The notes under the pieces are model-generated. The model ran no database searches and was not told the origin of the DNA. It worked only from the letters and a program-made list of their open reading frames with translations. From Arthrobacter sp. B6 (lineage in GTDB: Bacteria; Actinomycetota; Actinomycetes; Actinomycetales; Micrococcaceae): a DNA stretch of 64,000 bases. Position 1 is the first letter of the stretch. Every line of letters begins with the position of its first letter. Shown here in pieces: positions 1 through 64,000 of the stretch. The stretch covers positions 1,347,408-1,411,407 of the forward strand of contig NZ_KV467168.1 of assembly GCF_001663775.1 (NCBI RefSeq), written 5' to 3'. Both the position numbers and the translations under genes were made by a program.

Positions 1-836
1 GCGACGTCCACGAAGAGATGCGGCTGGAAGCGACACTGCTCACCGCGCTTGTGACCGCTGGTGCAGGCATGGTCAACAGCACCGTTACGTATGGCAGCCG
101 GAACGAGCTTAAGCATTCGCAGGTGGTAGAGAGCCAGGTGGAACGAGAATAGAATCTTGAGGTGCTCCACTAGAACAGTCCGCGGCATGAACGCCCGGTG
201 CAGCAGCAGTCGCAGCACGTCCTCACCGAGCAGCTCGCCCGACTGGCGACACAGTTGCTTCTGCTCACGACGGGCTGAACTGTCGGGGCGATCCTGTGCC
301 TTGCCCTGGACAGCCTCGACCATGCTGAGCAATGCCTGCGACTCCACGTCAATGTCCGGGCCGGGCGCCGCCTCGCCGGTAACAGGGTCTATATCAGAGA
401 AAAAGAACTCCCGCAAGCCGTTCAGGGCGAGGTCGTTGACCGAGAGTAACTCGTAGAGCTGCTCGTCTGCACCATAGGGACGTGAGCGGGCGGAGTTTCG
501 CAGCCGGTAGGCGAAGCCATGGAGCGGACGCGGCCCGGCCACCGCCTCGGTTGTCCGGCCGCGGTTAACCATATCGAGCAGGTGGGTCTCAACCCAACGG
601 CGGCTGACGTCCTCATTATCTGCGAACCCGTTAAAGCGGCCGAACTTGTCGTCTACCAGCAGCTCCAGGTAGGCGTCGACATCCAGGTCGGTTGCGCGTC
701 GGACCCGGCTGCTGACGCCACCGTGCCACAGCCTCGCAAGGAACGCCGTGAGGACACGGTCCATGGTAAGCGTCTTGTAATCGATACGGCTGATCGCGTC
801 GCATCGAAAGGCGCGGTCCTTACCGTCTAGCGCCAT
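1..836 (-). CDS. Partial gene downstream of the NERD-kinase (C-terminus outside window)
   Basis: An uninterrupted minus-strand frame starts at the ATG at 836 and runs off the left edge, giving 278 codons without a stop. The start overlaps the stop of the kinase gene by 10 bp, so the two are translationally coupled. The visible protein begins MALDGKDRAFRCD, is soluble, rich in Arg, Leu and acidic residues, and has no membrane segment or signal peptide. Cysteines occur near residue 189 and again near the edge (HACTSGHKRGEQC), which could be part of a metal site. I do not recognise the family. Its place directly after an HsdM-HsdS-kinase operon makes it a core component of that defence system; by position it could correspond to the gene after the kinase in MADS, but this is inference. 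Confidence 0.75.
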   Translation of the reverse strand, partial: MALDGKDRAFRCDAISRIDYKTLTMDRVLTAFLARLWHGGVSSRVRRATDLDVDAYLELLVDDKFGRFNGFADNEDVSRRWVETHLLDMVNRGRTTEAVAGPRPLHGFAYRLRNSARSRPYGADEQLYELLSVNDLALNGLREFFFSDIDPVTGEAAPGPDIDVESQALLSMVEAVQGKAQDRPDSSARREQKQLCRQSGELLGEDVLRLLLHRAFMPRTVLVEHLKILFSFHLALYHLRMLKLVPAAIRNGAVDHACTSGHKRGEQCRFQPHLFVDV

Positions 837-3800
837 TCCGCCTCCTGGGTCTCGGGCACGATCTTCTCTTGGGTGATCAGGTGGAGCACGCCGCCGTCGT
901 CGCGCCGCACGGTGTGCATCGCCGATCCGTCAACGGTCAGCAGCACCGCCTGGTAGGGCACGACGGCAAGCTGGTTTTTGAAGACCGTCAGGGCAAGCGC
1001 ATAGCCCTGATCATCGTCAATGCTGGCCTGATAGCCGCGGCTAAACCGTTCGATCAGCTCGAAAAGATCCAACCCGATGCGCAGCTCGGCCGATGGGATC
1101 CCTGCATGGTCTGGATCAGTGTAGGTCAGCCGAAGCGCCGTCGGTCGTGTCTCGAGGTACGGGTGGGTGTCGCTGCCGATCCGTCCGGCTTGGAACCCCT
1201 TACCCGGAAACCGGCGCAGGCTGCGAATAGTGCCGCGTACGACATTGCGGACCCCGATGACGAGCCCACCGGCTGAAAGTTCCGTCGAGACGACACCCTC
1301 ACTGCGGTTTAGTGCTTTGAGGAAAAGTTCGGTCGGCACTGGCCGCTTTCCGTCGAGCAGTTCGCGGAAGGCCTGCACGGAGGCGTAGGGCAGCATTTTT
1401 ATTGCCTCACCGGGGTCACGCATTTCAAAGTACGACAACCGGCGGGCTGCCGACACGAATCTGACGACGTCATCAGGGCTGCTGTCGGCGCCACTAACTT
1501 CGGCGTGCAGTTCACGGAGCAGGTCTCGCTCTGGAGTGACTCTGTCGTCGGGACTTACCAGGTAGTGCTCCAGTAGGCCTTCGTTGGCCAGCCGTCTGTC
1601 GAGCACCGGTTGAGGGGGTCGGGCGACATCGACGTGACGAAGCTGAATGAGTAACCTGTCGCGCTCGGTCGCAGCATCACCCCCTCGGTATGCGTTGAAG
1701 TAGTGACTGGCCAGGATCGGGCTGGACTGCTGTGCCTCGTAGAGCTCATGTATCTCGGTACAGTCGCGCCCTGAGGTCAGGGTGTAGGCGAGTGCAGAGC
1801 GGAGGTCGCGTAGGGTGATGTGCAGTCGGCCACGGAGCTGGGCGACCTCGTAAACCCGCCGCATGCGCTCCTTGACCTGCGGCCCCACGACGGGATGGGC
1901 TATGGTGGCCGCGTTCTGCCGAGCGTAGCAGCCCTCGACGAGGGCACAGCCCTCACAGTCGGCCCAAAATTCCGGGCGGACCATCGAGTCGAGCATCCGT
2001 TCGAGGATTGAGTCGCTAAGACCTCCACCCGTGAGCGTGTCGGCTGAGCGCACGGTTACATCGCGGAGGTTGAGGTTAACCACCGCCACTGGCCCCGGAT
2101 TGTCGTCCTCACCACGAAGCCCCACCTCGACGATGTGGGTGAGAGCTGCGAACTGCTCGGCGTGATGGCTGAGGAAATCGACCAAGCGGCCCTCGTTGAC
2201 CGCGATTAGCCGCGTCTCCCCGATCAGCTCACCAACCTGGTCAGCGCCAGCGAAGGGAGCGAAGAACGCTGAAAGAACCTCGTCGCTAACGACCCCGTCC
2301 TCGTCTTGACTGCCATCGTAGTTGGTGTGGAAGTGGCGTCCGTCAAGCTCAAAGTCGGCCCCATTGGCCCGGTCCGAGGTGAAGGTAGCACCCCGCTCGC
2401 GCGCGGTCGCGGCGAGACTTTCAAGAAATGCGGTCTTGCCGTCACCGGCATTACCAGTGACGATCACCAAAGAGTGCCTACCTTCGAGGACCCCCGGCGT
2501 AAGAGCTAAATCTAGCCCAGTAGGCACATATACTCGAAGGTTGGCGGCATCCATTCCGCGAGTACCGCGATTGCTGCGCCTACTCTGGCTATAAAGGGTC
2601 TGAAGGTAAGCAACGAAGGGGTTACGCTCTGACGAGGCTTCTTCGTCATCAGTCGCCAGGACTGGAGCGGGCTTCATTGGCTCCGCCATTTTCGCCTTCG
2701 TTTGCTCGATCGCGGCCATTAGCGAGGTAATGAACTCCTGGGCGCTGGTGAACCGGCTACCACGTTCTGGAGCGATAGCCCTGAGGATCGTCTCGACCAA
2801 CTTGGGTGGTACACCAGAAATGCTGAAGCGCTCGCGCGGATCGTCGGCCGGCAACGCCGGCCGCGGCGTATTGGCGCCGGCCCACGGGTAGGCATTGGTG
2901 AGGGCCTCGTACAGGGTGATCCCGAGGGCGTAGAGGTCCCGGTCGATGTAGCCTGACGCACCGGCAGGCACTTGGTCGAGGTCGGGCGGGGTGTAGCGAG
3001 GAGTGCTCGCGGTGTGGCCCTGAGTGGTCTCGGGCGTCTTGGCGATGCCGAAGTCGAGGATCTTCACCCCGTCCTCGGTCCACAGCAGGTTGCCGGGCTT
3101 GATGTCACAGTGCCAGACGTCCAGGCTGTGCAGATAGTTCAGCCCCTCGGCTACGTCCAGGCCAATTCGCAAGACGTCACTCGGCGTGAGCGTGCCACCT
3201 CGGATGACTGCACCGAGGTCCTCCCCGGTAACGAACTCGAACACGAGGAAGGGGTACGGATACGGCTGTGGCAGGACGTCGACGTCGAGCATTCGAACCA
3301 CGTTCGGATGCGCCTCCGCATCCTGGAGCCGAGATAGCACCATGCCCTCACGTCGGGCTCGCTCGCGGGTGCCCTCCTCGTCGCGCAGGATCAACTTGAT
3401 CACTCGGTCGACGTTTCGCATGGTGTCGAAGACCTTGTAGGCCACGCCGCTCGATCCAGGGTTACCGAGTCGCTGCTGCACGATGTACTTCGTGCCAAGC
3501 GCGAAGTCCCGCGGCAGGTTCCGCCAGTCCAGCAGGTCGCGGCGCCTGTCGTCGTCACCGGCCTGCGACGCCGCTGCGGGCGTCGATGATTCCCCCCCGT
3601 TTCCTGCGACGACCCGACGTTTGGGCCGGTTAAGCTCGCCGATGGCCAGGTCGAAGCGGCGGATCGCCTCACGCGCGTCGGGCCGGTCCTCGGGCTTGGC
3701 AGCGCATAGCAGGGAGAACCAGTGACGCAGCGGAGCGGGCACGTCGGCCTGCTCCAAGTCCTTCTCCGGAAGCACACCGGCGGCTTTGACCTGCGCAGTG

Positions 3801-5053
3801 ACTGACCCGAAGGGTAAGTGGCCAGTGAGCATCTCGAACCCGATAACGCCAAGGGCATAGATGTCGGCCTTATCGGTCATCTTGGTGGGGTTCTCGAGTG
3901 CTTCGGGAGCGAGATAGGCGTTGTCCGCGGCCGCGTGGGCATCTACCGCAACCGTGTGCGCACGCATCTGTGCGGTCTTGGCGTAGTCGAAGCCGGTGAT
4001 CATCGCCCTGCCGTCTTGGGTCAGCAAGATCGTGGCCGGGCTGAGCGCCCGGTGCACGATCTTGCGGGATTGTGCGTGCGACAGCCCGGCAAGCACCTGC
4101 CGCATGATCAACAGCTTCCGATCCCGGGTCAGCGGCTCGACCGGATTATCTCCAAGATGCAACCGCAAGGCATGACCGGGGATATCGTCGTAGACCGTGA
4201 CGAACCCACGGTCCTCCTGGTCGGGAAAAAAGTCCTTCACCCCGACAATAGCCGGATGCGGCGGCAGCTTACCGAGCGCCTCATATGCGATCCCGATCTG
4301 TTTCTGCTTCTTCTCGCGTTCCCATGATGGGGCGTACAAGTCGGCCTGCCGCACCACGAGCCGCACCGTGCCCGAGCCCTGAACGGCGTTGGCGTTCTTC
4401 GCACGGTACTCCCCCACAACGTCGATGCCGTCGGCGTGGATGGTCTCACTCAGCGTGTCCAGCACCAGCCAATTCCCGAAATGCAGCGGTCCGGTCGAAA
4501 CCTGACCTATCCGTTTGACCTCCTCCACGATCCTCTCGTGATGACGTTCGATGTCCGCGTCGACCGAGAACGAACCGGTCGGCACCCGGGAGCCGTCGGA
4601 CAGCAGCGTGACCAAGTGCTGCAGGTTGACCGTCGAAGCGGCGTCCCGCTGCGGAGTGTTGCGGTCGACCAGCCGAGCGTCTGGCGCCGGAAGGACAACA
4701 ATCGCGTCGATGTAGACCCGAGAGAGTTGCGGGTGTGTGTCCTCGAGGAGGCTCTTCAGGCGCTTAGCGTTCTCTCGCAGTTTCGGTAATGGTGTATGGA
4801 AGGGCGACCGTCCTGCCGGCATCCACCGCGACCCCTGCACATCGATCCGGCCGAATGTGCCCTTCACATCGATCACGTAAACCATATGTCTGGTCACGAC
4901 TACCAGATCGACCTCAAAAAGTCGGCCCCGCGAGTCGGGAATCTCCAGGGAGTGCAGGACCGTCCACTCGTCCGGCCCGTGGTCACGCAGGTGAGCAATG
5001 ACTGCCCGCTCCGCATCGTTCACGGGGCGGCCTATAGGGACAATCCTCGCCAT
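827..5053 (-). CDS. NERD + pseudokinase + Ser/Thr kinase + P-loop ATPase fusion (PglW/MADS-kinase-like)
   Basis: This 1408-residue protein has four modules in order. Residues about 15-130 form a nuclease-related NERD domain (EVDLVVV near 47-53, VIDVKG near 60-65). Residues about 190-470 form a kinase fold with broken catalytic motifs: HRALSPAT at 334-341 replaces HRDxKxxN, and GFD at 354-356 replaces DFG. Residues about 515-775 form a second kinase fold with intact HCDIKPGN (648-655) and DFG (667-669). A P-loop GNAGDGKT lies at 867-874, followed by about 530 residues of ATPase and unrecognised C-terminus. NERD-kinase proteins are known as PglW in BREX type 2 and as the kinase of the methylation-associated defence system. 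The start overlaps the HsdS stop by one base (TAATG) and the stop overlaps the next gene, so this is one operon. A regulatory or effector role controlled by phosphorylation is inferred. Confidence 0.88.
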   Translation of the reverse strand: MARIVPIGRPVNDAERAVIAHLRDHGPDEWTVLHSLEIPDSRGRLFEVDLVVVTRHMVYVIDVKGTFGRIDVQGSRWMPAGRSPFHTPLPKLRENAKRLKSLLEDTHPQLSRVYIDAIVVLPAPDARLVDRNTPQRDAASTVNLQHLVTLLSDGSRVPTGSFSVDADIERHHERIVEEVKRIGQVSTGPLHFGNWLVLDTLSETIHADGIDVVGEYRAKNANAVQGSGTVRLVVRQADLYAPSWEREKKQKQIGIAYEALGKLPPHPAIVGVKDFFPDQEDRGFVTVYDDIPGHALRLHLGDNPVEPLTRDRKLLIMRQVLAGLSHAQSRKIVHRALSPATILLTQDGRAMITGFDYAKTAQMRAHTVAVDAHAAADNAYLAPEALENPTKMTDKADIYALGVIGFEMLTGHLPFGSVTAQVKAAGVLPEKDLEQADVPAPLRHWFSLLCAAKPEDRPDAREAIRRFDLAIGELNRPKRRVVAGNGGESSTPAAASQAGDDDRRRDLLDWRNLPRDFALGTKYIVQQRLGNPGSSGVAYKVFDTMRNVDRVIKLILRDEEGTRERARREGMVLSRLQDAEAHPNVVRMLDVDVLPQPYPYPFLVFEFVTGEDLGAVIRGGTLTPSDVLRIGLDVAEGLNYLHSLDVWHCDIKPGNLLWTEDGVKILDFGIAKTPETTQGHTASTPRYTPPDLDQVPAGASGYIDRDLYALGITLYEALTNAYPWAGANTPRPALPADDPRERFSISGVPPKLVETILRAIAPERGSRFTSAQEFITSLMAAIEQTKAKMAEPMKPAPVLATDDEEASSERNPFVAYLQTLYSQSRRSNRGTRGMDAANLRVYVPTGLDLALTPGVLEGRHSLVIVTGNAGDGKTAFLESLAATARERGATFTSDRANGADFELDGRHFHTNYDGSQDEDGVVSDEVLSAFFAPFAGADQVGELIGETRLIAVNEGRLVDFLSHHAEQFAALTHIVEVGLRGEDDNPGPVAVVNLNLRDVTVRSADTLTGGGLSDSILERMLDSMVRPEFWADCEGCALVEGCYARQNAATIAHPVVGPQVKERMRRVYEVAQLRGRLHITLRDLRSALAYTLTSGRDCTEIHELYEAQQSSPILASHYFNAYRGGDAATERDRLLIQLRHVDVARPPQPVLDRRLANEGLLEHYLVSPDDRVTPERDLLRELHAEVSGADSSPDDVVRFVSAARRLSYFEMRDPGEAIKMLPYASVQAFRELLDGKRPVPTELFLKALNRSEGVVSTELSAGGLVIGVRNVVRGTIRSLRRFPGKGFQAGRIGSDTHPYLETRPTALRLTYTDPDHAGIPSAELRIGLDLFELIERFSRGYQASIDDDQGYALALTVFKNQLAVVPYQAVLLTVDGSAMHTVRRDDGGVLHLITQEKIVPETQEAEWR

Positions 5054-6468
5054 TAGGCCGACGCCCCCTCAATCGCATGCGTCAGCAAAGCCAGCGCTTG
5101 ATTCTCTAGCACATCAGCGTGGTCACGGTCTCTGTACGCTTGGCGGATTCTCTCGGAAATGCGCGTACGGTCAGCTTTCGGAGCCAACGGGATTGGGACC
5201 TTTCGCCGTAGTCCTTCGTGAATGTCCTGCTGTTTACCGCCTGTGCTGAGAGAGCGGAAGACGCGAAATGCAGCATCAGAGCGAAGGAACGCAAACAAGT
5301 AGGCTCCCGAGATCTCTCGAGTACCGCTCACGATACGAAGGAAGTCCTCCGAGTAGGCGTTATCCAGCCAACTTCCTGTGATGAAAGCTGCCCGACAGTA
5401 AACCTCGTTCTCTCCAAGGGTTCCACGAGCGGCCATCAGGATAGTCTCGTCCTCCGCGAACACCTGCGGTGGCAAGGTCCCTGCACTAACCCTTCGCCCT
5501 TCAGGAGTAACCCAAAACGCCTGCCTTTGACCGACGAGCGTCACCCCAAACTCTGCGTCACTGTCGATCCGCTTAAACCGGACACCACGGGACAGCAAAC
5601 CGCCCTCACAGATGTCACCCAGCCTGCGGTGTTCCACGGAAGATAGCTTGGCCACGATCCGGCGGGCTCGAGGTGAGAAGTTGAGTGCTCGAATGGACTG
5701 AGAGCCTAAGTCGGTAACTTGGAAGCCAAGGTCACGTTCCTGGTCGTGCCAGCGCTGGTCTATCAGCTCGGGCAGTCCGACACTTTGGAAGAAATCATCG
5801 GTGGCAGCGACGAGGGCCGCCTGGGAAGCGGCTCGTAATCGGGCGGCCCCCTCCACCAGGTCGTGAATCTTCTGCTCCAGCCTAGAATCGAACCGGGGCA
5901 CTGGCAGATCCACTAGATGGTTCGGCTCGATGTGCTGAATGATCCCGCCGTAGGCCGAGGCTACGATCATCGGCACGCCGAAGCGGCTGCGGAGGAAGGT
6001 ATATAGGTAACCCGGCGCAATCCGGTGAGGGTTGGCTTGCACCTTCATGACGTCCTGTGAGGACCAGAAGCTGGCCATGTCAGGCCGTACATAGCTCATT
6101 CGCCCGATGGTTCCCGAGCAAGAAATAAGGGACATTCCCGGCTCGACTTTAAGGTAACGTAACCGGTCGGCTGTCTCCCTTCGCAACCTAGGGAGGAAGC
6201 TGAAATCAGCTTCCAGCATGTCCGTGCTGCCGAGGAACGGCACGCTATGCTCGGGATCAGTCAGGTAGGTGCGGATGAACTTCGGTCCATTGTAAATCCC
6301 GCCGTTGTGTCCCGCGGTGACACTATCGAGTCGCATTGTGTTCGGAAGCGCTTGAAGGCGCTTCCGCGCCTCTATCGCACCCGAGAGGTACGGACTCGCA
6401 TCGAGGCGGAGGCCTTGCTCGAAGAACCAGTCAGCTCGAACCGGGTTCTCTATGCTGGCGATCTTCAT
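5053..6468 (-). CDS. hsdS: Type I restriction-modification specificity subunit (HsdS-like)
   Basis: The 471-residue product has the two-repeat plan of HsdS. Each half has a target-recognition domain followed by a helical spacer. The first unit ends with LPVPRFDSRLEQKIHDLVEG near residues 190-210 and a helix rich in Ala and Arg. The second ends with VPIPLAPKADRTRISERI near the C-terminus. HsdS proteins choose the DNA sequence methylated by the HsdM partner, which is encoded immediately upstream with an ATGA overlap. No HsdR restriction subunit follows; the next gene is instead the NERD-kinase fusion. This argues that methylation marks self while the kinase/ATPase module acts on unmarked DNA, as proposed for MADS-like systems. 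The target sequence cannot be read from the protein. Confidence 0.88.
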   Translation of the reverse strand: MKIASIENPVRADWFFEQGLRLDASPYLSGAIEARKRLQALPNTMRLDSVTAGHNGGIYNGPKFIRTYLTDPEHSVPFLGSTDMLEADFSFLPRLRRETADRLRYLKVEPGMSLISCSGTIGRMSYVRPDMASFWSSQDVMKVQANPHRIAPGYLYTFLRSRFGVPMIVASAYGGIIQHIEPNHLVDLPVPRFDSRLEQKIHDLVEGAARLRAASQAALVAATDDFFQSVGLPELIDQRWHDQERDLGFQVTDLGSQSIRALNFSPRARRIVAKLSSVEHRRLGDICEGGLLSRGVRFKRIDSDAEFGVTLVGQRQAFWVTPEGRRVSAGTLPPQVFAEDETILMAARGTLGENEVYCRAAFITGSWLDNAYSEDFLRIVSGTREISGAYLFAFLRSDAAFRVFRSLSTGGKQQDIHEGLRRKVPIPLAPKADRTRISERIRQAYRDRDHADVLENQALALLTHAIEGASA

Positions 6469-8636
6469 GCTTCAGCCCTGCCGACGTCACGAGAGTCGAA
6501 GCCAGGTATGGGATGCCTCGCACGGAACTCCCAGTACTTCTGAGCAATTACCGGCAAGTCATTGTCGATAACAGGACGACTACGTTTGACTGTGCGGGTA
6601 CGACGGGTACCGCCGATGGTAATGTACTCGGTCTCTTCGAACGATTCGGTGATGACATCACCGTTAGGAGCACGCTTGTAAAGTTCGTTGCCGCGCCGGT
6701 CAAAGCCCACCTTTTCTGCAACAGCCATGAACACCGGGTAAGACACCTCGCCGTTGAGCTTGGCATTGATCTTCTCGTCGAGCGTTTTGCGCTTGAGAAA
6801 GAGCAATGTCGTCAAAATGTTGACGTCCGCTTCAACAATGAAAGTTTCAACAGGCAATTCGACGCTGGCAAGAACCCAGCACTCCTGCAGGATGAACTGG
6901 CGAATGCCTTCGTCAGCCGGGCCGGGGTTCGACAGAATGCCATTAGGCAGGACAATACCGAGTCGCCCACCGGGTTTAACCCACTCGATTGCCCGCTGAA
7001 CGAAGAGCTGCTCGGGCGCCATGGAGCTGGGCAGGTTTGGGCTGGCCACCAATTTACCGGTCTTCCTATCGCGCGACCACGATCGGGCGACACCCTCGCG
7101 AAAGTTCGCGAGTACTGACTCGTCGTTGACCGGAATGTCCGCGCCGAAGGGTGGGTTAGTAAGAAGCACGTCGACGACGCCATCGCGACGATCCTTGGCC
7201 AACGGAATGGATGTGCTTGCTCCAGCGACGCCCTGCAGATGCCCCTTCGGGAAGGCAAGGGAATCCATGTGAAAGACGCGGCCGGGAGTATCGGCGAGCG
7301 TCATGATGTTCATCGCAGTGGCTCGCACGAGAGATGGATCAAAGTCGGCGCCAAAGAGGTGTCCATCAGCGTACTTGCGCAGGCGGTCGCGGTAGCGCTC
7401 GGCCTGCTCTGGGGAATCCGGAAGGCCGCGGCTGCCGTCTTCATCCTGCATTTTGTGGTGCAAATGTGTCAGGGTGGCATGCAAGAAGCCCCCTGTGCCG
7501 CAGGTCGGATCGAGGACGGTTTCGTCCTCCTGCGGGTCTAGGATGTCGATCATCAATTTCACGGCGCCGCGAGGAGTAAAGTATTGACCTCGGTCTCCGC
7601 GCAGGTTTGTGCCGACGAGCTCTTGATACGCCAGCCCCTTGGCGTCGATGTCGGTCAGACCGAGGTCGTAGGGGGCCAACTCGGAAACGATAAAGGCAAG
7701 TGCTCTGTCCGACAGGGTGATCTCGTCATTACCTCGGAAGAGCCCGGAATCGGCGTACCGATTCTTTACGTCCTCGAAAAGATCGAGGATCCGCTGCCGA
7801 ATTGCCCTGCGGCCATCATCGTCGTACGGCTCGCTCATAGAGGCGTAGAAGCGACGAGAGCTGCCGTTGCGAACGGCCCGCTCGTCGTACATTTTCGCGA
7901 AGAGCAGGTAAAGGAACTGCCAAAACGCCGCGTCCTTAGCCATGCCCTCGTTTCCGTGGACATAGTTGTGGCAGCGCCGGAACGTGATCTTGAGCATCTC
8001 CGGTTCGGCGCGACGAAGCTGCTGAGCGGAAACTACCTGACCGCTGCCCAAGGTCCCGTCAGACAAGGGCCAGTCAGATCGCTCATGAAACTCTGCACCC
8101 CAACGGTTCGTCTCCTTCTCAACGAAGAAGAAGTCCACGTTGTCGGTCCAGAGGCCCCACGCACGCTCGGGGTAGTCCTCGTCGCCAAGCAAGTCCTGAA
8201 CGAAGGCCATCTCGGACTTCATCTGGTCGTAAGTGCGCAGCTTAATGACATTCTTGCCGCGCTTGGGCTCCCTGTTAGTCACCACCACGCGGCGCAAGCT
8301 GTCCGCTGTGTGCTCGCTGCCAGAGGCGAAAATTGCAATGTCAATCTTCTTGCGGCGCTTCCCATTCTCCGTATTGACCTGGACCACAAAGTCAAGTTCC
8401 ATGTCCTCTGGAGCGAACTGATACTCGTGAAACAGCACACGCACTATTCGCTGTCGGACCTGCTCTTTTGGGGTGTCCTTGATCGGCCTATCGGTAAGGA
8501 AGTCGACGAGGTAGCCCTCGTCGAGATAGTGGACCTGCTTGTCAGCCTCCCCGCTCGGCTGGGCTGCATCATCCTGAGTCGTCGGGTCAACCATGTCGGT
8601 TGAGCTCACCATCACATTCTCTTCTGCGGTCGTCAA
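6465..8636 (-). CDS. hsdM: N6-adenine DNA methyltransferase (HsdM-like) with N-terminal HsdR_N-like domain
   Basis: This is a 723-residue SAM-dependent DNA methyltransferase of the type I (HsdM/N6_Mtase) family. Residues about 35-200 resemble the N-terminal domain of type I restriction enzymes (KKIDIAIF near 96-103, a PD-(D/E)xK-like strand). The methylase core carries the HsdM signature GQYFTPR near 350-356, SAM motif I DPTCGTGG at 376-383 and catalytic motif IV NPPF at 494-497. It is longer than a typical 500-residue HsdM because of the N-terminal extension. It is the first gene of the overlapping operon methyltransferase-HsdS-kinase-unknown, starting 209 bp downstream of the helicase gene on the same strand. 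Those 209 bp may hold the operon promoter; I could not identify one with confidence. Confidence 0.9.
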   Translation of the reverse strand: MTTAEENVMVSSTDMVDPTTQDDAAQPSGEADKQVHYLDEGYLVDFLTDRPIKDTPKEQVRQRIVRVLFHEYQFAPEDMELDFVVQVNTENGKRRKKIDIAIFASGSEHTADSLRRVVVTNREPKRGKNVIKLRTYDQMKSEMAFVQDLLGDEDYPERAWGLWTDNVDFFFVEKETNRWGAEFHERSDWPLSDGTLGSGQVVSAQQLRRAEPEMLKITFRRCHNYVHGNEGMAKDAAFWQFLYLLFAKMYDERAVRNGSSRRFYASMSEPYDDDGRRAIRQRILDLFEDVKNRYADSGLFRGNDEITLSDRALAFIVSELAPYDLGLTDIDAKGLAYQELVGTNLRGDRGQYFTPRGAVKLMIDILDPQEDETVLDPTCGTGGFLHATLTHLHHKMQDEDGSRGLPDSPEQAERYRDRLRKYADGHLFGADFDPSLVRATAMNIMTLADTPGRVFHMDSLAFPKGHLQGVAGASTSIPLAKDRRDGVVDVLLTNPPFGADIPVNDESVLANFREGVARSWSRDRKTGKLVASPNLPSSMAPEQLFVQRAIEWVKPGGRLGIVLPNGILSNPGPADEGIRQFILQECWVLASVELPVETFIVEADVNILTTLLFLKRKTLDEKINAKLNGEVSYPVFMAVAEKVGFDRRGNELYKRAPNGDVITESFEETEYITIGGTRRTRTVKRSRPVIDNDLPVIAQKYWEFRARHPIPGFDSRDVGRAEA

Positions 8637-8845
8637 TGTCGTGTTGGCCGCATTGGGCGACCACCGGTACCGGGTTTCCGAGCTCCGGTCTCATCTTGCT
8701 CAGCTCAGCGTAATGGATCGGTCCGACAAGGGTGGGAAGGTGACACGAAACGCAGCGTTCCGAGATTCATTGAAGCGTGAGTAATTCCTGATCGCCTTGA
8801 GCTGCCCATCTCATTCTCTTCGTGGGGAAACATGTCACGCTCCAC

Positions 8846-11800
8846 CTAATGGGCAACCGCCGCGGCGTCCGCGTAGACATCAGCTGGCATAGGCCGGTGC
8901 AGCTTCCAGGTTATGGCAATGGGCTTCTGGCCTGAATGCTGAACATAGTCCACCTGCCCCAGGCACGTGTAGGGAACTGTCAGCCCGGTCTCGTCATCCG
9001 CCGTGTCCCTTGTGAAGATCAGAACTCGCGAGCCGTGGGAGGCTCGGTCAAGGTAGCGCCGTCCCGTCGGGCTGGATGGCGAGGTCGCGTTCTGCGACTC
9101 CCAGTTAAACAGTTCCGGGCTGATGGCGTAGTCCTTATACATCGTGGTTGCCGAGTGCTTCTTGTCATCCTTGTTCAAGGTGACAAAGAAGGCGTCCGTC
9201 GAAGTCGCAGGACACCATGCAACGCCCTCTCGGTGCTGCACGTTCTTGCCCTGCTCGAGCGAGCCGTACTGAAGCGCCGCGAGAACCTCCTCGCGCCGGT
9301 AGGTAGCGTGCGAGAGCAGCGGGACATGCTGCAGCCCCGTACCGAGGCTCTTAGCCGCATGCTTTGATGCCGCCAACCCCAGCTTCACGACCTGGCGGAT
9401 CTCGCGGCACACAAACTGGTAGCCGCGCAGGTGGTCCAGACCGTCGTCGTACGTTCTGAATCCGCCGCCGTCATCCCACAGCGTGTAAAAAAGCATGCGT
9501 GCAAAAGCTTGCTCGCGCATGCCCAGCTCAGCGTAACGGGGTGCGTCGGGAGCAACCAGCATCGAATAGGCTGCAGCGCGTTCCGGATCGTCCACATGAA
9601 TGAGCGCGGCCATACGGCCCAGCAGCTTCTTCTCCTCCGCGTCCGACAGCTCCTCAATTTTCCCGCGGAGCACAGTCTCCAGGGGCGAGAACCCGTCAAT
9701 CAACCCTGCCTGCCGGAGGTAACCGGTCCACGAGTCCCGGGTGGACCGGTAGATCGTCTTCACGTCGTTCCCCGACCGCTCCAGATAGGCCTCGAGCTCG
9801 GTCTCGGCGTACGAGGCAATATCCCGGACCAGCTGCGCCCGGTTGAACCGGAGCTGAGCCTTAATGTTGTCCAGCACCACCTTCTGAGCGACGCGGTCCA
9901 ACACGATCTGCGAGCCGGACGGCAGATACGGGAACTCGTCCTCGGCAGCCTTCTCCAGCTCCTTGCGCCCGTAGCCGGTCAGTGCCCGGTAGCGCAGATC
10001 AAAGCGGAACTCCCGGCGCTGCTGGCCAATGAAGTCCAGGACCGTCAGTACCGCTTTGCCCTCGGCACGGCGCAGACCGCGTCCCAGCTGCTGGAGGAAG
10101 ACCGTGGCACTCTGCGTGGGCCGGAGCAGCAGGATGGTGTCCACCTGCGGCAGGTCCAGTCCTTCATTGAAGAGGTCGACGGCGAATATGCAGTTGATCT
10201 CCCGCTCACCCAGGCGTCGCAGGGCCTCCTCGCGGTCGACATCGTCAGTGCTGCCGTCGACGGCAACCGAGGCAATGCCGGCACGGTTGAACACCTGAGC
10301 CATGTATTGGGCATGCTGGACCGAGACGCAGAAGCCGATGGCCCGCATCTGAGCTGTGCTGGCGACCTTGTCCCTGAGCTCGCGGATTACCTTTGCGGCG
10401 CGGGCATCGTTTCCGGTGTAGAGGGCGCTCAGCTGTGTGGTGTCGTAGTTACCGCGTTTCCATTCCAATTGGCTCAAGTCAACGTCGTCCGAAACGCCGA
10501 AGTAGTGAAAGGGCACAAGCAGGTCTGCATCCAGCGCGTCCCACAGCCTTAGCTCGCTGGCGGTGCGGCCGTCGAAGAATTGCTTGGCTACATCGACTCC
10601 GTCGCCGCGTTCCGGTGTAGCCGTGAGCCCGAGGAGCTGCTGCGGCTGCAGGTGGTCCAGCAGGCGCCGGTAAGTGGGCGCCATGGCGTGGTGGAACTCA
10701 TCGATGACCACGACGTCGAAGAAGTCCGGTTCCAGCTGCTCGATACCGAGCGAGGACAGTGATTGGACCGAGGCGAAGATGTGCTTCCACTCTTGCGGCC
10801 TGTGCTCCCCCACGTAGAGTTCACCGAAGGCGCCGTCCTGCGTGACGTCGCGGTAGGTGCGCATCGCCTGTTTGAGGATTTCCTGGCGGTGGGCCACGAA
10901 CAGCAGCTTCAGATCGCGGCCGGCAGCTTTGGAAAGCCTTTTGTAATCCAGTGCGGCGATGACTGTTTTCCCGGTGCCGGTGGCCGCCACTAGGAGATTG
11001 TGGTTGAAGCCTTTGAGTCGCTCCGCTTCCAGGTCCTCCAACATCTCCTCCTGATGGAGGAACGGCTGAACGTCGAGACCGGTAGCGGCATCCGGGGCCG
11101 CAGTACGGCGGCCGCCGTTGCGTTCCAGCGCAGCGTCCAGCTTTTCGCCGTCGCGTTCGGGGTCGTAGCTTTGGAAGGCTCGCTGCTCCCAGTAGCTGTC
11201 GAAGGTGATCTCGAACTTCTGCAGAAGTGCCGCGGTGGCGACAGAACTGAGCCGCACGTTCCATTCCAGCCCATCCAGGAGCGCAGCTTGACTCAGATTG
11301 GAGCTGCCCACGTAAGCCGTGTCGAAACCGGTGTTGCGGCGGAACAGCCAGGCTTTGGCGTGCAGCCTTGTGGCCTGGGTTTCATAGCTGATCTTGACTT
11401 CGGCCCCGTACCTGTCGACGAGCTCGTCAAGGGCGCGGCGTTCGGTGGCGCCCATGTAGGTAGTGGTGATGACGCGGATCCTGGCGCCGCGCTCCTTGAG
11501 CCCCTCGAGCGCCGGCTGGAGAAGACGGAGGCCGGTCCAACGGACGAAGGCGCAGAGCAGGTCGACGGTGTTGGCGGACTCCATCTCGGCCCGGATCTCG
11601 GCGGCGAGATTGGGATCGTCCTTACTGTTGGTGAGGAGCGCGGAATCGCTCAGCTTTATGGTGGGGCGACGGAGCCGCCGGCGCTTTAGGGTTTCCGGCC
11701 GGTGGAGTGACTGGAGCTGGCAGGGTCCCTCTGCGATGCGTTCCGTGACGTCCAGTTCCCGAAGGAGGCGGTTGGCCAGGGCCACGCGGTCGACCGGTTT

Positions 11801-12001
11801 GGCTGCGGCCAGGGCTCGGCGGACAGCACCCGCGACGTGGCGGCAGAGGACATCGGGTGTGTCCTCCTCATCAACAATCTCGAAGACTGGTTGGAGATCC
11901 GAAAGCCGTTCAACATCTGAAACGAGGTCATCGGTGTTGAGAAGCTCGTATAAACCCTCGGGCAGCTGATTGGCTCCCTCTCCCCCAATAAAGTCGGTCA
12001 C
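8846..12001 (-). CDS. PLD-nuclease/DEAD-like superfamily 2 helicase with DUF3427-like C-terminus
   Basis: The 1051-residue protein joins a phospholipase-D-type nuclease domain to an SF2 helicase. The PLD half (about 110-270) has a single HxK motif, HAK at 214-216, followed by GSSNLSQAALLDG, so it probably dimerises to form its active site. The helicase core has Walker A ATGTGKT (340-346), DEFH (434-437), the LGLTATPERGDG motif III, and a helicase-C half ending in QQLGRGLRRAEGK. The final 300 residues match the DUF3427 arrangement found behind such helicases. Family members occur alone or in defence islands and act like single-chain restriction or DNA-processing enzymes. It is 209 bp upstream of the methyltransferase operon on the same strand and may supply its restriction activity, but no overlap couples them. 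Confidence 0.87.
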   Translation of the reverse strand: MTDFIGGEGANQLPEGLYELLNTDDLVSDVERLSDLQPVFEIVDEEDTPDVLCRHVAGAVRRALAAAKPVDRVALANRLLRELDVTERIAEGPCQLQSLHRPETLKRRRLRRPTIKLSDSALLTNSKDDPNLAAEIRAEMESANTVDLLCAFVRWTGLRLLQPALEGLKERGARIRVITTTYMGATERRALDELVDRYGAEVKISYETQATRLHAKAWLFRRNTGFDTAYVGSSNLSQAALLDGLEWNVRLSSVATAALLQKFEITFDSYWEQRAFQSYDPERDGEKLDAALERNGGRRTAAPDAATGLDVQPFLHQEEMLEDLEAERLKGFNHNLLVAATGTGKTVIAALDYKRLSKAAGRDLKLLFVAHRQEILKQAMRTYRDVTQDGAFGELYVGEHRPQEWKHIFASVQSLSSLGIEQLEPDFFDVVVIDEFHHAMAPTYRRLLDHLQPQQLLGLTATPERGDGVDVAKQFFDGRTASELRLWDALDADLLVPFHYFGVSDDVDLSQLEWKRGNYDTTQLSALYTGNDARAAKVIRELRDKVASTAQMRAIGFCVSVQHAQYMAQVFNRAGIASVAVDGSTDDVDREEALRRLGEREINCIFAVDLFNEGLDLPQVDTILLLRPTQSATVFLQQLGRGLRRAEGKAVLTVLDFIGQQRREFRFDLRYRALTGYGRKELEKAAEDEFPYLPSGSQIVLDRVAQKVVLDNIKAQLRFNRAQLVRDIASYAETELEAYLERSGNDVKTIYRSTRDSWTGYLRQAGLIDGFSPLETVLRGKIEELSDAEEKKLLGRMAALIHVDDPERAAAYSMLVAPDAPRYAELGMREQAFARMLFYTLWDDGGGFRTYDDGLDHLRGYQFVCREIRQVVKLGLAASKHAAKSLGTGLQHVPLLSHATYRREEVLAALQYGSLEQGKNVQHREGVAWCPATSTDAFFVTLNKDDKKHSATTMYKDYAISPELFNWESQNATSPSSPTGRRYLDRASHGSRVLIFTRDTADDETGLTVPYTCLGQVDYVQHSGQKPIAITWKLHRPMPADVYADAAAVAH

Positions 12002-12327
12002 TGCCCCAGGCTACTAGTGATTCCAACAACATCTGATGTAGATGTAACTTATGTTAGGAGTCAGCGACAGACCTACGCCCTGCATCTCCAATCGCGGGAA
12101 GCTCCCAGATACCGACCGTCATCGCAGTCGCCCGCAAGGGGCCCACCGCCGCAAGCGCCGCGTTGGCATTCGCAACGCATTCGCGAAGAGCAGTTTCCGC
12201 GGCAGCAGGGCAAGGACGAGTGCATCTAATTCTGGTTTAAGGCAAAACTAGGTCAAACGAAGATCAAGGCCCGCATTCATTCACTGCGATATCAAGACGC
12301 AACCCGCAGTTGCCAAGGGCTATCCGG
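12002..12327. other. Intergenic gap between helicase start and HEPN-gene end
   Basis: These 326 bp separate two minus-strand genes. The base composition falls from the left end (GC-rich, helicase promoter side) to AT-richer sequence next to the HEPN gene. Short open frames exist but lack ribosome sites and homology. No tRNA, terminator hairpin or mobile element was recognised. The helicase promoter must lie in the left part, yet no convincing -10/-35 pair was found. Confidence 0.5.
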
Positions 12328-13443
12328 CTAGCCACTATAAGCATGACTAAAAACATCTAAGGCGACTGAAACGAGAGCATTGCATAAGGGATTCCAGTTG
12401 ATTGCGGTTATATCCAGCGATTCTTCCGAGGGCCGGTAGTGAACAATTTGGTTTCGGAGTTTATAGATCGCCCGTCCAGCTAAGACGTCCAGTTCATCCA
12501 TCGCTTCCAATTCACTCAAGCGAGTAATTTCTTTAGAATCGTCCGGATCCGCCTTAGGCCCAGACTCGAGCCAACGACAGATCTTTGCAAGATCCGCACG
12601 GTTAGCTTGCTTTAGAGCGACGTTGAGGCTGCTAGCCTCCTGCGGATGCCACCCAATTTTGCTTTCCAAAACTGCTGCAATCTCATGCCAAGGAAGTTCC
12701 AGGGCTAGCGCTGTTCCCAATTTTGAACTGGTGTCGTAAGCATAAGTGGCTTCAATGCATCGATACAAAGACATAAATAGACTTCTAGGATCAAGATCGA
12801 ACACAGATCGACACAATTCAGCGTAGGGAAGAGAAGGCACGTTCAGATCGGCGAGGGTCGAGAGCGAGGCAGCAAGTTCATCATCGATCCATGAACTACC
12901 TAGCCTGCATTCGTCCACACTCAAACGCAAGAACGTCGGCCAAACAGTTGTGTTATCCAGTGGGCTTTCACTTCTCAATGCCTTCACCGTTGGGAATAGC
13001 GAAGCCACCTGGGAGTGGTCATGGCCTTCATAACCCGGGTCGCCCATTGCTCCAACTTCAACAACGTTGCGCACGACCCCCGTTGGGACATTTGGTTGGA
13101 TTCCGAGTTCGGAGATCAAGGAGACAGTAAGCCCCGAGTTTACCTCTATCAACGGGAGCTCCGGATAATCCGGATCATACTCGAAACCGACTAATCCTAT
13201 GTAGTGAGGGCCGTCCTCGCCGAGTTCCAGCCACGTAAGATAGCGGTGCCGGCCGAAGCCGAGGAAGGATAGGACCGAAATGTACTTGAGCCATTCTTTC
13301 TCAGTCTTGTTACTCTGAACCCATCGCGGAAAGGATGTATCGCTAATAGGATCGTTTCGCTTCTCACAATACGTCGCCAAGATCGTGAACAAGGATGCAT
13401 TTGCATCCCTCATGCTTCTACTCACTAGCTTGCCCGCCAGCAT
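12328..13443 (-). CDS. Probable HEPN-domain protein (candidate RNase effector)
   Basis: This 371-residue protein has an unrecognised N-terminal half and an all-helical C-terminal third. Near the C-terminus it carries KLRNQIVHYRP, with R330 and H335 forming the R-x4-H motif of HEPN ribonucleases. The context (a helix starting LFMSLYRCIEATYAY near 217, then a hydrophobic last helix) is like the ApeA/Swt1-type HEPN group. HEPN proteins often act as RNA-cutting toxins in abortive infection and toxin-antitoxin pairs. Its start overlaps the end of the DGQHR-like gene by 19 bp, so the two are co-translated. The DNA is clearly AT-richer than the 16-64 kb region, a sign of horizontal transfer. The HEPN call rests on the motif and helical pattern, not on a database match. 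Confidence 0.62.
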   Translation of the reverse strand: MLAGKLVSRSMRDANASLFTILATYCEKRNDPISDTSFPRWVQSNKTEKEWLKYISVLSFLGFGRHRYLTWLELGEDGPHYIGLVGFEYDPDYPELPLIEVNSGLTVSLISELGIQPNVPTGVVRNVVEVGAMGDPGYEGHDHSQVASLFPTVKALRSESPLDNTTVWPTFLRLSVDECRLGSSWIDDELAASLSTLADLNVPSLPYAELCRSVFDLDPRSLFMSLYRCIEATYAYDTSSKLGTALALELPWHEIAAVLESKIGWHPQEASSLNVALKQANRADLAKICRWLESGPKADPDDSKEITRLSELEAMDELDVLAGRAIYKLRNQIVHYRPSEESLDITAINWNPLCNALVSVALDVFSHAYSG

Positions 13444-14576
13444 TGCTCCATATTTTCAAGGTCAAATTCCTCTTCAACCAAGACCTTGAACGCTTCCGAG
13501 AAAACTGACCGCTCGTATCTACCGACCTGGCCGACCTTTTTGTCGAGCACTTCCCTAAGAACGTCTAAACGAAGAAAGTCCTCTAACTGCTCGTTACTCA
13601 TGCCATGCAACCTGAAGACCAAACGCTGCTGTGCTGCTTCTAGTTCTTCCATACGCGCCATCCGCTGCGTTCTCGAACGGTCGGCACCAGGCCGGCCCAA
13701 TACGGAACTTCCGAGTGCGACAATGAGACCAATCCGAGCCGGCTGTCTGTCAAAGATGAATCTTCCGGAGGGAGACCCATCTTCCCCGAGGTATTTACCG
13801 AAGGCGACGTCCAAGCGAGCAAGCATCGACAGGGCCGTGTAGAAGTGGTCCTGAAATGACTCATCTGCGAGGTTATCTACAAAGTCAAGCCGCGAGAATT
13901 CATCAGAAATGGCTTCTTTGGTGTCAACGGCTGTCTTTCGGAGCGAAAATGCAATATAGAGTTCAACCAAGTCGTCACTCGAGTATTGAGCGGGGGCCAC
14001 GCGACGCCCAGGATTGTCAGGAGAAGTGACTTTATCAAGGTCTTCTACGTTCCGCTTGATCTCATCAAGCAACGGTGCAAAAACTACAGAGAGTTGTCGG
14101 CTAATTGTCCAAGGAACCTGAGACGTGTTGAGCACGAGCATCCGGTAAATCATTGCGCGAACGCTGTTTGTTAGCCAGAACTCAACGCGCACTCCTCTTG
14201 TTCCGACTTCGACATGGTCAGAAAGCGCTTCTTTCAAAGCTGCAGTTCGCTGCATTCCATCAATAATCGAAAGCGATCCATGGGCAGTCGGCAGAAATTC
14301 GTTAATACCTACCGCTTCCAACTTGGGCAGCGCGTCAAATAGGTTTTTCTCCAACACGGCGCCGATCACTATAGGTGGCAGAACAGCGCCCTTTTTCAGA
14401 TCTTCGACCATTCTGGAGCGTATTCTCTTGGCCGTCGTGGTAGTCAGGACTCCCCGTTGCCCCTTCAAGGCTCCCTGAGCCGCGTGAGCATCATCAACCA
14501 GCGAGATATAGTCCGCGACAGGCAAAGTCGTTAAAACCGACCAGCACTGACTTCTATCGTCGTAAAGCCAATCCAT
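13425..14576 (-). CDS. DGQHR/ParB-like domain protein, partner of the HEPN protein
   Basis: The 383-residue product contains SIIDGMQRTAAL near residues 103-114, close to the DGQHR signature (DGQHRxxA) of DndB/DptB-like and ParB-related proteins. It is followed by LVLNTSQVPWTISRQL, similar to the N-rich segment after the signature in that fold. In these families the fold binds nucleotide or DNA, and several members regulate defence loci. The C-terminal half is helical and acidic (EEEFDLENMEQ). It is the first gene of a two-gene unit with the HEPN-like gene and overlaps it by 19 bp, so it may control, sense for, or neutralise the HEPN partner. Its DNA is AT-richer than its neighbours to the right. 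The fold assignment is moderately supported; the exact role is unknown. Confidence 0.6.
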   Translation of the reverse strand: MDWLYDDRSQCWSVLTTLPVADYISLVDDAHAAQGALKGQRGVLTTTTAKRIRSRMVEDLKKGAVLPPIVIGAVLEKNLFDALPKLEAVGINEFLPTAHGSLSIIDGMQRTAALKEALSDHVEVGTRGVRVEFWLTNSVRAMIYRMLVLNTSQVPWTISRQLSVVFAPLLDEIKRNVEDLDKVTSPDNPGRRVAPAQYSSDDLVELYIAFSLRKTAVDTKEAISDEFSRLDFVDNLADESFQDHFYTALSMLARLDVAFGKYLGEDGSPSGRFIFDRQPARIGLIVALGSSVLGRPGADRSRTQRMARMEELEAAQQRLVFRLHGMSNEQLEDFLRLDVLREVLDKKVGQVGRYERSVFSEAFKVLVEEEFDLENMEQCWRAS

Positions 14577-14713
14577 AGTTGTTCCCCATCAGTAAAAACT
14601 TTTGCAGTTGGTCAACCCAGGCACGAGACCCAAACTTTGTCCTAAGCGGTTCAAACTCAAAATCTTAGTTGCTCCGCCAGTTCCTCTCGAATCTACAGAA
14701 GATGAGTGGGCTC

Positions 14714-15127
14714 GGCGTTGCTGTCCAGCCGGGAGAGCAGGTAGGCGCCGATTACCGGGACCACCACGTAGGACACCGGGTTCAGCTGCTGCCCGGCCCG
14801 GCGCTGACGCACAAAGTGGAACACCACCGAAGCGTTCACCAAAGTGAAGGCGGTGAAGGCACAAAGTTGATGAACGACGTCGACGTGGCCACGTCCAGGA
14901 AGATGGCAATCAGGCCCACAGTGCCGGTGATGACCAGGTTCGCCCACCGGGGTGTGGAACTTCTCGCTGAGCCGGCCGAAGACAGCCTTGGGAAGCACGG
15001 AGTCGCGGCTCATCGCGTACAGCAGGCGGGAGGCGCTGGCCTGCGCGGCGAGGCCGGAGGCGAACTGCGCCACCACCAGGCCGGCCAGGAACACGGCGCC
15101 GAACACCTGCCCGCCGATCTGCAGGAC
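14714..15127 (-). pseudogene. Fragment of an APC-family permease gene
   Basis: This stretch closely matches about 420 bp inside the intact permease gene at 17319-18668 (its bases about 17450-17871), on the same strand. Several small insertions and deletions break the frame, for example a 9-bp gap after GGTAGGCG and single-base changes around the CACAAAGTTGATG and CGCCCACCGG positions. Both ends are truncated: the left end abuts AT-rich island sequence, and the right end switches at CTGCAGG into the degraded methyltransferase copy. It cannot encode a transporter and is best read as a recombination scar. Confidence 0.8.
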
Positions 15128-15130
15128 GAC

Positions 15131-16485
15131 TATCGGCGAACAAGCCGCCACAGCGACGTGACCTCGGCCGAACGCGCCTCGAACAGAGGATCGTCGCGGT
15201 CCGATGCCTTCGGATGCGTAGGCCTGGTGTCCAGCCGTTCCGCCACCTTCAGCCCGGCGGCCCCGATGGCGCCCAGCAGATCGTCACGCGTCCGCAGGCC
15301 AAGGTGCTCGGGCAGGTCGGAGAGGACAAGCCACCCCTCACCGTCTTGTTCTAGATGGTCGGGGAGTTCATTCAGGAAGCGGAACAGCATCCTGCTCCCG
15401 GGGTCGTAGACGGCGCTGTCCAGGGTGGAATGCGGCGTGGCCGGAATCCAGGGCGGGTTGCACACGACGAGCGGTGCCCGCCCGGGCGGGAACATGTCGG
15501 CCAGGACGGCCACAGCTCGGTCCTGGACCCCGAGGTTCCGGAAATTCTCAGCGGCGCAGGCGATCGCACGCGGTTCATTGTCCGTCGCCTCCACGCGGCG
15601 GACGCCACGGCGCGCGAGGACGGCGGGCGAGCACCCCGGTACCGGTTCCAACGTCGAACGCCAGCGTGTCAGAGGGCAGCGCAGCGGCGGCCACGAGATC
15701 CACATACTCACTGCGGGTGGGGAAGAACGTGCCATAGTGCGGGTGGATGCGGCCTTGCAGGGCATCGACGTAGACGCCATTGCGTCGCCACTCGTGGGCG
15801 CCAATTGCCCCGACAAGCTCATGCAGGGACACGATGGAAGATTCGCCGACATCACCGTACGCTTCAGCAGCGGCCTCCCGGATATCCGGTGCGCGGCGCA
15901 ACGGCACCACCGGGCCCGGATCAAGGGGAATCAGCAGCAGCCCGAGAATGCGTGCTCGATGCGAGCAGGACTGGCGATGCCGATAGAACCTTTCGGCCGG
16001 AGTTCCTGCGGTCTCTTTCTTTCCGGCGCCTATCCGCCGGTCCAGGGCGTTGAGGATCTGCCGCCCGTTGTGGAAGTCACCGTGCCAGAGCATCGCGATC
16101 CCCTGCGACGCCATCCGGTACGCCTCATTGGCCGTGAGAGAGTCGGAGACCACTTCGACGCGCGTCGGCGCCGGTCTGCCGCCGAACGCCACCGCGCGGT
16201 CATGCTGACACCGGCCTCGGCCCAGGAAACGAGGGCACGCTCAATCACCGCAGCTGTGCGCGAGGCCTTGGGGTCCGGCGTCGGAATTCCCACGGGAGCT
16301 GGCATGTCGGTACTGATAAGGATCCATTCCAAGAGTCCGCGGGCGGATCGGAGACTGACGGTTGCGGCGGCGATTCCACGACGTCCAAGGCTACGGCCCA
16401 AGATTCCAGACCGTCATCCGGCAGCGAACGGAGCTTCTTGATCGATGGCGGCTGGAGCCCTTGAACCAAATTGTCAGGATACAGG
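15131..16485 (-). pseudogene. Degraded second copy of the SAM methyltransferase at 31981-33186
   Basis: The sequence runs parallel to 31982-33335 from the stop region through the whole gene and about 150 bp of 5' leader. Two frameshifts are visible against the intact copy: one extra base near 15630 (CGGCGGGCGAGC against CGGCAGCGAGC) and a 4-bp loss near 16182 (CTGCCGCCGAAC against CTGCCGTTCGCCGAAC). Segments still read as the SAM-binding and NPPW-containing core, but in different frames. Homology ends at TTGTCAGGATACAGG (16471-16485), five bases before the stop codon of the nitrilase gene, so the junction is sharp. It forms a direct repeat with the intact gene, the two flanking about 15.5 kb. 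Confidence 0.85.
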
Positions 16486-16489
16486 GGTG

Positions 16490-17296
16490 CTACAACCTCC
16501 GCTGCCGGAACATCGGGAACGACTCCCGCACCCGGTCCACGGTCTCCAGTGAAACCTCCACCGACCGAACACCGGGCGTCAGCCCAAGGTCAGCCTCAAC
16601 AACCCCCATCGGATCCACCAGCACGCTCCGCCCCACCGACACCGGCGGCGCCTGGCACACCCCGGCCACGTACACGCTGTTCTCAATGGCCCGAGCCGTG
16701 TTCAGCGCCAGCCACTGTTCCGTCTTGTGCTCGCCCGGCACCCAGGATGAGCAGACCAGCAGGACCTGCGCGCCGGCGTCGGCCAGTGACCTGGCCAGCT
16801 CCGGGAACCGAAGGTCGTAGCAGGTCATCAGCCCGAACCGCACTCCCCCGTGCTCGAACACCGCGGGGTCGGTGGACGGTCCGGGCTTGATGAACTGAGA
16901 TTCCCCGTAGCCCTGCGCGTCGAAAAGGTGGATCTTCCGGTAGGAAGCCAGCCGGCCGCCGTCGGGCCCGTAAGCCACCAGCGTGTTGTAGGCCTTGCCC
17001 GGCTCCTCCGAGGCCTCCACCACGCCCGCCACCAGGGCGATGCCGCGGCGGCGGGCGGTCTCGGCGAGCTCCCGGCAGACTGGACCGTCCAGCGGCTCGG
17101 CCATCGCAGGGAACGTCGCGTCCACCGTCTTCTTCTCGTAGGTGGCGTACTCCGGGAAGGCGACCAGCCCGGCGCCGGCGCGCGCCGCCTCCGCGGCGAA
17201 CCGGTCGATCGCGGCGAGGTTGGCGTGGATGTCGGTGCCCGACTCCAGCTGCCCGAGCGCTATCCTCACGGCTGCTCCTTCCCTTACATTACGCAT
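16490..17296 (-). CDS. Carbon-nitrogen hydrolase (nitrilase superfamily)
   Basis: This 268-residue protein has the Glu-Lys-Cys triad of the nitrilase superfamily: E in FPEYATYEKK (about 48), K in SYRKIHLFD and C in LMTCYDLRFPELAR. Length is normal for a short carbon-nitrogen hydrolase that cleaves amides such as omega-amides or carbamoyl compounds in the cytoplasm. It is the last gene of a three-gene minus-strand unit, 22 bp after the permease, with a second nitrilase at the head. Together these suggest import and hydrolysis of an amide- or nitrile-containing nitrogen source. The substrate cannot be named from sequence. Confidence 0.88.
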   Translation of the reverse strand: MRNVREGAAVRIALGQLESGTDIHANLAAIDRFAAEAARAGAGLVAFPEYATYEKKTVDATFPAMAEPLDGPVCRELAETARRRGIALVAGVVEASEEPGKAYNTLVAYGPDGGRLASYRKIHLFDAQGYGESQFIKPGPSTDPAVFEHGGVRFGLMTCYDLRFPELARSLADAGAQVLLVCSSWVPGEHKTEQWLALNTARAIENSVYVAGVCQAPPVSVGRSVLVDPMGVVEADLGLTPGVRSVEVSLETVDRVRESFPMFRQRRL

Positions 17297-17318
17297 CGGC
17301 CTAGTTAAACCAGAAGGC

Positions 17319-18668
17319 TCAGGCGGCGGCCTCCACCGTCGCCTTTTCGGTGGCCGTCATCTCCGGCGGCGCCGCCTTGAAACCGCGGGTGATCAGGGCC
17401 AGGACAATCACGCCCAGCACCAGCCAGGACACTCCCAGCGTAATGGCGTTGCTGTCCAGCCGGGAGAGCAGGTAGGCGCAGATGAGGGCGCCGATCACCG
17501 GGACCACCACGTAGGACACCGGGTTGAGCTGGTGCCCGGCCCGGCGCTGGCGTACGTAGTGGAAGACTACCGAGGCGTTCACCAGCGTGAAGGCGGTGAA
17601 GGCACCGAAGTTGATGAACGACGTCGAGGTGGCCACGTCCAGGAAGATCGCGATCAGGCCCACGATGCCCGTGATGACCAGGTTCGCCACCGGCGTGTGG
17701 AACTTCTCGCTGAGCCGGCCGAAGACCGCCTTGGGCAGGACCGAGTCGCGGCCCATCGCGTACAGCAGGCGGGACGCGCTGGCCTGCGCGGCCAGGCCGG
17801 AGGCGAACTGCGCCACCACCAGCCCGGCAAGGAACACCGCGCCGAACAGCTGTCCGCCGATCTGCAGGGCGATGGAGCTGGCCGCGGAGGCCGAGTCCTC
17901 GAACACGCCGCCGGGGTGGACCAGCTGGGTCACGTAGGACACGGCCACGAAGATGCCGCCGCCGATCAGGGCGATGAGCATGATGGCGCGGGGCATGTTC
18001 TTGCGCGGTTCAATGGTCTCCTCGGTGAGGGTGGTGACGGCGTCGAACCCCAGGAACGAGTACGCGGCAATGGCGGCACCGGCGGAGATGGTGGCGAAGC
18101 TGGCGGTGTCGTTGAAGAACGGCTGCGTGCTCGCCAGTCCGCCGGCGCCGGAGGCGGACACCACGTTGCCGATGGACAGCGCCACGAAGAACACGATGAC
18201 CAGCAACTGGAAGGCCATCAGCACGTAGTTGGCCTTGTCCGCCACCTTGATGCCCAGGATGTTCAGGAGCGTGGTGATGAGGATGAAGCCCACGATCCAG
18301 AGCCCGATGGGGATGCCCGGGAACTGCGCGGTCAGGTAGGACCCGCCGATGAGCCAGATGACCATGGGCAGGAAGAGGTAGTCCAGCAGGATGGCCCAGC
18401 CCACCATGAACCCGACCCGGGAATCGATGGACTTGCGGACGTAGGTGTAGGCGGAGCCGGCCACGGGGTAGGCCACGGCCATCCGGCCGTAGCTGTGCGC
18501 GGTGAACAGCATGGCCGCGAGCGCCACGAGGTAGGCGGCGGGCGCTGCGCCGCCGGTGGATTCGGCGATGATGCCGAAGATCCCCAGGACGATCAGCGGA
18601 GTGAGGTATGCCAGGCCGAACAGGACCAGCGAGGGCAGTTTCAGCGTGCGGGTGAGGGTTGTTGTCAC
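17319..18668 (-). CDS. APC-family amino acid/amine permease
   Basis: The 449-residue protein starts MTTTLTRTLKLPSLVLFGLAYLTP and has about 12 hydrophobic segments in the APC superfamily pattern, including GSAYTYVRKSIDSRVGFMVGW near residues 70-90 and SFLGFDAVTTLTEET near 195-209. APC permeases bring amino acids or amines into the cell by proton symport or exchange. It sits 9 bp after one nitrilase and 22 bp before the other, so it is the likely importer for their substrate or an exporter of a product. A fragment of a near-identical gene lies at 14714-15127. Control by the divergent GntR-type regulator is inferred from the shared intergenic region upstream of the operon. Confidence 0.9.
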   Translation of the reverse strand: MTTTLTRTLKLPSLVLFGLAYLTPLIVLGIFGIIAESTGGAAPAAYLVALAAMLFTAHSYGRMAVAYPVAGSAYTYVRKSIDSRVGFMVGWAILLDYLFLPMVIWLIGGSYLTAQFPGIPIGLWIVGFILITTLLNILGIKVADKANYVLMAFQLLVIVFFVALSIGNVVSASGAGGLASTQPFFNDTASFATISAGAAIAAYSFLGFDAVTTLTEETIEPRKNMPRAIMLIALIGGGIFVAVSYVTQLVHPGGVFEDSASAASSIALQIGGQLFGAVFLAGLVVAQFASGLAAQASASRLLYAMGRDSVLPKAVFGRLSEKFHTPVANLVITGIVGLIAIFLDVATSTSFINFGAFTAFTLVNASVVFHYVRQRRAGHQLNPVSYVVVPVIGALICAYLLSRLDSNAITLGVSWLVLGVIVLALITRGFKAAPPEMTATEKATVEAAA

Positions 18669-18677
18669 GGTGTTTCC

Positions 18678-19556
18678 TTAAGGCTTGTAGGACGGCGGTG
18701 TCCAGGTGGCCGGATTAATCCGGCCTTGGTAGACGGAAAGTTCGACGGCGGCCTCCCCCTCGCGGAACTGCGACCAGGGGCGGTTGAGGTTCTCCGTGCC
18801 GTGCGTGCGGACGCGGTCGATGGCGGCAAGGTCCAGTTCCGCTGTGAGCAGCTGCGAGGCGTCGTCGGGGGCCTCGGCGAGGGTGTTGCCCTCCGGGTCC
18901 ACGATGATGCTTTGGCCTTTGCCGGTGGGGCCGGCACAGTTGACGCTGACCACAAAGACCTGGTTGACGATGGCGTTGGCCTTGGCGAGGATCAGTTCCT
19001 GTTTGCGGTCCGGCGTGGTGGTTTTGACGACGTTGATGATTACCTCGGCGCCCATCCAGGCGAGCTGGCGGGACACCTCCGGGTACCAGGCGTCGTAGCA
19101 GATGTTCAGTCCCACCCTGCCGATGCCGGGCAGGTCCACGATAGTGAACTTGTCGCCGGGATCGTAGGGCTCGAACGGGCGCCAGGGGAAGATCTTCCGG
19201 TAGTAGCCGGCAAGCTCCCCCTCCGGGGACAGGATCAGCTGGGTGTTGAACAGCTGGCCCTCCGGGCCGCGCTCGCACACGCTGCCCGGGACAAGCCAGA
19301 TGTTGAGGTCTTTCGCGAGCTGTATGAGCCCTTTGACTCTTGGGCCGTCTAGGGGTTCGGCACTTTCTTGGAGCATTTCGATGCGCTGCAGGTCCGGGTT
19401 CTCATCTCCGAAGAGGTGCAGCTCGGGGAAGACGACCAGTTTGGTGTGCGGCTGGGCCTGGAGGGCTTCTTTGACCTCGTCCGCGAAGGCCGAGACGGGT
19501 TCGCCGATGAGCCGGGGCCGGGCCTGGGCAGCGATGAGGGGAAGGGTCCGTTGCAT
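18678..19556 (-). CDS. Carbon-nitrogen hydrolase (nitrilase superfamily), operon head
   Basis: The 292-residue product has the nitrilase triad: E in VFPELHLFGDE (about 44), K in GYYRKIFPWRPFE and C in LNICYDAWYPEVSRQL. The sequence after the cysteine (YDAWYPE) is of the aliphatic amidase/N-carbamoyl hydrolase style. It differs clearly from the second nitrilase of the same operon, so the two are unlikely to be a recent duplication and may act on successive substrates. It is first in a minus-strand operon with the APC permease, and its start faces the GntR gene across a 95-bp region holding a palindromic site. Confidence 0.88.
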   Translation of the reverse strand: MQRTLPLIAAQARPRLIGEPVSAFADEVKEALQAQPHTKLVVFPELHLFGDENPDLQRIEMLQESAEPLDGPRVKGLIQLAKDLNIWLVPGSVCERGPEGQLFNTQLILSPEGELAGYYRKIFPWRPFEPYDPGDKFTIVDLPGIGRVGLNICYDAWYPEVSRQLAWMGAEVIINVVKTTTPDRKQELILAKANAIVNQVFVVSVNCAGPTGKGQSIIVDPEGNTLAEAPDDASQLLTAELDLAAIDRVRTHGTENLNRPWSQFREGEAAVELSVYQGRINPATWTPPSYKP

Positions 19557-19593
19557 GGGATATCTCCGCGTTGGGGATGTGATCTGTCTTATA

Positions 19594-19612
19594 TTAGATC
19601 AGAATGATCCAA
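19594..19612. promoter_or_regulatory. Candidate GntR operator between nitrilase operon and regulator
   Basis: TTAGATCA and TGATCCAA form an inverted repeat around GAA, matching at seven of eight positions. It lies in the AT-rich middle of the divergent intergenic region, 38 bp before the nitrilase start and 40 bp before the chosen GntR start. FadR-type GntR regulators bind short palindromes of this kind and usually repress both divergent promoters. Binding is inferred. Confidence 0.55.
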
Positions 19613-19651
19613 TTATGGGAAGAGGCAGGTTTGGGCCGTAAAGTAGCGGAT

Positions 19652-20419
19652 ATGACCCGTCAGTTGGAGGACACCGCCGAGCCGTCGCCCATCGGCGCCG
19701 GCAGGCTGGCCGGCATTGACCGCCGCAGTGCCATCGACGCCGTCCGTCTGCGGATCGGCATGGCCATCTCCCTGGGCCTGCTAAAACCCGGCGAGCGACT
19801 GCCCGACCAGGAGGACGTGGCCCTGGGCCTGTCGGTCAGCCCGATCACCGCCCGCCGCGCGCTGGCGAGCCTGGCGGAACAGGGCGTTGTGGTCCGCCGC
19901 CGCGGCCGCGCCGGAGGAACGTTCGTGGCGGATTCGCCACCTACGGATGTTTTGGCGGAACTCTCGGCGTCACCGGCGGAGTCCCAGGCCGTGAACCGCC
20001 TGGTGGACCGGCGGCTTCTGTTCGAGTGCGCAGTGACCCATTATGCGGCGATCAACGCCACTGCCGAACAGCTGGATGAGCTGGAGCGGCTGACCCGGGA
20101 CATGGCCGAGTCCTCCGACTGGTCCGACTACCACCGGGGGGACGAGCAGTTCCACCAGCTGGTGGGCACCGCCTCAGGCCTGGGCACCGCCGTCGAGGTT
20201 TACCACGAGGCGCTGGCCGACCTCTATGCCTACTTCATCCCCTACCCCATCGAGCTGCTGCACAAGTCGAACTGCGACCACGTGGCGCTGGTGGCGGCCC
20301 TGCGCGCGGGCAACGGGTCCGAAGCCGTGGAGATCGCCCGCAAGCACGTGGACATCCTGCACCGGACGATGTTTATGGGGCTTGCGGACGGCAGAGCTGA
20401 AGCCGGTGCACATGGCTGA
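19652..20419 (+). CDS. GntR-family transcriptional regulator (FCD type)
   Basis: The 255-residue protein has an N-terminal winged helix (about 20-85, with LKPGERLPDQEDVALGLSVS and ARRALASLAEQGVVVRRRGR). A C-terminal all-helical FCD ligand-binding domain follows, with FECAVTHYAA near 125 and HRGDEQFHQLV near 160. FCD domains sense small organic acids or amino acids, often through a metal held by Asp/His residues. I chose the ATG at 19652 because an in-frame ATG at 19604 would start inside the palindromic operator. It is divergent from the nitrilase-permease operon and is its likely regulator. Confidence 0.87.
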   Translation: MTRQLEDTAEPSPIGAGRLAGIDRRSAIDAVRLRIGMAISLGLLKPGERLPDQEDVALGLSVSPITARRALASLAEQGVVVRRRGRAGGTFVADSPPTDVLAELSASPAESQAVNRLVDRRLLFECAVTHYAAINATAEQLDELERLTRDMAESSDWSDYHRGDEQFHQLVGTASGLGTAVEVYHEALADLYAYFIPYPIELLHKSNCDHVALVAALRAGNGSEAVEIARKHVDILHRTMFMGLADGRAEAGAHG

Positions 20420-20523
20420 ATGAGTAGGTTATGGCCCCAAACACCTCGGCGTCGGATTGCTAATTCGCTACGCTACGCCGCGCCTTGTATTGCAGAGCTC
20501 ACGCGGTAGGGCAGGATGTCCAC

Positions 20524-21246
20524 GTGGACGACTATTCAGTCAGAGCTGAAGAAGCTGCCGCCCTTCTCGGGATGAGCGCAAAGACGCTACGGCAAAGGCT
20601 GCGTGACGAACGCCCTGAAGGTGCCCGACAGATTCCTCCCCAACATGGAGGCAATTGGTTCCTCAAGGCAAGCTACGTCGAGCAACTCGCAATTCAACGT
20701 GGACGGCGTATTCCCAACCGCTCGGCACTTGCACGCGACCGCCTGACGTCACCCCGTCTGCTTGCAGTCGAAAAGCCTAGTCCCCAGTCTGCCTTCGCCG
20801 ATGCAGTTCCCAACCCGTCTCATGGCACGTGGTCCGAATGGATTCCCTTCAGTGAAGCCCTTAAGGTGGCTCCCCGCTTCCCGGGTGTTTACATGTTCCG
20901 GATTGCAGCGGAACCTCACCGTGGCCCTGTTTACATAGGCATGGCAGGGGAAAGGAAAGGCAATGGGCTCCGTGGCCGGCTGGCAATCTATGCAAGCGGC
21001 AAGGGAGCCGGCTCCGGCTTGGGAGAACATGCTTTTGACAGGGCATTGGAAGATCCGAAGTGGCTTCAGGCACGTCTGGACGACGCTCTTGCAGGCAATC
21101 CCATGAGGGCGAAGGCGGCTGCGCGTTCAGCAATTGACCACGCAGGACTGGAAGTTCGCTGGCAGACGGTCGAGACCAGAGCCGAGGCCCTTCAGCTGGA
21201 GGCTCGACTGATCAACGAATACAGGCATCAGCTCTGGAACCGCTGA
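20524..21246 (+). CDS. Helix-turn-helix / GIY-YIG nuclease-like protein
   Basis: The 240-residue product joins two domains. The N-terminal 55 residues form a helix-turn-helix (SVRAEEAAALLGMSAKTLRQ) with a basic tail. The C-terminal half is a GIY-YIG fold: GVYMF, then GPVYIGMAGER as the paired GIY/YIG strands, LRGRLAIY with the catalytic Arg, and LQLEARLINEY with the metal-binding Glu and final Asn (LWNR). GIY-YIG domains cut DNA in repair enzymes, homing nucleases and some restriction enzymes. The GTG at 20524 was chosen over the TTG at 20485 because AGGA lies 7 bases before it. It has no obvious partner, and what the helix-turn-helix recognises is unknown. Confidence 0.75.
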   Translation: MDDYSVRAEEAAALLGMSAKTLRQRLRDERPEGARQIPPQHGGNWFLKASYVEQLAIQRGRRIPNRSALARDRLTSPRLLAVEKPSPQSAFADAVPNPSHGTWSEWIPFSEALKVAPRFPGVYMFRIAAEPHRGPVYIGMAGERKGNGLRGRLAIYASGKGAGSGLGEHAFDRALEDPKWLQARLDDALAGNPMRAKAAARSAIDHAGLEVRWQTVETRAEALQLEARLINEYRHQLWNR

Positions 21247-21288
21247 TAGCCACCTTCACCTATTTTGAGATAGGAACGACCGCGTCGA

Positions 21289-21318
21289 CAGCCCGGATCC
21301 GAAGTTGAAACCGGGCTG
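21289..21318. terminator. Hairpin terminator between convergent genes
   Basis: CAGCCCGG (21289-21296) pairs perfectly with CCGGGCTG (21311-21318) over a 14-base loop. It lies between the convergent GIY-YIG and HhH-type genes and could stop transcription from the left gene. There is only a weak T-run after the stem. Confidence 0.5.
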
Positions 21319-21369
21319 CCGCTTTCGTATCCCGCGGGTTACTACGGCTGCTCACTCTTGACCTAACGG

Positions 21370-22008
21370 TCATCTGTCGCGTTCAGTCAGCCAAATGGCG
21401 TGGTCCATATGGGTGACGGTCTTTCCTAGTTTTGTAATGACATGCGCCTCAGTGACTACAGTCCTCGCCAGCTTTGAGTTGACTACAGTTCCTAGGTTCT
21501 CAGCATCTGCAACCCGCTGAACCGCGCGGATAATCCACGTATCCGGCTTCGTATCGGGATAGCCGAGCAACATGCCAAAGTAGTTATGGGTGACAGGGCC
21601 TAATCCGTGAACGTCAAGGTAAGCGCGTCGGTGGGAAGAGTTTGAGTGATCGTACTGTTCGTGCGTATACACCGAACAAGCGACAAGCTTTGTTGCCGCT
21701 TCCAGTACGGCTGACGCCTTAGTTCTTCCGTTGGTCACCCCCTTGCCCAGAACGTCTTTCAGTTCAGTTTCCGGCAGTTTGAGCAACTCGCGCAGGTCCG
21801 AACGTGCCGGCTCATGTTTGTTATGGAAGGCCAGCAACCGCGGGAGTAGGCCCTTGCCTCGCTTCGTCCTATATAGCGTTTGCTTGGAGTAAACGGCATC
21901 CAGCAACGCCATCCCCAATTGCCCTTCCCAACCATTTTGGTACACCTCGTACCGGTCCTTTGGGATCTTCCTAGCATCGCGCACGAACGCGTCAACGAGA
22001 GCATCCAT
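21370..22008 (-). CDS. HhH-GPD-like DNA-binding/glycosylase-fold protein
   Basis: The 212-residue protein contains VHGLGPVTHNYFGMLLG followed by PDTWIIRAVQRVA near residues 128-158. This matches the helix-hairpin-helix plus catalytic-Asp segment of endonuclease III/HhH-GPD glycosylases (GxGxxTA...VDTHVxRV). The rest of the protein lacks the FeS cysteines of endonuclease III. It may be a glycosylase-fold protein that binds DNA without classic repair activity. The ATG at 22008 is chosen because it lies 3 bp after the end of the DUF4234 gene, giving a compact two-gene unit; a longer frame to 22215 would overlap that gene. No function is assigned. Confidence 0.65.
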   Translation of the reverse strand: MDALVDAFVRDARKIPKDRYEVYQNGWEGQLGMALLDAVYSKQTLYRTKRGKGLLPRLLAFHNKHEPARSDLRELLKLPETELKDVLGKGVTNGRTKASAVLEAATKLVACSVYTHEQYDHSNSSHRRAYLDVHGLGPVTHNYFGMLLGYPDTKPDTWIIRAVQRVADAENLGTVVNSKLARTVVTEAHVITKLGKTVTHMDHAIWLTERDR

Positions 22009-22010
22009 GA

Positions 22011-22340
22011 TCAGGCAGAAACAGAGACATTCACCGAGGCTGGTGCAACTTTGCGGTTGAACTCGTGCTGAACAATCGCTGAGCCGATGGTCCCGAGAAG
22101 GAGCATCAGCCAAAAAGCCGCATGGCGTCCCATGCCTCGACGCGTGAAGACCTCGACTCCCACGGAGTATTTCCATAGCCAAACGATGTTGGCAATAGGC
22201 ACGATCAGCAACCAAGCGGTGGGTATCCCCGTGCCGTAATTATTCATTTCGTTCTTCGTCTTGACACTCCAAACCAGGGAGTAGATGCCGAAAGTGACGA
22301 GAGGCAAAAGTAGCGGCGCTGCGATGCTGCGATATTTCAT
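22011..22340 (-). CDS. DUF4234-like small membrane protein
   Basis: The 109-residue product has a pattern typical of DUF4234: two or three hydrophobic segments with SLVWSVKTKNEMNNYGTGIP after the first and IANIVWLWKYSVGVE in the second. A strong ribosome site (AGGAG, 6 bases before ATG at 22340) fixes the start. It is the first gene of a pair with the HhH-like protein, only 2 bp apart. The family has no established activity. Confidence 0.75.
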   Translation of the reverse strand: MKYRSIAAPLLLPLVTFGIYSLVWSVKTKNEMNNYGTGIPTAWLLIVPIANIVWLWKYSVGVEVFTRRGMGRHAAFWLMLLLGTIGSAIVQHEFNRKVAPASVNVSVSA

Positions 22341-22567
22341 AATTCTCCTAGGTACGTTTACTGGAACTTCGGAGTATTCCTTTGGCGCAACACAGCGTCG
22401 TAGATTTCCCCCGAATGAATGTATCCGCTGGTCGCCATAGCCCCGGCGAACCTGCGCCAATCTTGATGTGATCCTGCGGGGAACGTCATATTCAAGAGTC
22501 GCAGAGACCTTTTCCTACGCAACCATCAGGTTGCGCCGACGGCCGCCCATCCTCGCCGCGACCGACG

Positions 22568-22606
22568 ACTTAACGGCGGCCCCGCTTGCCCCGGCCGCCG
22601 TTAAGT
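22568..22606. repeat. Perfect 14-bp hairpin in intergenic region
   Basis: ACTTAACGGCGGCC (22568-22581) is an exact inverted repeat of GGCCGCCGTTAAGT (22593-22606), with an 11-base loop. It sits in a 346-bp divergent gap (22341-22686) that otherwise shows no gene. It could be a terminator relic, an operator or an attenuator. It shares the CGGCGGC core with other hairpins in the window. Confidence 0.55.
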
Positions 22607-22686
22607 GGATGGTTGTGCCGGTGTGTTTCTGCCCAAAATTTTTTCATGTTACGCCTATTTGCCGGAACTCCATCCATAATGACTGA

Positions 22687-23352
22687 GTGGTCACCATTTT
22701 CAGAGTCCTTCACAATGTCCTATTCATTGCTGGCTACCTATCCACAATTGTGCTCGCAGCCGTAATCAGTCACTATGGCCGTGAAGAAGTAGGACTCGCG
22801 ATCTTCGCGATTGCCACCGCGATGTACCTTCTCCTCCTCGTAGTTTCGGTCGCAATAAACAGGAGAGATAAGCCGACGGTCGGCTTCGCGAGAGAAACAA
22901 GAGTCGTCGCGGCTAACGCCCCCGCAAAAATCCACAGCCTGCATGCCTCTGCCTCCTACGAACATGACCCTTACGCTGTCTGGTCGCTCATTCGGCCAGC
23001 TGAGAGCGCAGTGTTGCTCTCGGATGCACAGCGTGCATTTACGGTTCCGGGTACGCCATCAGGCGTCGGGGAACAGCAGTGCTTCATCAATCGGGACGGA
23101 TCTGTCTCCATTGTCGAAGTCATTGGCGAAGAAAGCCCCTGGTGGGCAACCACAAGGCCAATTGCTCAGAACGAGATTAACCAGCGTTTCACCTATCGGC
23201 TTGAACCGACGCCCAACGGCTGCACCCTCACCATCGGAGCTGTTCTGGAACTCCCCGGGAATGCCACCTTCGCGGCAGACCCAAACGACTGGTGGGAAAG
23301 CCATTCGAGGACTTACCTAATCCGGATCCAAGAAGTACTCTCCGCCCGATAA
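22687..23352 (+). CDS. Membrane-anchored protein with SRPBCC-like domain
   Basis: The 221-residue protein starts with GTG at 22687. Two transmembrane helices (about 5-28 and 34-57) are followed by a soluble domain. That domain (about 75-220) has repeated strand patterns and a C-terminal long helix (NDWWESHSRTYLIRIQEVL), as in the SRPBCC/polyketide-cyclase fold. This fold binds hydrophobic ligands; no catalytic residues are obvious. It stands alone between the DUF4234 gene and an IS remnant. The domain call is tentative. Confidence 0.55.
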   Translation: MVTIFRVLHNVLFIAGYLSTIVLAAVISHYGREEVGLAIFAIATAMYLLLLVVSVAINRRDKPTVGFARETRVVAANAPAKIHSLHASASYEHDPYAVWSLIRPAESAVLLSDAQRAFTVPGTPSGVGEQQCFINRDGSVSIVEVIGEESPWWATTRPIAQNEINQRFTYRLEPTPNGCTLTIGAVLELPGNATFAADPNDWWESHSRTYLIRIQEVLSAR

Positions 23353-23466
23353 ACCAATCGGCCGAGGCAGGTTCTGGTACTTCGCCCCGCGTATTCCGTG
23401 CGTGTTTCTAAGCCTCCCAAGAAGAGCTCTCGCAGGCCCCGTTACGAGCACGTGCGAGCCCTAGTT

Positions 23467-23860
23467 GTACTAACCCGCCACGTTGGTGACGCGGCTGGCA
23501 GGTGAGGCGCCTTTGAGTGCGGTGTGGGGCCTGCGCTGATTGTAGTGCTCGATGAAGCCCTAGTAACAGGCCTGGCCTTCACTTTCTCAGCTGTGGCGCT
23601 GACGTAGGCCCATTCCTCCAGGAGGATGCGGTTGAAGCGTTCGATGCTCTTGCCGTTGGTTTGTGGACGATAGGGTCTGGTGCGTTTGTGGCTGATGCCG
23701 GCTTCGGCGAGGACTTCCGCGAAAGGGCGGGAACGGTAGCAGGCGCCGTTGCCGGTCAGGACGCGCTGGATTTTCACGCCGTAGACAGGAGACGCTCTCA
23801 GGCGAGTTTCAAACTTGCTTTTCGATCCTGTCGCCCGCCACATGAGCCATGATGCCGCTT
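23467..23860 (-). mobile_element. IS481/IS3-type transposase remnant
   Basis: Reading the minus strand gives TGNGACYRSRPFAEVLAEAGI, KRTRPYRPQTNGKSIERFNR and ILLEEWAYV, the second-Asp and Glu parts of a DDE integrase core. The end, IEHYNQRRPHTALKGASPASRVTNVAG, is in a different frame. The N-terminal half with the first catalytic Asp is missing and no terminal inverted repeats were found. It is a dead fragment marking past transposition near the right side of the accessory region. Confidence 0.75.
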
Positions 23861-24074
23861 TTGGCACCACTTCTGAAAATGCATTACCTGGAGCGGCCAC
23901 TGCCGGTACCGAGCCCAGCTCAGAGCACGGTCGCCGCCGTCGGCGTTGACCCGCCCGGAGGAGCTGACCTTGATCCGCCTAGGGCTCTGGATCGGGGCCG
24001 CTCCCGCGCCTATATTTGCTTAATATCCGGTTGCACGTCCGGAGCAACCGGCCCGACGTGTCTAGGAGGACATT

Positions 24075-24350
24075 ATGAGCCCGGCACCTAAACAGGCTAT
24101 GACCGATGACAGCATCAAGGTCCGGCAGGTCAGCCACTACCAGTTCTCCTGGGTGGCCGGTGACACCGGAAAGCCGGGAACCTGGACCCTTCAGCTGGTT
24201 CTTGATCAGGGGGCGACGGAAGAGGTCCTTACCCTGGACGGGCAGGATGCCGAGAACCTCCAAGGCCTTCTCTCAGCCGCAGCCACCGTGTTTTACGATG
24301 TGCCCCGACGGACGCTGATGTTCGGGACCACAGCCGCAGGGCAGCGCTAG
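24075..24350 (+). CDS. Small conserved hypothetical protein
   Basis: This 91-residue protein starts at an ATG with a full AGGAGG site five bases upstream (24064-24069). It is acidic, without membrane segments, and reads as a small alpha/beta protein (YQFSWVAGDTGKPGTWTLQLVLDQG). I do not recognise a characterised family. A strong bidirectional terminator follows. The ribosome site and termination signal support it as a real single-gene unit. Confidence 0.7.
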   Translation: MSPAPKQAMTDDSIKVRQVSHYQFSWVAGDTGKPGTWTLQLVLDQGATEEVLTLDGQDAENLQGLLSAAATVFYDVPRRTLMFGTTAAGQR

Positions 24351-24399
24351 CATTCCGTGGTGCCAGGCCCTCAGTTCGATGCCCGGCATACATTGCCAA

Positions 24400-24429
24400 G
24401 GGCGCGCCCGGCTAAAGCCGGACGCGCCC
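24400..24429. terminator. Bidirectional terminator hairpin
   Basis: GGGCGCGCCCGGCT (24400-24413) pairs with AGCCGGACGCGCCC (24416-24429) with one C-A mismatch and a minimal loop. It lies between the small plus-strand gene and the convergent amino-acid permease, so it can serve both. Confidence 0.7.
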
Positions 24430-24471
24430 CTTCGTGTGTTCTGAACCCGCGAGTGGTTCACCGCTCATGGT

Positions 24472-25884
24472 TCAGTCGATGAGCACCGACTGCTTGGCGG
24501 GCTCGGAAGACTCGACAACCGGCGAAACCTTCCCCGACCGGTGATTCAGCCAGCACCCCACCGCCAAAACCGCGACGAGGCCGAAGGTGCTCAGGAGCTG
24601 GGGCCGGGAATCCTCACCGATGAAGCCCACCGTGAAGATCGCCGCAAGGATGAGCAGGCCAAAGCACGTGAGCCAGGGGAACCCGGGCATCCGTAGCGGA
24701 AGCTCCGTTCCCTCCCGGTCGGCGCGGAGCCGCAGGGCGAGCTGGGCGAGCAGCGCGGACGTCCACACCAGCAGGCAGGTGGAGCCGACGATGTTCAGAA
24801 GGACGCCAAGGACCATCTCGGGGAAAGCCAGCTCCAGCACCACCGTGACAACGCCGAAGGCAACACTGGCCAGGACTGCGACCACCGGGACCCGCGCCTT
24901 GGACACCGAGGCGAGCAAGCGTGGTGCTTCACCTCGCTCGGCGAGGGAGTACGCCATCCGGGAGGCACCGTAGAGGTTGGCGTTGAGGGCGGAAAGCAGT
25001 GCCGCGACGGCTACCAGGGTGATGGCGGTGGCAGCACCGGGCATCCCGGCGGCGTCCAATACCGCGGCGAAGGGGCTCTTCAGCCCCTCAGAACCTACGG
25101 GAACCACGGCCGCGATAATGAAGATCGCACCGATGTAGAAGACCAGGATGCGCCACAGCACCGTGCGGACTGCCTTCTGTACGCTCCGGGCCGGCTCCGC
25201 GGTCTCAGCTGCAGCTACGGATACGATCTCGGTGCCGCCGAACGCGAACGCCACCACAAAGAGTGCCGTGGCAATGCCGGCGAAACCGCTCGGCGCAAAG
25301 CCCTCGCCCATGAAGTTGGACAGGCCCGGCGACTGGACGCCCGGCACCCAGCCGAACAGCAGGGCAGCGCCCACAGCCAGGAACGCGACGATCGCCGCCA
25401 CCTTGAGCAGGGCGAACCAGAACTCGAATTCACCGAAGTTTTTCACACTGGTGAGGTTCACAGCGGTAAGCACCACGATGAATATGAAGGCCATGAGCCA
25501 CACCGGCAGCGCGGGGAAGATGGTGGCAAGCAGCCCTGCCGCGCCGAGCGCTTCCGCCGCGATGACCACCACGAGCTGGATCCACCAGAGCCAGCCCACC
25601 GTGGCGCCGGCTACCGGCCCGTAGGCCTTGGCGGTGTAGACGGAGAAGGCGCCGCTGTCCGGGTTGGCGGCGGCCATCTCGCCCAGGGCCCACATCACCA
25701 GGATAATGAGGGTGCCGGCCACGAGGTAGGAAATCAGCACGGCCGGGCCGGCAGCCTGGATGCCGGCGCCGGAGCCGATGAAAAGGCCCGCGCCGATGGC
25801 GCTTCCGAGCCCCATCATGGTGAGCTGGCGGGGTTTGAGTGCGGCGCCGAGGGCGCGGCCAGACGTCTTTGTCTGTTGTTCCAT
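24472..25884 (-). CDS. Amino acid permease (APC superfamily, AAT group)
   Basis: The 470-residue protein has about 12 membrane segments and the AAT-group start KPRQLTMMGLGSAIGAGLFIGSGAGI near residues 17-42, plus FGGTEIVSVAAAETAEPARSVQKA near 215-238. This group includes GABA, proline, lysine and aromatic amino-acid importers driven by protons. It is the second gene of a unit with the HisC-type aminotransferase, 53 bp downstream of it. The context with an Lrp/AsnC regulator and a thiamine-diphosphate enzyme suggests an aromatic or branched amino-acid substrate, by inference. Confidence 0.88.
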   Translation of the reverse strand: MEQQTKTSGRALGAALKPRQLTMMGLGSAIGAGLFIGSGAGIQAAGPAVLISYLVAGTLIILVMWALGEMAAANPDSGAFSVYTAKAYGPVAGATVGWLWWIQLVVVIAAEALGAAGLLATIFPALPVWLMAFIFIVVLTAVNLTSVKNFGEFEFWFALLKVAAIVAFLAVGAALLFGWVPGVQSPGLSNFMGEGFAPSGFAGIATALFVVAFAFGGTEIVSVAAAETAEPARSVQKAVRTVLWRILVFYIGAIFIIAAVVPVGSEGLKSPFAAVLDAAGMPGAATAITLVAVAALLSALNANLYGASRMAYSLAERGEAPRLLASVSKARVPVVAVLASVAFGVVTVVLELAFPEMVLGVLLNIVGSTCLLVWTSALLAQLALRLRADREGTELPLRMPGFPWLTCFGLLILAAIFTVGFIGEDSRPQLLSTFGLVAVLAVGCWLNHRSGKVSPVVESSEPAKQSVLID

Positions 25885-25937
25885 GGGGATTCCTCTGGTT
25901 ATAGGTGGAACGGATTGGGTTTGAGGGTCAAAGAGTT

Positions 25938-27035
25938 TCAGGCCGTGTGGGCTTCCAGGAGCCGGAGCACGCGGTCGTTGGAGGCGGGGTCCGCAACGGT
26001 GATCCGCACGCCGTCGTCCTGGTACGCCCGGACCAGGATGCCGGCGCGGTCAAACGCGTCCACCAGCCTCGCCCGGAGCTCGTCATCGGCACGGATCCAC
26101 AGGAAATTGCCCTGGCTCGTCTGCAGTTTCCAGCCCTGGGCTTCCAGCTGCGCGGCCATCCGGGCGCGCTCCTGTTTGACCGCAGCCACCCGCGCTTCCA
26201 TCTCCTCCCCCGCGTCCAGCGACGCGATGGCAGCCTTCTGGGCGAGCGCGCTCACGGAGAAGGGAAGGGCGGTCCGGCGCAGTCCCTCGGCGATGGCCGG
26301 CGCCGCCACGGCGTATCCCACGCGCAGGCCGGCGAGCCCGTAGGCCTTCGAGAAGGTGCGCAGGATGCAGACGTTCGGGTACCGGCGGTAGAGCGCCAGC
26401 GAATCGGGGCCGCTGCCCGCTTCGGCGTATTCCACGTAGGCCTCGTCGATCACCACGAGGATGTCCGAGCGGACGGACTGCAGGAAGGCCTCGATCCGGT
26501 CATGGCTGATCGGCACACCGGTCGGATTGTTGGGCGTGCAAAGCAGGATCACCTTCGTACGGGCAGTGACGGCCTCTGCCATGGCAACGAGGTCGTGGCC
26601 CTCGGCGGCGTCCAGCGGAACGCGGACCGGCCGGGCGCCTGCCAGCTCAACCAGGATGGGGTAGGCCTCGAACGAGCGCCACGCGAAAATCACGTCATCC
26701 CCGGCATCGCAAAGCCCAGTGATGATCTGCTGGAGGACGCCCACGCTGCCGGGTCCCACCGCCACCTCTTCGGCCGTGACGCCCAGGTGGCGGGCAATCC
26801 GTTCCCGGAGTTCGACGGCGGCACTGTCCGGGTAGCGGTTCATCGTACCGGCCGCTGCGGCCACCGCAGCGGTGGCTGCGGGCAGTGGTTCGTAGTGGCT
26901 TTCGTTGCTGGCGAGGGCTGCGATGTCCGTGCCGGCGCTGCGCCGGCCCGGGACGTAAGGCGGGAGGCCGGCCACCGCGCCGCGAAGGGTGGGGAGCGCG
27001 GTGTCCGGCGCGGTCAGGAGTTGATCACGGGTCAT
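25938..27035 (-). CDS. HisC-type aminotransferase (PLP, fold type I)
   Basis: The 365-residue product matches histidinol-phosphate/aromatic aminotransferases. It has ASNESHYEP near 46-54, PNNPTGVPI for PLP and substrate binding, VVIDEAYVEYAE, and the PLP lysine in RTFSKAYGLAGLRVGYA. No histidine biosynthesis genes are nearby; the neighbours are a permease, an Lrp regulator and a decarboxylase-like enzyme. It is therefore more likely a catabolic or aromatic amino-acid aminotransferase than a biosynthetic HisC. It is the head of a minus-strand unit and faces the Lrp gene across a 93-bp promoter region. Confidence 0.87.
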   Translation of the reverse strand: MTRDQLLTAPDTALPTLRGAVAGLPPYVPGRRSAGTDIAALASNESHYEPLPAATAAVAAAAGTMNRYPDSAAVELRERIARHLGVTAEEVAVGPGSVGVLQQIITGLCDAGDDVIFAWRSFEAYPILVELAGARPVRVPLDAAEGHDLVAMAEAVTARTKVILLCTPNNPTGVPISHDRIEAFLQSVRSDILVVIDEAYVEYAEAGSGPDSLALYRRYPNVCILRTFSKAYGLAGLRVGYAVAAPAIAEGLRRTALPFSVSALAQKAAIASLDAGEEMEARVAAVKQERARMAAQLEAQGWKLQTSQGNFLWIRADDELRARLVDAFDRAGILVRAYQDDGVRITVADPASNDRVLRLLEAHTA

Positions 27036-27128
27036 GAGGACCGATCATGGATGTGACCCGGCGCACAATGCAAGATACCCTCAACCCATTGGGACTTCTG
27101 CTCAACTTCTACTGACTGTGGTGAAAAT

Positions 27129-27632
27129 ATGACCATTCAGAACTCTCGCACCCTGGATTCCCTCGACGGCAGGATCATCCTCGCTCTGGACAAGGACCCG
27201 GAAGCCAGCGCGCTGGCACTCTCCCGGACGCTCGGCGTCGCACGGAACACGGTCCACGCCCGGCTGGCACGGCTCGAGCGCAGCGGCGCCCTCCGCTCCT
27301 TCAGCCGGAGGCTGGATCCCGCCGCGCTTGGCTATGACCTGATGGCCTTCCTTTCGCTGGCCATCAGCCAGACGCGGACCGGCGCGGTGGAAGACGGGCT
27401 CGCCGCGATTCCCGAGGTCATCGAAGTGCACGCCACCACCGGGGACGCGGACCTCATGGCCAAGGTGGTGGCACGCAGTACCGCCGATCTCTACCGCATC
27501 ACCAACCAGATCCTGGAAATCGAGGGGATCCAGCGGACCAGCACGGCCATTTCCGTGCTGGAACTCATGCCGCCCCGCTACGACGGCCTCCTCAGCCGGC
27601 TGTCGGAGCAGGAATCCCGGCCTTCCAACTAA
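27129..27632 (+). CDS. Lrp/AsnC-family transcriptional regulator
   Basis: The 167-residue protein has an N-terminal winged helix (LDGRIILALDKDPEASALALSRTLGVARNTVHARLARLE). A C-terminal RAM ligand-binding domain follows, with VEDGLAAIPEVIEVHATTGDADLMAKVVA. Such regulators sense amino acids and usually control the genes beside them. It is divergent from the aminotransferase-permease unit and 120 bp upstream of the thiamine-diphosphate enzyme, so it probably controls both. Confidence 0.9.
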   Translation: MTIQNSRTLDSLDGRIILALDKDPEASALALSRTLGVARNTVHARLARLERSGALRSFSRRLDPAALGYDLMAFLSLAISQTRTGAVEDGLAAIPEVIEVHATTGDADLMAKVVARSTADLYRITNQILEIEGIQRTSTAISVLELMPPRYDGLLSRLSEQESRPSN

Positions 27633-27752
27633 CTAGGAGTGATGCGCGCCACTGGTGGGCATATTGTCAGTTGGTATCCCATTCCACTGCCAAATATCCC
27701 AATACGAATCCGCTCTATTGCTAATCCAAATAGCAACCCAGAAGATTCCTGC

Positions 27753-29438
27753 ATGACTTCACTTACCGTCTCCGGCCGCGTGGCGCAGGTTCTCAGCAGC
27801 TACCTCAGCGATGTCTTCGGCGTCATGGGCAACGGAAACGTCCACTTCCTGGACGCCGCGGAAAAGCTGGGCCTCCGCTTCTCCCCTGTCCGCCATGAAG
27901 GCGCCGCCATTGCCGCGGCCGACGCCTACTACCGGACCTCAGGACGTCTCGCAGCAGGCACCACCACCTACGGCCCCGGCTACACCAACGCACTCACCGC
28001 CCTCGCCGAGGCGGTTCAGGCCCAGATCCCCGCTGTGCTGGTCACCGGGGACGCCCCGAGCAGCGGTGCCCGGCCCTGGGACGTGGACCAGGCGGCAATC
28101 GCCGCAGGCCTTGGAGCGGCGACGTTCACCGTCACCCGCGAAGCCGCGGGCTCCATCACCCGGCAGGCGGTGGAGTACGCACTCACCAAGCGGACCGCCG
28201 TCGTCATTGCCATTCCCTACGACCTCGCGGCACTCGAGGCTGCGGAAGAAGAGCTTCCCGAGCCGTCGGCACCCGCGGTGAGTGACGACGTCGACGGCGG
28301 CCTTGGGCAGGCAGCCCGCCTGCTCGCCGGGGCGAAGCGGCCGCTGATCCTCGCCGGCCGCGGTGCGCATCTCGCCGGAGCCGGCCCGGAGCTCCGGGAG
28401 CTCGCCGACCGCTTGGGCGCCCTGACCGCCGGAACCGCACTGGCGCTCAACCTCCTGCAGGGCGAGGGGTACCTCGGCGTCGCGGGCGGCTTCGGCACGG
28501 ACACCGCGGCCGGACTCATGGGTGAGGCCGATGTGGTCCTGGTGGCCGGGGCCAGCCTGACCCCCTTCACCATGCGCTTCGGGCACCTGCTCGGCCCGGA
28601 CAGCACGGTCATCCAGATCGACACCGCCCTGCAGCCCACGAACCCCCGCGTGGACATGTTCGTCAGCGCGGACGTGAAGTCTGCTGCGGGCCGACTCCTC
28701 CGGATCCTGGATGGCCAGGCCTCGCCGGAAGCCCGGCTCACGGAACCCAGAGCAGAGGCCTGGCGCGCGGAAGCCCGCAAGCGCCTGGCCGACGGACCGG
28801 CCCACCAGGCAGGATCCGCGGAGACCCCGGACGGCCGGCTGGACCCGCGCTCCCTTGCCACGGCACTGGATGCCATCCTTCCGGAGCGCCGCACGGTGGT
28901 CCAGGACGGAGGGCACTTCATGGGCTGGGCACCCATGTACTGGCGCATCCCGCGGCCCCAGGACCTGGTCATGGTGGGCACCGCCTACCAGACCATCGGG
29001 CTGGGCCTTGCGAGCGCAGTCGGGGCGGCCCGCGCGGTGGAGGACGGCCGCACCCTGGTGCTGGCCTCCGGCGACGGCGGTTTCCTGATGGGCCTGCCGG
29101 ACCTCGAGTCGCTGATCGGTACGGCAAGCAGCGCCGTCGTCGTGATCTACAACGATGCCGCCTACGGAGCCGAAATCCACCAGTACGGCTCCCAGGGACT
29201 GACCGAAAAGCCCATGCTGATCCCCGAGGTGGACTTCAGCGGCATCGCCCGCGCGCTCGGTGCGAAGTCGGCGATCATCCGGTCACTGGCGGACCTTGCC
29301 AGCCTTCAGGAGTGGATCGACGCCGGCGCCAAGGGAACCTTCGTGGCCGACTGCCGGATCACCTCAAGCGTCCGGGCGCCGTGGATGAGCGAGTGGATGA
29401 AGGCCAAGCAGGAGGCGAAGGCGGCGGTGGCTGGGTAG
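27753..29438 (+). CDS. Thiamine-diphosphate-dependent enzyme (acetolactate synthase/2-oxoacid decarboxylase-like)
   Basis: The 561-residue protein has three TPP-enzyme domains. In the N-terminal PYR domain VRHEGAAIAAADAYYRTSG holds the catalytic Glu. The central domain includes KRPLILAGRGAH, and the C-terminal PP domain has the cofactor motif ASGDGGFLMGLPDLESL to YNDAAYG. The family includes acetolactate synthase, benzoylformate, indolepyruvate and phenylpyruvate decarboxylases. With an aminotransferase next door, conversion of a 2-oxo acid made from an amino acid is likely, but the substrate is not shown. The ATG at 27753 is chosen because the longer frame begins in the AT-rich leader, which lacks coding character. 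Confidence 0.88.
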   Translation: MTSLTVSGRVAQVLSSYLSDVFGVMGNGNVHFLDAAEKLGLRFSPVRHEGAAIAAADAYYRTSGRLAAGTTTYGPGYTNALTALAEAVQAQIPAVLVTGDAPSSGARPWDVDQAAIAAGLGAATFTVTREAAGSITRQAVEYALTKRTAVVIAIPYDLAALEAAEEELPEPSAPAVSDDVDGGLGQAARLLAGAKRPLILAGRGAHLAGAGPELRELADRLGALTAGTALALNLLQGEGYLGVAGGFGTDTAAGLMGEADVVLVAGASLTPFTMRFGHLLGPDSTVIQIDTALQPTNPRVDMFVSADVKSAAGRLLRILDGQASPEARLTEPRAEAWRAEARKRLADGPAHQAGSAETPDGRLDPRSLATALDAILPERRTVVQDGGHFMGWAPMYWRIPRPQDLVMVGTAYQTIGLGLASAVGAARAVEDGRTLVLASGDGGFLMGLPDLESLIGTASSAVVVIYNDAAYGAEIHQYGSQGLTEKPMLIPEVDFSGIARALGAKSAIIRSLADLASLQEWIDAGAKGTFVADCRITSSVRAPWMSEWMKAKQEAKAAVAG

Positions 29439-29474
29439 GCGGGCTAACCTAGCCAGCTGCACGCCGCTGCAGCT

Positions 29475-29512
29475 GCCCGGGTCTAGGGCCGGAGTCACTC
29501 CCCGACCCGGGC
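29475..29512 (+). terminator. Terminator-like hairpin after the TPP enzyme gene
   Basis: GCCCGGGTC (29475-29483) pairs perfectly with GACCCGGGC (29504-29512) over a 20-base loop. It follows the TPP gene stop by about 37 bp and is directly followed by GCCGCCGTCGTA (29513-29524), an element seen after several other genes here. Confidence 0.6.
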
Positions 29513-29632
29513 GCCGCCGTCGTAAATGGTCTCCGTCGGAAAGCTAACTGCCTTAGTAGCTCGTACGCGCGCATCTTCCATGAGTCAACGCGGGCCATTG
29601 ACACCGGCACTACATGGTGCGAAGCTCCGCTC

Positions 29633-30319
29633 GTGACGCAGAAGGTGCCGACCGCGAATCCGCGGCTCGTGCGTCGTACCGCGGTGGCGATCGGCGTGCT
29701 GGTCACCATCGTGATGGTGTTCGCGGCGATCCGTGTGGCGATCGACTGGCCGAACATCGTCGCTGGGACCACACCGGGCGATGACGACTTCGCCGAGCGG
29801 TACGTCGCCTACCCGTGGCTGGCCTACCTTCATATCGCGCCGGGTGTCGTCTACCTCCTGGGAGCGCCGTTGCAACTGTCGCGGCGGTTCCGTACCCGCC
29901 ACTACGGCGTGCACCGGCGGCTCGGGCGGATACTTCTCACCTGCGCGCTTATCTCCGGGCTGTTCGCCTTCCTCTTCGGCGTGCCCCACGCCTGGGGAGG
30001 CGCACCAGAAGCCGTCGCGACCGTGCTGTTCGGCTGCTGGTTCCTGACCTGCCTCGTCCTCGCGTTCCGGGCGATCCGGCATGATGACGTACGGCAGCAC
30101 AGGCGCTGGATGATTCGCGCGTTCACCGTCGGTGTCGCGGTCGGCACCATCAGGATCTGGGTTGGGATCTTCGAGGGCGTCGAGCAAGCAATCTCCCGTG
30201 GGACGACTCCGGGTGCCCCGGACCCCACGATGTTCGGCATCGCTTTCTGGCTGGCGTTCACCATGCACGTCGCCCTCGGCGAGTGGTGGTTGCGCCGCAC
30301 TCCCGCCCTGACCGGCTGA
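29633..30319 (+). CDS. DUF2306-type membrane protein
   Basis: The 228-residue protein (GTG start) has six or seven predicted membrane helices and the features of DUF2306: HIAPGVVYLLGAPLQLSRRFRTRHYGVHRRLGRI near 73-106 and HDDVRQHRRWMIRAF near 148-162. The conserved histidines in these loops are typical of the family and may bind heme or a metal, which is unproven. It is a single-gene unit. Confidence 0.78.
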   Translation: MTQKVPTANPRLVRRTAVAIGVLVTIVMVFAAIRVAIDWPNIVAGTTPGDDDFAERYVAYPWLAYLHIAPGVVYLLGAPLQLSRRFRTRHYGVHRRLGRILLTCALISGLFAFLFGVPHAWGGAPEAVATVLFGCWFLTCLVLAFRAIRHDDVRQHRRWMIRAFTVGVAVGTIRIWVGIFEGVEQAISRGTTPGAPDPTMFGIAFWLAFTMHVALGEWWLRRTPALTG

Positions 30320-30551
30320 CTGGCCTATTCGCCAGGGGAACACCTCGGTCGTGATCAGGAAGCCGCACGAAAGGTGTCTCAGGACACGGACCAGGTCATA
30401 CGGTGCCTGTGCCAGCGGGGCCGTGGGCCCTACATATCCGGCTCATCGCAGTTGAGGGTGTAGCATCCAAAATGGTGTGCCGGGAAGCCTGGTCGGCGGC
30501 GATGCCGCCCCGCCTCTGGGCGGCAAGGGAATCCGTCTAAAGGAGCCTGCC

Positions 30552-31835
30552 ATGCATGTCTTGATCATGTCGTTCGGGACCCGCGGCGACATTCAGCCCT
30601 ACGCCGCCCTCGCCGGTGCACTTGCCCGCGCGGGGCACGACGTCACCCTCGCTGTCCCTGCGGGATTCGCAGATCTCGTGCCACGCGACGGCCCCGGGAC
30701 CATCAGGCACCAGCCCGCCGGCTCCGCCATGCTGCGCCTTGTTCAGGAAATCATGCCTGAGCTGAGCGGTCCCCGGGATGCATTGCGGACACTGGGGATC
30801 ATGACCTCCGCGATGCGCGAGCTGAACGCGGAGTGCTGGGCTGCCGCCCAGGCGGCGCGCCCCGACGTCGTCGTGTACCACCCCAAGTGTCTTGCCGGGC
30901 CGCACATCGCCGAGGCGCTGGGGGTGCCCGGCGTGCTTTCCCTCCCGTTGCCATTCTTCACCCCGACGCGTGCGCATGCCATGCCGTTCTTCGGCGGCGC
31001 CTCCTTCGGGGCGTTGGGAAACCGCGCCTCCTACGCGTTCCGGAGGATGAGTGGGGCCATCTACGGCGGCATGATCAACAACTTCCGGCGCGAGGTCGGC
31101 CTGGGTCCCGTCCGCCGTCTCGCCGACCCGCTCAGGAATGCGGACGGCAGTCCGGTCCACATCCTGTACCCCTACAGCAGGCACGTTGTGCCTGTCCCCG
31201 AGGACTACCCGCCTTCGGCCCACGTCACCGGCTACTGGTTTCTGGATCACAACGGCGACGACGATGACCGGGAGCTGCCCGCGCAACTGGTGGACTTCCT
31301 CGCAGCGGGCGAGCCTCCGGTCTATGTCGGGTTCGGCTCCATGGGCTTCGGCAAGGGAGCGAACGAGCGACGTGACGCCGTTCTGGCCGCACTGCGGGTT
31401 CATGGTCTACGCGGGATCGTCGCGACCGGGTGGGGCGGCATCGCCCCCGGCGAGGCCGGGACCGACGACGTCCTGGTCCTGGAGGGCGCACCCCACGAAT
31501 GGCTCTTCCCGCGTGTCGCGGCAGTCGTGCACCACGGCGGTGCGGGCTCGACGGCGGCCGGCATACGGGCAGGCCGGCCGACGCTGGTGGTACCGTTCCT
31601 TGGGGACCAGCCATTCTGGGGTGCGCGGGTCCATGCGCTCGGCATCGGACCCGCCCCGCTCCCGCCCAGGCAACTCGGCACAGCCCTGACCGAACGTCTG
31701 GGCGACCTCGTCCATACCGGCTCTTACGCCTCCCGTGCCAATGAGCTGGGCGCCGCAGTCCGCGCCGAAAACGGGCTCGCCGCCGGGGTCCATGCCCTGG
31801 AGCAGATCACCGGTGTTACTCCCGCGGACGAATAG
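30552..31835 (+). CDS. Glycosyltransferase family 1 (MGT/sterol-glucosyltransferase type)
   Basis: The 427-residue product has a GT-B fold. The N-terminal domain begins MHVLIMSFGTRGDIQPYAALAG. The C-terminal nucleotide-sugar domain includes PPVYVGFGSMGFG, APHEWLFPRVAAVVHHGGAGSTAAG and VVPFLGDQPFWGARV, the donor-binding signature of GT1 enzymes. These transfer a sugar from UDP- or TDP-sugars to lipids, sterols, macrolides or other small molecules. The start at 30552 follows AAAGGAG at good spacing. It stands alone, so the acceptor is unknown; self-resistance or lipid glycosylation are both possible. Confidence 0.88.
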   Translation: MHVLIMSFGTRGDIQPYAALAGALARAGHDVTLAVPAGFADLVPRDGPGTIRHQPAGSAMLRLVQEIMPELSGPRDALRTLGIMTSAMRELNAECWAAAQAARPDVVVYHPKCLAGPHIAEALGVPGVLSLPLPFFTPTRAHAMPFFGGASFGALGNRASYAFRRMSGAIYGGMINNFRREVGLGPVRRLADPLRNADGSPVHILYPYSRHVVPVPEDYPPSAHVTGYWFLDHNGDDDDRELPAQLVDFLAAGEPPVYVGFGSMGFGKGANERRDAVLAALRVHGLRGIVATGWGGIAPGEAGTDDVLVLEGAPHEWLFPRVAAVVHHGGAGSTAAGIRAGRPTLVVPFLGDQPFWGARVHALGIGPAPLPPRQLGTALTERLGDLVHTGSYASRANELGAAVRAENGLAAGVHALEQITGVTPADE

Positions 31836-31980
31836 ATCAGCCGATGACGGTCACCTGTCTGTTGGCGACCACGGCCGGTCCCGCCGTAATCACACGAGCC
31901 GGTAACGGCAACGAAGCCAGAAGGGACACCACTGGGCAGGTGACCGCCCCCGTCGTACTCCGCCGCTCGCAGATTTGCGG

Positions 31981-33186
31981 CTACCGGCGAACAAGCCGCC
32001 ACAGCGACGTGACCTCGGCCGAACGCGCCTCGAACAGAGGATCGTCGCGGTCCGATGCCTTCGGATGCGTAGGCCTGGTGTCCAGCCGTTCCGCCACCTT
32101 CAGCCCGGCGGCCCCGATGGCGCCCAGCAGATCGTCACGCGTCCGCAGGCCAAGGTGCTCGGCCAGGTCGGAGAGGACAAGCCAGGCCTCACCGTCTTGT
32201 TCTAGATGGTCGGGGAGTTCATTCAGGAAGCGGAACAGCATCCTGCTCCCCGGGTCGTAGACAGCGCTGTCCAGGGTGGAATGCGGCGTGGCCGGAATCC
32301 AGGGCGGGTTGCACACGATCAGGGGTGCCCGCCCGGGCGGGAACATGTCGGCCAGGACAGCCTCAGCACGGTCCTCGACGCCGAGGTTCCGGAAATTCTC
32401 AGCGGCGCAGGCGATTGCACGCGGTTCATTGTCCGTCGCCACCACGCGGCGGACGCCGCGGCGCGCGAGGACGGCAGCGAGCACCCCGGTGCCGGTTCCG
32501 ACGTCGAACGCCAGCGTGTCAGAGGGAAGCGCAGCGGCGGCCACGAGATCCACATACTCGCTCCGGGTGGGGAAGAACGTGCCGTAGTGCGGGTGGATGC
32601 GCCCCTGCAGGGCATCGACGTAGACACCCTTCCGCCGCCACTCGTGGGCGCCAATGGCCCCGACAAGCTCATGCAGCGACACAACGGACGGTTCGCCGAT
32701 ATCGCCGTACGCTTCAGCGGCCGCCTGCCGGATGTCCGGTGCGCGGCGCAGCGGCACCACCGGGCCCGGATCAAGGGGAATCAGCAGCAGGCCAAGAATG
32801 CGAGCACGGTGCGAGGCTGACTGGCGGTGCCGGTAGAACTTTTCGGCCGGAGTTGCCGCAACCTCTTTCTTTCCGGCGCCCATCCGCCGGTCCATGGCGT
32901 TGAGGATCTGCCGTGCGTTGTGGAAGTCACCGTGCCAGAGCATCGCGATCCCCTGTGACGCCATCCGGTTCGCATCATCGGCCGCGAGGGAGTCGGAGAC
33001 CACTTCGACGCGCGTCGGCGCCGGTCTGCCGTTCGCCGAACGCCACCGCGCGGTCATGGTCTTACCAGCCTCGAGCCAGGTCACGACGGCGGGATCATTT
33101 ACCGCAGCTGGGCCCGCGGGCTTGCGGACCGGCGTCGGGATTCCTGCGGGAGCTGGAGTGTCGGCAGTGATAAAGATCCATTCCAA
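31981..33186 (-). CDS. Class I SAM-dependent methyltransferase with NPPW motif (intact copy)
   Basis: The 401-residue protein has an uncharacterised N-terminal half and a C-terminal methyltransferase domain. That domain has SAM motif I FDVGTGTGVLAAVLAR, ATDNEPRAIACAAEN, and catalytic motif IV NPPWIPATP. The NPPW motif is typical of methylases acting on exocyclic or amide nitrogens, such as rRNA guanine-N2 (RsmC/RlmG) and release-factor glutamine (PrmC) enzymes. The longest frame starts with TTG at 33186, because a stop lies two codons upstream. The frameshifted paralogue at 15131-16485 shares the gene and its leader. It converges with the glycosyltransferase gene. Confidence 0.85.
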   Translation of the reverse strand: MEWIFITADTPAPAGIPTPVRKPAGPAAVNDPAVVTWLEAGKTMTARWRSANGRPAPTRVEVVSDSLAADDANRMASQGIAMLWHGDFHNARQILNAMDRRMGAGKKEVAATPAEKFYRHRQSASHRARILGLLLIPLDPGPVVPLRRAPDIRQAAAEAYGDIGEPSVVSLHELVGAIGAHEWRRKGVYVDALQGRIHPHYGTFFPTRSEYVDLVAAAALPSDTLAFDVGTGTGVLAAVLARRGVRRVVATDNEPRAIACAAENFRNLGVEDRAEAVLADMFPPGRAPLIVCNPPWIPATPHSTLDSAVYDPGSRMLFRFLNELPDHLEQDGEAWLVLSDLAEHLGLRTRDDLLGAIGAAGLKVAERLDTRPTHPKASDRDDPLFEARSAEVTSLWRLVRR

Positions 33187-33527
33187 GCGTCAGAGGAGCC
33201 GATCGGCGACTGACGATTGCGGCGGTGATCCACGACGTGGAAGGCGACGGCCCCAGATTCCGGACCGTCATCCGGCCGCGAACCGAGCGTGGTTGATGGC
33301 ACTTAGCCATCCAACCTGCATTGTCAGGATACAGGTGTGCCATGATCGCCACCCGCCGCCCGGCCATGTGAACCCCGGTCCCAGGTTGCCGCGGTTGGGT
33401 GCGGCGGGTGGGCCGTCCTGCTGAAACGGCCTAGCCTTGGAGCATCGGATCCAAGGCTCATCAGCTGTACTCAGGCTCCTGTTCCCGGAAACGTCCTTGA
33501 GCAGCACCCCCGGAAAGGTATGCACCC
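33187..33527. promoter_or_regulatory. Divergent intergenic region with shared methyltransferase leader
   Basis: This 341-bp region separates the methyltransferase from the ketopantoate-reductase-like gene. About 150 bp next to the methyltransferase is conserved in the degraded copy and ends with TTGTCAGGATACAGG (33321-33335). On the minus strand this includes TATCCT, which fits an actinobacterial -10 box, so a methyltransferase promoter with a long leader is plausible. The right side carries a ribosome site for the plus-strand gene and no further recognised signal. Confidence 0.4.
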
Positions 33528-34424
33528 ATGCGGATACTCGTCGTCGGAGCCGGAGCCACAGGCGGGGCGTTCGGTACGCTGCTGCAGGAAGCGGGACGGG
33601 ATGTCACGTACCTGGTGCGGCCGCGCAAGCAGGAGGTCCTCCGCCGCGACGGGCTCCGATTCATCTCCCCCACCGCTGACCGGACGCACCCGGTGAAAAC
33701 AATCACGGCACCGGACGGGTCAGAGGCCTTCGAGCTGATCCTCGTCACGGTCAAAGCCACCGCCTTCGAAGGCGTCCTCGGCGAACTTGGCGCTTTCGTG
33801 GGGCCCGGAACCACCATCATTCCCATCCTCAACGGCATGGCCCACGTGGACCGGCTTGAGCAGCAGTACCCGGGCCAGGTGCTCGGCGGCCTGGCTCGGA
33901 TCGTCGCCACGCTCGACGGCGATGTGGTCCGCCAGCAGGTGCCCCTCACTTCCCTCATGGTGGGCGGGCTGAACGGAAACGCTGTCCCTCCGGAGGTTTC
34001 TGAGGCTCTGGACGTGCCCGGCGTCGACTTCTCGGTAGCCGACGACGTAGTGGGCGCACTGTGGGACAAATGGGCCTTCATCGCTGCCGCGGGGATCGTC
34101 AATTGCCTGTTCCGGGCGCCGGTGGGACGGATCCTCGAGGCCGGCGGGCAGTCCAGGATCCTGGAGGCGGTCAGCGAAACCGAAGCGGTGGCGGCCGCGG
34201 CAGGACATCCCGTTCCCAACACCGCTCATGCACAAGCGGTCGGTATACTCACCGAGCCAGGATCGGCCTTCACGTCCTCCCTGTACCGGGACCTCACCGC
34301 AGGGCTCCCTTCGGAAGCGGAGCATATCCTCGGTGACCTCGCCGGCAGGGCCCGCAGCCTCAACGTCCCTACGCCACTGCTGGACCTCACCCTCATCCAG
34401 ATCAGGGCCGGCCTGCAGCGCTGA
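33528..34424 (+). CDS. Ketopantoate reductase family protein
   Basis: The 298-residue protein starts with the Rossmann motif MRILVVGAGATGGAFG for NADPH. It has VTVKATAFEGVLGEL and the family segment VVGALWDKWAFIAAAGIVNCL, which includes the catalytic Lys, near residues 180-200. The family includes 2-dehydropantoate 2-reductase (PanE) of pantothenate synthesis and related dehydrogenases of unknown substrate. No panB or panC is nearby, so the name PanE is not used. It converges with the GYD gene and ends in a strong hairpin. Confidence 0.85.
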   Translation: MRILVVGAGATGGAFGTLLQEAGRDVTYLVRPRKQEVLRRDGLRFISPTADRTHPVKTITAPDGSEAFELILVTVKATAFEGVLGELGAFVGPGTTIIPILNGMAHVDRLEQQYPGQVLGGLARIVATLDGDVVRQQVPLTSLMVGGLNGNAVPPEVSEALDVPGVDFSVADDVVGALWDKWAFIAAAGIVNCLFRAPVGRILEAGGQSRILEAVSETEAVAAAAGHPVPNTAHAQAVGILTEPGSAFTSSLYRDLTAGLPSEAEHILGDLAGRARSLNVPTPLLDLTLIQIRAGLQR

Positions 34425-34486
34425 CCCACTCCGCCCGAACGGGCGATCTCAGGAACAAGGCTCCATGGAATGTAAGGGTCGCCAAA

Positions 34487-34528
34487 GCCAGCGGCCGCCG
34501 TCGTACATTACGACGGCGGCCCGCTGGC
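34487..34528. terminator. Strong bidirectional terminator hairpin
   Basis: GGCCGCCGTCGTA (34493-34505) pairs perfectly with TACGACGGCGGCC (34509-34521) over a 3-base loop. Six more base pairs (GCCAGC with GCTGGC) follow after one bulged C. It sits between convergent genes and contains the GCCGCCGTCGTA element on one arm. Confidence 0.8.
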
Positions 34529-34560
34529 CAGGGTGCCAGACTCCCCTCCTGTCCGGGGCT

Positions 34561-34881
34561 TTACTGTCCCGGGGGCCGGTAGGACGGTGTCTTTTTGGCG
34601 GCTTCGTCGAGGTCTTCCACGGTCAGGAGCGGCTTGAGCCGGACGTTGACGCTTCCCGTCGAATTGATCAGCAGCGACAACGCTGCAGCACTTGCATCGT
34701 CCGGCGCCTCAAAAACGCCAAGGACGTCGTAGTAGCCAAAAGCGTAGTAGAAGCACTCCAGCGATCCGCCTATAGACTTGAGGGCCTCCGTCAGCGCATC
34801 ACGCCGCTTGGTACCGCCTTCCTGCATGAGCCCTTTGATGCCGTTGCCCACGTACGTCGCTTCAAACAGATATTTCGGCAT
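34561..34881 (-). CDS. GYD-domain protein
   Basis: The 106-residue protein begins MPKYLFEATY and carries the GYD-family signature AFGYYDVLGVFEAPDD near the middle. The fold is a small ferredoxin-like alpha/beta domain that forms oligomers, and its function is unknown. The ATG at 34881 has AAGGA six bases upstream. An ATG two codons earlier (34887) is possible but badly spaced. Confidence 0.8.
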   Translation of the reverse strand: MPKYLFEATYVGNGIKGLMQEGGTKRRDALTEALKSIGGSLECFYYAFGYYDVLGVFEAPDDASAAALSLLINSTGSVNVRLKPLLTVEDLDEAAKKTPSYRPPGQ

Positions 34882-35167
34882 TGTCATTCCTTTCCTGGAT
34901 TCCTGTCCCAGGGGCCACTCATCGCCATGGAACTGTGGTGCAGGATGACGTCCACACAGACTCCTCCTCAGCTGGCTCCATCGCCATGCAGGAGCGGCCC
35001 AGATCCGGCCCCTTATCCCGTGGAAACGGGGTGGATGACCCCGTTAGGGCAGACGTTATTCCTCGGGCAACGGGCAGTCAATACGCGCGGATTTCCCGGG
35101 CTCAGTCCCCGGGCACGCACTCGATCCGCCCAGTCCCCACCGGGAGTTCACAGGTCCGCGGCCTACC

Positions 35168-36133
35168 ATGTCCCACATGAAGTCTGCCCGGGACGCCCGC
35201 TCTGCCGCCGTAGTGATCAACGCCGGATCACGCCGCGGGGCGGCACACCAAGTTGCTGTGGACACGATGCGAAAAGCAGGCGTGCCGATCTCCGCCGTGC
35301 ACCACGTGCTGTCCGGGGGCGAGCTGGCCGTGACACTGGACCGAGTGGTGGCGGACGGGCACGACCTGATCATTGTCGGTGGCGGCGACGGGACAATGAC
35401 CTTCACCGCCGGTCGTATTGCCGGAACCGACGTCATGCTCGGCGTTCTTCCACTGGGCACCGCCAACGACTTCGCCCGCACGCTGGAGATACCGAATAGC
35501 GTTGCCGAGGCGTGCGCTACCGTCGCAGACGGGAAGGTCGTGGACATCGACCTCGGCCGGGCCAACGGTGAGCCCTTCCTCAACGTCGCATCCGTGGGCC
35601 TGTCGGTGGCCGTCACCGAAGCTCTCAGCCCCCGCCTGAAGCGGATTCTCGGGCCGCTGGCCTACGGCATTGCCACGCTGCGCGCTTATGCCGGGCACAA
35701 GGCGTTCCGGGCCCGGCTCGAATTCCCGGACGGGGACCACGAGACGATGGAGTTCGACGACCTGCTTCAGGTGGCGGTCGGCAATGGCCGGCACTACGGC
35801 GGCGGCAACACGGTCTCCCCGACGGCGGGAATCGACGATCACACCCTTGATATCTACGCCATCCTGGCGGGGCCGCTCCGGGAGCACGTGAGTATCGCAC
35901 GGTTCCTCAAGGACGGCAGCTTCATTAAACACGACAGGGTGTACCACGTGACCAGCCGTGCTGTCCGGGTGGTCACCGAGCAGCCGCTACCAGTGAACCT
36001 CGACGGCGAAATCGCCACCACCACGCCCACCGACTTCACCGTCCAGCGCAACGCCGTCCACGTCGTAGTACCCCAGAGCAGCACCAGCGCGCTGTTCGAC
36101 GGACCGGGCGCCGCGAACTGGCCGGCCGTTTGA
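35168..36133 (+). CDS. Diacylglycerol kinase family lipid kinase (YegS/DagK type)
   Basis: The 321-residue product has the DAGK catalytic motif VGGGDGTMTFTAGRI and GVLPLGTANDFARTLEI near residues 75-115, and the C-terminal beta-sandwich seen in YegS/BmrU. Such kinases phosphorylate diacylglycerol, sphingoid bases or phosphatidylglycerol at the membrane. An ATG at 35177 (MKSARD) is an equally good start. It is not in an obvious operon. Confidence 0.9.
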   Translation: MSHMKSARDARSAAVVINAGSRRGAAHQVAVDTMRKAGVPISAVHHVLSGGELAVTLDRVVADGHDLIIVGGGDGTMTFTAGRIAGTDVMLGVLPLGTANDFARTLEIPNSVAEACATVADGKVVDIDLGRANGEPFLNVASVGLSVAVTEALSPRLKRILGPLAYGIATLRAYAGHKAFRARLEFPDGDHETMEFDDLLQVAVGNGRHYGGGNTVSPTAGIDDHTLDIYAILAGPLREHVSIARFLKDGSFIKHDRVYHVTSRAVRVVTEQPLPVNLDGEIATTTPTDFTVQRNAVHVVVPQSSTSALFDGPGAANWPAV

Positions 36134-36162
36134 AAGCTGGTTTACGCCGGGCGCCGGAGGCG

Positions 36163-36807
36163 TCAGTGCGACGGCATCTGGGAAGGCGCGGCAGCGGCTT
36201 TCCCCAGAAGCCAGCCCCACCAGATCAGGACGGCCCCATAAAGCACACCCGCGAGCAGGCCCAACACCGGAACGAACGGACCCTCAAGGGCCAGGAACAG
36301 AAGGCTGCTGACAGCCAGCAGCATCCCGGCTGCGCGGGGGAAAACGGAGCAACGGGCCGCCGCGGCGCCGATTATCGCCAGACCCAAAAACCATCCGAGG
36401 GCTGCAACGCCAATGACGACCATCGGCCAGGAAGCCAGCAGCGGCCCGTCCAGCCGAAGCAGGTCAGGAGCCCGTTCCGCAAGCACGGGAAACACCACGG
36501 CTTCGACGGCGGAAAGGGCGCCGGTGCAGCCCGCACCCACCAGGGTGACTACCAGGCCCGCGCGCCCCAGCCTGCCCATCTGGTCCCCGTGGGCGGCGAC
36601 AATGCCGGCCGCTCCGAAAACTGTCAGAACAAAGACAACCAGGCCGGCCAGGTGCACGGGAACCCACCATGCCGCCGATTCCAGGACCACGTCACTGACC
36701 GGCCGGTCGAAGATGCTCGGATGCAAGAACGTCACGGCGATGAGCAACACACCGGTCACGGCAAACGACACTGCTGACAACCGAAGAGAGACCCTCAACA
36801 TGGCCAT
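36163..36807 (-). CDS. Six-helix membrane protein, unknown function
   Basis: The 214-residue protein has about six hydrophobic segments with short loops and no catalytic motif. An extracytoplasmic loop FLHPSIFDRPVSDVVLESAAWWVPVH lies between helices 1 and 2. I do not recognise a characterised family. It converges with the lipid kinase gene, ending 29 bp after it. Confidence 0.65.
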   Translation of the reverse strand: MAMLRVSLRLSAVSFAVTGVLLIAVTFLHPSIFDRPVSDVVLESAAWWVPVHLAGLVVFVLTVFGAAGIVAAHGDQMGRLGRAGLVVTLVGAGCTGALSAVEAVVFPVLAERAPDLLRLDGPLLASWPMVVIGVAALGWFLGLAIIGAAAARCSVFPRAAGMLLAVSSLLFLALEGPFVPVLGLLAGVLYGAVLIWWGWLLGKAAAAPSQMPSH

Positions 36808-37051
36808 GTCTCACTATAGATTTTTGGCGCCGCCGCTGGGAACGGAGTCGCTTTGTTCACTGCCGGCAAGGAAGTTCGGGCAGGAGGGCATCATGTTCTA
36901 TATCGCCAGGCACTCAGGGCGCGGGCGTCAAGTCCTGGAGCAGTTCGCGTATCGGAACATTCGGCCATTCGCACAGCACGGAGCCCAGTGGTGGCGGCCG
37001 CCCCCTCCGCGGCGTCGACGGACTGCCCGCCGCCGTCGATATACTCCAAAC
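36808..37051. promoter_or_regulatory. Divergent intergenic region upstream of DUF808 gene
   Basis: The gap between the six-helix membrane protein and the DUF808 gene shows no homology-bearing frame. TATACT at 37040-37045 is a plausible -10 element about 78 bases before the DUF808 GTG. No palindrome of note was seen. Confidence 0.35.
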
Positions 37052-37126
37052 ATGCCATTCACGCGCCTCGACCTAGGCACCCACACCCAGCCGTCCACCC
37101 CCGAGCAGCCCGGGAACGATCTGTGA
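37052..37126 (+). CDS. Possible 24-residue leader peptide coupled to DUF808 gene
   Basis: A short frame MPFTRLDLGTHTQPSTPEQ ends with a TGA that overlaps the GTG start of the DUF808 gene (GTGA). Such an overlap can couple translation, which would help the DUF808 start, as that GTG has only a poor ribosome site. There is no homology evidence, so chance is possible. Confidence 0.25.
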   Translation: MPFTRLDLGTHTQPSTPEQPGNDL

Positions 37127-38148
37127 GCGGCGGTCTCGTCGCCCTGCTGGATGACGTCGCAGCCCTGGCCCGCATAGCGGCCGCCTCGGTGGACGACATC
37201 GCTGCCGGGGCTGGCAGGGCAGGGGTCAAGGCCGCCGGCGTGGTAATCGACGACGCCGCCGTCACGCCGCAGTACGTGTCCGGGGCGGACCCGTCGCGCG
37301 AACTGCCGATGATCAAGCGGATCTTCTGGGGTTCGCTCCGGAACAAGCTGTTGATCATCCTGCCGGCCCTGCTGCTCATCAGCGCCTTCGCCTCATGGGC
37401 CATCCCGTTCATCCTTATGCTCGGCGGCACGTACCTCTGCTACGAGGGTGCCGAGAAGGTCTGGCACAAGCTCCGCGGCCACCACACCGCGGACGAAAAG
37501 GCGCCGGCGGTCGAGCGCGGTCCGGAGGCCGAGGCCAAGGTCATCAAGGGCGCCATCACCACCGACTTCATCCTGTCCTGCGAGATCATGGTTATCTCGA
37601 TGAACGAGGTGGCCGGTGATTCCCTGTTGTCCCGGGCCATTATCCTGGTCGTCGTGGCGCTCGCGATTACGGTGCTCGTATACGGCGCCGTCGCACTGAT
37701 CGTCAAAATGGACGACATCGGCCTGCACCTGGCCGCCAGGAAGTCCGCGGGTTCCCAGCGGGTGGGCGAGTTGCTAGTGAAGGGGATGCCCGCCGTGCTG
37801 GCCGCGATAACCTTCATCGGGACCATCGCCATGCTTTGGGTTGGCGGCCACATCATGCTGCAGGGGGCCTACGACCTCGGCTGGCACGCGCCCTACGACT
37901 TAGTCCATGTCCTCGAGGGACCTTTCACTGGGATCCCTGCCGTGGGCGCCTTCCTGGCCTGGCTCGTGAACACCCTGTGCTCGGCCGTCATCGGACTCGC
38001 CTGGGGCCTCATCATCATGGCTATCGTGCATCCGCTGCTCAACGTGCTGCCGTTCGGCAAGAAGAAGGGCGGGCACGAGGAGGGCGACATCCGCGCCGAA
38101 CTTGCCGGCTACCGGCCGACGAAACGTGGTGCCGACCCCTCCCCTTAG
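37123..38148 (+). CDS. DUF808-family membrane protein
   Basis: The 341-residue protein starts at GTG 37123 with the family's typical opening SGGLVALLDDVAALARIAAASVDDIAAGAGRAGVKAAGVVIDDAAVTP. About seven membrane segments follow, with TDFILSCEIMVISMNEV and KMDDIGLHLA as family-like blocks and a Lys-rich C-terminus. A longer frame from 36853 has an N-terminus that does not look coding. DUF808 proteins (YedI of E. coli) are inner-membrane proteins of unknown function. Confidence 0.85.
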   Translation: MSGGLVALLDDVAALARIAAASVDDIAAGAGRAGVKAAGVVIDDAAVTPQYVSGADPSRELPMIKRIFWGSLRNKLLIILPALLLISAFASWAIPFILMLGGTYLCYEGAEKVWHKLRGHHTADEKAPAVERGPEAEAKVIKGAITTDFILSCEIMVISMNEVAGDSLLSRAIILVVVALAITVLVYGAVALIVKMDDIGLHLAARKSAGSQRVGELLVKGMPAVLAAITFIGTIAMLWVGGHIMLQGAYDLGWHAPYDLVHVLEGPFTGIPAVGAFLAWLVNTLCSAVIGLAWGLIIMAIVHPLLNVLPFGKKKGGHEEGDIRAELAGYRPTKRGADPSP

Positions 38149-38202
38149 CCCGTATCCACCGGGGAAGACAAGGCACCCTGGCCGCGTGCCGCCGTCGTAC
38201 TC

Positions 38203-38220
38203 CCCGGCCTCAGCGCCGGG
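38203..38220. terminator. Short hairpin between convergent genes
   Basis: CCCGGC (38203-38208) pairs with GCCGGG (38215-38220) just before the stop codon of the serine hydrolase gene. It is preceded by GCCGCCGTCGTA (38188-38199). It is a modest stem and may end transcription of the DUF808 gene. Confidence 0.4.
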
Positions 38221-39381
38221 CTACTGGCAGCTGCCGTCCAGCGCCTTCTGCGCAAACTCCACGAGCCCGTAATCGCGTGAAGGCGCATCCGCGCTGAGGG
38301 GTTCGGCAGCGTGGGCCACAAACACGGCCAGCTGCCTGGAGCCATCGGCGCTGATCATCGCGATGGAAGCATAGCCCGGTGCTCCGCCGAGATGTCCGTA
38401 GTAGAAATCGCTCGTGCAGCTGTCCCACCATTTGGCCAGGCCGAGCCCGTACTCGGAGGAGTTGGGACTTTGCATCTCCTCCACCAGTGCGGGACTCACC
38501 AGCTTGCCCGACAGCAGGGCAGCGTAGAACATGTTCACGTCCTGAACTGTGGAGATCATGCCGCCGGAGGCAGACCCGCTCTGGACTCCGGCCTCGGCGG
38601 CGTCCACCCGTTCGCCGTCGATCATGACATAGCCGTGGACCATGGTGTCGGGAGCGTTCGCGGTTCCGGTCAGCAGCGTTCCGCCCAAACCGAGGGGCTC
38701 CACGATGTCAGTCCGCAGGACATCCCCCATGCTGCGGCCCGTCACGCGCTCGGCGAGGAGTCCCAGCGCCACGTAATTGGAGCTTGAGTACTCGTACAAG
38801 CCAACCGTACCGGCGTCCCATGGCACGGTACCTGTCAGTTCAAGCCTTCGCTCGGCGGTAAGCGGGGTGGTCAGGAGCTGTTTCAGGGGACCCGACCTGA
38901 TGAGCGGTTCCTCGAAGGTCGGCATCCCGGATGTATGGTCCAGCAGCATCCTGACAGTTATTGGCTTGGGCGGGTGCAGGACCGAATCGAACTCCGGCAG
39001 GTAATCGCTCACCAGGCCGTCCAGCCGGATCTTGCCCTGTTCAATTAGCTTGAGGACGGAGGTGGCCACCATGGACTTTGTCAGGCTGGCCACGTGGAAC
39101 GAATCATCGGGCGCGGCAGGAACGTTCGTCTCAAGGTCCCGGACGCCCGACGCACTTGACCAGACGTCCCCACCCAGCACCGCCTGGATGAGGACCGCTG
39201 AGGCTCCCGCTGCCAACCGGTCACCACTGAACTGTTCCAGGTCAGCCTTCAATTCGTTCATGGACGATGAAGGCGTCGGAGCCGGACCTGGTCCGGCGGA
39301 GCAGCCAGTCAGTACCAGCAGGAGGACAGCAAGGCCGAACGCAAAGGTGCGTCCAAGGGCACCATGACTCCGGCTCTGCAA
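38221..39381 (-). CDS. Beta-lactamase/serine hydrolase family lipoprotein
   Basis: The 386-residue product has a lipoprotein signal (FAFGLAVLLLVLTGC) with a VLTGC lipobox. The penicillin-binding/class C beta-lactamase fold follows, with SLTK as the SxxK nucleophile, YSSSNY in place of the YxN motif, and HLGG as the KTG-like HxG motif. Such proteins act outside the membrane as D-aminopeptidases, esterases or carboxypeptidases rather than true beta-lactamases. The ATG at 39381 follows an AGGAGAGG site; a start at 39411 adds ten residues. Confidence 0.88.
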   Translation of the reverse strand: MQSRSHGALGRTFAFGLAVLLLVLTGCSAGPGPAPTPSSSMNELKADLEQFSGDRLAAGASAVLIQAVLGGDVWSSASGVRDLETNVPAAPDDSFHVASLTKSMVATSVLKLIEQGKIRLDGLVSDYLPEFDSVLHPPKPITVRMLLDHTSGMPTFEEPLIRSGPLKQLLTTPLTAERRLELTGTVPWDAGTVGLYEYSSSNYVALGLLAERVTGRSMGDVLRTDIVEPLGLGGTLLTGTANAPDTMVHGYVMIDGERVDAAEAGVQSGSASGGMISTVQDVNMFYAALLSGKLVSPALVEEMQSPNSSEYGLGLAKWWDSCTSDFYYGHLGGAPGYASIAMISADGSRQLAVFVAHAAEPLSADAPSRDYGLVEFAQKALDGSCQ

Positions 39382-39575
39382 CATCCCGGCAACCTCTCCT
39401 GCATGGGGCAAAAATGCGCTAGCTGCTGGCCCCGCACGCCCATATTCAGATGCTCCTCACGCCGCCGGCCCGAGTCAAGAGCCTTAGTCAGTGTCTCCCC
39501 GCAGGGCATCGAGGCGCAGCTTCCTGCCGGTCTACGAGGGGAAAGCACACCGCGGACCGGCACTAGGCTCGGACC

Positions 39576-39926
39576 ATGATCGGACGAGTTGATGAAGTCG
39601 TAGTGGATTGCCAGGACCCCGCCGGACTGGCCCAGTTCTGGTCCTCGGTCCTCGGTGGCGAACCGGTGCACCGGAGCGATGCGTGGTCCTTCATTGATCC
39701 GCCGGGATGGACACGGCTGGCCTTCCAGCGAGTCCCCGAGGGCAAGCAAGGGAAGAACCGCCTTCATATTGATGTGCACGTGGACGACGTGCCGGCGGCC
39801 TCGGCCGCAGCTGAAGCCCTCGGAGCTGTCAGGATCGGCACGATCCACAGAGATGCCGTTGGCACCTTCCAGGTGCTGCAGGATCCGGAAGGAAACGAAT
39901 GGTGCGTTGTCCGCTCAGCTTCATAA
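39576..39926 (+). CDS. VOC/glyoxalase-like protein
   Basis: The 116-residue protein has the paired beta-alpha-beta units of the VOC superfamily: DEVVVDCQDPAGLAQFWSSVLGGEP at the start and GTFQVLQDPEGNEWCVV at the end. Metal-binding candidates are His and Glu residues (RLHIDVHV, GNEWCV). Members include glyoxalases, dioxygenases and antibiotic-binding proteins. The substrate is unknown. Confidence 0.85.
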   Translation: MIGRVDEVVVDCQDPAGLAQFWSSVLGGEPVHRSDAWSFIDPPGWTRLAFQRVPEGKQGKNRLHIDVHVDDVPAASAAAEALGAVRIGTIHRDAVGTFQVLQDPEGNEWCVVRSAS

Positions 39927-39937
39927 GGACAGCAGAC

Positions 39938-40141
39938 AAAACCGCGCTGGTCCAGGCCAATAGTCAGGAATCGGCCAGGGTCGTGGCGTTTACGGTAACC
40001 ACCCCTGCCAACAGAACCACCAGGACCTCCATGAAGGCAAAGCACTGGGATGCCATCAGGCTCCCCCCGTGGCCTCCAGTAAATCCTGGCGTTAGGCACC
40101 GCCACCCAGCCGTTTCTCGTCATAAATTGTTCGTCCCCCAT
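39938..40141 (-). pseudogene. N-terminal fragment of an alpha/beta hydrolase (proline iminopeptidase-like)
   Basis: The minus strand from 40141 reads MTRNGWVAVPNARIYWRPRG, then IPVLCLHGGPGG and FLTIGLDQRGF. These are the oxyanion-hole HGGPGG and DQRG blocks of proline iminopeptidase-type hydrolases. The nucleophile Ser and the rest are missing; homology stops near 39938, next to the VOC gene. It is a truncated remnant. The rest of this 365-bp gap (39927-40291) shows nothing else beyond the promoter side of the AAA ATPase. Confidence 0.6.
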
Positions 40142-40291
40142 CCCTCAACAGTATGAGAACTTGGACCAGCAGGTTTCGCACTAGCCCCTTGCGGAATCCG
40201 ACCCCAATCGGTGAGCCCTTGGCCGAATTCCTGATTTGACGCCCACAGCTGCCCCAGCCCCCGGTCGGGAATCGAGTACTACAGTGGATGC

Positions 40292-41326
40292 ATGGCTGCC
40301 AGCCGCAATCCGCTCGACGACCTGCGCGAAACCATCGGCCATCTGGCCGATCAGCTCAGGCTGCACGGTTCGGAGCGCGTCGACGACGTGGTCGGCGAAC
40401 TCATCGGTGCGAGGCCCGGGCCGGCCCGGCCGCTGTCCGAGGTGCAGGCCGAGCTCGACGCGCTGGTCGGACTGGAGACCGTTAAGGAACAGGTGCGGGC
40501 CCTCGTCGCACTGCTCCAGGTCCAGGCCCGCCGCAAGACGCACGGCCTGCCGGAGGTGGCCACATCACAGCATCTGGTGTTTCTCGGAAACCCAGGCACG
40601 GGCAAGACCACCGTGGCGCGGCTCCTGGCCGAGATGTACCGCGCGGTCGGTCTGCTGCAGAAAGGCCACCTGGTCGAGGTGGACCGTTCGGGCCTGGTGG
40701 GGCAGTACGTCGGCGCGACCGCCATCAAGACGGACAGGGTGATCCGGCGTGCGCTGGACGGCGTCCTGTTCATCGACGAGGCCTACGCGCTGGCCCCGGA
40801 GGACGGCCGGATGGACTTCGGCCCCGAGGCGATCGAGGTCCTGCTCAAGCGGATGGAGGACCACCGCCATCGCCTGGTCGTGATCGTGGCCGGGTACCCG
40901 CGGCTGATGGAGTCCTTCTTGCTCTCGAACCCCGGACTGCGCTCCCGGTTCGCCCGCGAGATAACGTTCCCCGACTACTCCGTCGACGCACTCCAGACGA
41001 TCTTCCACCAGATGCTGGCCCAGCACGAGTACACGCTGGAGCCGGGTGCGGACCAGATGCTGCGCCGCATCCTCGCCGGGCTCCACGCGGGCGAGGACTC
41101 CGGCAACGCACGGTTCGCCCGCACGCTGTTCGAGCAGGCGCTCAACCGCCAGGCGCTGCGCCTGTCGCGCGACGAGGAACAAAGTCTCGACGCGCTCGAT
41201 CGTGAGGCCGTCATGACGCTCACCACGGACGACATCGTCGAGGCCGCGCTGGCCTTGGGCGAGGAGCCGGAGCCGGAACCAATGCCGGAACCGGAGAAAT
41301 CACGCTGGTGGAAATGGCTGGTCTGA
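40292..41326 (+). CDS. CbbX/SpoVK-type AAA ATPase
   Basis: The 344-residue protein has a short helical N-terminus and an AAA core. Walker A GNPGTGKT is at 99-106, KGHLVEVDRSGLVGQYVGATAIKT follows, Walker B VLFIDEA is at 158-164, and an arginine-finger segment GLRSRFARE comes later. The C-terminus is Glu/Pro-rich (EEPEPEPMPEPEKS) ending in a WWKWLV tail. The family includes the Rubisco activase CbbX and type VII secretion EccA. Neither Rubisco nor ESX genes are nearby, so its client is unknown. Confidence 0.88.
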   Translation: MAASRNPLDDLRETIGHLADQLRLHGSERVDDVVGELIGARPGPARPLSEVQAELDALVGLETVKEQVRALVALLQVQARRKTHGLPEVATSQHLVFLGNPGTGKTTVARLLAEMYRAVGLLQKGHLVEVDRSGLVGQYVGATAIKTDRVIRRALDGVLFIDEAYALAPEDGRMDFGPEAIEVLLKRMEDHRHRLVVIVAGYPRLMESFLLSNPGLRSRFAREITFPDYSVDALQTIFHQMLAQHEYTLEPGADQMLRRILAGLHAGEDSGNARFARTLFEQALNRQALRLSRDEEQSLDALDREAVMTLTTDDIVEAALALGEEPEPEPMPEPEKSRWWKWLV

Positions 41327-41449
41327 CCGGATCTGCGGCGGCTGTCAGGCGAAGGCCCGTCACTTTCGCAGGCAGCCATTCGGTCATCTCCCCGATGACG
41401 GCGTGTCAGGTCAACCCTGGATCCACCGCTATTCAGACAGTCCCAAAGG

Positions 41450-42382
41450 TCATGGGTCAAAGTGAAAGTAGACGTTGGTGTCGCCGGAGACCGATGCGAT
41501 AACGGAGGCGGCCAGGTCTCGTAGTTTCAGGTTTCTGGAACTGGCAGCACTGCGGAGAATTTTGAAAGCGGTGTCGTGGTCGCAGTGGTTCTGGCTCATC
41601 ACCACCCCTAGTGCTGAATCAATGACCGTTCTATGTTCAAGTGCTGCGTATAAATCGTGCACGGTTTCCGTAAGCTTGGTGATCCGCAGGGCAGAGCGGA
41701 GCATCCTTGAGGCCTCCTCGGCGAATGCCTCAGCGGCATAGATGTCGTTACGCGAGAAGGCATCCGACGTGAGGGCAGTTAGGCCCATGACTGCCTGGTT
41801 TGGGCCTTCCACCTCCAGGGGGATGCTCAGGCAGGATCTGATGCCTCGTTCGGTGGCGGATCGAGCAAGGCGGGGCCAGCGGTCATCGCCGCTCAGGTCG
41901 GAGGCATGGACCGTGCGTTGCTCGATCAAGGCTGTCAGGTTTGGACCTTGTTTGAAGTCGTCCTCCAACTGGTCCAGTGACCGGGCCAAGAGTCCGCTCG
42001 AGGCCTTTATCGGATGCTTTTTCGGGCGGTTGATTGATATGCCGCAGGCGGTGTCGGAGCTGTCGCAGTTCACAATGTTTGCGCCGACGGCGGTCAGGTT
42101 TTCCACGAAATCCTCGAGTTTTCCGTCGTTCAAAATGAGGTCCTCCAGTTCGAGAGCCAAATCCGGTTTCGGTACGGCCATGGTCGTGGTCTTTCTGCAG
42201 TGGTCCTGGATCAGCCCCGTACCGGCGCATTCACGGACTTGGATGATTGCATCTGCGGCAGCGCGTTTGTCGCCGAATGGTCCCGAAACGGCTAGCACGC
42301 TACCGTCGGGCGCGAGGAGCTGGAAACGTATGTGGAACTGATCATCGGTGAACAGTTCGAAATGTCCGGCCATGATGGCCAT
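41450..42382 (-). CDS. DUF1508-GAF-ANTAR fusion protein
   Basis: The 310-residue product has three parts. Residues about 5-62 match the DUF1508/YegP repeat (GHFELFTDDQFHIRFQLLAPDG...VRECAG). Residues about 85-235 are a GAF-type sensor domain (FVENLTAVGANIVNCDSS...IRSCLSIPLEVEG). Residues about 245-303 are an ANTAR RNA-binding domain (ALEHRTVIDSALGVVMSQ...AFKILRSAASSRNLKLRDLA). ANTAR proteins bind paired hairpins in mRNA leaders to prevent termination. A DUF1508 domain joined to GAF-ANTAR is unusual. A Met near residue 68 (MAVPKPDL) could be an internal start giving a plain GAF-ANTAR protein. Confidence 0.82.
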   Translation of the reverse strand: MAIMAGHFELFTDDQFHIRFQLLAPDGSVLAVSGPFGDKRAAADAIIQVRECAGTGLIQDHCRKTTTMAVPKPDLALELEDLILNDGKLEDFVENLTAVGANIVNCDSSDTACGISINRPKKHPIKASSGLLARSLDQLEDDFKQGPNLTALIEQRTVHASDLSGDDRWPRLARSATERGIRSCLSIPLEVEGPNQAVMGLTALTSDAFSRNDIYAAEAFAEEASRMLRSALRITKLTETVHDLYAALEHRTVIDSALGVVMSQNHCDHDTAFKILRSAASSRNLKLRDLAASVIASVSGDTNVYFHFDP

Positions 42383-42491
42383 CCTCCCTGCCGGGTCAAG
42401 ATCGAGGTCCTGAGCAGCCAGCCGGTAGAAAATATGATTTGGTAGGCGCGGGGCCAGAGGTGCGTCAGGTCCCGCTACTTCGCTGCTTCCA

Positions 42492-42908
42492 TCACCTGGC
42501 AGGGTGTCCGTGCCTGAACAATTGATGGCGTATCTTTGGCGGCCTCGTCGGGGAGCGATGTCGTAGGCGAGTGCCGGCGGTTCGCAGTTGCGCGATACGG
42601 ATTGTGCCGGTGACTGCCACGAGGAGTCCGCCGATGACCGCGGCGATGGAAAGGGCGATGCCGAGGGGCACCGAGCCCACGAGCCCGAAGTACTGTACGT
42701 GCACCTGTTCCTGGTTCTGAAGGATGAAAACGATCAGGAGTCCCAGGAGTACAAGGACAGCGACGGTGGCCATCCACACAAGAGCGGCCCGGGTGGGGTG
42801 CCGCGGGCCCCCTTCGGGGCCCTCGGAGGGCGTGCGTTCGCCTGTCGCCGGTTGCCGTGCAGGCGGTGGAGGGATGGAGGTTCGAGGAGTTAGCGGATTT
42901 GTTTGCAT
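42492..42908 (-). CDS. LapA-domain (DUF1049) membrane protein, copy A
   Basis: The 138-residue protein has a Pro-rich cytoplasmic N-terminus (TSIPPPPARQPA), two membrane helices and the LapA pattern FILQNQEQVHVQYFGLVGSVPLGIALSIAAVIGGLL. A basic C-terminus follows. A near-twin (55918-56337) lies in the opposite orientation. The gene follows the DUF3040 remnant by 16 bp, the same order as in the other copy. LapA-domain proteins in actinobacteria are of unknown role, probably envelope related. Confidence 0.85.
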   Translation of the reverse strand: MQTNPLTPRTSIPPPPARQPATGERTPSEGPEGGPRHPTRAALVWMATVAVLVLLGLLIVFILQNQEQVHVQYFGLVGSVPLGIALSIAAVIGGLLVAVTGTIRIAQLRTAGTRLRHRSPTRPPKIRHQLFRHGHPAR

Positions 42909-42924
42909 GTTGCCACCTTCCTTT

Positions 42925-43080
42925 CAGGTTTTATGGCGTGTCTCCTCTGGCCCTGTTTGAAGTCCGAGGCCTTTAATGAGCCACTGAGCGCCGGCCATCA
43001 TCAGCAGGAAGCCGACGGTGCCGACAATAATGAGTTCTTTTGCGATGCCTACGATGACAAGGGTGAATGCGGCTGTTCGA
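42925..43080 (-). pseudogene. C-terminal remnant of a DUF3040 gene
   Basis: The minus strand reads AAFTLVIVGIAKELIIVGTVGFLLMMAGAQWLIKG and ends at a TGA (42925-42927). It matches the second membrane half of the intact DUF3040 protein at 55600-55902. The N-terminal half is absent: sequence from the end of the 160-residue membrane protein joins directly to mid-DUF3040. The deletion also removed the equivalent of the 88-residue gene found in copy B. Confidence 0.75.
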
Positions 43081-43102
43081 GGAGGTTGAACGGCGGACCG
43101 TT

Positions 43103-43585
43103 CTACGTCCTGCTGATGGAAAGCTCGACCACTGTAAGCGCTGGCAGACCAGGCTCGTGAGGCGCTGCGCCGTTAAGCAACGCGCTGCCGGGCTGCTGGT
43201 GAGTTACACGTAGCGGGTCCGGGGCGCCAGTCCGCATCGGGGCTGGTTCGCCGCGCGGCGCATGACGCCGTTGGCAGCAGTCCTTTTCGGTTTCTTCAGT
43301 CCCCAGCGATGGCGCGGCGCGGTGTACGGCGCCCGTTGCCTGCGAGGTCGACAGTGAAGTACCAGTGGGGCTGGCTGCGGCTTCCGCTTGCGGCGGCACT
43401 TCCTCGGAAACCAGATCGTCTGCTGCCTGAACCGGGCCGCACCCGGGAACGATAGCGTACCGGCTGCCGGAGGTATAGGAAGCGGCTCCCGTAAGGAGAA
43501 GGGTCAGAAGAAGCCACACGAATAGGCTTCGCAGCGAAACGCGGCTGCGAGGCATTCCTGGTGAGGACCAGTTCAGCGCGGCCAT
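43103..43585 (-). CDS. Membrane-anchored Cys-containing protein, copy A
   Basis: The 160-residue protein begins MAALNWSSPG, has one N-terminal membrane helix (LRSLFVWLLLTLLLTGAASYTSGSRYAIVPG), and then a long disordered extracytoplasmic part with KDCCQRR as a Cys pair. It ends with TVVELSISRT. A copy at 54681-55160 shares the start, the CC pair and the ISRT end. No database family is recognised. The whole upstream region of the two copies is also conserved, which supports them as real, regulated genes. Confidence 0.75.
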   Translation of the reverse strand: MAALNWSSPGMPRSRVSLRSLFVWLLLTLLLTGAASYTSGSRYAIVPGCGPVQAADDLVSEEVPPQAEAAASPTGTSLSTSQATGAVHRAAPSLGTEETEKDCCQRRHAPRGEPAPMRTGAPDPLRVTHQQPGSALLNGAAPHEPGLPALTVVELSISRT

Positions 43586-44098
43586 CTCCGAATCCCGGTA
43601 TGTGTCATTTAAAGAGCCTAGCTACCGGCGCCCATCGGATGGTCACACATGTGTCACTTTTGGGCTTCAACTTGAGAGGACAGGTGGCTGAAGGCTCGGA
43701 CGGGGCCTTCCTCGAGGGGTTGACGGCACTCGCGCTGCTGGCGGTCCGCGCCATCGGCTCGGGTCACTTCCTTCGAGCACAGCTCCTGCGCACTCTGAGT
43801 GAGTTACGAGTCCGTCAAGAATGACCCCTGGCCATCACAGGTAAATAACGTGGGGTTGCCGAGGCAGATCGGGCACGTAGCCTTTTCAGTGAAGTGCATT
43901 GCGGAACCGCTACCGGAACCGAATGCGGACAGGATGCAGAACCTGTCATCCCTACAACGGGACCCGTGAGATATCCGGGACACACAACAAGATGCGCGCA
44001 CGGGCTTAGCCGGTGGCGGTCGGCAACGGCCGCCGGCAGTTCCGGCCTCGACCCGCACGCGGGTGTGTTCCAATGCGCCCACAGGGAGGAACAACACC
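43586..44098. promoter_or_regulatory. Divergent intergenic region with duplicated promoter
   Basis: This 513-bp gap separates copy A of the Cys-membrane protein from a PRC-barrel gene. Its left part has TCAACTTGA (43667-43675) and AGCCTAGCTAC (43615-43625), both conserved at the same distances from ATG in copy B. The right part precedes the PRC-barrel gene, which has a GGGAGGA ribosome site. No further gene is seen in between. Confidence 0.6.
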
Positions 44099-44521
44099 AT
44101 GTCCGATGAAAAAATGGCAGAACTCAGGAAACTCAGCGACACCGCCCAAACAGTTGCGGAAAGAGACGATGACATCCGTGGCCGTGATGTGAAAGACCGG
44201 GACGGGAACGACCTTGGAAAAGTCGATGACCTTCTCATAGACCCGGAAGAAAACAAGGTCCGGTTTCTCGTCGTTGCCTCGGGTGGATTCCTGGGGATCG
44301 GGGAAACGAACTCCTTCATCCCCGTCGAGACGATTTCACGAATCACCTCTGACGAGGTTCATCTGGATCAAAAACGGGATCACGTGGCGGAAGCGCCTGC
44401 TTATGATCCCGACCTCGTAGCAGAGCGGGATTTTTACCAAAGTGTGTACAGCTACTACGGCTACCAGCCCTACTGGACGCCGGGCTACGTCTACCCGGCG
44501 TACCCTTTCCCGCCCCGCTAG
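44099..44521 (+). CDS. PRC-barrel domain protein, copy A
   Basis: The 140-residue protein starts at ATG 44099 after a GGGAGGA site. Its PRC-barrel core covers DDIRGRDVKDRDGNDLGKVDDLLIDPEENKVRFLVVASGGFLGIGETNSFIPVETI. A Tyr/Pro-rich C-terminus follows (YYGYQPYWTPGYVYPAYPFPPR). The PRC barrel binds partner proteins or RNA and is common in stress-linked proteins. A paralogue lies at 59450-59881 in the other orientation with the same tail. Confidence 0.88.
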   Translation: MSDEKMAELRKLSDTAQTVAERDDDIRGRDVKDRDGNDLGKVDDLLIDPEENKVRFLVVASGGFLGIGETNSFIPVETISRITSDEVHLDQKRDHVAEAPAYDPDLVAERDFYQSVYSYYGYQPYWTPGYVYPAYPFPPR

Positions 44522-44630
44522 GGAATCCGTTTCGGCCGGGGCGGCCCTGCCCTCCGCGCCGGCGTCTAAGGCAGGGCAGGAAATCCGACGCTGGCAGGGA
44601 CATCCTGCCGGCATTGGCAAAAGGAAAGTG

Positions 44631-45059
44631 ATGGTGATGGGAATGAAAAGCAAAGCAAGCGTCCTGATGGCAGGAGCTGCCATGGTGGCAGGCCTCCTTG
44701 CAGGTTGCGGAGAAGGAACAGTGGTCGAAGAAGCCCAGGAAGCGGGACCGACCGCGGAAGCGGCCATTCTGGGCGCGACCGTCACCGTGCAATCAGAGGT
44801 CCAAGAGGTAGTCGGCCCCAACGCTTTTACCGTAGGTGATGACTTGGAGGAAGACACTCTGGTCCTGGGCAAAGGAATCAGTGAAGGCCTGGAAGAGGGC
44901 AACAAAGTACAAGTCACCGGCACTGTCCGCAGCTTCATAAAAGCCGATGTGGAAAAGGACTACGGGATAGATTTCAACGACGATGAGGACACCTTCGTCG
45001 TCGAATACGAACAGGACCTCGCCGTCGTGGCCGACCAGGTCCAGGAGCTTCCCGACTAG
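44631..45059 (+). CDS. Small secreted lipoprotein
   Basis: The 142-residue product has a lipoprotein signal (MKSKASVLMAGAAMVAGLLAGC) with an LLAGC lipobox. An acidic, OB-like beta-rich domain follows (VTVQSEVQEVVGPNAFTVGDD...NKVQVTGTVRSFIKADVEKDYGIDF). It lies 109 bp after the PRC-barrel gene. Related to the lipoprotein at 45871-46377 in layout: both have VKVTG-like strands and an acidic tail. The role is unknown. Confidence 0.78.
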   Translation: MVMGMKSKASVLMAGAAMVAGLLAGCGEGTVVEEAQEAGPTAEAAILGATVTVQSEVQEVVGPNAFTVGDDLEEDTLVLGKGISEGLEEGNKVQVTGTVRSFIKADVEKDYGIDFNDDEDTFVVEYEQDLAVVADQVQELPD

Positions 45060-45164
45060 TGAAACTACGGAAGCCCCGGCCCCGCCTGCCAGGGAGGGCT
45101 GCCGAACACCGCTTCCGCGGGCCGGGTCAGTGCAGGGAAACCTCAGCGCAGGGAAGGAACAACA

Positions 45165-45782
45165 ATGAAACCACGTACACCCGGGGCGACCACCCCCGAG
45201 GACATTCGAGATGACTCCGTGGCCGCGGAGCGCGGCCGCTTCGGCGGGATCAAACCTGGTTCCGCGTTTTTCGGCTGGATGACGGCGATGGGTATCTCGG
45301 TATTGCTCACCGCACTGATCACGGCTGTCGCGGCCGCGGCAGGAGCTACTAGCAACTTTGAGCCCTCAACCGTCTTGAACCAGGCGTCAGAGAACCTCCA
45401 GATGGTCAGTATCACCGGAGCAATCATCCTGGCCGTGGTGCTGTTCATCGCCTACTACTGCGGAGGCTACGTCGCCGGACGCATGGCTCGCTTTGACGGG
45501 GCCAAGCAAGGCCTCGCCGTCTGGTTGTGGGCTGTCATCGCCACAATCGTCGCTGCAACTCTCGCGGCGTTGGCCACACAGTTCAATAACGTGCTCGACG
45601 CCACAGCCTTTCCCGGCCTAGCAGCGAATGAGGAAGCCCTCACGGCCGGCAGCATTACCCTCCTGTTCATCGCGGCTCTGGTGACCTTGGCCGGAGCTGT
45701 TCTCGGCGGACAGATGGGCATGCGCTTCCACCGCAGGGTTGACCAGGCTGCAGTAAACCATCAGACCGGCCAGGGGAAATAG
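45165..45782 (+). CDS. Four-helix membrane protein (YrzE/TIGR04086-like)
   Basis: The 205-residue protein has four membrane segments, with YYCGGYVAGRMARFDGAKQGLAVWLW between helices 2 and 3. That pattern is seen in a family of small actinobacterial and Bacillus membrane proteins of unknown function. A good GGAAGGA-like site precedes the ATG. It lies in a plus-strand run of PRC-barrel, lipoprotein and membrane protein genes. Confidence 0.72.
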   Translation: MKPRTPGATTPEDIRDDSVAAERGRFGGIKPGSAFFGWMTAMGISVLLTALITAVAAAAGATSNFEPSTVLNQASENLQMVSITGAIILAVVLFIAYYCGGYVAGRMARFDGAKQGLAVWLWAVIATIVAATLAALATQFNNVLDATAFPGLAANEEALTAGSITLLFIAALVTLAGAVLGGQMGMRFHRRVDQAAVNHQTGQGK

Positions 45783-45870
45783 TCAGGCAACCGCCTGGAA
45801 CTTACGACGGCAGCACCGCTGGTCTGCAGATGGACCAGCGGCACGCTGCACGAAGGACCAAGGAGAGACC

Positions 45871-46377
45871 ATGGGACATGAGGCCAGGATCAGGACCGGC
45901 GGCACTGCACGGACCGCGCCGGCTGCCCTCCTTGCCAGGGTGGCAACGGCAGCGGCTCTCATCGTTGCCGCCACTGCACCCGCTGGGTGCAGCACTTCGG
46001 AACCGGGACCGGAGGGCACGGTTGAGATCGAAGAGGTTCACCTCGATGCCATCAGGGAAGTAGTACCCGACGTGGAGGAGTACACGAAGGTGACCGTCCC
46101 CGGTGAAGTTGAACGGATCATCTCCCCTTCTAGCTTCTCCATCGTTGATCCTGAGGATCCACTGGTCGAGGAACTTCTCATCGTGCATGAAACGGCACTG
46201 GATGGCATCAGCCCTGAAGCAAGAGTCAAGGTCACAGGGGTGGTATACCGCGGCTTTGACGTAGCGGAGGTAGAAAAGGAAACGGGCATCGACCTGGATC
46301 AAGCCCTGCACGAGCAGTGGCAGGGCGACTCGTACATCGTGGCCTCCGGCATCGAACCTTCCGGCGCGTCCGGATGA
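45871..46377 (+). CDS. Lipoprotein with OB-like beta domain, copy A
   Basis: The 168-residue product has a signal region with the lipobox PAGC and then EIEEVHLDAIREVVPDV. A beta-rich domain follows (VTVPGEVERIISPSSFSIVDPEDPLVEELLIVHE...VKVTGVVYRGFDVAEVEKETGIDLDQAL). The paralogue at 58883-59371 shares most of these blocks. The ATG follows AAGGAGAGACC. Its function is unknown; membrane-surface location is inferred. Confidence 0.8.
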   Translation: MGHEARIRTGGTARTAPAALLARVATAAALIVAATAPAGCSTSEPGPEGTVEIEEVHLDAIREVVPDVEEYTKVTVPGEVERIISPSSFSIVDPEDPLVEELLIVHETALDGISPEARVKVTGVVYRGFDVAEVEKETGIDLDQALHEQWQGDSYIVASGIEPSGASG

Positions 46378-46523
46378 CCACGACCGGCGGGCGCCCGGAG
46401 AGCACCGTAGGCCAGGTCAACGCGGAAGGGCGCTGACACCCCCAAAAGGTCTAAAATGATCGTAGGTTTGCACCCTTCGTGCTCCCAGTACGCTCAAGGG
46501 CGCAGCCCGAAGGAGGGAACGCC

Positions 46524-47264
46524 ATGGATGCCAGAGAGAATTCGCAGCCGCTGGACCGCTCCACCCCCGGCCCGGTCAGACCGGCAGGGGTGACGGGGAG
46601 GCCGGACGTCTGGGCCGCGGTGGCCGGCCTGGTGTTCACCGCCCTGGTGGTGGCCAGCTTCTTCACGCCCGACACGCCCAGTACCGACAGCCCGGCGGAG
46701 GACATCGCTGCCCAGCTTGCCGGCGACCGCACCGCCCACCAGGTTTCGCTGCTGCTGGGATTATTCGCCGACATCGCCTTCCTGGTGTTCCTGGCCGGCC
46801 TCTGGAGCAGGCTGCGCCGATGGGAGGGCCCGGCCGGGATGTTCTCCGCGCTGGTCCTCACCGCCGGCGCTGCCGTGGCGGCGCTCATGCTGGTGTCGGG
46901 GGGCCTGTACATGGCGCTCCTCCAGTACGCCTCCGGTGGCCAGCCCGACCCGGTGGCGCTTCGCGCCCTCACCGTCCTCAACGACTGGGTGGGTGGTGCC
47001 ATTGTGCCCGCCAGTATCGCGATGTTCCTCGGTGCGGCGGTGGCCATCCTGACCACCCGGGCGCTACCGCGCTGGCTGGGCTGGCTGGCTGCCGCCACAG
47101 CCGTGCTGCTGCTTATTTCCCTCGTGGGAGTCTTCCAGACCGACACCGAGGGAAGCGTGGTCGACATCGCCGGTTTCGCCGGCTTCCTGCTCTTCGTGAT
47201 CTGGGTCCTGGCCACCAGCGTCGTGCTGCTGCTCCGGCCCGGCCGGCAGCCGGCCGGTCCATAA
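46524..47264 (+). CDS. Multi-helix membrane protein, unknown function
   Basis: The 246-residue protein has about six membrane helices. The ATG at 46524 has AGGAGGGAA upstream. A TAAAAT (46452-46457) about 70 bp earlier could be the -10 box. I do not recognise a characterised family; the general layout resembles DUF4386-type proteins. A perfect 17-bp terminator stem follows. Confidence 0.7.
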   Translation: MDARENSQPLDRSTPGPVRPAGVTGRPDVWAAVAGLVFTALVVASFFTPDTPSTDSPAEDIAAQLAGDRTAHQVSLLLGLFADIAFLVFLAGLWSRLRRWEGPAGMFSALVLTAGAAVAALMLVSGGLYMALLQYASGGQPDPVALRALTVLNDWVGGAIVPASIAMFLGAAVAILTTRALPRWLGWLAAATAVLLLISLVGVFQTDTEGSVVDIAGFAGFLLFVIWVLATSVVLLLRPGRQPAGP

Positions 47265-47286
47265 CGCCCGAAGGCCCGGAACCGCG

Positions 47287-47329
47287 AGCCAAGCGCCGCC
47301 GTCTTTAATCACGACGGCGGCGCTTGGCT
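47287..47329 (+). terminator. Perfect 17-bp terminator hairpin
   Basis: AGCCAAGCGCCGCCGTC (47287-47303) pairs without mismatch with GACGGCGGCGCTTGGCT (47313-47329) over a 9-base loop. It follows the membrane protein gene by 22 bp. The arm contains the GCCGCCGTC core shared by other elements in the window. Confidence 0.8.
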
Positions 47330-47547
47330 TATGTGCGGTTGTGCACCTCACAACCCCCGATCACGTAGGCCAGCACAAATTCTTCATCCCTTCCTGGATG
47401 CCGCCAGTCATGCGGCCAAATGGACTAACACCGGTACTTTGTGCGACACTTCACAGGTTTTGGTGTGGTGCGCGCCACTACGTCTACACGACGACGCGCA
47501 GCACCCACCGCACCACCCACGCTCTTCCATGGAGGGAACCCACACTT

Positions 47548-49089
47548 ATGAGCGATGTCCTGTCAGCCATCAATGGCGTGATCTGGAGCGACTGGCTCGT
47601 CTATCTCTGCCTTGCCACCGGCGTCTACTTCTCCGTCCGTTCGCGCTTCCTGCAGGTGCGGCACGTCAAGGGAATGATCCAGCAGCTGCTTCGGGGTGAG
47701 AAGTCTGCCTCCGGCGTCTCCTCGTTCCAGGCTTTGGCCATGTCCCTGTCCGGCCGGGTCGGTACCGGCAACATCGCCGGCGTCGCCACCGCGGTCGCCT
47801 TCGGCGGACCGGGCGCCCTGTTCTGGATGTGGGTCGTCGCCTTCCTGGGCGCGTCGACGTCGTTCGTCGAGTCGACCCTCGGCCAGATCTACAAGACCCG
47901 CGACCCGCTGACCGGCGAGTACCGCGGCGGCCCGGCCTACTACTTCTCCCGCGCGCTCGCCCACACCAAGGGTGCCAAGTTTTTCAAGATCTACGGCTAC
48001 GTCTTCGCAGCCGTGACCGTTCTGGCCTGCGGTGTCCTGATGCCGGGTGTCCAGGCCAACTCGATGGCCACCGCGATCGGCGGCGCCTGGACCCTCGAAC
48101 CGTGGATGGTGGCCGTCGGCGCCGTCATTCTCCTGGCGTTTGTCATCATCGGCGGAGTGAAGCGCATCGCCAGCGTCGCGGCGTTCGTCGTGCCGTTCAT
48201 GGCCGTCGGCTACATCGTCCTTGCCATGGTCGTCGTCTTCATCAACGCCGCCCAGCTGCCGGAGATCCTCGCGCTGGTGTTCCGCAGCGCCCTGGGCATG
48301 GATTCCGCCCTCGGTGCCGTTATCGGCCTGGCCGTGATGTGGGGCGTCAAGCGGGGCATCTACTCGAACGAGGCCGGCCAGGGAACGGGTCCGCATGCCG
48401 CGGCCGCCGCAGAGGTGTCGCACCCGGCGAAGCAGGGCCTGGTCCAGGCCTTCGCGGTCTACATCGACACCCTGTTCGTGTGCTCGGCCACCGGCTTCCT
48501 GATCCTCTCCACCGGCGCCTACCGCGTCTTCTCCGGAGGCACCGAAGACGGCGAGGTCCTCGTTGAGGGCGGCCTGCTTTCGGCCACGGCCAGCGTTGGG
48601 CCCCAGTTCGTACAGACCGGATTCGACTCCGTCTTTCCGGGGTTCGGCGCCGCGTTCATCGCCATCACGCTGATCTTCTTCTGCCTGACCACGGTCATCG
48701 CCTACTACTACATGGCGGAGACCAACCTGCGCTTCCTCGTAGGCAACTCCTCAAACACGATGATTCCCGGTGTCCGGGCCAGCGTGGGCCGCGTGACCAC
48801 GATGACCCTGCAGGTCCTGATCCTCATCGCCGTCGCTTACGGCTGCGTGAACACTGCCGCCGACGCATGGGTGATGGGCGACATCGGCGTCGGCCTCATG
48901 GCCTGGCTGAACATCGTGGGCATCCTGATCCTGCAGAAACCGGCGTTCAAGGCGCTCAAGGACTTCGAGAGGCAGCAGAAACTCGGCCTCGACCCGGTCT
49001 TCGACCCGCAGCCCCTCGGCATCACCGGAGCCACCTTCTGGGAGTCCTACAAGCCGGCCGACCGCGAGAAGGAATCCGCGCGGATCTAG
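47548..49089 (+). CDS. Sodium:alanine/glycine symporter (AlsT/AGCS family)
   Basis: The 513-residue protein has about 11 membrane helices. AGCS signatures are SFQALAMSLSGRVGTGNIAGVATAVAFGGPGALFWMW near residues 56-92 and MWGVKRGIYSNEAGQGTGPHAAAAA near 265-290. It imports alanine or glycine with sodium. The ATG at 47548 follows GGAGGG; the frame extends upstream without coding character. It stands alone between two terminators. Confidence 0.9.
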   Translation: MSDVLSAINGVIWSDWLVYLCLATGVYFSVRSRFLQVRHVKGMIQQLLRGEKSASGVSSFQALAMSLSGRVGTGNIAGVATAVAFGGPGALFWMWVVAFLGASTSFVESTLGQIYKTRDPLTGEYRGGPAYYFSRALAHTKGAKFFKIYGYVFAAVTVLACGVLMPGVQANSMATAIGGAWTLEPWMVAVGAVILLAFVIIGGVKRIASVAAFVVPFMAVGYIVLAMVVVFINAAQLPEILALVFRSALGMDSALGAVIGLAVMWGVKRGIYSNEAGQGTGPHAAAAAEVSHPAKQGLVQAFAVYIDTLFVCSATGFLILSTGAYRVFSGGTEDGEVLVEGGLLSATASVGPQFVQTGFDSVFPGFGAAFIAITLIFFCLTTVIAYYYMAETNLRFLVGNSSNTMIPGVRASVGRVTTMTLQVLILIAVAYGCVNTAADAWVMGDIGVGLMAWLNIVGILILQKPAFKALKDFERQQKLGLDPVFDPQPLGITGATFWESYKPADREKESARI

Positions 49090-49097
49090 CGCGCATT

Positions 49098-49134
49098 TGA
49101 CCGTGCGCCGCGCCGTTCACGCGGCGCACGGTCA
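49098..49134 (+). terminator. Terminator hairpin after symporter gene
   Basis: TGACCGTGCGCCGCG (49098-49112) pairs perfectly with CGCGGCGCACGGTCA (49120-49134) over a 7-base loop, just after the AlsT stop codon. Confidence 0.8.
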
Positions 49135-49188
49135 CCCCCCCTCCCCGGCGACCACAGGGCCCGGCGACGTAGATGCGGAACTGCACGC

Positions 49189-49200
49189 GGCGCCGTCGTA
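49189..49200 (+). repeat. Occurrence of the GCCGCCGTCGTA intergenic element
   Basis: GGCGCCGTCGTA lies about 100 bp after the AlsT gene. Related copies are at 29513-29524, 31946-31957, 34494-34505 (inside a terminator arm), 38188-38199 and 47296-47303 (core only). All are outside genes and follow 3' ends of plus-strand genes. Confidence 0.5.
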
Positions 49201-49265
49201 CCTTCCGCCGTCATCATCAGGCGCTGATTCCGGGACCCAACCCGGACTGTGGTAATCCGGTAGGT

Positions 49266-50270
49266 ATGTCTCCCTTATCCGAATCTTCCACCACGGCATC
49301 GGCCGGGGAAGAACGCAGCGCCCGAATCGCCGTCACCCTTTTCCCGGTGCTTATCCTGGCCGGAGGCGCCGTAGCGCTTGCTGCCCCCACAGCCTTCACC
49401 GGGCTGGCCCCCTGGATCAACCCCCTCTTGGGACTCATCATGTTCGGCATGGGGCTGACCCTCACGCCTCCGGACTTCGCCGTCATTGCCAGGCGTCCTG
49501 TCCCGGTGGTGATCGGCGTTGTGGCGCAGTATGCCGTCATGCCGCTCCTGGGCTGGCTGATCGCGGCGGCGCTGGGGCTGCCGCCTGCGTTGGCCGCGGG
49601 CGTCATCCTGGTGGGCTGCTGCCCCGGCGGAACGGCGTCCAATGTGGTGTCCTACCTGGCCAGGGGTGACGTCGCCCTGTCCGTGGCGATGACCACCGTG
49701 TCAACGCTGATCGCTCCCCTGCTGACCCCGGTGCTGGCATTGTGGCTGGCCGGTCAGTACATGCCGGTGGACGCCGGTTCGATGGCGTGGTCCATCGTCC
49801 AGATTGTGCTGTTCCCTGTGCTGCTGGGACTCGTCCTCCGGCTCTTCCTGCCGGGCCTGGTCAACAAGACGCTGCCTGCCCTTCCCTGGATCTCGGTGCT
49901 CGCCATCACCACCGTGGTGGTGGCGGTGGTGGCCGGAAGCGCAAAGGCCATTTTCTCCGCAGGGCTGCTGGTTCTCGCTGCGGTGATTCTGCACAACGGC
50001 CTGGGATACGCCCTCGGTTACGGTGCGGCCCGTTTGTTCCGGCTGCCGATTCCGTCCAGGCGTACCACCGCGGTTGAGGTCGGCATGCAGAACTCAGGCC
50101 TCGCGGCAGGCCTGGCACGGCAGTATCTGACTCCGGAAGCGGCCCTGCCCGGCGCGATTTTCTCGGTCTGGCACAACGTTTCGGGTGCGGTTCTGGCCGC
50201 GTACTGGCGCCGCCGCAGCGCTCCTGCTGTGCGCGACGGCGAGCCGGTTCCGGCGGCTGTCACGGAGTAA
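49266..50270 (+). CDS. Bile acid:sodium symporter family transporter (BASS)
   Basis: The 334-residue protein has nine or ten hydrophobic segments. BASS signatures are LGLIMFGMGLTLTPPDFAVI near 57-76, VGCCPGGTASNVVSYLARGDVALSVAMT near 120-147, and RRTTAVEVGMQNSGLAAGLA near the C-terminus, which holds sodium-binding residues. Family members import bile acids in animals and organic acids such as pantoate or pyruvate in bacteria and plastids. The substrate is unknown. The ATG at 49266 lies close to GGTAGG. Confidence 0.87.
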   Translation: MSPLSESSTTASAGEERSARIAVTLFPVLILAGGAVALAAPTAFTGLAPWINPLLGLIMFGMGLTLTPPDFAVIARRPVPVVIGVVAQYAVMPLLGWLIAAALGLPPALAAGVILVGCCPGGTASNVVSYLARGDVALSVAMTTVSTLIAPLLTPVLALWLAGQYMPVDAGSMAWSIVQIVLFPVLLGLVLRLFLPGLVNKTLPALPWISVLAITTVVVAVVAGSAKAIFSAGLLVLAAVILHNGLGYALGYGAARLFRLPIPSRRTTAVEVGMQNSGLAAGLARQYLTPEAALPGAIFSVWHNVSGAVLAAYWRRRSAPAVRDGEPVPAAVTE

Positions 50271-50437
50271 GCACAACTCCAACTGAAAGATGTCACTGGC
50301 CACCCTCGTCCTGCCGCCCTAGGATCGAATGACCAGCCGATAATCAGTCAGGGCCGCCGAGAGTACCGGCGGATCGACTCACCCGGTGTTCATTTCTTGC
50401 CCTGCCTGATGTGGAAGTCAAGAGAGGGGGACCGCCC

Positions 50438-50581
50438 GTGGAAGTCCTGGTCAGCACAAACAGTGGCGTCGAGGGCAGTGAGCAATCAGCCCGTAAGATC
50501 GGATCCACTGTCAGCAGCACACCTGCAAGCCGGATCGGCGTAAAAGAAACCAGCCGATGGGAGGGCCCGGCCGCTGCCTAA
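50438..50581 (+). pseudogene. HPF/RaiA-like N-terminal fragment
   Basis: A GTG at 50438, preceded by GAGAGGGGG, opens a 47-codon frame beginning VEVLVSTNSGVEGSEQSAR. The start matches the opening of HPF/RaiA-type ribosome-hibernation proteins (MxVxVNTDxxxEGxExLA). After about 20 residues the match fades and a stop follows, so it is a truncated relic or a very short derived protein. The remaining parts of this 378-bp gap (50271-50648) show only the AAAGGA ribosome site for the next gene. Confidence 0.4.
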
Positions 50582-50648
50582 GGGTCCGCCACTTCCAACC
50601 CGGCCGCCGATAATCGGCATCGAGCACGCACTGCGAAAGGACGAAGAA

Positions 50649-51797
50649 GTGTTTACGCAAACCGACCTGGCCCGACTGATGACCACCGAATCTGCCACCG
50701 CTGTATCGATTTTCATGCCGATGCATCCTAAAGGAAAAGAGGTCAGGCAGGATCCCATCCGCCTGAAGAACCTGCTGGCCGACGCCCGATCGAAGCTCAT
50801 TGCAGCTGGCATGTCCGAAGCAGACGCCGGCTCTGTTCTTGAGCCCGCAACAGCCCTTCTGGAAGATCGAGAATTTTGGCAGCACCAGGGCACCGGCCTG
50901 GCCCTTTTCATCAACGAGAATGAAACAAGTGAATACCGGGTTCCCCTGACCCTCGAGGAACGCGTGGTGGTGGGAGGAAAATTTCACCTGAGGCCCTTGC
51001 TGCCCATACTGGCGGCAGACGGACACTTCTCCGTCCTGACAGTCACGGCTGATAAAGCTACCCTCTTCAGCGCGTCCCGCTACGAACTGGTTGAGGAAAA
51101 GACTGCCGGGCTTCCCGAGAGACCGTCTGTGGAAAACGATTATGAAAACCCCGTGCAGGCCAGCCCACCCGCGCGTCCGAATGTAGGAACAGCGAACATT
51201 CCCAATGCACAGGTTTACGGGGACAGCCCTCCCGATTTCAGGAAAGCGCGTCTCCTGGAATTCGTCGCGGATGTGGCCAAAGCCGTAGAAAGCCGTCTCT
51301 CAGCGAGCCCCCAACCCCTGGTACTCGTCGCCGATGCTGAGGTTGGCGGGCATTTCCAGCAAGCGAGCGACCTTGGCCAGCACCTGGCAGGGGTGGTGGA
51401 GATCAATCCGAACTCACTCGATGCTTCCGCGCTGCACGGCTTAGCGTATCCGCAGGTGAAAGAGCGTCTGGACCGCGGACGGGTGGAAGCCCTGGCCAAC
51501 GCGGCAGAACTCCTGGGCCGGGGAGACCACACAGCCACGACGCGTATCGCGGACATTGTCCGGGCATCACACCAGGGCCGGGTCGGCACTCTACTCCTTC
51601 CCGACGGCGAGCCGGTCTGGGGGCGCTACGACAGCGAGGCTGACAACCTCGAGACAGGGCCCGAATTTGAATCCTCGGGTGAAGATCTCTTGGGCATCGC
51701 TGCAATGAAGACGCTGCAAAACGGAGGGGATGTCCACGTTATGTCAGCAGACGAACTCCCCAAGGAAGCCGATGCGGTAGCTCTCCTGCGCTACTAA
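50649..51797 (+). CDS. baeRF-family (archaeo-eukaryotic release factor-like) protein
   Basis: The 382-residue protein starts with GTG after AAAGGACGAAGAA. It has the baeRF plan: an N-terminal domain with SIFMPMHPKGKEVRQDPIRLKNLL, a central eRF1-like part (PLVLVADAEVGGHF), and a C-terminal part with GRVGTLLLPDGEPVWGRYD. These bacterial relatives of eRF1 are thought to act on ribosomes. They often lie beside ribosome-hibernation genes, in line with the HPF-like fragment just upstream. No GGQ motif is visible, so peptide release is unlikely. Confidence 0.72.
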   Translation: MFTQTDLARLMTTESATAVSIFMPMHPKGKEVRQDPIRLKNLLADARSKLIAAGMSEADAGSVLEPATALLEDREFWQHQGTGLALFINENETSEYRVPLTLEERVVVGGKFHLRPLLPILAADGHFSVLTVTADKATLFSASRYELVEEKTAGLPERPSVENDYENPVQASPPARPNVGTANIPNAQVYGDSPPDFRKARLLEFVADVAKAVESRLSASPQPLVLVADAEVGGHFQQASDLGQHLAGVVEINPNSLDASALHGLAYPQVKERLDRGRVEALANAAELLGRGDHTATTRIADIVRASHQGRVGTLLLPDGEPVWGRYDSEADNLETGPEFESSGEDLLGIAAMKTLQNGGDVHVMSADELPKEADAVALLRY

Positions 51798-51886
51798 CCA
51801 ACAGATGGGTCCCGTGCGGAGGCTGCTGCAGTGCATCCTGATCGCGGGGCCCTCGGCAAACGTGAAACACCGGCAAGGGAGATACC

Positions 51887-52768
51887 GTGCAGGAATCCAA
51901 AACCGTCGTCGTCGGCTATGACGGGTCGGCTCAAGCGGCCAGAGCCGTCCGCTGGGCTGCCGAGCAGGCAGCCCAGCGGGACTGTCCCTTGCATCTGGTG
52001 CATTGCACGTTGTGGCCCCTGCCGGACCACGGCCCCGATCCTGTCCCCGGCGAAGCAGTCCCCGGACAGGATCGATCCCCGCAAACCACCCTCGAAGAGG
52101 GCCTGGCACACGTCAGAAAGGCCGCTCCGGGGGTGGAAGTCAGGACGAGCCTTGTCTACGGGTGGCCTAGCGTTCACCTGCCCAAAATTTCGGCGGGCGA
52201 AGAAATGCTCGTGGTGGGAAGCCGCGGCATCGGCGGGTTCCTCGGGCTGCTCGTCGGATCCGTAAGCCTGGAAATGGCAGCCACGGCAGCCTGTCCCGTT
52301 GCAGTGATCCGGTCCAACGAACACCCTGCCGGGCCCGTCGTCGTCGCCGTGGACAGCAGCCCGGGCTCGGCAGCGGCACTCGAAGATGCCTGCACCCTTG
52401 CCAGCGTCACGGGAACGGACCTCATCATCGTTCACGTCGTGCACGCCCCGCCCGGTTACAGGATGCTTCGCGATCCCGTGGACTCCTACCCTGCCGCAGA
52501 GGCCCTTCTGGATTCGACCGTCAGCACTGCGCGCGCCCTGGCGCCCGGAGTTACCGTCGAAAAACGGCTGCTCACCGAGACGTCCGTCCCCCGGGCCATC
52601 CTGGAAGCGTCCCAGGGTGCCCGCATCACCGTGGTGGGGACCAAAGGCCATGGACTCATCAAGGGCACTATCGGTTCCACCGCCCATGCGGTCCTGCACC
52701 ATGCCCAAGGTCCGGTGCTCATCGCCCGGCGCAACGACACTGCGCATGGCCGCCAGGAAAATCCGTAG
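51887..52768 (+). CDS. Universal stress protein (two Usp domains)
   Basis: The 293-residue product has two tandem Usp domains. The first (about 5-146) opens KTVVVGYDGSAQAARAVRWA and ends VVGSRGIGGFLGLLVGSVSLEMAATAACPVAVI. The second (about 155-288) opens VVVAVDSSPGSAAALEDA and ends VVGTKGHGLIKGTIGSTAHAVLHHAQGPVLI. The G-x2-G-x9-G(S/T) ATP-binding pattern is present in both, with glycine spacing best in the first. The GTG start follows GGGAG. It is 89 bp after the baeRF gene and may be co-transcribed as part of a stress response. Confidence 0.9.
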   Translation: MQESKTVVVGYDGSAQAARAVRWAAEQAAQRDCPLHLVHCTLWPLPDHGPDPVPGEAVPGQDRSPQTTLEEGLAHVRKAAPGVEVRTSLVYGWPSVHLPKISAGEEMLVVGSRGIGGFLGLLVGSVSLEMAATAACPVAVIRSNEHPAGPVVVAVDSSPGSAAALEDACTLASVTGTDLIIVHVVHAPPGYRMLRDPVDSYPAAEALLDSTVSTARALAPGVTVEKRLLTETSVPRAILEASQGARITVVGTKGHGLIKGTIGSTAHAVLHHAQGPVLIARRNDTAHGRQENP

Positions 52769-52963
52769 AAAACCGTCCGCCGCTCGTTTCACCGGAGTGA
52801 TGTGCTGGTGAAATAAGCGGTGTACCTCGCCCAACGAGGCCGTCCCCTGAAAGGCCTGAAGCGGCGGGGCCATTCACTCCGAAAAGGAGTAGGGTGGCTC
52901 GCAAACGCTGTGCCCCGGGGCCCCTAGCCCCGAACAATGTCCCGGCAGCTCCAGGTGGTAGTG

Positions 52964-53134
52964 ATGAAAAAGCTGACAATAGCGATAGTCGTAGCCGCCG
53001 TCGTGATGCTGATCGTCGGCCTCGCGGTCGAGGGGCTTGGCATCCTGATAGGCGTCGCACCGGTCCTGCTGGCCGTGGCCGGATTGCTCCTGTTTCTGAA
53101 CCGCCGCTCCGGCGGGCACCGGATCCCCCGCTGA
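52964..53134 (+). CDS. Small two-helix membrane protein
   Basis: The 56-residue product is nearly all hydrophobic, with two helices (LTIAIVVAAVVMLIVGLAV and LGILIGVAPVLLAVAGLLLFL) and a basic tail. The ATG at 52964 has AGGTGG five bases upstream; a longer frame begins at 52937. Unknown function. Confidence 0.55.
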   Translation: MKKLTIAIVVAAVVMLIVGLAVEGLGILIGVAPVLLAVAGLLLFLNRRSGGHRIPR

Positions 53135-53289
53135 GGCGGGGTGGAATCCTTGCCCCGGCCCCGGAGACCTGGGCACGTGAAGGCTGATCTCCTGCGACCC
53201 GAACTGTACGGGAGCCCTTCGTTCACCGGGTAAACTTATGGAGGAATTGTTAGGCCCACAGAGCCCGGTTCCATCCCCCTCCTCCTTGA

Positions 53290-54546
53290 ATGGAACCCTC
53301 CCGCATGTCCTCCGCGATTTCCGCGCCGGCGCCCCAGCGTTTCCCGCTGGCCGCCATGATGGTCCTGGCCGCCATCGCCTTCACCGCCATCACCACCGAA
53401 CTGCTCCCCTCCGGCCTGCTCCCCCAGATCAGCACCGGCCTGAACGTGTCCGAACCGGTGGCCGGCTACCTTGCTGCCGCCTACGCCGCCGTCATCGTGG
53501 TCACCGTGGTGCCCGCCGCGCGCCTGCTGGGCAGGGTCCCGCGGCGGCCCCTGCTGGTGGCGCTCGTCCTGACCTTCGCGCTGAGCAACGCCCTGGTGGG
53601 ACTCGCCCCGGACTTCACCTCCGCGATGGTCGCACGGCTGGTGGGCGGCCTCGCCCACGGACTGCTCTGGACCACTATGGCCCCCTACGTCTCCCGCGTG
53701 GTCCCGGCAGCCAAGGTGGGCAAGGCCCTGGCCATTGTCTTCAGCGGCAACAGCCTGGGCCTGGCCATCGGCGCGCCGATCGGCACCGCACTGGGCACCT
53801 TCCTCGGCTGGCGCGCGTCGTTCCTGGCCCTCGCCGGCTTCAGCGTGCTCCTGGGCGTCCTCGCGTTCTGGCTGTTGCCGTCCTCCCGCCGCGCCGCGGG
53901 CGAAACCCGTCCCTCACTGCGCGCGGCCATCGCCCAGCCCGGCGTAAAGCCGGTGGCCATCGCCTGGCCGCTGCTGGTCCTGGCCCACTTCGCGCTGTTC
54001 ACCTACATCGCCCCGTACATCCGCGACGCCGGCCTGCCCGACTACGCCATCAGCCTCTCCCTCACCGTCCTGGGCGTCTCCGGCCTGCTCGGCATCTGGA
54101 TCGCCGGGCTCACCGTCGATTCCCACCCGCGCCGTTCGCTTTTGATTACGACGGCGGCAATCGCCGTCTCGATGCTGCTCCTGCCTTTTGTGGGCGGCAG
54201 CCTTGCCTTCGCCCTGGTGCTGATGACGGTATGGGGCGCCGGGCTGGGAGCCATCGGCATCTACAACCAGTCGGCCATCCTTCGCGCGGGCCGCGAAAAC
54301 AAGGACGCCGCCAACGGGCTCACGGTCCTGACCATCCAGCTGGGCATCACCATCGGCGCCCTCTATGGTTCGGCTGCGCTGGTGGTCGCCGGCCCGCTGC
54401 TGGTCCCGGCAGCCGCGGCCATCCCCGTCATCGCGGCACTGGTGATCGCCTACGCCGGAAAGACGGTGGCCTACCCGCCGGGCCCGCGCGAGTCAGTGTG
54501 GAAGAGCCCGCGGCCCGTCAAGGAACATGAAGGTACCAGCAAGTAG
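53290..54546 (+). CDS. MFS transporter (AraJ-like/DHA1 group)
   Basis: The 418-residue protein has 12 membrane segments. MFS motifs include LLGRVPRRPLLVALVLTFALSNALVG between helices 2 and 3 and IFSGNSLGLAIGAPIGTALGTFLGWRASF near helix 5, the drug-efflux antiporter region. AraJ-like members export sugars or drugs. An ATG at 53305 (MSSAIS) is also possible. A GC-rich open frame in a different register over the same span is a shadow. Confidence 0.88.
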   Translation: MEPSRMSSAISAPAPQRFPLAAMMVLAAIAFTAITTELLPSGLLPQISTGLNVSEPVAGYLAAAYAAVIVVTVVPAARLLGRVPRRPLLVALVLTFALSNALVGLAPDFTSAMVARLVGGLAHGLLWTTMAPYVSRVVPAAKVGKALAIVFSGNSLGLAIGAPIGTALGTFLGWRASFLALAGFSVLLGVLAFWLLPSSRRAAGETRPSLRAAIAQPGVKPVAIAWPLLVLAHFALFTYIAPYIRDAGLPDYAISLSLTVLGVSGLLGIWIAGLTVDSHPRRSLLITTAAIAVSMLLLPFVGGSLAFALVLMTVWGAGLGAIGIYNQSAILRAGRENKDAANGLTVLTIQLGITIGALYGSAALVVAGPLLVPAAAAIPVIAALVIAYAGKTVAYPPGPRESVWKSPRPVKEHEGTSK

Positions 54547-54590
54547 AGGCCGACGCGCGCCCCAAGGCTTTGTCGGTGCATCATGGTCGC

Positions 54591-54651
54591 TCAAGTTGAA
54601 GCTCAAAAGTAATACGCGCGTGACCACCTGATAAACGCCCGTAGCTAGGCT
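54591..54651 (+). promoter_or_regulatory. Conserved promoter/operator of duplicated membrane gene (copy B)
   Basis: TCAAGTTGA (54591-54599), a perfect palindrome around G, ends 82 bases before the ATG at 54681. GTAGCTAGGCT (54641-54651) ends 30 bases before it. Both elements are found with the same spacing before copy A on the other strand (43667-43675 and 43615-43625). Between them GTGACCA is also conserved and could be a -35 box. Confidence 0.6.
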
Positions 54652-54680
54652 GGTGGCATGGCGACTACCGGGAATTGGGG

Positions 54681-55160
54681 ATGGCCGCGCTGAGCTGGTC
54701 CCCCTTGGGAGTGCTTCGCCGCCCCGTTTCGCTGCGGAGCGTTTTCGTGTGGCTCCTTCTGGCCCTGCTGCTGGCGGGAGCGGCCTCCTACACGCACGGC
54801 AGCCGGTATGCCATCGTTCCCAATCACGGCCCCGCCCAGTCCACGGGCGGGCAGGCAGCTGAAAAAGTGCCGCTGCACGCAGGAACTGCCGCCAGTCCTG
54901 CTGAAACTTCAGCTTCCGCATTGCTAACCGGCGTCGTCCACCAGGCCGGGCCAACAGCCGGGACTGAAGAAGTGGAGAAGGACTGCTGCGAACGGCGCCA
55001 GGCGCCCCGCAGTGAACCAGCGCCGCTCCGGACCGGCGCAGTGGATCCGCCGTCCTTGACCGGCCAGCGGTCCGGGGACGGGATGCTCTCCGCGCCCGTG
55101 CCTCCGGATCCGGATTTGCCGGGGCTTACAGTGATCAGGCTTTCCATCAGCAGGACGTAG
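54681..55160 (+). CDS. Membrane-anchored Cys-containing protein, copy B
   Basis: The 159-residue protein starts MAALSWSPLG and has one membrane helix (VFVWLLLALLLAGAASYTHGSRYAIVPN). A flexible extracytoplasmic part includes EKDCCERR and the end VIRLSISRT. It pairs with copy A at 43103-43585. In this copy the downstream order is complete: 88-residue protein, DUF3040, LapA-like, all on the plus strand. The ATG at 54681 aligns with the copy A start. Confidence 0.78.
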   Translation: MAALSWSPLGVLRRPVSLRSVFVWLLLALLLAGAASYTHGSRYAIVPNHGPAQSTGGQAAEKVPLHAGTAASPAETSASALLTGVVHQAGPTAGTEEVEKDCCERRQAPRSEPAPLRTGAVDPPSLTGQRSGDGMLSAPVPPDPDLPGLTVIRLSISRT

Positions 55161-55215
55161 ACGCGGCTGGCCGTGCCACTTCATCAACCCTGCTTTATAC
55201 CTGGAAAGTAAACCA

Positions 55216-55482
55216 ATGACACATCCACAGTCGTCCCGGGTAGCTCGTCGTGCGCGCCAGAAAGAACAACTAAGAGGCATGGCTCGTGGAAGACCTCCGG
55301 AGGACCCGGAGCTGCGCCGCATGATGACCTCACATATCCACTGCGGCCAGGAAATGCAGCTGGTCGGCATGGCCACTGCCCTTCCGGTCGAACAAACTAC
55401 AGCAGTAAACGACGACAGCCTGCTTACCTACCGGTGCGCGTGCGGGTTCAGCTTTGATCAACGCCGGGATGACTTGCCCTGA
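55216..55482 (+). CDS. Small protein with possible zinc-binding cysteines
   Basis: The 88-residue protein starts MTHPQSSRVARRARQKEQLRGMARGRPPEDPELRRMM, a basic helix. It is followed by HIHCGQEMQLVGM and YRCACGFSF, giving C-x(n)-C-x-C spacing like a small zinc ribbon. It sits between copy B of the Cys-membrane protein and the DUF3040 gene, and is missing from the copy A cluster. Unknown function. Confidence 0.6.
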   Translation: MTHPQSSRVARRARQKEQLRGMARGRPPEDPELRRMMTSHIHCGQEMQLVGMATALPVEQTTAVNDDSLLTYRCACGFSFDQRRDDLP

Positions 55483-55599
55483 GTTTCAACCCCAGTAGCC
55501 ATCCCGGCCAGTACCAGGAAAGTCATCGCGGCCGGAAACTCGTTGCACATCAGCGACTCCCAATCAGCCTCGATTTTTGAAAGTTAACGAGGGGTTTCC

Positions 55600-55902
55600 A
55601 TGTCCTTGTCAGAAGAAGAGCGCAGACGCCTTGAAATGCTTGAACAGCAACTGGCCTCCAGCGATCCGGATCTGGAGCGGAAACTGCAGGCCGGTCCACG
55701 CGGAAAGGACCACAGGGAGGCGGCCACGGTGGTCCGTGGGGTTTTGACACTGGTGGCCGGATTCACGCTCGTTATCGTGGGCATTGCGACAGAGATCATC
55801 ATTATCGGCGTGGGCGGTTTTGTGCTGATGATCGCCGGGGCGCACTGGTTCCTCGACGGCTACCGCTTTTATGACGGGCAGGAGAAGAGACCACACACCT
55901 GA
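55600..55902 (+). CDS. DUF3040 membrane protein
   Basis: The 100-residue protein has a helical N-terminus, MSLSEEERRRLEMLEQQLASSDPDLERKL, which is the hallmark of DUF3040. Two membrane helices follow (VLTLVAGFTLVIVGIATEI and IIIIGVGGFVLMIAGAHWFL). It is followed 15 bp later by the LapA-like gene, so these are co-transcribed. The family is restricted to actinobacteria and of unknown function. Confidence 0.88.
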   Translation: MSLSEEERRRLEMLEQQLASSDPDLERKLQAGPRGKDHREAATVVRGVLTLVAGFTLVIVGIATEIIIIGVGGFVLMIAGAHWFLDGYRFYDGQEKRPHT

Positions 55903-55917
55903 AAGGACGGTGGCAAG

Positions 55918-56337
55918 ATGCAAACCAATCCGTCAACTCCTAAAACGTCCATTCCCCCACCACCTGCACGGCCACCGGTAATCGGCGACGATCCTTCCCG
56001 GGCGCGCTATAGCGGAGAGCCTGCACCCCCCACTCGGGCCGCCCTTGTCTGGGCGGCCACGGTAGCGGGCCTCGTAGTCCTGAGTCTGCTGATCGTCTTT
56101 ATCCTCCAAAATCAGGAACCGGTACACGTGCAGTATCTCGGGCTCGGAGGGTCGGTACCCCTTGGCATCGCTCTTTCCATCGCTGCTGTCGCAGGCGGCT
56201 TCCTCGTGGCAATCGTCGGCGCAGTTCGTATCGCACAGCTGCGGATCATTGACGCCCGCCTACGGCACCGTTCCCCCAGGAGGCAACCAGCCAAAGCACG
56301 GCTTCCGCTTCTCAGTCACAGGCATCATGCGAGGTGA
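55918..56337 (+). CDS. LapA-domain (DUF1049) membrane protein, copy B
   Basis: The 139-residue protein has the same Pro-rich start (TSIPPPPARPPV), the FILQNQEPVHVQYLGLGGSVPLGIALSIAAVAGGFL core and the basic tail as copy A at 42492-42908. AAAGGACGGTGGCAAG lies just before its ATG, as in copy A. It ends the four-gene plus-strand unit with the Cys-membrane, 88-residue and DUF3040 genes. Confidence 0.85.
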   Translation: MQTNPSTPKTSIPPPPARPPVIGDDPSRARYSGEPAPPTRAALVWAATVAGLVVLSLLIVFILQNQEPVHVQYLGLGGSVPLGIALSIAAVAGGFLVAIVGAVRIAQLRIIDARLRHRSPRRQPAKARLPLLSHRHHAR

Positions 56338-56561
56338 CCGAACCCCGCCATACTCGACTCGATCGAAAACATCCCCGGGTCCCTGGTGACACTGACGGTT
56401 TCGGCCGACGGGGACAAGGAAGAACTCCAGGTCCCGGTTCTGGACGGAACCCTCGAGGCCTACAGGCCATACCTGCCCTCGGTCCCGGCCACACCCTAGG
56501 ACAATGGCACGTCACGGTTGCCAAACAAAGCCTTTGATGGTCGGCCAAGAATGGGCGGGGC

Positions 56562-56945
56562 TCACCGGAAGAAAAAGTAGAAGAGCAACGCCAGGCCGGG
56601 ACCGAGTGACTGTCCCATGGCACTGACGAGCAGGCGCTTCTCTGTGATCCACAGCCAGATGCCGAGGAGGAACTGGCTGGCGCAGCAGAAGATCACTATT
56701 GCGGTACCACTGGCGGCGTTGTCGGAAAAATTCACCATCCACAGTCCTGAAGCGAGGCCCAGCCCGAACGTGATGTTGTAGGCGCCAATGTTCATGGCCC
56801 ACATGCGCACGGCCTGAACTTCTTCAGGTTTGATCAGAAAAAGCCGGTATAAGCGGCGATCACCGTGAAAGAAAATCTCCAGCATGCCGACGGCGATCAG
56901 GGCCACACCGGTTGCCCCGGCGAAAATCTGGCTCAGTAGATTCAT
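56562..56945 (-). CDS. DUF1304-like membrane protein
   Basis: The 127-residue protein has four membrane helices and the DUF1304 pattern AVGMLEIFFHGDRRLYRLFLIKPEEVQAVRMWAMNIGAYNITFGLGL. The family is annotated only as a conserved membrane protein. The ATG at 56945 follows GGGAG. It is divergent from the PadR gene, sharing a 159-bp region with a 10-bp inverted repeat. Confidence 0.8.
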   Translation of the reverse strand: MNLLSQIFAGATGVALIAVGMLEIFFHGDRRLYRLFLIKPEEVQAVRMWAMNIGAYNITFGLGLASGLWMVNFSDNAASGTAIVIFCCASQFLLGIWLWITEKRLLVSAMGQSLGPGLALLFYFFFR

Positions 56946-57049
56946 CCGCGCACTCCCTAAACCAAGGCAGGCATGCCCCGCTGCTCTTCCGTGCAGAATA
57001 CGACGTGGTGGCAAAGTCCTTCAAGACGTCGGGAATGCGCTGGACCTTG

Positions 57050-57096
57050 CTATACCTAGAACTACTATGGTTAATGCCTTACAGTGCTAGGTATAG
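57050..57096. promoter_or_regulatory. Candidate PadR operator
   Basis: CTATACCTAG (57050-57059) and CTAGGTATAG (57087-57096) are exact inverted repeats 27 bp apart. The second half touches the AGGAGG site of the padR-like gene. PadR regulators repress their own operon through such sites, so this is a plausible autoregulatory operator that could also affect the divergent DUF1304 gene. Confidence 0.6.
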
Positions 57097-57104
57097 GAGG
57101 CGCC

Positions 57105-57467
57105 ATGCGCATTGATAAGGATCTTGTCGCCGCTTCGGCAACCCCGCTCGTGCTGGGGATTCTGACGGAGGGCGACCTGTACGGTTACGCGATCCTCAAG
57201 CGCGTGGGCGAGCTGTCGGGCGGTGGCATGCAGTGGACCGACGGCATGCTCTATCCCCTGCTTCACCGGCTGGAACGGCTGGGCTACGTATCGTCGTCGT
57301 GGGGCACATCGGAAGCGGGGCGCCGGCGCAAGCACTACGCGATCACGCCGGCGGGCCGGGATGAACTCGCCAGCCGGCAGCAGCAGTGGTCCGTCGTCGC
57401 CGCCGCACTGCGCCAGGTGTGGCAGGCCGCGCAGCAGCCGCCCGCCCCGGCCGTGGGATGGGCATGA
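57105..57467 (+). CDS. PadR-family transcriptional regulator
   Basis: The 120-residue protein has a winged helix with the PadR pattern LGILTEGDLYGYAILKRVGELSGGGMQWTDGMLYPLLHRLERLGYVSS, then RRRKHYAITPAGRDEL. The ATG at 57105 has a strong AGGAGG four bases upstream. It overlaps the permease-prefix gene by 4 bp (ATGA). This pairing is common in actinobacteria, where PadR controls the following membrane protein. Confidence 0.9.
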   Translation: MRIDKDLVAASATPLVLGILTEGDLYGYAILKRVGELSGGGMQWTDGMLYPLLHRLERLGYVSSSWGTSEAGRRRKHYAITPAGRDELASRQQQWSVVAAALRQVWQAAQQPPAPAVGWA

Positions 57468-58813
57468 TGGAGCACGCAGAACTGGAAGCCCAGATCGAGC
57501 AGTGGCGCGGGTATGTCCAGCGCCGCCAGGCGATCTCCGCCGCCGACGTCGACGAGCTGGAGGACCACCTGCGCGAGCAGATCGCCGACCGCAAGGCGTC
57601 CGGGCTTGATGACGAGGAGGCCTTCCTCGTGGCCATCAAACGCCTGGGCAACCTCGACGCCGTCTCGCGCGAGTTTGCCCGCGAGCACTCCGACCGGCTG
57701 TGGAAGCAGCTCGTGCTCGTCCCGGAAAAGTCCGACGACGCCGGCGCGCCCCCGTGGCGCGAGCTGGCCGTGGTCCTGGCGTTCGCTGTCGGGGCCGGGA
57801 TTGCGGTCAAGGCCGGAATGGCCTGGCTCGACGACGGCGCAGCCCAGGCGCGCAACCTCGGCCTACTGGTCTTCCCGTTCCTTGCCGGCTACTTTGTGTG
57901 GTCCCGCCGGCTCCCGCCGCGCGTGGCGGCGATGCTGCTAGTCCCCTTCGCCGTGCTGGCGGTCGTGGTCAACGTCTACCCCTTCGCCTCCGGCGGTTCC
58001 ACCGAGCTGCTCGCCGTCCTGCACGCCCCGGTGGTCCTGTGGCTGCTGGCTGGGGTGGCGTACGCCGGAGGGAGTTGGCGTTCCGACAGCCGCCGCATGG
58101 ACTTCGCCCGGTTCACCGGTGAGCTCGCCATCTACTACACACTGCTGGCATTGGGCGGCGCCGTCCTGGTGGGGCTCACGTTCGCGGCCTTGCAGGTGGT
58201 CGGCGTCGACCTTGAACCCATCCTGGCGGAGTGGATCCTGCCGTTCGCCATGCCGGGGGCGCTCATCATCGCCGCGTGGCTCGTGGAGGCTAAGCAGAAC
58301 GTCGTCGAGAATATCGCCCCCGTCCTCACCAGCGTGTTCACGCCCCTGACGATCGTCATGCTGCTGACGCTCCTGGTCGTATTCACGGCTGCCGGCGGAC
58401 TCGTCGACGTCAACCGCGACCTGCTGATCCTCATGGACGCGATCCTGGTGCTGGTCCTGTGCCTGCTGCTCTACTCGATTTCCGCCCGCGATCCGCTCGC
58501 ACCGCCCGGGCTGCCGGATGCCCTGCAACTGGTGCTCGTCGTCGCGGCCCTCGCGGTCGACGCCGTCATGCTGACCGCGATGCTGACCCGCATCGCCGAA
58601 TTCGGCTTCAGCCCCAACAAGATCGCCGCCCTCGGCCTGAACCTCCTGCTCCTGGTGCACCTGCTCCGGGCAGCCTGGCTCGGCGTCGGATTCCTGCGCC
58701 GCGCGCGCCCGTTCACACAGCTTGAGCGCTGGCAGACGACGTACCTGCCGGTCTACGGTGCGTGGGCCGCCGTCGTGGTGGTGGTCTTCCCGCCGGTCTT
58801 CGGTTTCTCCTGA
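57464..58813 (+). CDS. Permease-prefix domain membrane protein
   Basis: The 449-residue protein begins with a soluble helical domain (MMEHAELEAQIEQWRGYVQRRQAISAADVDELEDHLREQIADL-like segment, about 1-75), known as permease prefix domain 1. About ten membrane helices follow. The start at 57464 overlaps the PadR stop. The domain is found ahead of ABC permeases and in stand-alone membrane proteins under PadR control. Its transport activity, if any, is unknown. Confidence 0.82.
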   Translation: MMEHAELEAQIEQWRGYVQRRQAISAADVDELEDHLREQIADRKASGLDDEEAFLVAIKRLGNLDAVSREFAREHSDRLWKQLVLVPEKSDDAGAPPWRELAVVLAFAVGAGIAVKAGMAWLDDGAAQARNLGLLVFPFLAGYFVWSRRLPPRVAAMLLVPFAVLAVVVNVYPFASGGSTELLAVLHAPVVLWLLAGVAYAGGSWRSDSRRMDFARFTGELAIYYTLLALGGAVLVGLTFAALQVVGVDLEPILAEWILPFAMPGALIIAAWLVEAKQNVVENIAPVLTSVFTPLTIVMLLTLLVVFTAAGGLVDVNRDLLILMDAILVLVLCLLLYSISARDPLAPPGLPDALQLVLVVAALAVDAVMLTAMLTRIAEFGFSPNKIAALGLNLLLLVHLLRAAWLGVGFLRRARPFTQLERWQTTYLPVYGAWAAVVVVVFPPVFGFS

Positions 58814-58882
58814 TCAGCAGGGTGATGCTTATCCGGCATTGGGATCGGGTGAAGCGGCCATGTGCCCGCCGGCGATGCCGCC

Positions 58883-59371
58883 CTATTCCGGCTTGACCTC
58901 GGAGGCAACAATGTAGGAATCGCCCTGCCACTCCTGGTGAAGGGCCTCATCCAGATCAATTCCGGTTTCCTTCTCCACTTCCGCGGCGTCAAAACCCCGG
59001 TAGACGATGCCCGTGACCTTGACCTGCGCGGCCGGCTCTGCCCCTGCGACATCGTTCTTGTGCACGATAAGGAGAGGGTCCACCAGGGGCTGCCCAGGAT
59101 CGATAATGGAGAAGGAAGCCGGGGATATCACTTCGTTAACGTCGCCGGGAACAGTGACGCTCTTGTACTCCAGATCGGCATCCGGTACCACTTCCCTGAT
59201 GGCGTCAAGATGAACATCTTCAATTTCAGTTCCCGTTTCCGGCCCGGAAGTGTTGCACCCGCCGACAGCAGACGCAGCAGCGATCACCACTCCTGCCGCT
59301 GCCAACCTTGGGAACAGGACTGCCCGCCTGGTCCGTGCTCTCGCGATGCTGATCCGGTCCGCGTATCCCAT
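58883..59371 (-). CDS. Lipoprotein with OB-like beta domain, copy B
   Basis: The 162-residue protein has an N-terminal basic stretch, a hydrophobic helix (LAAAGVVIAAASAVGGC) with lipobox VGGC, and the shared blocks EIEDVHLDAIREVVPD, INPxS-like SPASFSIIDP and VKVTGIVYRGFDAAEVEKETGIDLDEAL. The paralogue is at 45871-46377. The ATG at 59371 follows GAGGAAAGC. It lies 78 bp downstream of the PRC-barrel gene on the same strand and is probably in one transcript with it. Confidence 0.82.
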   Translation of the reverse strand: MGYADRISIARARTRRAVLFPRLAAAGVVIAAASAVGGCNTSGPETGTEIEDVHLDAIREVVPDADLEYKSVTVPGDVNEVISPASFSIIDPGQPLVDPLLIVHKNDVAGAEPAAQVKVTGIVYRGFDAAEVEKETGIDLDEALHQEWQGDSYIVASEVKPE

Positions 59372-59449
59372 GCTTTCCTCCTTGTTGTGTGCAATCTCCA
59401 AGCTACCCTGCGTCCACCGGCGTCTGCCTTCCTGCGAGCCGCGCTCCTG

Positions 59450-59881
59450 TCATCTCCTGGGCGTTCCGGGGTAATAAGGGAATCCGCCGTAAACGTAGCC
59501 TGGGCTCCAATACGGGGAAAAGCCGTAGTAGCCGTACACGCTCTCGTAGTAGGACTGGTCCTCGGCAAGCTCGGGGTCGTATTCGGGCGCCCCGGCAACA
59601 TGATCACGGGACCGGTCAATAAGTACTTCACCGTCCTGGATGTTGGTTACCGCGTCCACAGGGATGAAGGTTTTGTCCTTACCCATTCCCAGGAACCCTC
59701 CCGAGGCCACGATGAGGAATCTGACCTTCTCCTCTTCAACGTCCGCCAGGAGTTCCTCCACCTGCCCAATTTCCTCGCCCGATTCTGTCCTGACGGTGTA
59801 TCCGCGGATGTCTTCTGCCGATCCTGCGACCGTTTTGCCGGTATCACCCAGCTTCACCAGTTCGCCTGCGTGGTGTCCCAT
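59450..59881 (-). CDS. PRC-barrel domain protein, copy B
   Basis: The 143-residue protein has the PRC-barrel core EDIRGYTVRTESGEEIGQVEELLADVEEEKVRFLIVASGGFLGMGKDKTFIPVDAV and an aromatic/Pro-rich tail (YYGFSPYWSPGYVYGGFPYYP). It is a paralogue of 44099-44521. It is followed by the lipoprotein gene of copy B, in parallel with the PRC-barrel to lipoprotein order at 44-46 kb. A GGGAGGAGAACC site precedes the ATG. Confidence 0.88.
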   Translation of the reverse strand: MGHHAGELVKLGDTGKTVAGSAEDIRGYTVRTESGEEIGQVEELLADVEEEKVRFLIVASGGFLGMGKDKTFIPVDAVTNIQDGEVLIDRSRDHVAGAPEYDPELAEDQSYYESVYGYYGFSPYWSPGYVYGGFPYYPGTPRR

Positions 59882-60151
59882 CGTGGTTCTCCTCCCGTTC
59901 TTCGGCGGCCACTGCCCGGCTCAACGGCCGGCACGGGACATCCCCGTCAGCGTGGTGCTTGTGGCCTTCTGGTCTGAGGTTGCACCTGAGGGCAGCGCCC
60001 CAACAGCGCCCAGGAAGGGGCTGTATCGGTACTCGACGTTCTTCCCTCACTTCCCACGCTAGGCGGGCGCCGGGAGCCCGTTCAACACCCGTGACTGAAC
60101 TGAAACACGCACCGGACGTCGTTGAGTCACTTGTTATTGCACCCGTGCGCC

Positions 60152-60817
60152 TCAGCCTTTCACCCCGGGCTTGGGAGTTGCCGGTGTGGCCCCGCGGTGC
60201 AGCCTGTGGCCGAAATACTGCCCGGCGCGGAAATACCAGTACGGCCAGGCCAGCCAGGCTGCGGCACCCACCGTAATTCCGGCCCCCATCAGCGCCATCC
60301 GCAGCCATTCCGGGCCCTGCAACGCGTAGCCTGCGCCGGCAGCCGGCAGACCCACCAGCATTGCACCGCCGATGAACCTCCCCAGCCGCGAAAGGCTGCG
60401 GGGATACTCCTCCACCTTCCGGAGCCGGCCGTGGATCAGGAAAAACCAGGCGCCCTGCACCGTGATGGCGGCTATGGAGATGGCTGTTGAGGAGTTGAAG
60501 TCCAGGACTTTGAAGACGAGCAGCGCCGAACTGGCCGCGCCTGCCGCACAGGCCGAAACGGTGATCCATTTCATCGGTTCCGTCCCAGGCGCTGGCGGCA
60601 CCCGGCGGTGGACCTGCAGGATCACCGGGATGACCAGCACATTGAACACCGCGCCGGTGGCGTCATTGATGGTGCCGAAGACATATGGGCCGCCGCGCGG
60701 AACTTCGACGGCGTACATCGCGCCCAGGGTTACCACGCCTATGGCGCCCGTCACCGCGGCCGCATAAGCGAAGCGCGAGGCTGTCCTGTCCCCGGGGACT
60801 TCACTTAGCTGATCCAT
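60152..60817 (-). CDS. Six-helix membrane protein, unknown function
   Basis: The 221-residue protein has about six membrane segments with short loops, for example YAAAVTGAIGVVTLGAMYAVEVPRGGPYVFGTINDATGAVFNVLVIPVIL. No catalytic motif is seen and the family is not recognised. It lies 25 bp after the PEP-utilising enzyme on the same strand, so the two may be co-transcribed. Confidence 0.7.
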   Translation of the reverse strand: MDQLSEVPGDRTASRFAYAAAVTGAIGVVTLGAMYAVEVPRGGPYVFGTINDATGAVFNVLVIPVILQVHRRVPPAPGTEPMKWITVSACAAGAASSALLVFKVLDFNSSTAISIAAITVQGAWFFLIHGRLRKVEEYPRSLSRLGRFIGGAMLVGLPAAGAGYALQGPEWLRMALMGAGITVGAAAWLAWPYWYFRAGQYFGHRLHRGATPATPKPGVKG

Positions 60818-60842
60818 GCACCCTCCTGTTGTCCGGACGTAT

Positions 60843-63176
60843 TCAATGGGTACCCAGCAGAGTTATCGCCCCAGTCGTCCCGTTGACCGTGACCAGGGCC
60901 CCGTCGCGGATGATCTTCGTGGCGTTTCCCGTGGCGACTACAGCGGGGATCCGCTGTTCCCGGGCGATGATCGCCGGGTGGGACAGGGCCCCGCCGGCGT
61001 CGGTAATGACAGCGCCGATTGTCGCGAAGACCGTCGACCAGGAGGATCGCGTCGTCGGACAGACCAGCACGTCGCCCGGCTGGATCCGGGAGAACTCCCG
61101 CTCGCTGGCGATGATGCGTGCCGCGCCGGTGTAGGTCCCTGACGAGGCCGGTGTGCCCTGAAGCATACCGTTGTCCACCGTCTGTACCTGGGAACTCTCT
61201 TCCGGTGCGACTATCCGCTCGCCGGCGCGCATCATCAGCTCCATCATTTCGCGCACATCGGCGGGCAGCCATCTGGTTGTCGGAGGGGGCGGCGGGGGCG
61301 TCCCGTAGCTGGCCGGTCCAGGATGGGCGAGGATCCAGGCACGTTCGCCGCGCCTGCGCCGGACGGCCGGGCGCATGTCCCCGTAGTTGCCGCCCAGCCA
61401 CTCCTGGACTTCGTCCGCAGTGCAGTAGAAGACGTCATCGACCGCCGTGATCGCACGGACGCGCTGCATCCTGCGGCCAGCCTCCAGGACCGCGTACCGT
61501 ACGAGCGCCAACGGGGAGTCCAACGTGTAGAAGACGTTGTGTTCCCTGAGCGGGTAGGCGCGGAGCGCCCGTTCGAGCAGCGTGTTGAATCTTTCCAGCG
61601 CCTGGCCGCTCAATTGGGTCCGTGCCCGGGCCGCGGTCTCCTCGCGCAGTCGGCGCTGCTCAGCTGCCGGGTCAACCCTGCTGGGGCCCTCCATGGCCTC
61701 AAGCTGCGCGGCGATGAGCCCGGGGCTCTCCCCGAACGTCGGCTCGGCAAGCTCGGTGGAGAGAATTCGTGCGCCATAGACGCGCCGGTACTCCTCCAAG
61801 GCCCGCTCCTTCGACGCCGGATCGAGCCTTCGGTCTGCGAGGCGGCGAAGCTCCCTGGCCGGCTCGGAGGACATCTCGGACGTGCCGGCCAGCAGATTGA
61901 GCACGTCGGGGTAGTCCCACCCGAGGTGCTCTTCGCAGAAGAGCTCGAGCCGGGTCGTCTCGAGGAACTGGGGCATCGACGTGAGAAAGTGCAGCGGCAC
62001 TGTCTCGGCCAGGAACTCGCGTATCGCCGCCAGGTGGGAGGCCAGAAGTTCGTCGGTGAGAGCCTCCAGGTGTTTCGCCCTGAGGATCTCGATCCGCGCC
62101 CGGAGCCGGTGCACATGGCGGTTGTTCCAGTCGTCGACGATGCGCATGGAGAGGTCCTCTTCACGCTGCTGCCGTGCCGCGCGAATACGGCGCCGCCCCT
62201 CAGGTACCAGGCGCAGGACCAGGGCCAGCGCCCAGCCTGGCAGCGGCGGGGCCTTGTCGGTTCGAGGCTCCATTCCCAGCGGGAGCATCCCCATGTACGT
62301 CCAGCCGCCGATCTCGCGGAAGTCGAACTGGGCGATGAGGCCGAAACGCTCGGCGAGGTGCCGCATGCTGGGACCAATGTCCATGACCGAGTCCGTCATC
62401 GGCGTCGACGGCATGGCGGCGTGGGTGGTTTCCCGTTCCCAGTACCCGTGCGGCACACTGACCGGCACCGGCACCGGTTCCACCAGGGTGGTGATGGGCC
62501 GGGCCTGCAGAAGATAGAGCTGCCCGCCGGCGAGCGCCCATTCGATGTCCTGCGGAGCGCCTTCGGCGGCTTCAACCTTCCTCGCCAGCTCAGCGATGCG
62601 GTGGGCATCATCCGGGGTGATGACGCCGGTGGCGTCATCACTGTTAGCGGTGCCGTCGGCTTTCACAGTCCATGACTCGGGGGTGAGCTCGCCGGAGACG
62701 AGCCGGTCGCCGAGTCCGGGCACGGAGTTCACAACCACCTCGTCCCTGGCACCGCTGACAGGATTGGCGCTGAATGCCACACCGGCGGCATCCGCGTGGA
62801 TGAGCTCCTGAATGAGAACTCCCATGGGCGCTCCGTCCGCGGAGTCCAGGACTTCCCGGACAGCCGCTGCCAGCGCGTCCCTTCCCCGCACACCGAGAAC
62901 TGTTGCATACTTTCCGGCCGATGACTCCTCAGCTGTGTCTTCGTCACCCGAGGAGGAGCGGACGGCGAGGTCGACGTCCCCGAGGACGTCGCGGACTGAC
63001 CTATGCGCCAGGTCGAGTTCCTCCCCTGTGAAGTCCGTCCCGTCGGCGGAGAGGACGACCCCGGCCGGGATCTTGAAGTGGCCCTCCTTCGCAAGGCGGG
63101 CGAGTGCGGTTGCCTTGCGCCCCCAGAGGGCGGGGTCGGCGGGCTGGAGATCGTGGAGTGCTGCGACGGTCCTCAT
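60843..63176 (-). CDS. PEP synthase/rifampicin phosphotransferase-like enzyme
   Basis: The 777-residue protein has an N-terminal ATP-grasp PEP/pyruvate-binding domain (WGRKATALARLAKEGHFKIPAGVVL and DLAVRSSSGDEDTAEESSAGKYATVLGV, about 18-120). A long helical central domain (about 260-640) follows. A C-terminal phosphohistidine domain has GGALSHPAIIARE, where His733 would carry the phosphate. PEP synthase and rifampicin phosphotransferase share this order; the length and the large middle domain fit the phosphotransferase type better. Substrate assignment is not possible from sequence alone. A small cupin gene lies 128 bp upstream on the same strand. Confidence 0.78.
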   Translation of the reverse strand: MRTVAALHDLQPADPALWGRKATALARLAKEGHFKIPAGVVLSADGTDFTGEELDLAHRSVRDVLGDVDLAVRSSSGDEDTAEESSAGKYATVLGVRGRDALAAAVREVLDSADGAPMGVLIQELIHADAAGVAFSANPVSGARDEVVVNSVPGLGDRLVSGELTPESWTVKADGTANSDDATGVITPDDAHRIAELARKVEAAEGAPQDIEWALAGGQLYLLQARPITTLVEPVPVPVSVPHGYWERETTHAAMPSTPMTDSVMDIGPSMRHLAERFGLIAQFDFREIGGWTYMGMLPLGMEPRTDKAPPLPGWALALVLRLVPEGRRRIRAARQQREEDLSMRIVDDWNNRHVHRLRARIEILRAKHLEALTDELLASHLAAIREFLAETVPLHFLTSMPQFLETTRLELFCEEHLGWDYPDVLNLLAGTSEMSSEPARELRRLADRRLDPASKERALEEYRRVYGARILSTELAEPTFGESPGLIAAQLEAMEGPSRVDPAAEQRRLREETAARARTQLSGQALERFNTLLERALRAYPLREHNVFYTLDSPLALVRYAVLEAGRRMQRVRAITAVDDVFYCTADEVQEWLGGNYGDMRPAVRRRRGERAWILAHPGPASYGTPPPPPPTTRWLPADVREMMELMMRAGERIVAPEESSQVQTVDNGMLQGTPASSGTYTGAARIIASEREFSRIQPGDVLVCPTTRSSWSTVFATIGAVITDAGGALSHPAIIAREQRIPAVVATGNATKIIRDGALVTVNGTTGAITLLGTH

Positions 63177-63304
63177 GTCCTCGGCCTCCTACAAAACGGA
63201 AGCTTCAGCAGGCCTCCCACACCACCAGAATGCCACGCAGCGGGTCGTTTATGTAGGGCCGTGTGCCCCTAACCTGAGCCACGCACGTGCACCCCTTCCG
63301 GCCG

Positions 63305-63640
63305 CTACCGGTCGGTCTTGACCACCGTGAACAGCACCGCCGAATCTTCTTCGGCTTCGAGGCTGTGCAGCCCGTCCGGGACGATCAGGAGGTCCCCCGT
63401 TTTGCCCTGCCAGGCCTCGCCGTCGGCCTTGAGCCAGACTGATCCCTTCAGCACAAAGACCGTGGCCTCGCCGGGGTTCTGGTGTTCGCTGAGCTGCGTA
63501 CCGGCACGGAAGGCCATGACGGTCTGGCGCAGTTTCTTCTCATGGCCGCCGTAGGCCGTGTCAGCGGCCCTTCCGCTGGGTGCCGCCACGGCGGCTGTGA
63601 TCTGCTGACGGGCCAGGGCATCGATCGAAATTTTCTGCAT
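63305..63640 (-). CDS. Cupin-domain protein
   Basis: The 111-residue protein is a single cupin: MAFRAGTQLSEHQNPGEATVFVLKG holds metal-ligand His and Glu (motif 1), and GDLLIVPDGLHSLEAEEDSAVLFTVV holds the second motif His. Small cupins bind metals or ligands and may act as sensors or isomerases. No partner gene is clear. Confidence 0.85.
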   Translation of the reverse strand: MQKISIDALARQQITAAVAAPSGRAADTAYGGHEKKLRQTVMAFRAGTQLSEHQNPGEATVFVLKGSVWLKADGEAWQGKTGDLLIVPDGLHSLEAEEDSAVLFTVVKTDR

Positions 63641-63742
63641 GAGGCAACCGTACCCACGGCAGCCCGCTTTGCCGAGGGCCGGCAGAGCGGCTCTCAGGAC
63701 TGGTGGAGCTGGGTGCTGAAGTGGTGGCTGTTCGCGGCTGTT

Positions 63743-64000
63743 TCAGACTGCCCGGTCAATGCTGCCCCCTTCGGGGGCAATGGTGAGGGGCGCGCGTTGC
63801 AGGCGGGTGAGGGCTGCGGCTGCTTCACTGTCCGGCTCTGCGGTGTAGGTGAGGATGCGGTGTCCGGAATCGTCGGGCATGGTCAGGACCTCGAACCCGA
63901 GCAGTGCGCCGAGTTGGGGGTGGTTGAGGGTTTTCTGCCCTGACATGCAGTTCTCCACCGGGTGTTCTGCCCACATGGCGCCGAACTCGGGGCTTTTGAG
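63743..64000 (-). CDS. MmyB-type helix-turn-helix regulator, C-terminal part (gene cut by window edge)
   Basis: The minus strand from the right edge reads LKSPEFGAMWAEHPVENCMSG, then KTLNHPQLGALLGFEVLTMPDDSGHRILTYTAEPDSEAAAAL. This is the MmyB-like ligand-binding domain that follows an XRE helix-turn-helix in actinobacterial regulators. The N-terminal helix-turn-helix lies outside the window. These regulators control nearby dehydrogenase or transporter genes; no target is visible. Confidence 0.75.
   Translation of the reverse strand, partial: LKSPEFGAMWAEHPVENCMSGQKTLNHPQLGALLGFEVLTMPDDSGHRILTYTAEPDSEAAAALTRLQRAPLTIAPEGGSIDRAV

Follow-up and report, generated by a model that had tools for sequence, protein, structure and literature searches.

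Among described defence loci, cDHS1 and cDHS2 of Pseudomonas aeruginosa are close to the locus characterized here. cDHS1 measures 1-224 kb with a median of 26 kb and, according to the accessible part of the report, spread of these loci via transduction and homologous recombination at the flanks has been suggested (PMC10250203). For hotspots without mobile elements, turnover via homologous recombination at the flanking genes was proposed by Oliveira et al. in 2017, as far as the available part of that paper states (PMC5635113). In pneumococcus, transformation with partly repeated DNA yields merodiploids, described in the accessible sections of the study as tandem direct duplications with hybrid joints (PMC3784515).

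Here, we analysed a locus of Arthrobacter sp. B6 within a stretch of 64,000 nucleotides (the window, to which positions refer unless another stretch or contig is named). Positions 14577-16489, called the scar in the following, had been interpreted in a first-pass annotation as two truncated duplicate genes at the right boundary of a mobile island. The locus is an Arthrobacter/Pseudarthrobacter defence hotspot. Our best reading is that the scar is not the edge of a discrete mobile island, and with a probability of roughly 70% we consider it debris left in a hypervariable defence locus by repeated rounds of recombination with the corresponding locus of relatives. Among the open-licence Arthrobacter papers listed for islands, restriction-modification, hypervariable regions, duplication and phage defence, no title or abstract opening points to this locus.

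Composition of the scar

The scar, the conserved genes next to it and the resident methyltransferase gene comprise the following features:

14577..14713, no strand: edge of the cargo, upstream of the Dazbog-like gene; AT-rich, G+C 0.47
14714..15129, minus strand: perm', the decayed remnant of an internal to C-terminal segment of perm1, an APC amino-acid permease gene
15119..15133, no strand: joint between perm' and MT', consisting of CTGCAGG (15119-15125) and a few bases after it, at the edge formed by the methyltransferase stop codon
15133..16489, minus strand: MT', a full-length copy of an MTS-domain methyltransferase gene with two frameshifts
15133..15465, minus strand: near-identical patch in MT', an apparent conversion tract, 98% identical to the resident methyltransferase gene
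16490..17296, minus strand: nit1, carbon-nitrogen hydrolase; its stop codon is the limit of conserved sequence
17319..18668, minus strand: perm1, intact APC permease
18678..19556, minus strand: nit2, carbon-nitrogen hydrolase
19604..20419, plus strand: gntR, a GntR/FCD regulator; its 3' end is the other limit of the conserved block
31981..33186, minus strand: resident methyltransferase gene with MTS domain, 401 codons; homology in relatives mostly continues to about 33338-33369

Alignment with both resident genes showed that the mosaic is genuine, with the permease piece followed by the methyltransferase copy and then by the nit1 stop codon, and BLAST E values of 0 and 5.9e-160 for the scar against the two genes exclude chance. 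perm' corresponds to 416 of the 1350 bp of the permease gene and aligns to 17445-17872 of perm1 with 92% identity over 415 aligned bases, one 12-base gap and two 1-base indels, in good agreement with the earlier match to about 17450-17871. Its individual segments in the repeat comparison (D3, D5 and D7) are 90-93% identical to perm1. Methyltransferase homology starts at about 15127-15133, bearing out the switch that had been placed at CTGCAGG, and extends to 16489; its counterpart, 31978-33339, covers the whole resident methyltransferase gene plus 5' flank. The copy is indeed frameshifted, with one base inserted at 15625 and four bases lost near 16179, and its longest stop-free run is 266 codons compared with 402 in the resident gene and 358-454 in relatives. 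Base 16490 opens the complement of the nit1 stop codon (16490-16492), which reduces the gap between MT' and this codon, previously given as five bases, to 0-1 bases. Further, G+C rises from 0.47-0.51 in 14577-14713 and the Dazbog-like genes to 0.66 inside the scar, confirming the described shift out of AT-rich DNA at the left; 14577-14713 itself has no DNA match in the genus sample.

The description as two truncated genes applies to perm' only, since MT' is full length and reaches from near the start codon to the stop codon. In the loci of 21 relatives, methyltransferase homology begins near the stop codon (31962-31990) and its other end lies mostly at 33338-33369, within 30 bases of the scar edge, with one exception (G102, 33239). 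Because these limits coincide with those of MT', the latter was probably a complete gene at the time of joining.

The same locus across the genus

The cargo left of the scar carries the following genes:

13425..14576, minus strand: Dazbog DzbA-like gene (PADLOC, E 2.5e-44)
12328..13443, minus strand: probable Dazbog partner, DzbB by position only; no family match
8846..12001, minus strand: type IV restriction enzyme, helicase plus PLD
6465..8636, minus strand: MAD2 DNA methyltransferase of the MADS defence system (971.9 bits, NCBIfam cut-off 720)
5053..6468, minus strand: MAD5-like specificity subunit (PADLOC)
827..5053, minus strand: MAD6-like kinase (PADLOC)

To the left of the window follow mad7 and mad8 (PADLOC), a CHAT-domain gene and then kinase and nucleoside hydrolase genes. 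MADS-type genes extend over 827-8636 and L023:11175-18244 (stretches L023 and L024 represent about 35 kb left of the window), and the match of the mad8-like gene of 1812 codons is limited to its last fifth. mad3 and mad4 were not seen among the scanned ORFs and the MADS set is incomplete as far as seen; for mad1, there is one weak match outside the cargo (20485-21246, PADLOC, E 0.0004). The CHAT-domain gene (L023:6161-8626, G+C 0.51) is situated between the left anchor and the MADS genes and has no PADLOC match; it is possibly a further defence gene. About 170 bases past the outer mad8 end, there is a 78% direct copy of left-flank genes (L023 10177-11008 vs 3812-4652), and an 85% tandem copy is found farther left (L023 5474-6022 vs 4906-5458). 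Both are degenerate and contain the left-flank kinase/acetyltransferase and adjoining DNA. The cargo is flanked at both ends by decayed direct copies of flank genes.

To compare this arrangement with that of relatives, 198 genomes were searched, including the own genome, with two candidates scored per genome. By our own count, 62 of the 197 other genomes match the nit1-perm1-nit2-gntR block over 3000 bases or more. The left anchor, made up of nucleoside hydrolase and kinase genes, gave some match in 197 of 198 genomes, although many of these matches are partial or weak. Parts of the scar were matched in 135 of 198 genomes. Forty stretches reaching 20 kb left of nit1 were then taken from the 62 long-block genomes, mostly by rank and contig room. 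Relatives of the type IV restriction enzyme (76-89%) are present left of nit1 in 13 of these 40 congeneric stretches. For the Dazbog-like genes (G+C 0.508), the other 197 genomes yielded no DNA relative and, apart from matches to perm', only matches of about 30 bases, so part of the cargo comes from outside the sample.

The locus varies strongly in size. The interval from left anchor to nit1 measures 14.3-125.2 kb in 29 relatives (median 45.8 kb) compared with 28.6 kb in the own genome, counted where the matches listed include a long left-anchor match and a nit1 match on one contig; six genomes with only the outer 0.5 kb of the anchor listed (G006, G021, G059, G063, G075 and G115) are outside this set, and G141, G149 and G182, each with two anchor pieces, were measured from the nearer one. 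Comparison with related genomes for an empty site, as had been recommended, yielded no clean one, the smallest interval being the 14.3 kb of G028. The sequence adjoining nit1 also varies. Grouping the 500 bases beyond nit1 of 41 genomes gave 37 classes, or 36 if G102 and G105, which are 91% alike up to 61 bases from nit1, are merged. Within these 500 bases, other window sequence was matched in 9 of 40 relatives: the second permease in four, and the methyltransferase gene, perm1, a lipid-kinase-like gene, the 53-54 kb gene and the IS481 remnant in one each. Five of 40 relatives carry the 53-54 kb gene (53238-54530, 430 codons) left of nit1, one of them partially; this gene has neither a Pfam nor an NCBIfam match. 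The IS481 remnant is what is left of a transposase gene at 23442-23900, beside an AT-richer stretch (20.5-24 kb). Elsewhere in the window, an inverted repeat of 322 bases (43355-43676 / 54590-54911, 74% complementary, 10.9 kb between the arms) is adjoined by a second pair (43102-43199 / 55064-55161).

Pieces of window genes, defined as at least 80 bases and less than 70% of a gene, were found left of nit1 in 15 of the 40 genomes. All 33 pieces are direct, although a few may be genes cut by the stretch end and eight derive from one ORF of doubtful call, without which 25 pieces in 13 genomes remain. No gene piece was present in the other 25 stretches. As a control, 20 stretches at 2.0 Mb contained three pieces in one genome, at 67-68% identity and with one inverted. 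Internal repeats within the 40 stretches numbered 24 direct and 0 inverted, in 13 genomes, and a looser threshold added one 77-base inverted pair (G017). Among the 20 genomes with a control, eight carry internal repeats at the hotspot (16, all direct) and none in the control. Not all of these repeats are flank-gene copies, as exemplified by a 99.9% identical tandem pair in G167. The orientation evidence carries the caveat that a few old events as ancestors would also keep pieces direct. A clear case of stacked block copies is given by G037 (L054:10011-20000), where three successive direct nit1 copies are found, of which one is incomplete and one precedes a cut permease gene. Gene order also varies: in 20 relatives, the methyltransferase gene is located right of perm1 in 14, left in five and on both sides in one (one copy being a fragment), always on the same strand, as read by eye for genomes with both genes on one contig within 100 kb and a methyltransferase match of at least 1 kb, a rule that leaves out G192 (genes 1 Mb apart) and shorter methyltransferase matches such as that of G032.

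We further determined how much of the variable DNA is related to defence. Of the 329 ORFs in the stretches left of nit1 from the 40 relatives, a random sample of 103 matched 161 PADLOC models at E 1e-25 or better, among them type I restriction, Dnd, Pbe, mad2 and DRT. The control, 118 sampled of 216 ORFs, matched four models (mad3 in three proteins and three RtcR-type regulator models in one protein each). Sampled ORFs were 250-1500 aa long, and as models overlap, these numbers are not counts of systems.

No match listed for the 197 other genomes spans the perm'/MT' joint, and the exact joint sequence was not found in the genome-contig collection searched, from which the own genome may be missing. 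The first-pass annotation had named a mosaic in related strains without an island and without size variation as evidence against its reading; no such strain appeared among these matches and size variation is large.

Descent of the remnants and rival origins

The descent of MT' was analysed using the scar, the resident gene and 26 further rows representing methyltransferase copies of relatives. Across 15133-15465, the segments of scar and resident gene share 99% and 97% identity, and each of the two is 81-95% identical to the remaining rows. Beyond 15465, segment identities between the two drop to 80-95%, which is below the identity of either to its best relatives. A tree of the first 333 columns pairs the two (100/100) next to G049 (81/79), which belongs to the clade of the resident gene in the tree of the second part. 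In this second tree, built from the remaining 1032 columns, the resident gene is placed inside a 13-row clade (97/98) with the scar outside, and forcing the two together is 75.1 log-likelihood units worse (p-AU 0.0004). Most of MT' is thus of other descent than the resident gene, and about 1 kb of it is wrongly termed a duplicate. The cut at 15466 was picked after the identity profile had been seen, whereas a maximum chi-square analysis placed the best single breakpoint at 15710, where 21 of 195 variable sites differ to the left and 105 of 372 to the right, a value as high in 0 of 2000 permutations. With this cut, the left/right divergence ratio of scar and resident gene is 0.27, the second-lowest of 378 row pairs (median of the others 0.70).

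The patch at the left end of MT' seems to have arisen by conversion with the resident gene, with the direction from resident gene to scar weakly favoured. Mismatches between MT' and G102 are distributed 15/9/40 over the three codon positions, and this retained excess at third positions suggests that MT' was functional during most of its separate history. Dating the copies by their divergence, which had been recommended, has no meaning here, given the different line of most of MT' and the seeming conversion of the remainder. In the case of perm', identity is 92% to perm1 and 88-95% to the copies of 35 relatives, and descent from the resident gene gave a p-AU of 0.48, making an old copy of that gene indistinguishable from other origins. 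Duplication within the own genome is rejected for most of MT' (p-AU 0.0004) but not for perm' (p-AU 0.48).

These results bear on the rival that survives best, an internal tandem duplication of the block from nit1 to the methyltransferase gene whose left copy has lost everything except perm' and MT' through one deletion, from within perm1 to the methyltransferase stop codon. The order perm'-MT'-nit1 is the expected product of one such deletion, and the permuted gene orders in relatives, the three nit1 copies of G037 and the p-AU value of perm' all point the same way. We nevertheless regard this origin as unlikely, since MT' past 15466 belongs to a different line from the resident gene and has identities to it as low as those between species. 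Debris of repeated exchange with relatives remains our preferred reading, and the earlier claim of repeated recombination at this site holds on the strength of the mosaic with its 0 of 2000 permutations, the gene pieces in 15 of 40 relatives, the nit1 flank matches in nine of 40 and the range of interval sizes.

Integrases commonly target the 3' ends of genes. An integrative island or ICE inserted at the nit1 3' end via a site-specific recombinase that was later lost would therefore sit at a usual target, and in 40 of 40 relatives examined, the limit of window homology is indeed no more than a few codons away from the nit1 stop. A recurrent fragment start at the nit1 stop seen in the block search was dropped as a breakpoint because the query itself ended there. 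Several results make the ICE scenario improbable. Conserved sequence breaks off likewise at the gntR end of the block, the cargo is bracketed by long degenerate gene pieces, and neither the window nor L023 and L024 contain a tRNA. The longest exact repeat shared by the two 400-base cargo ends, as would be sought for an attachment site, has nine bases, a length reached in 119 of 300 shuffles. The tyrosine recombinase genes of the own genome (C1 554987, 604893 and 812753; C2 413684) are more than 500 kb away at the nearest, and a profile built from these four, which recovers its source genes and would miss distant ones, detected no such gene in any of the 40 stretches, in L023 or in the window. 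Among the matches listed (about half), no tyrosine or serine recombinase lies inside the 40 stretches. In G141, two tyrosine recombinases are located 26-28 kb beyond its stretch, and serine recombinases gave four matches in the own genome, the one listed being at C1 448245. The view of the scar as the right boundary of a mobile island of the usual kind is thus not supported. Searches for a source found no phage match, and the best plasmid match was a 77.5% relative of the permease/hydrolase/regulator block from Arthrobacter sp. ERGS1:01.

An unrecognised process free of integrases might also use the nit1 3' end as a directed insertion point, joining defence DNA exactly at the stop codon. Flank-gene arms would then be carried along and the debris would be a by-product of a dedicated exchange mechanism instead of chance recombination sifted by selection, a scenario to which we give little credence. 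Rearrangement by a transposon or IS element, to which the IS481 remnant and the piece of this sequence adjoining nit1 in G115 could be taken to point, is very improbable: two genes account for the scar, a plasmid search of 12300-34500 gave an IS match only at 23461-23782, and the pieces in relatives are ordinary genes, all direct. An assembly error can practically be dismissed although repeats of 90-98% within 17 kb can mislead assemblers, since a single 3.3-Mb contig contains the region, the genome is 99.99% complete, the copy is far from 100% identity over most of its length and the same kind of debris is present in the separate assemblies of relatives.

Proposed history and comparison with known systems

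The following route of entry and order of events would account for the scar as debris of exchange with relatives. DNA from the same locus of a related species would have been taken in by transformation, conjugation or transduction, with homology guiding the join at one end and an illegitimate join at the other; the own genome, like 10 of 14 control genomes, carries a ComEC gene. Such a pattern is compatible with both the proposal of Oliveira et al. and the pneumococcal duplications. Extra copies of the genes flanking the locus would have come with the import or remained after it, and these may have persisted beside the resident ones in direct orientation, lost their function and been cut by deletions, while being partly overwritten via conversion from the resident gene. 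Two such remnants enclose the defence cargo today, the left-flank copy with its kinase/acetyltransferase piece and perm'-MT'. A single import may have carried both remnants together with the cargo. Conserved sequence would end at the nit1 stop codon because joins within the gene would be selected against, while joins outside would be free.

The exchange of integrase-less defence islands seems to have left readable footprints here, in the form of direct flank-gene copies, one of them mostly of other descent and bearing a near-identical patch, and the locus itself is variable across the genus. Donor, direction and breakpoints could be worked out at such a locus, and direct flank-gene remnants provide a simple signature to seek in other genera.

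Several unrelated defence systems between conserved flanks, along with strong variation in size and content, are features this locus has in common with described hotspots. The resemblance to cDHS1 and cDHS2 includes conserved flanks, many unrelated defence systems, a large size range and the lack of a single mobile-element type, as far as the accessible part of that report goes (PMC10250203). Unlike there, the comparison here is made across species of a genus, with the long nit1-gntR block in 62 of 197 other genomes, and truncated flank-gene copies are present, debris of which the same part of the report makes no mention for cDHS1/cDHS2 (PMC10250203). The variable defence locus of Streptococcus suis is similar in that defence systems differ between strains, and flank-gene debris is not described in the available portion of that paper (PMC5398294). 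With the pneumococcal merodiploids, our locus shares the expectation that imported DNA pairing at an alternative copy would give a direct duplication; the accessible sections of that study describe an experiment with repeats in one species, whereas we rely on decayed remnants (PMC3784515). Finally, the locus resembles the hotspots of Oliveira et al. in its high turnover without recognisable mobile elements. Their evidence, in the available part of the paper, is a statistical recombination signal in flanking core genes (PMC5635113), whereas here recombinant sequence in or next to the flanking genes is visible at a single joint, through the other descent of one gene and its near-identical patch.
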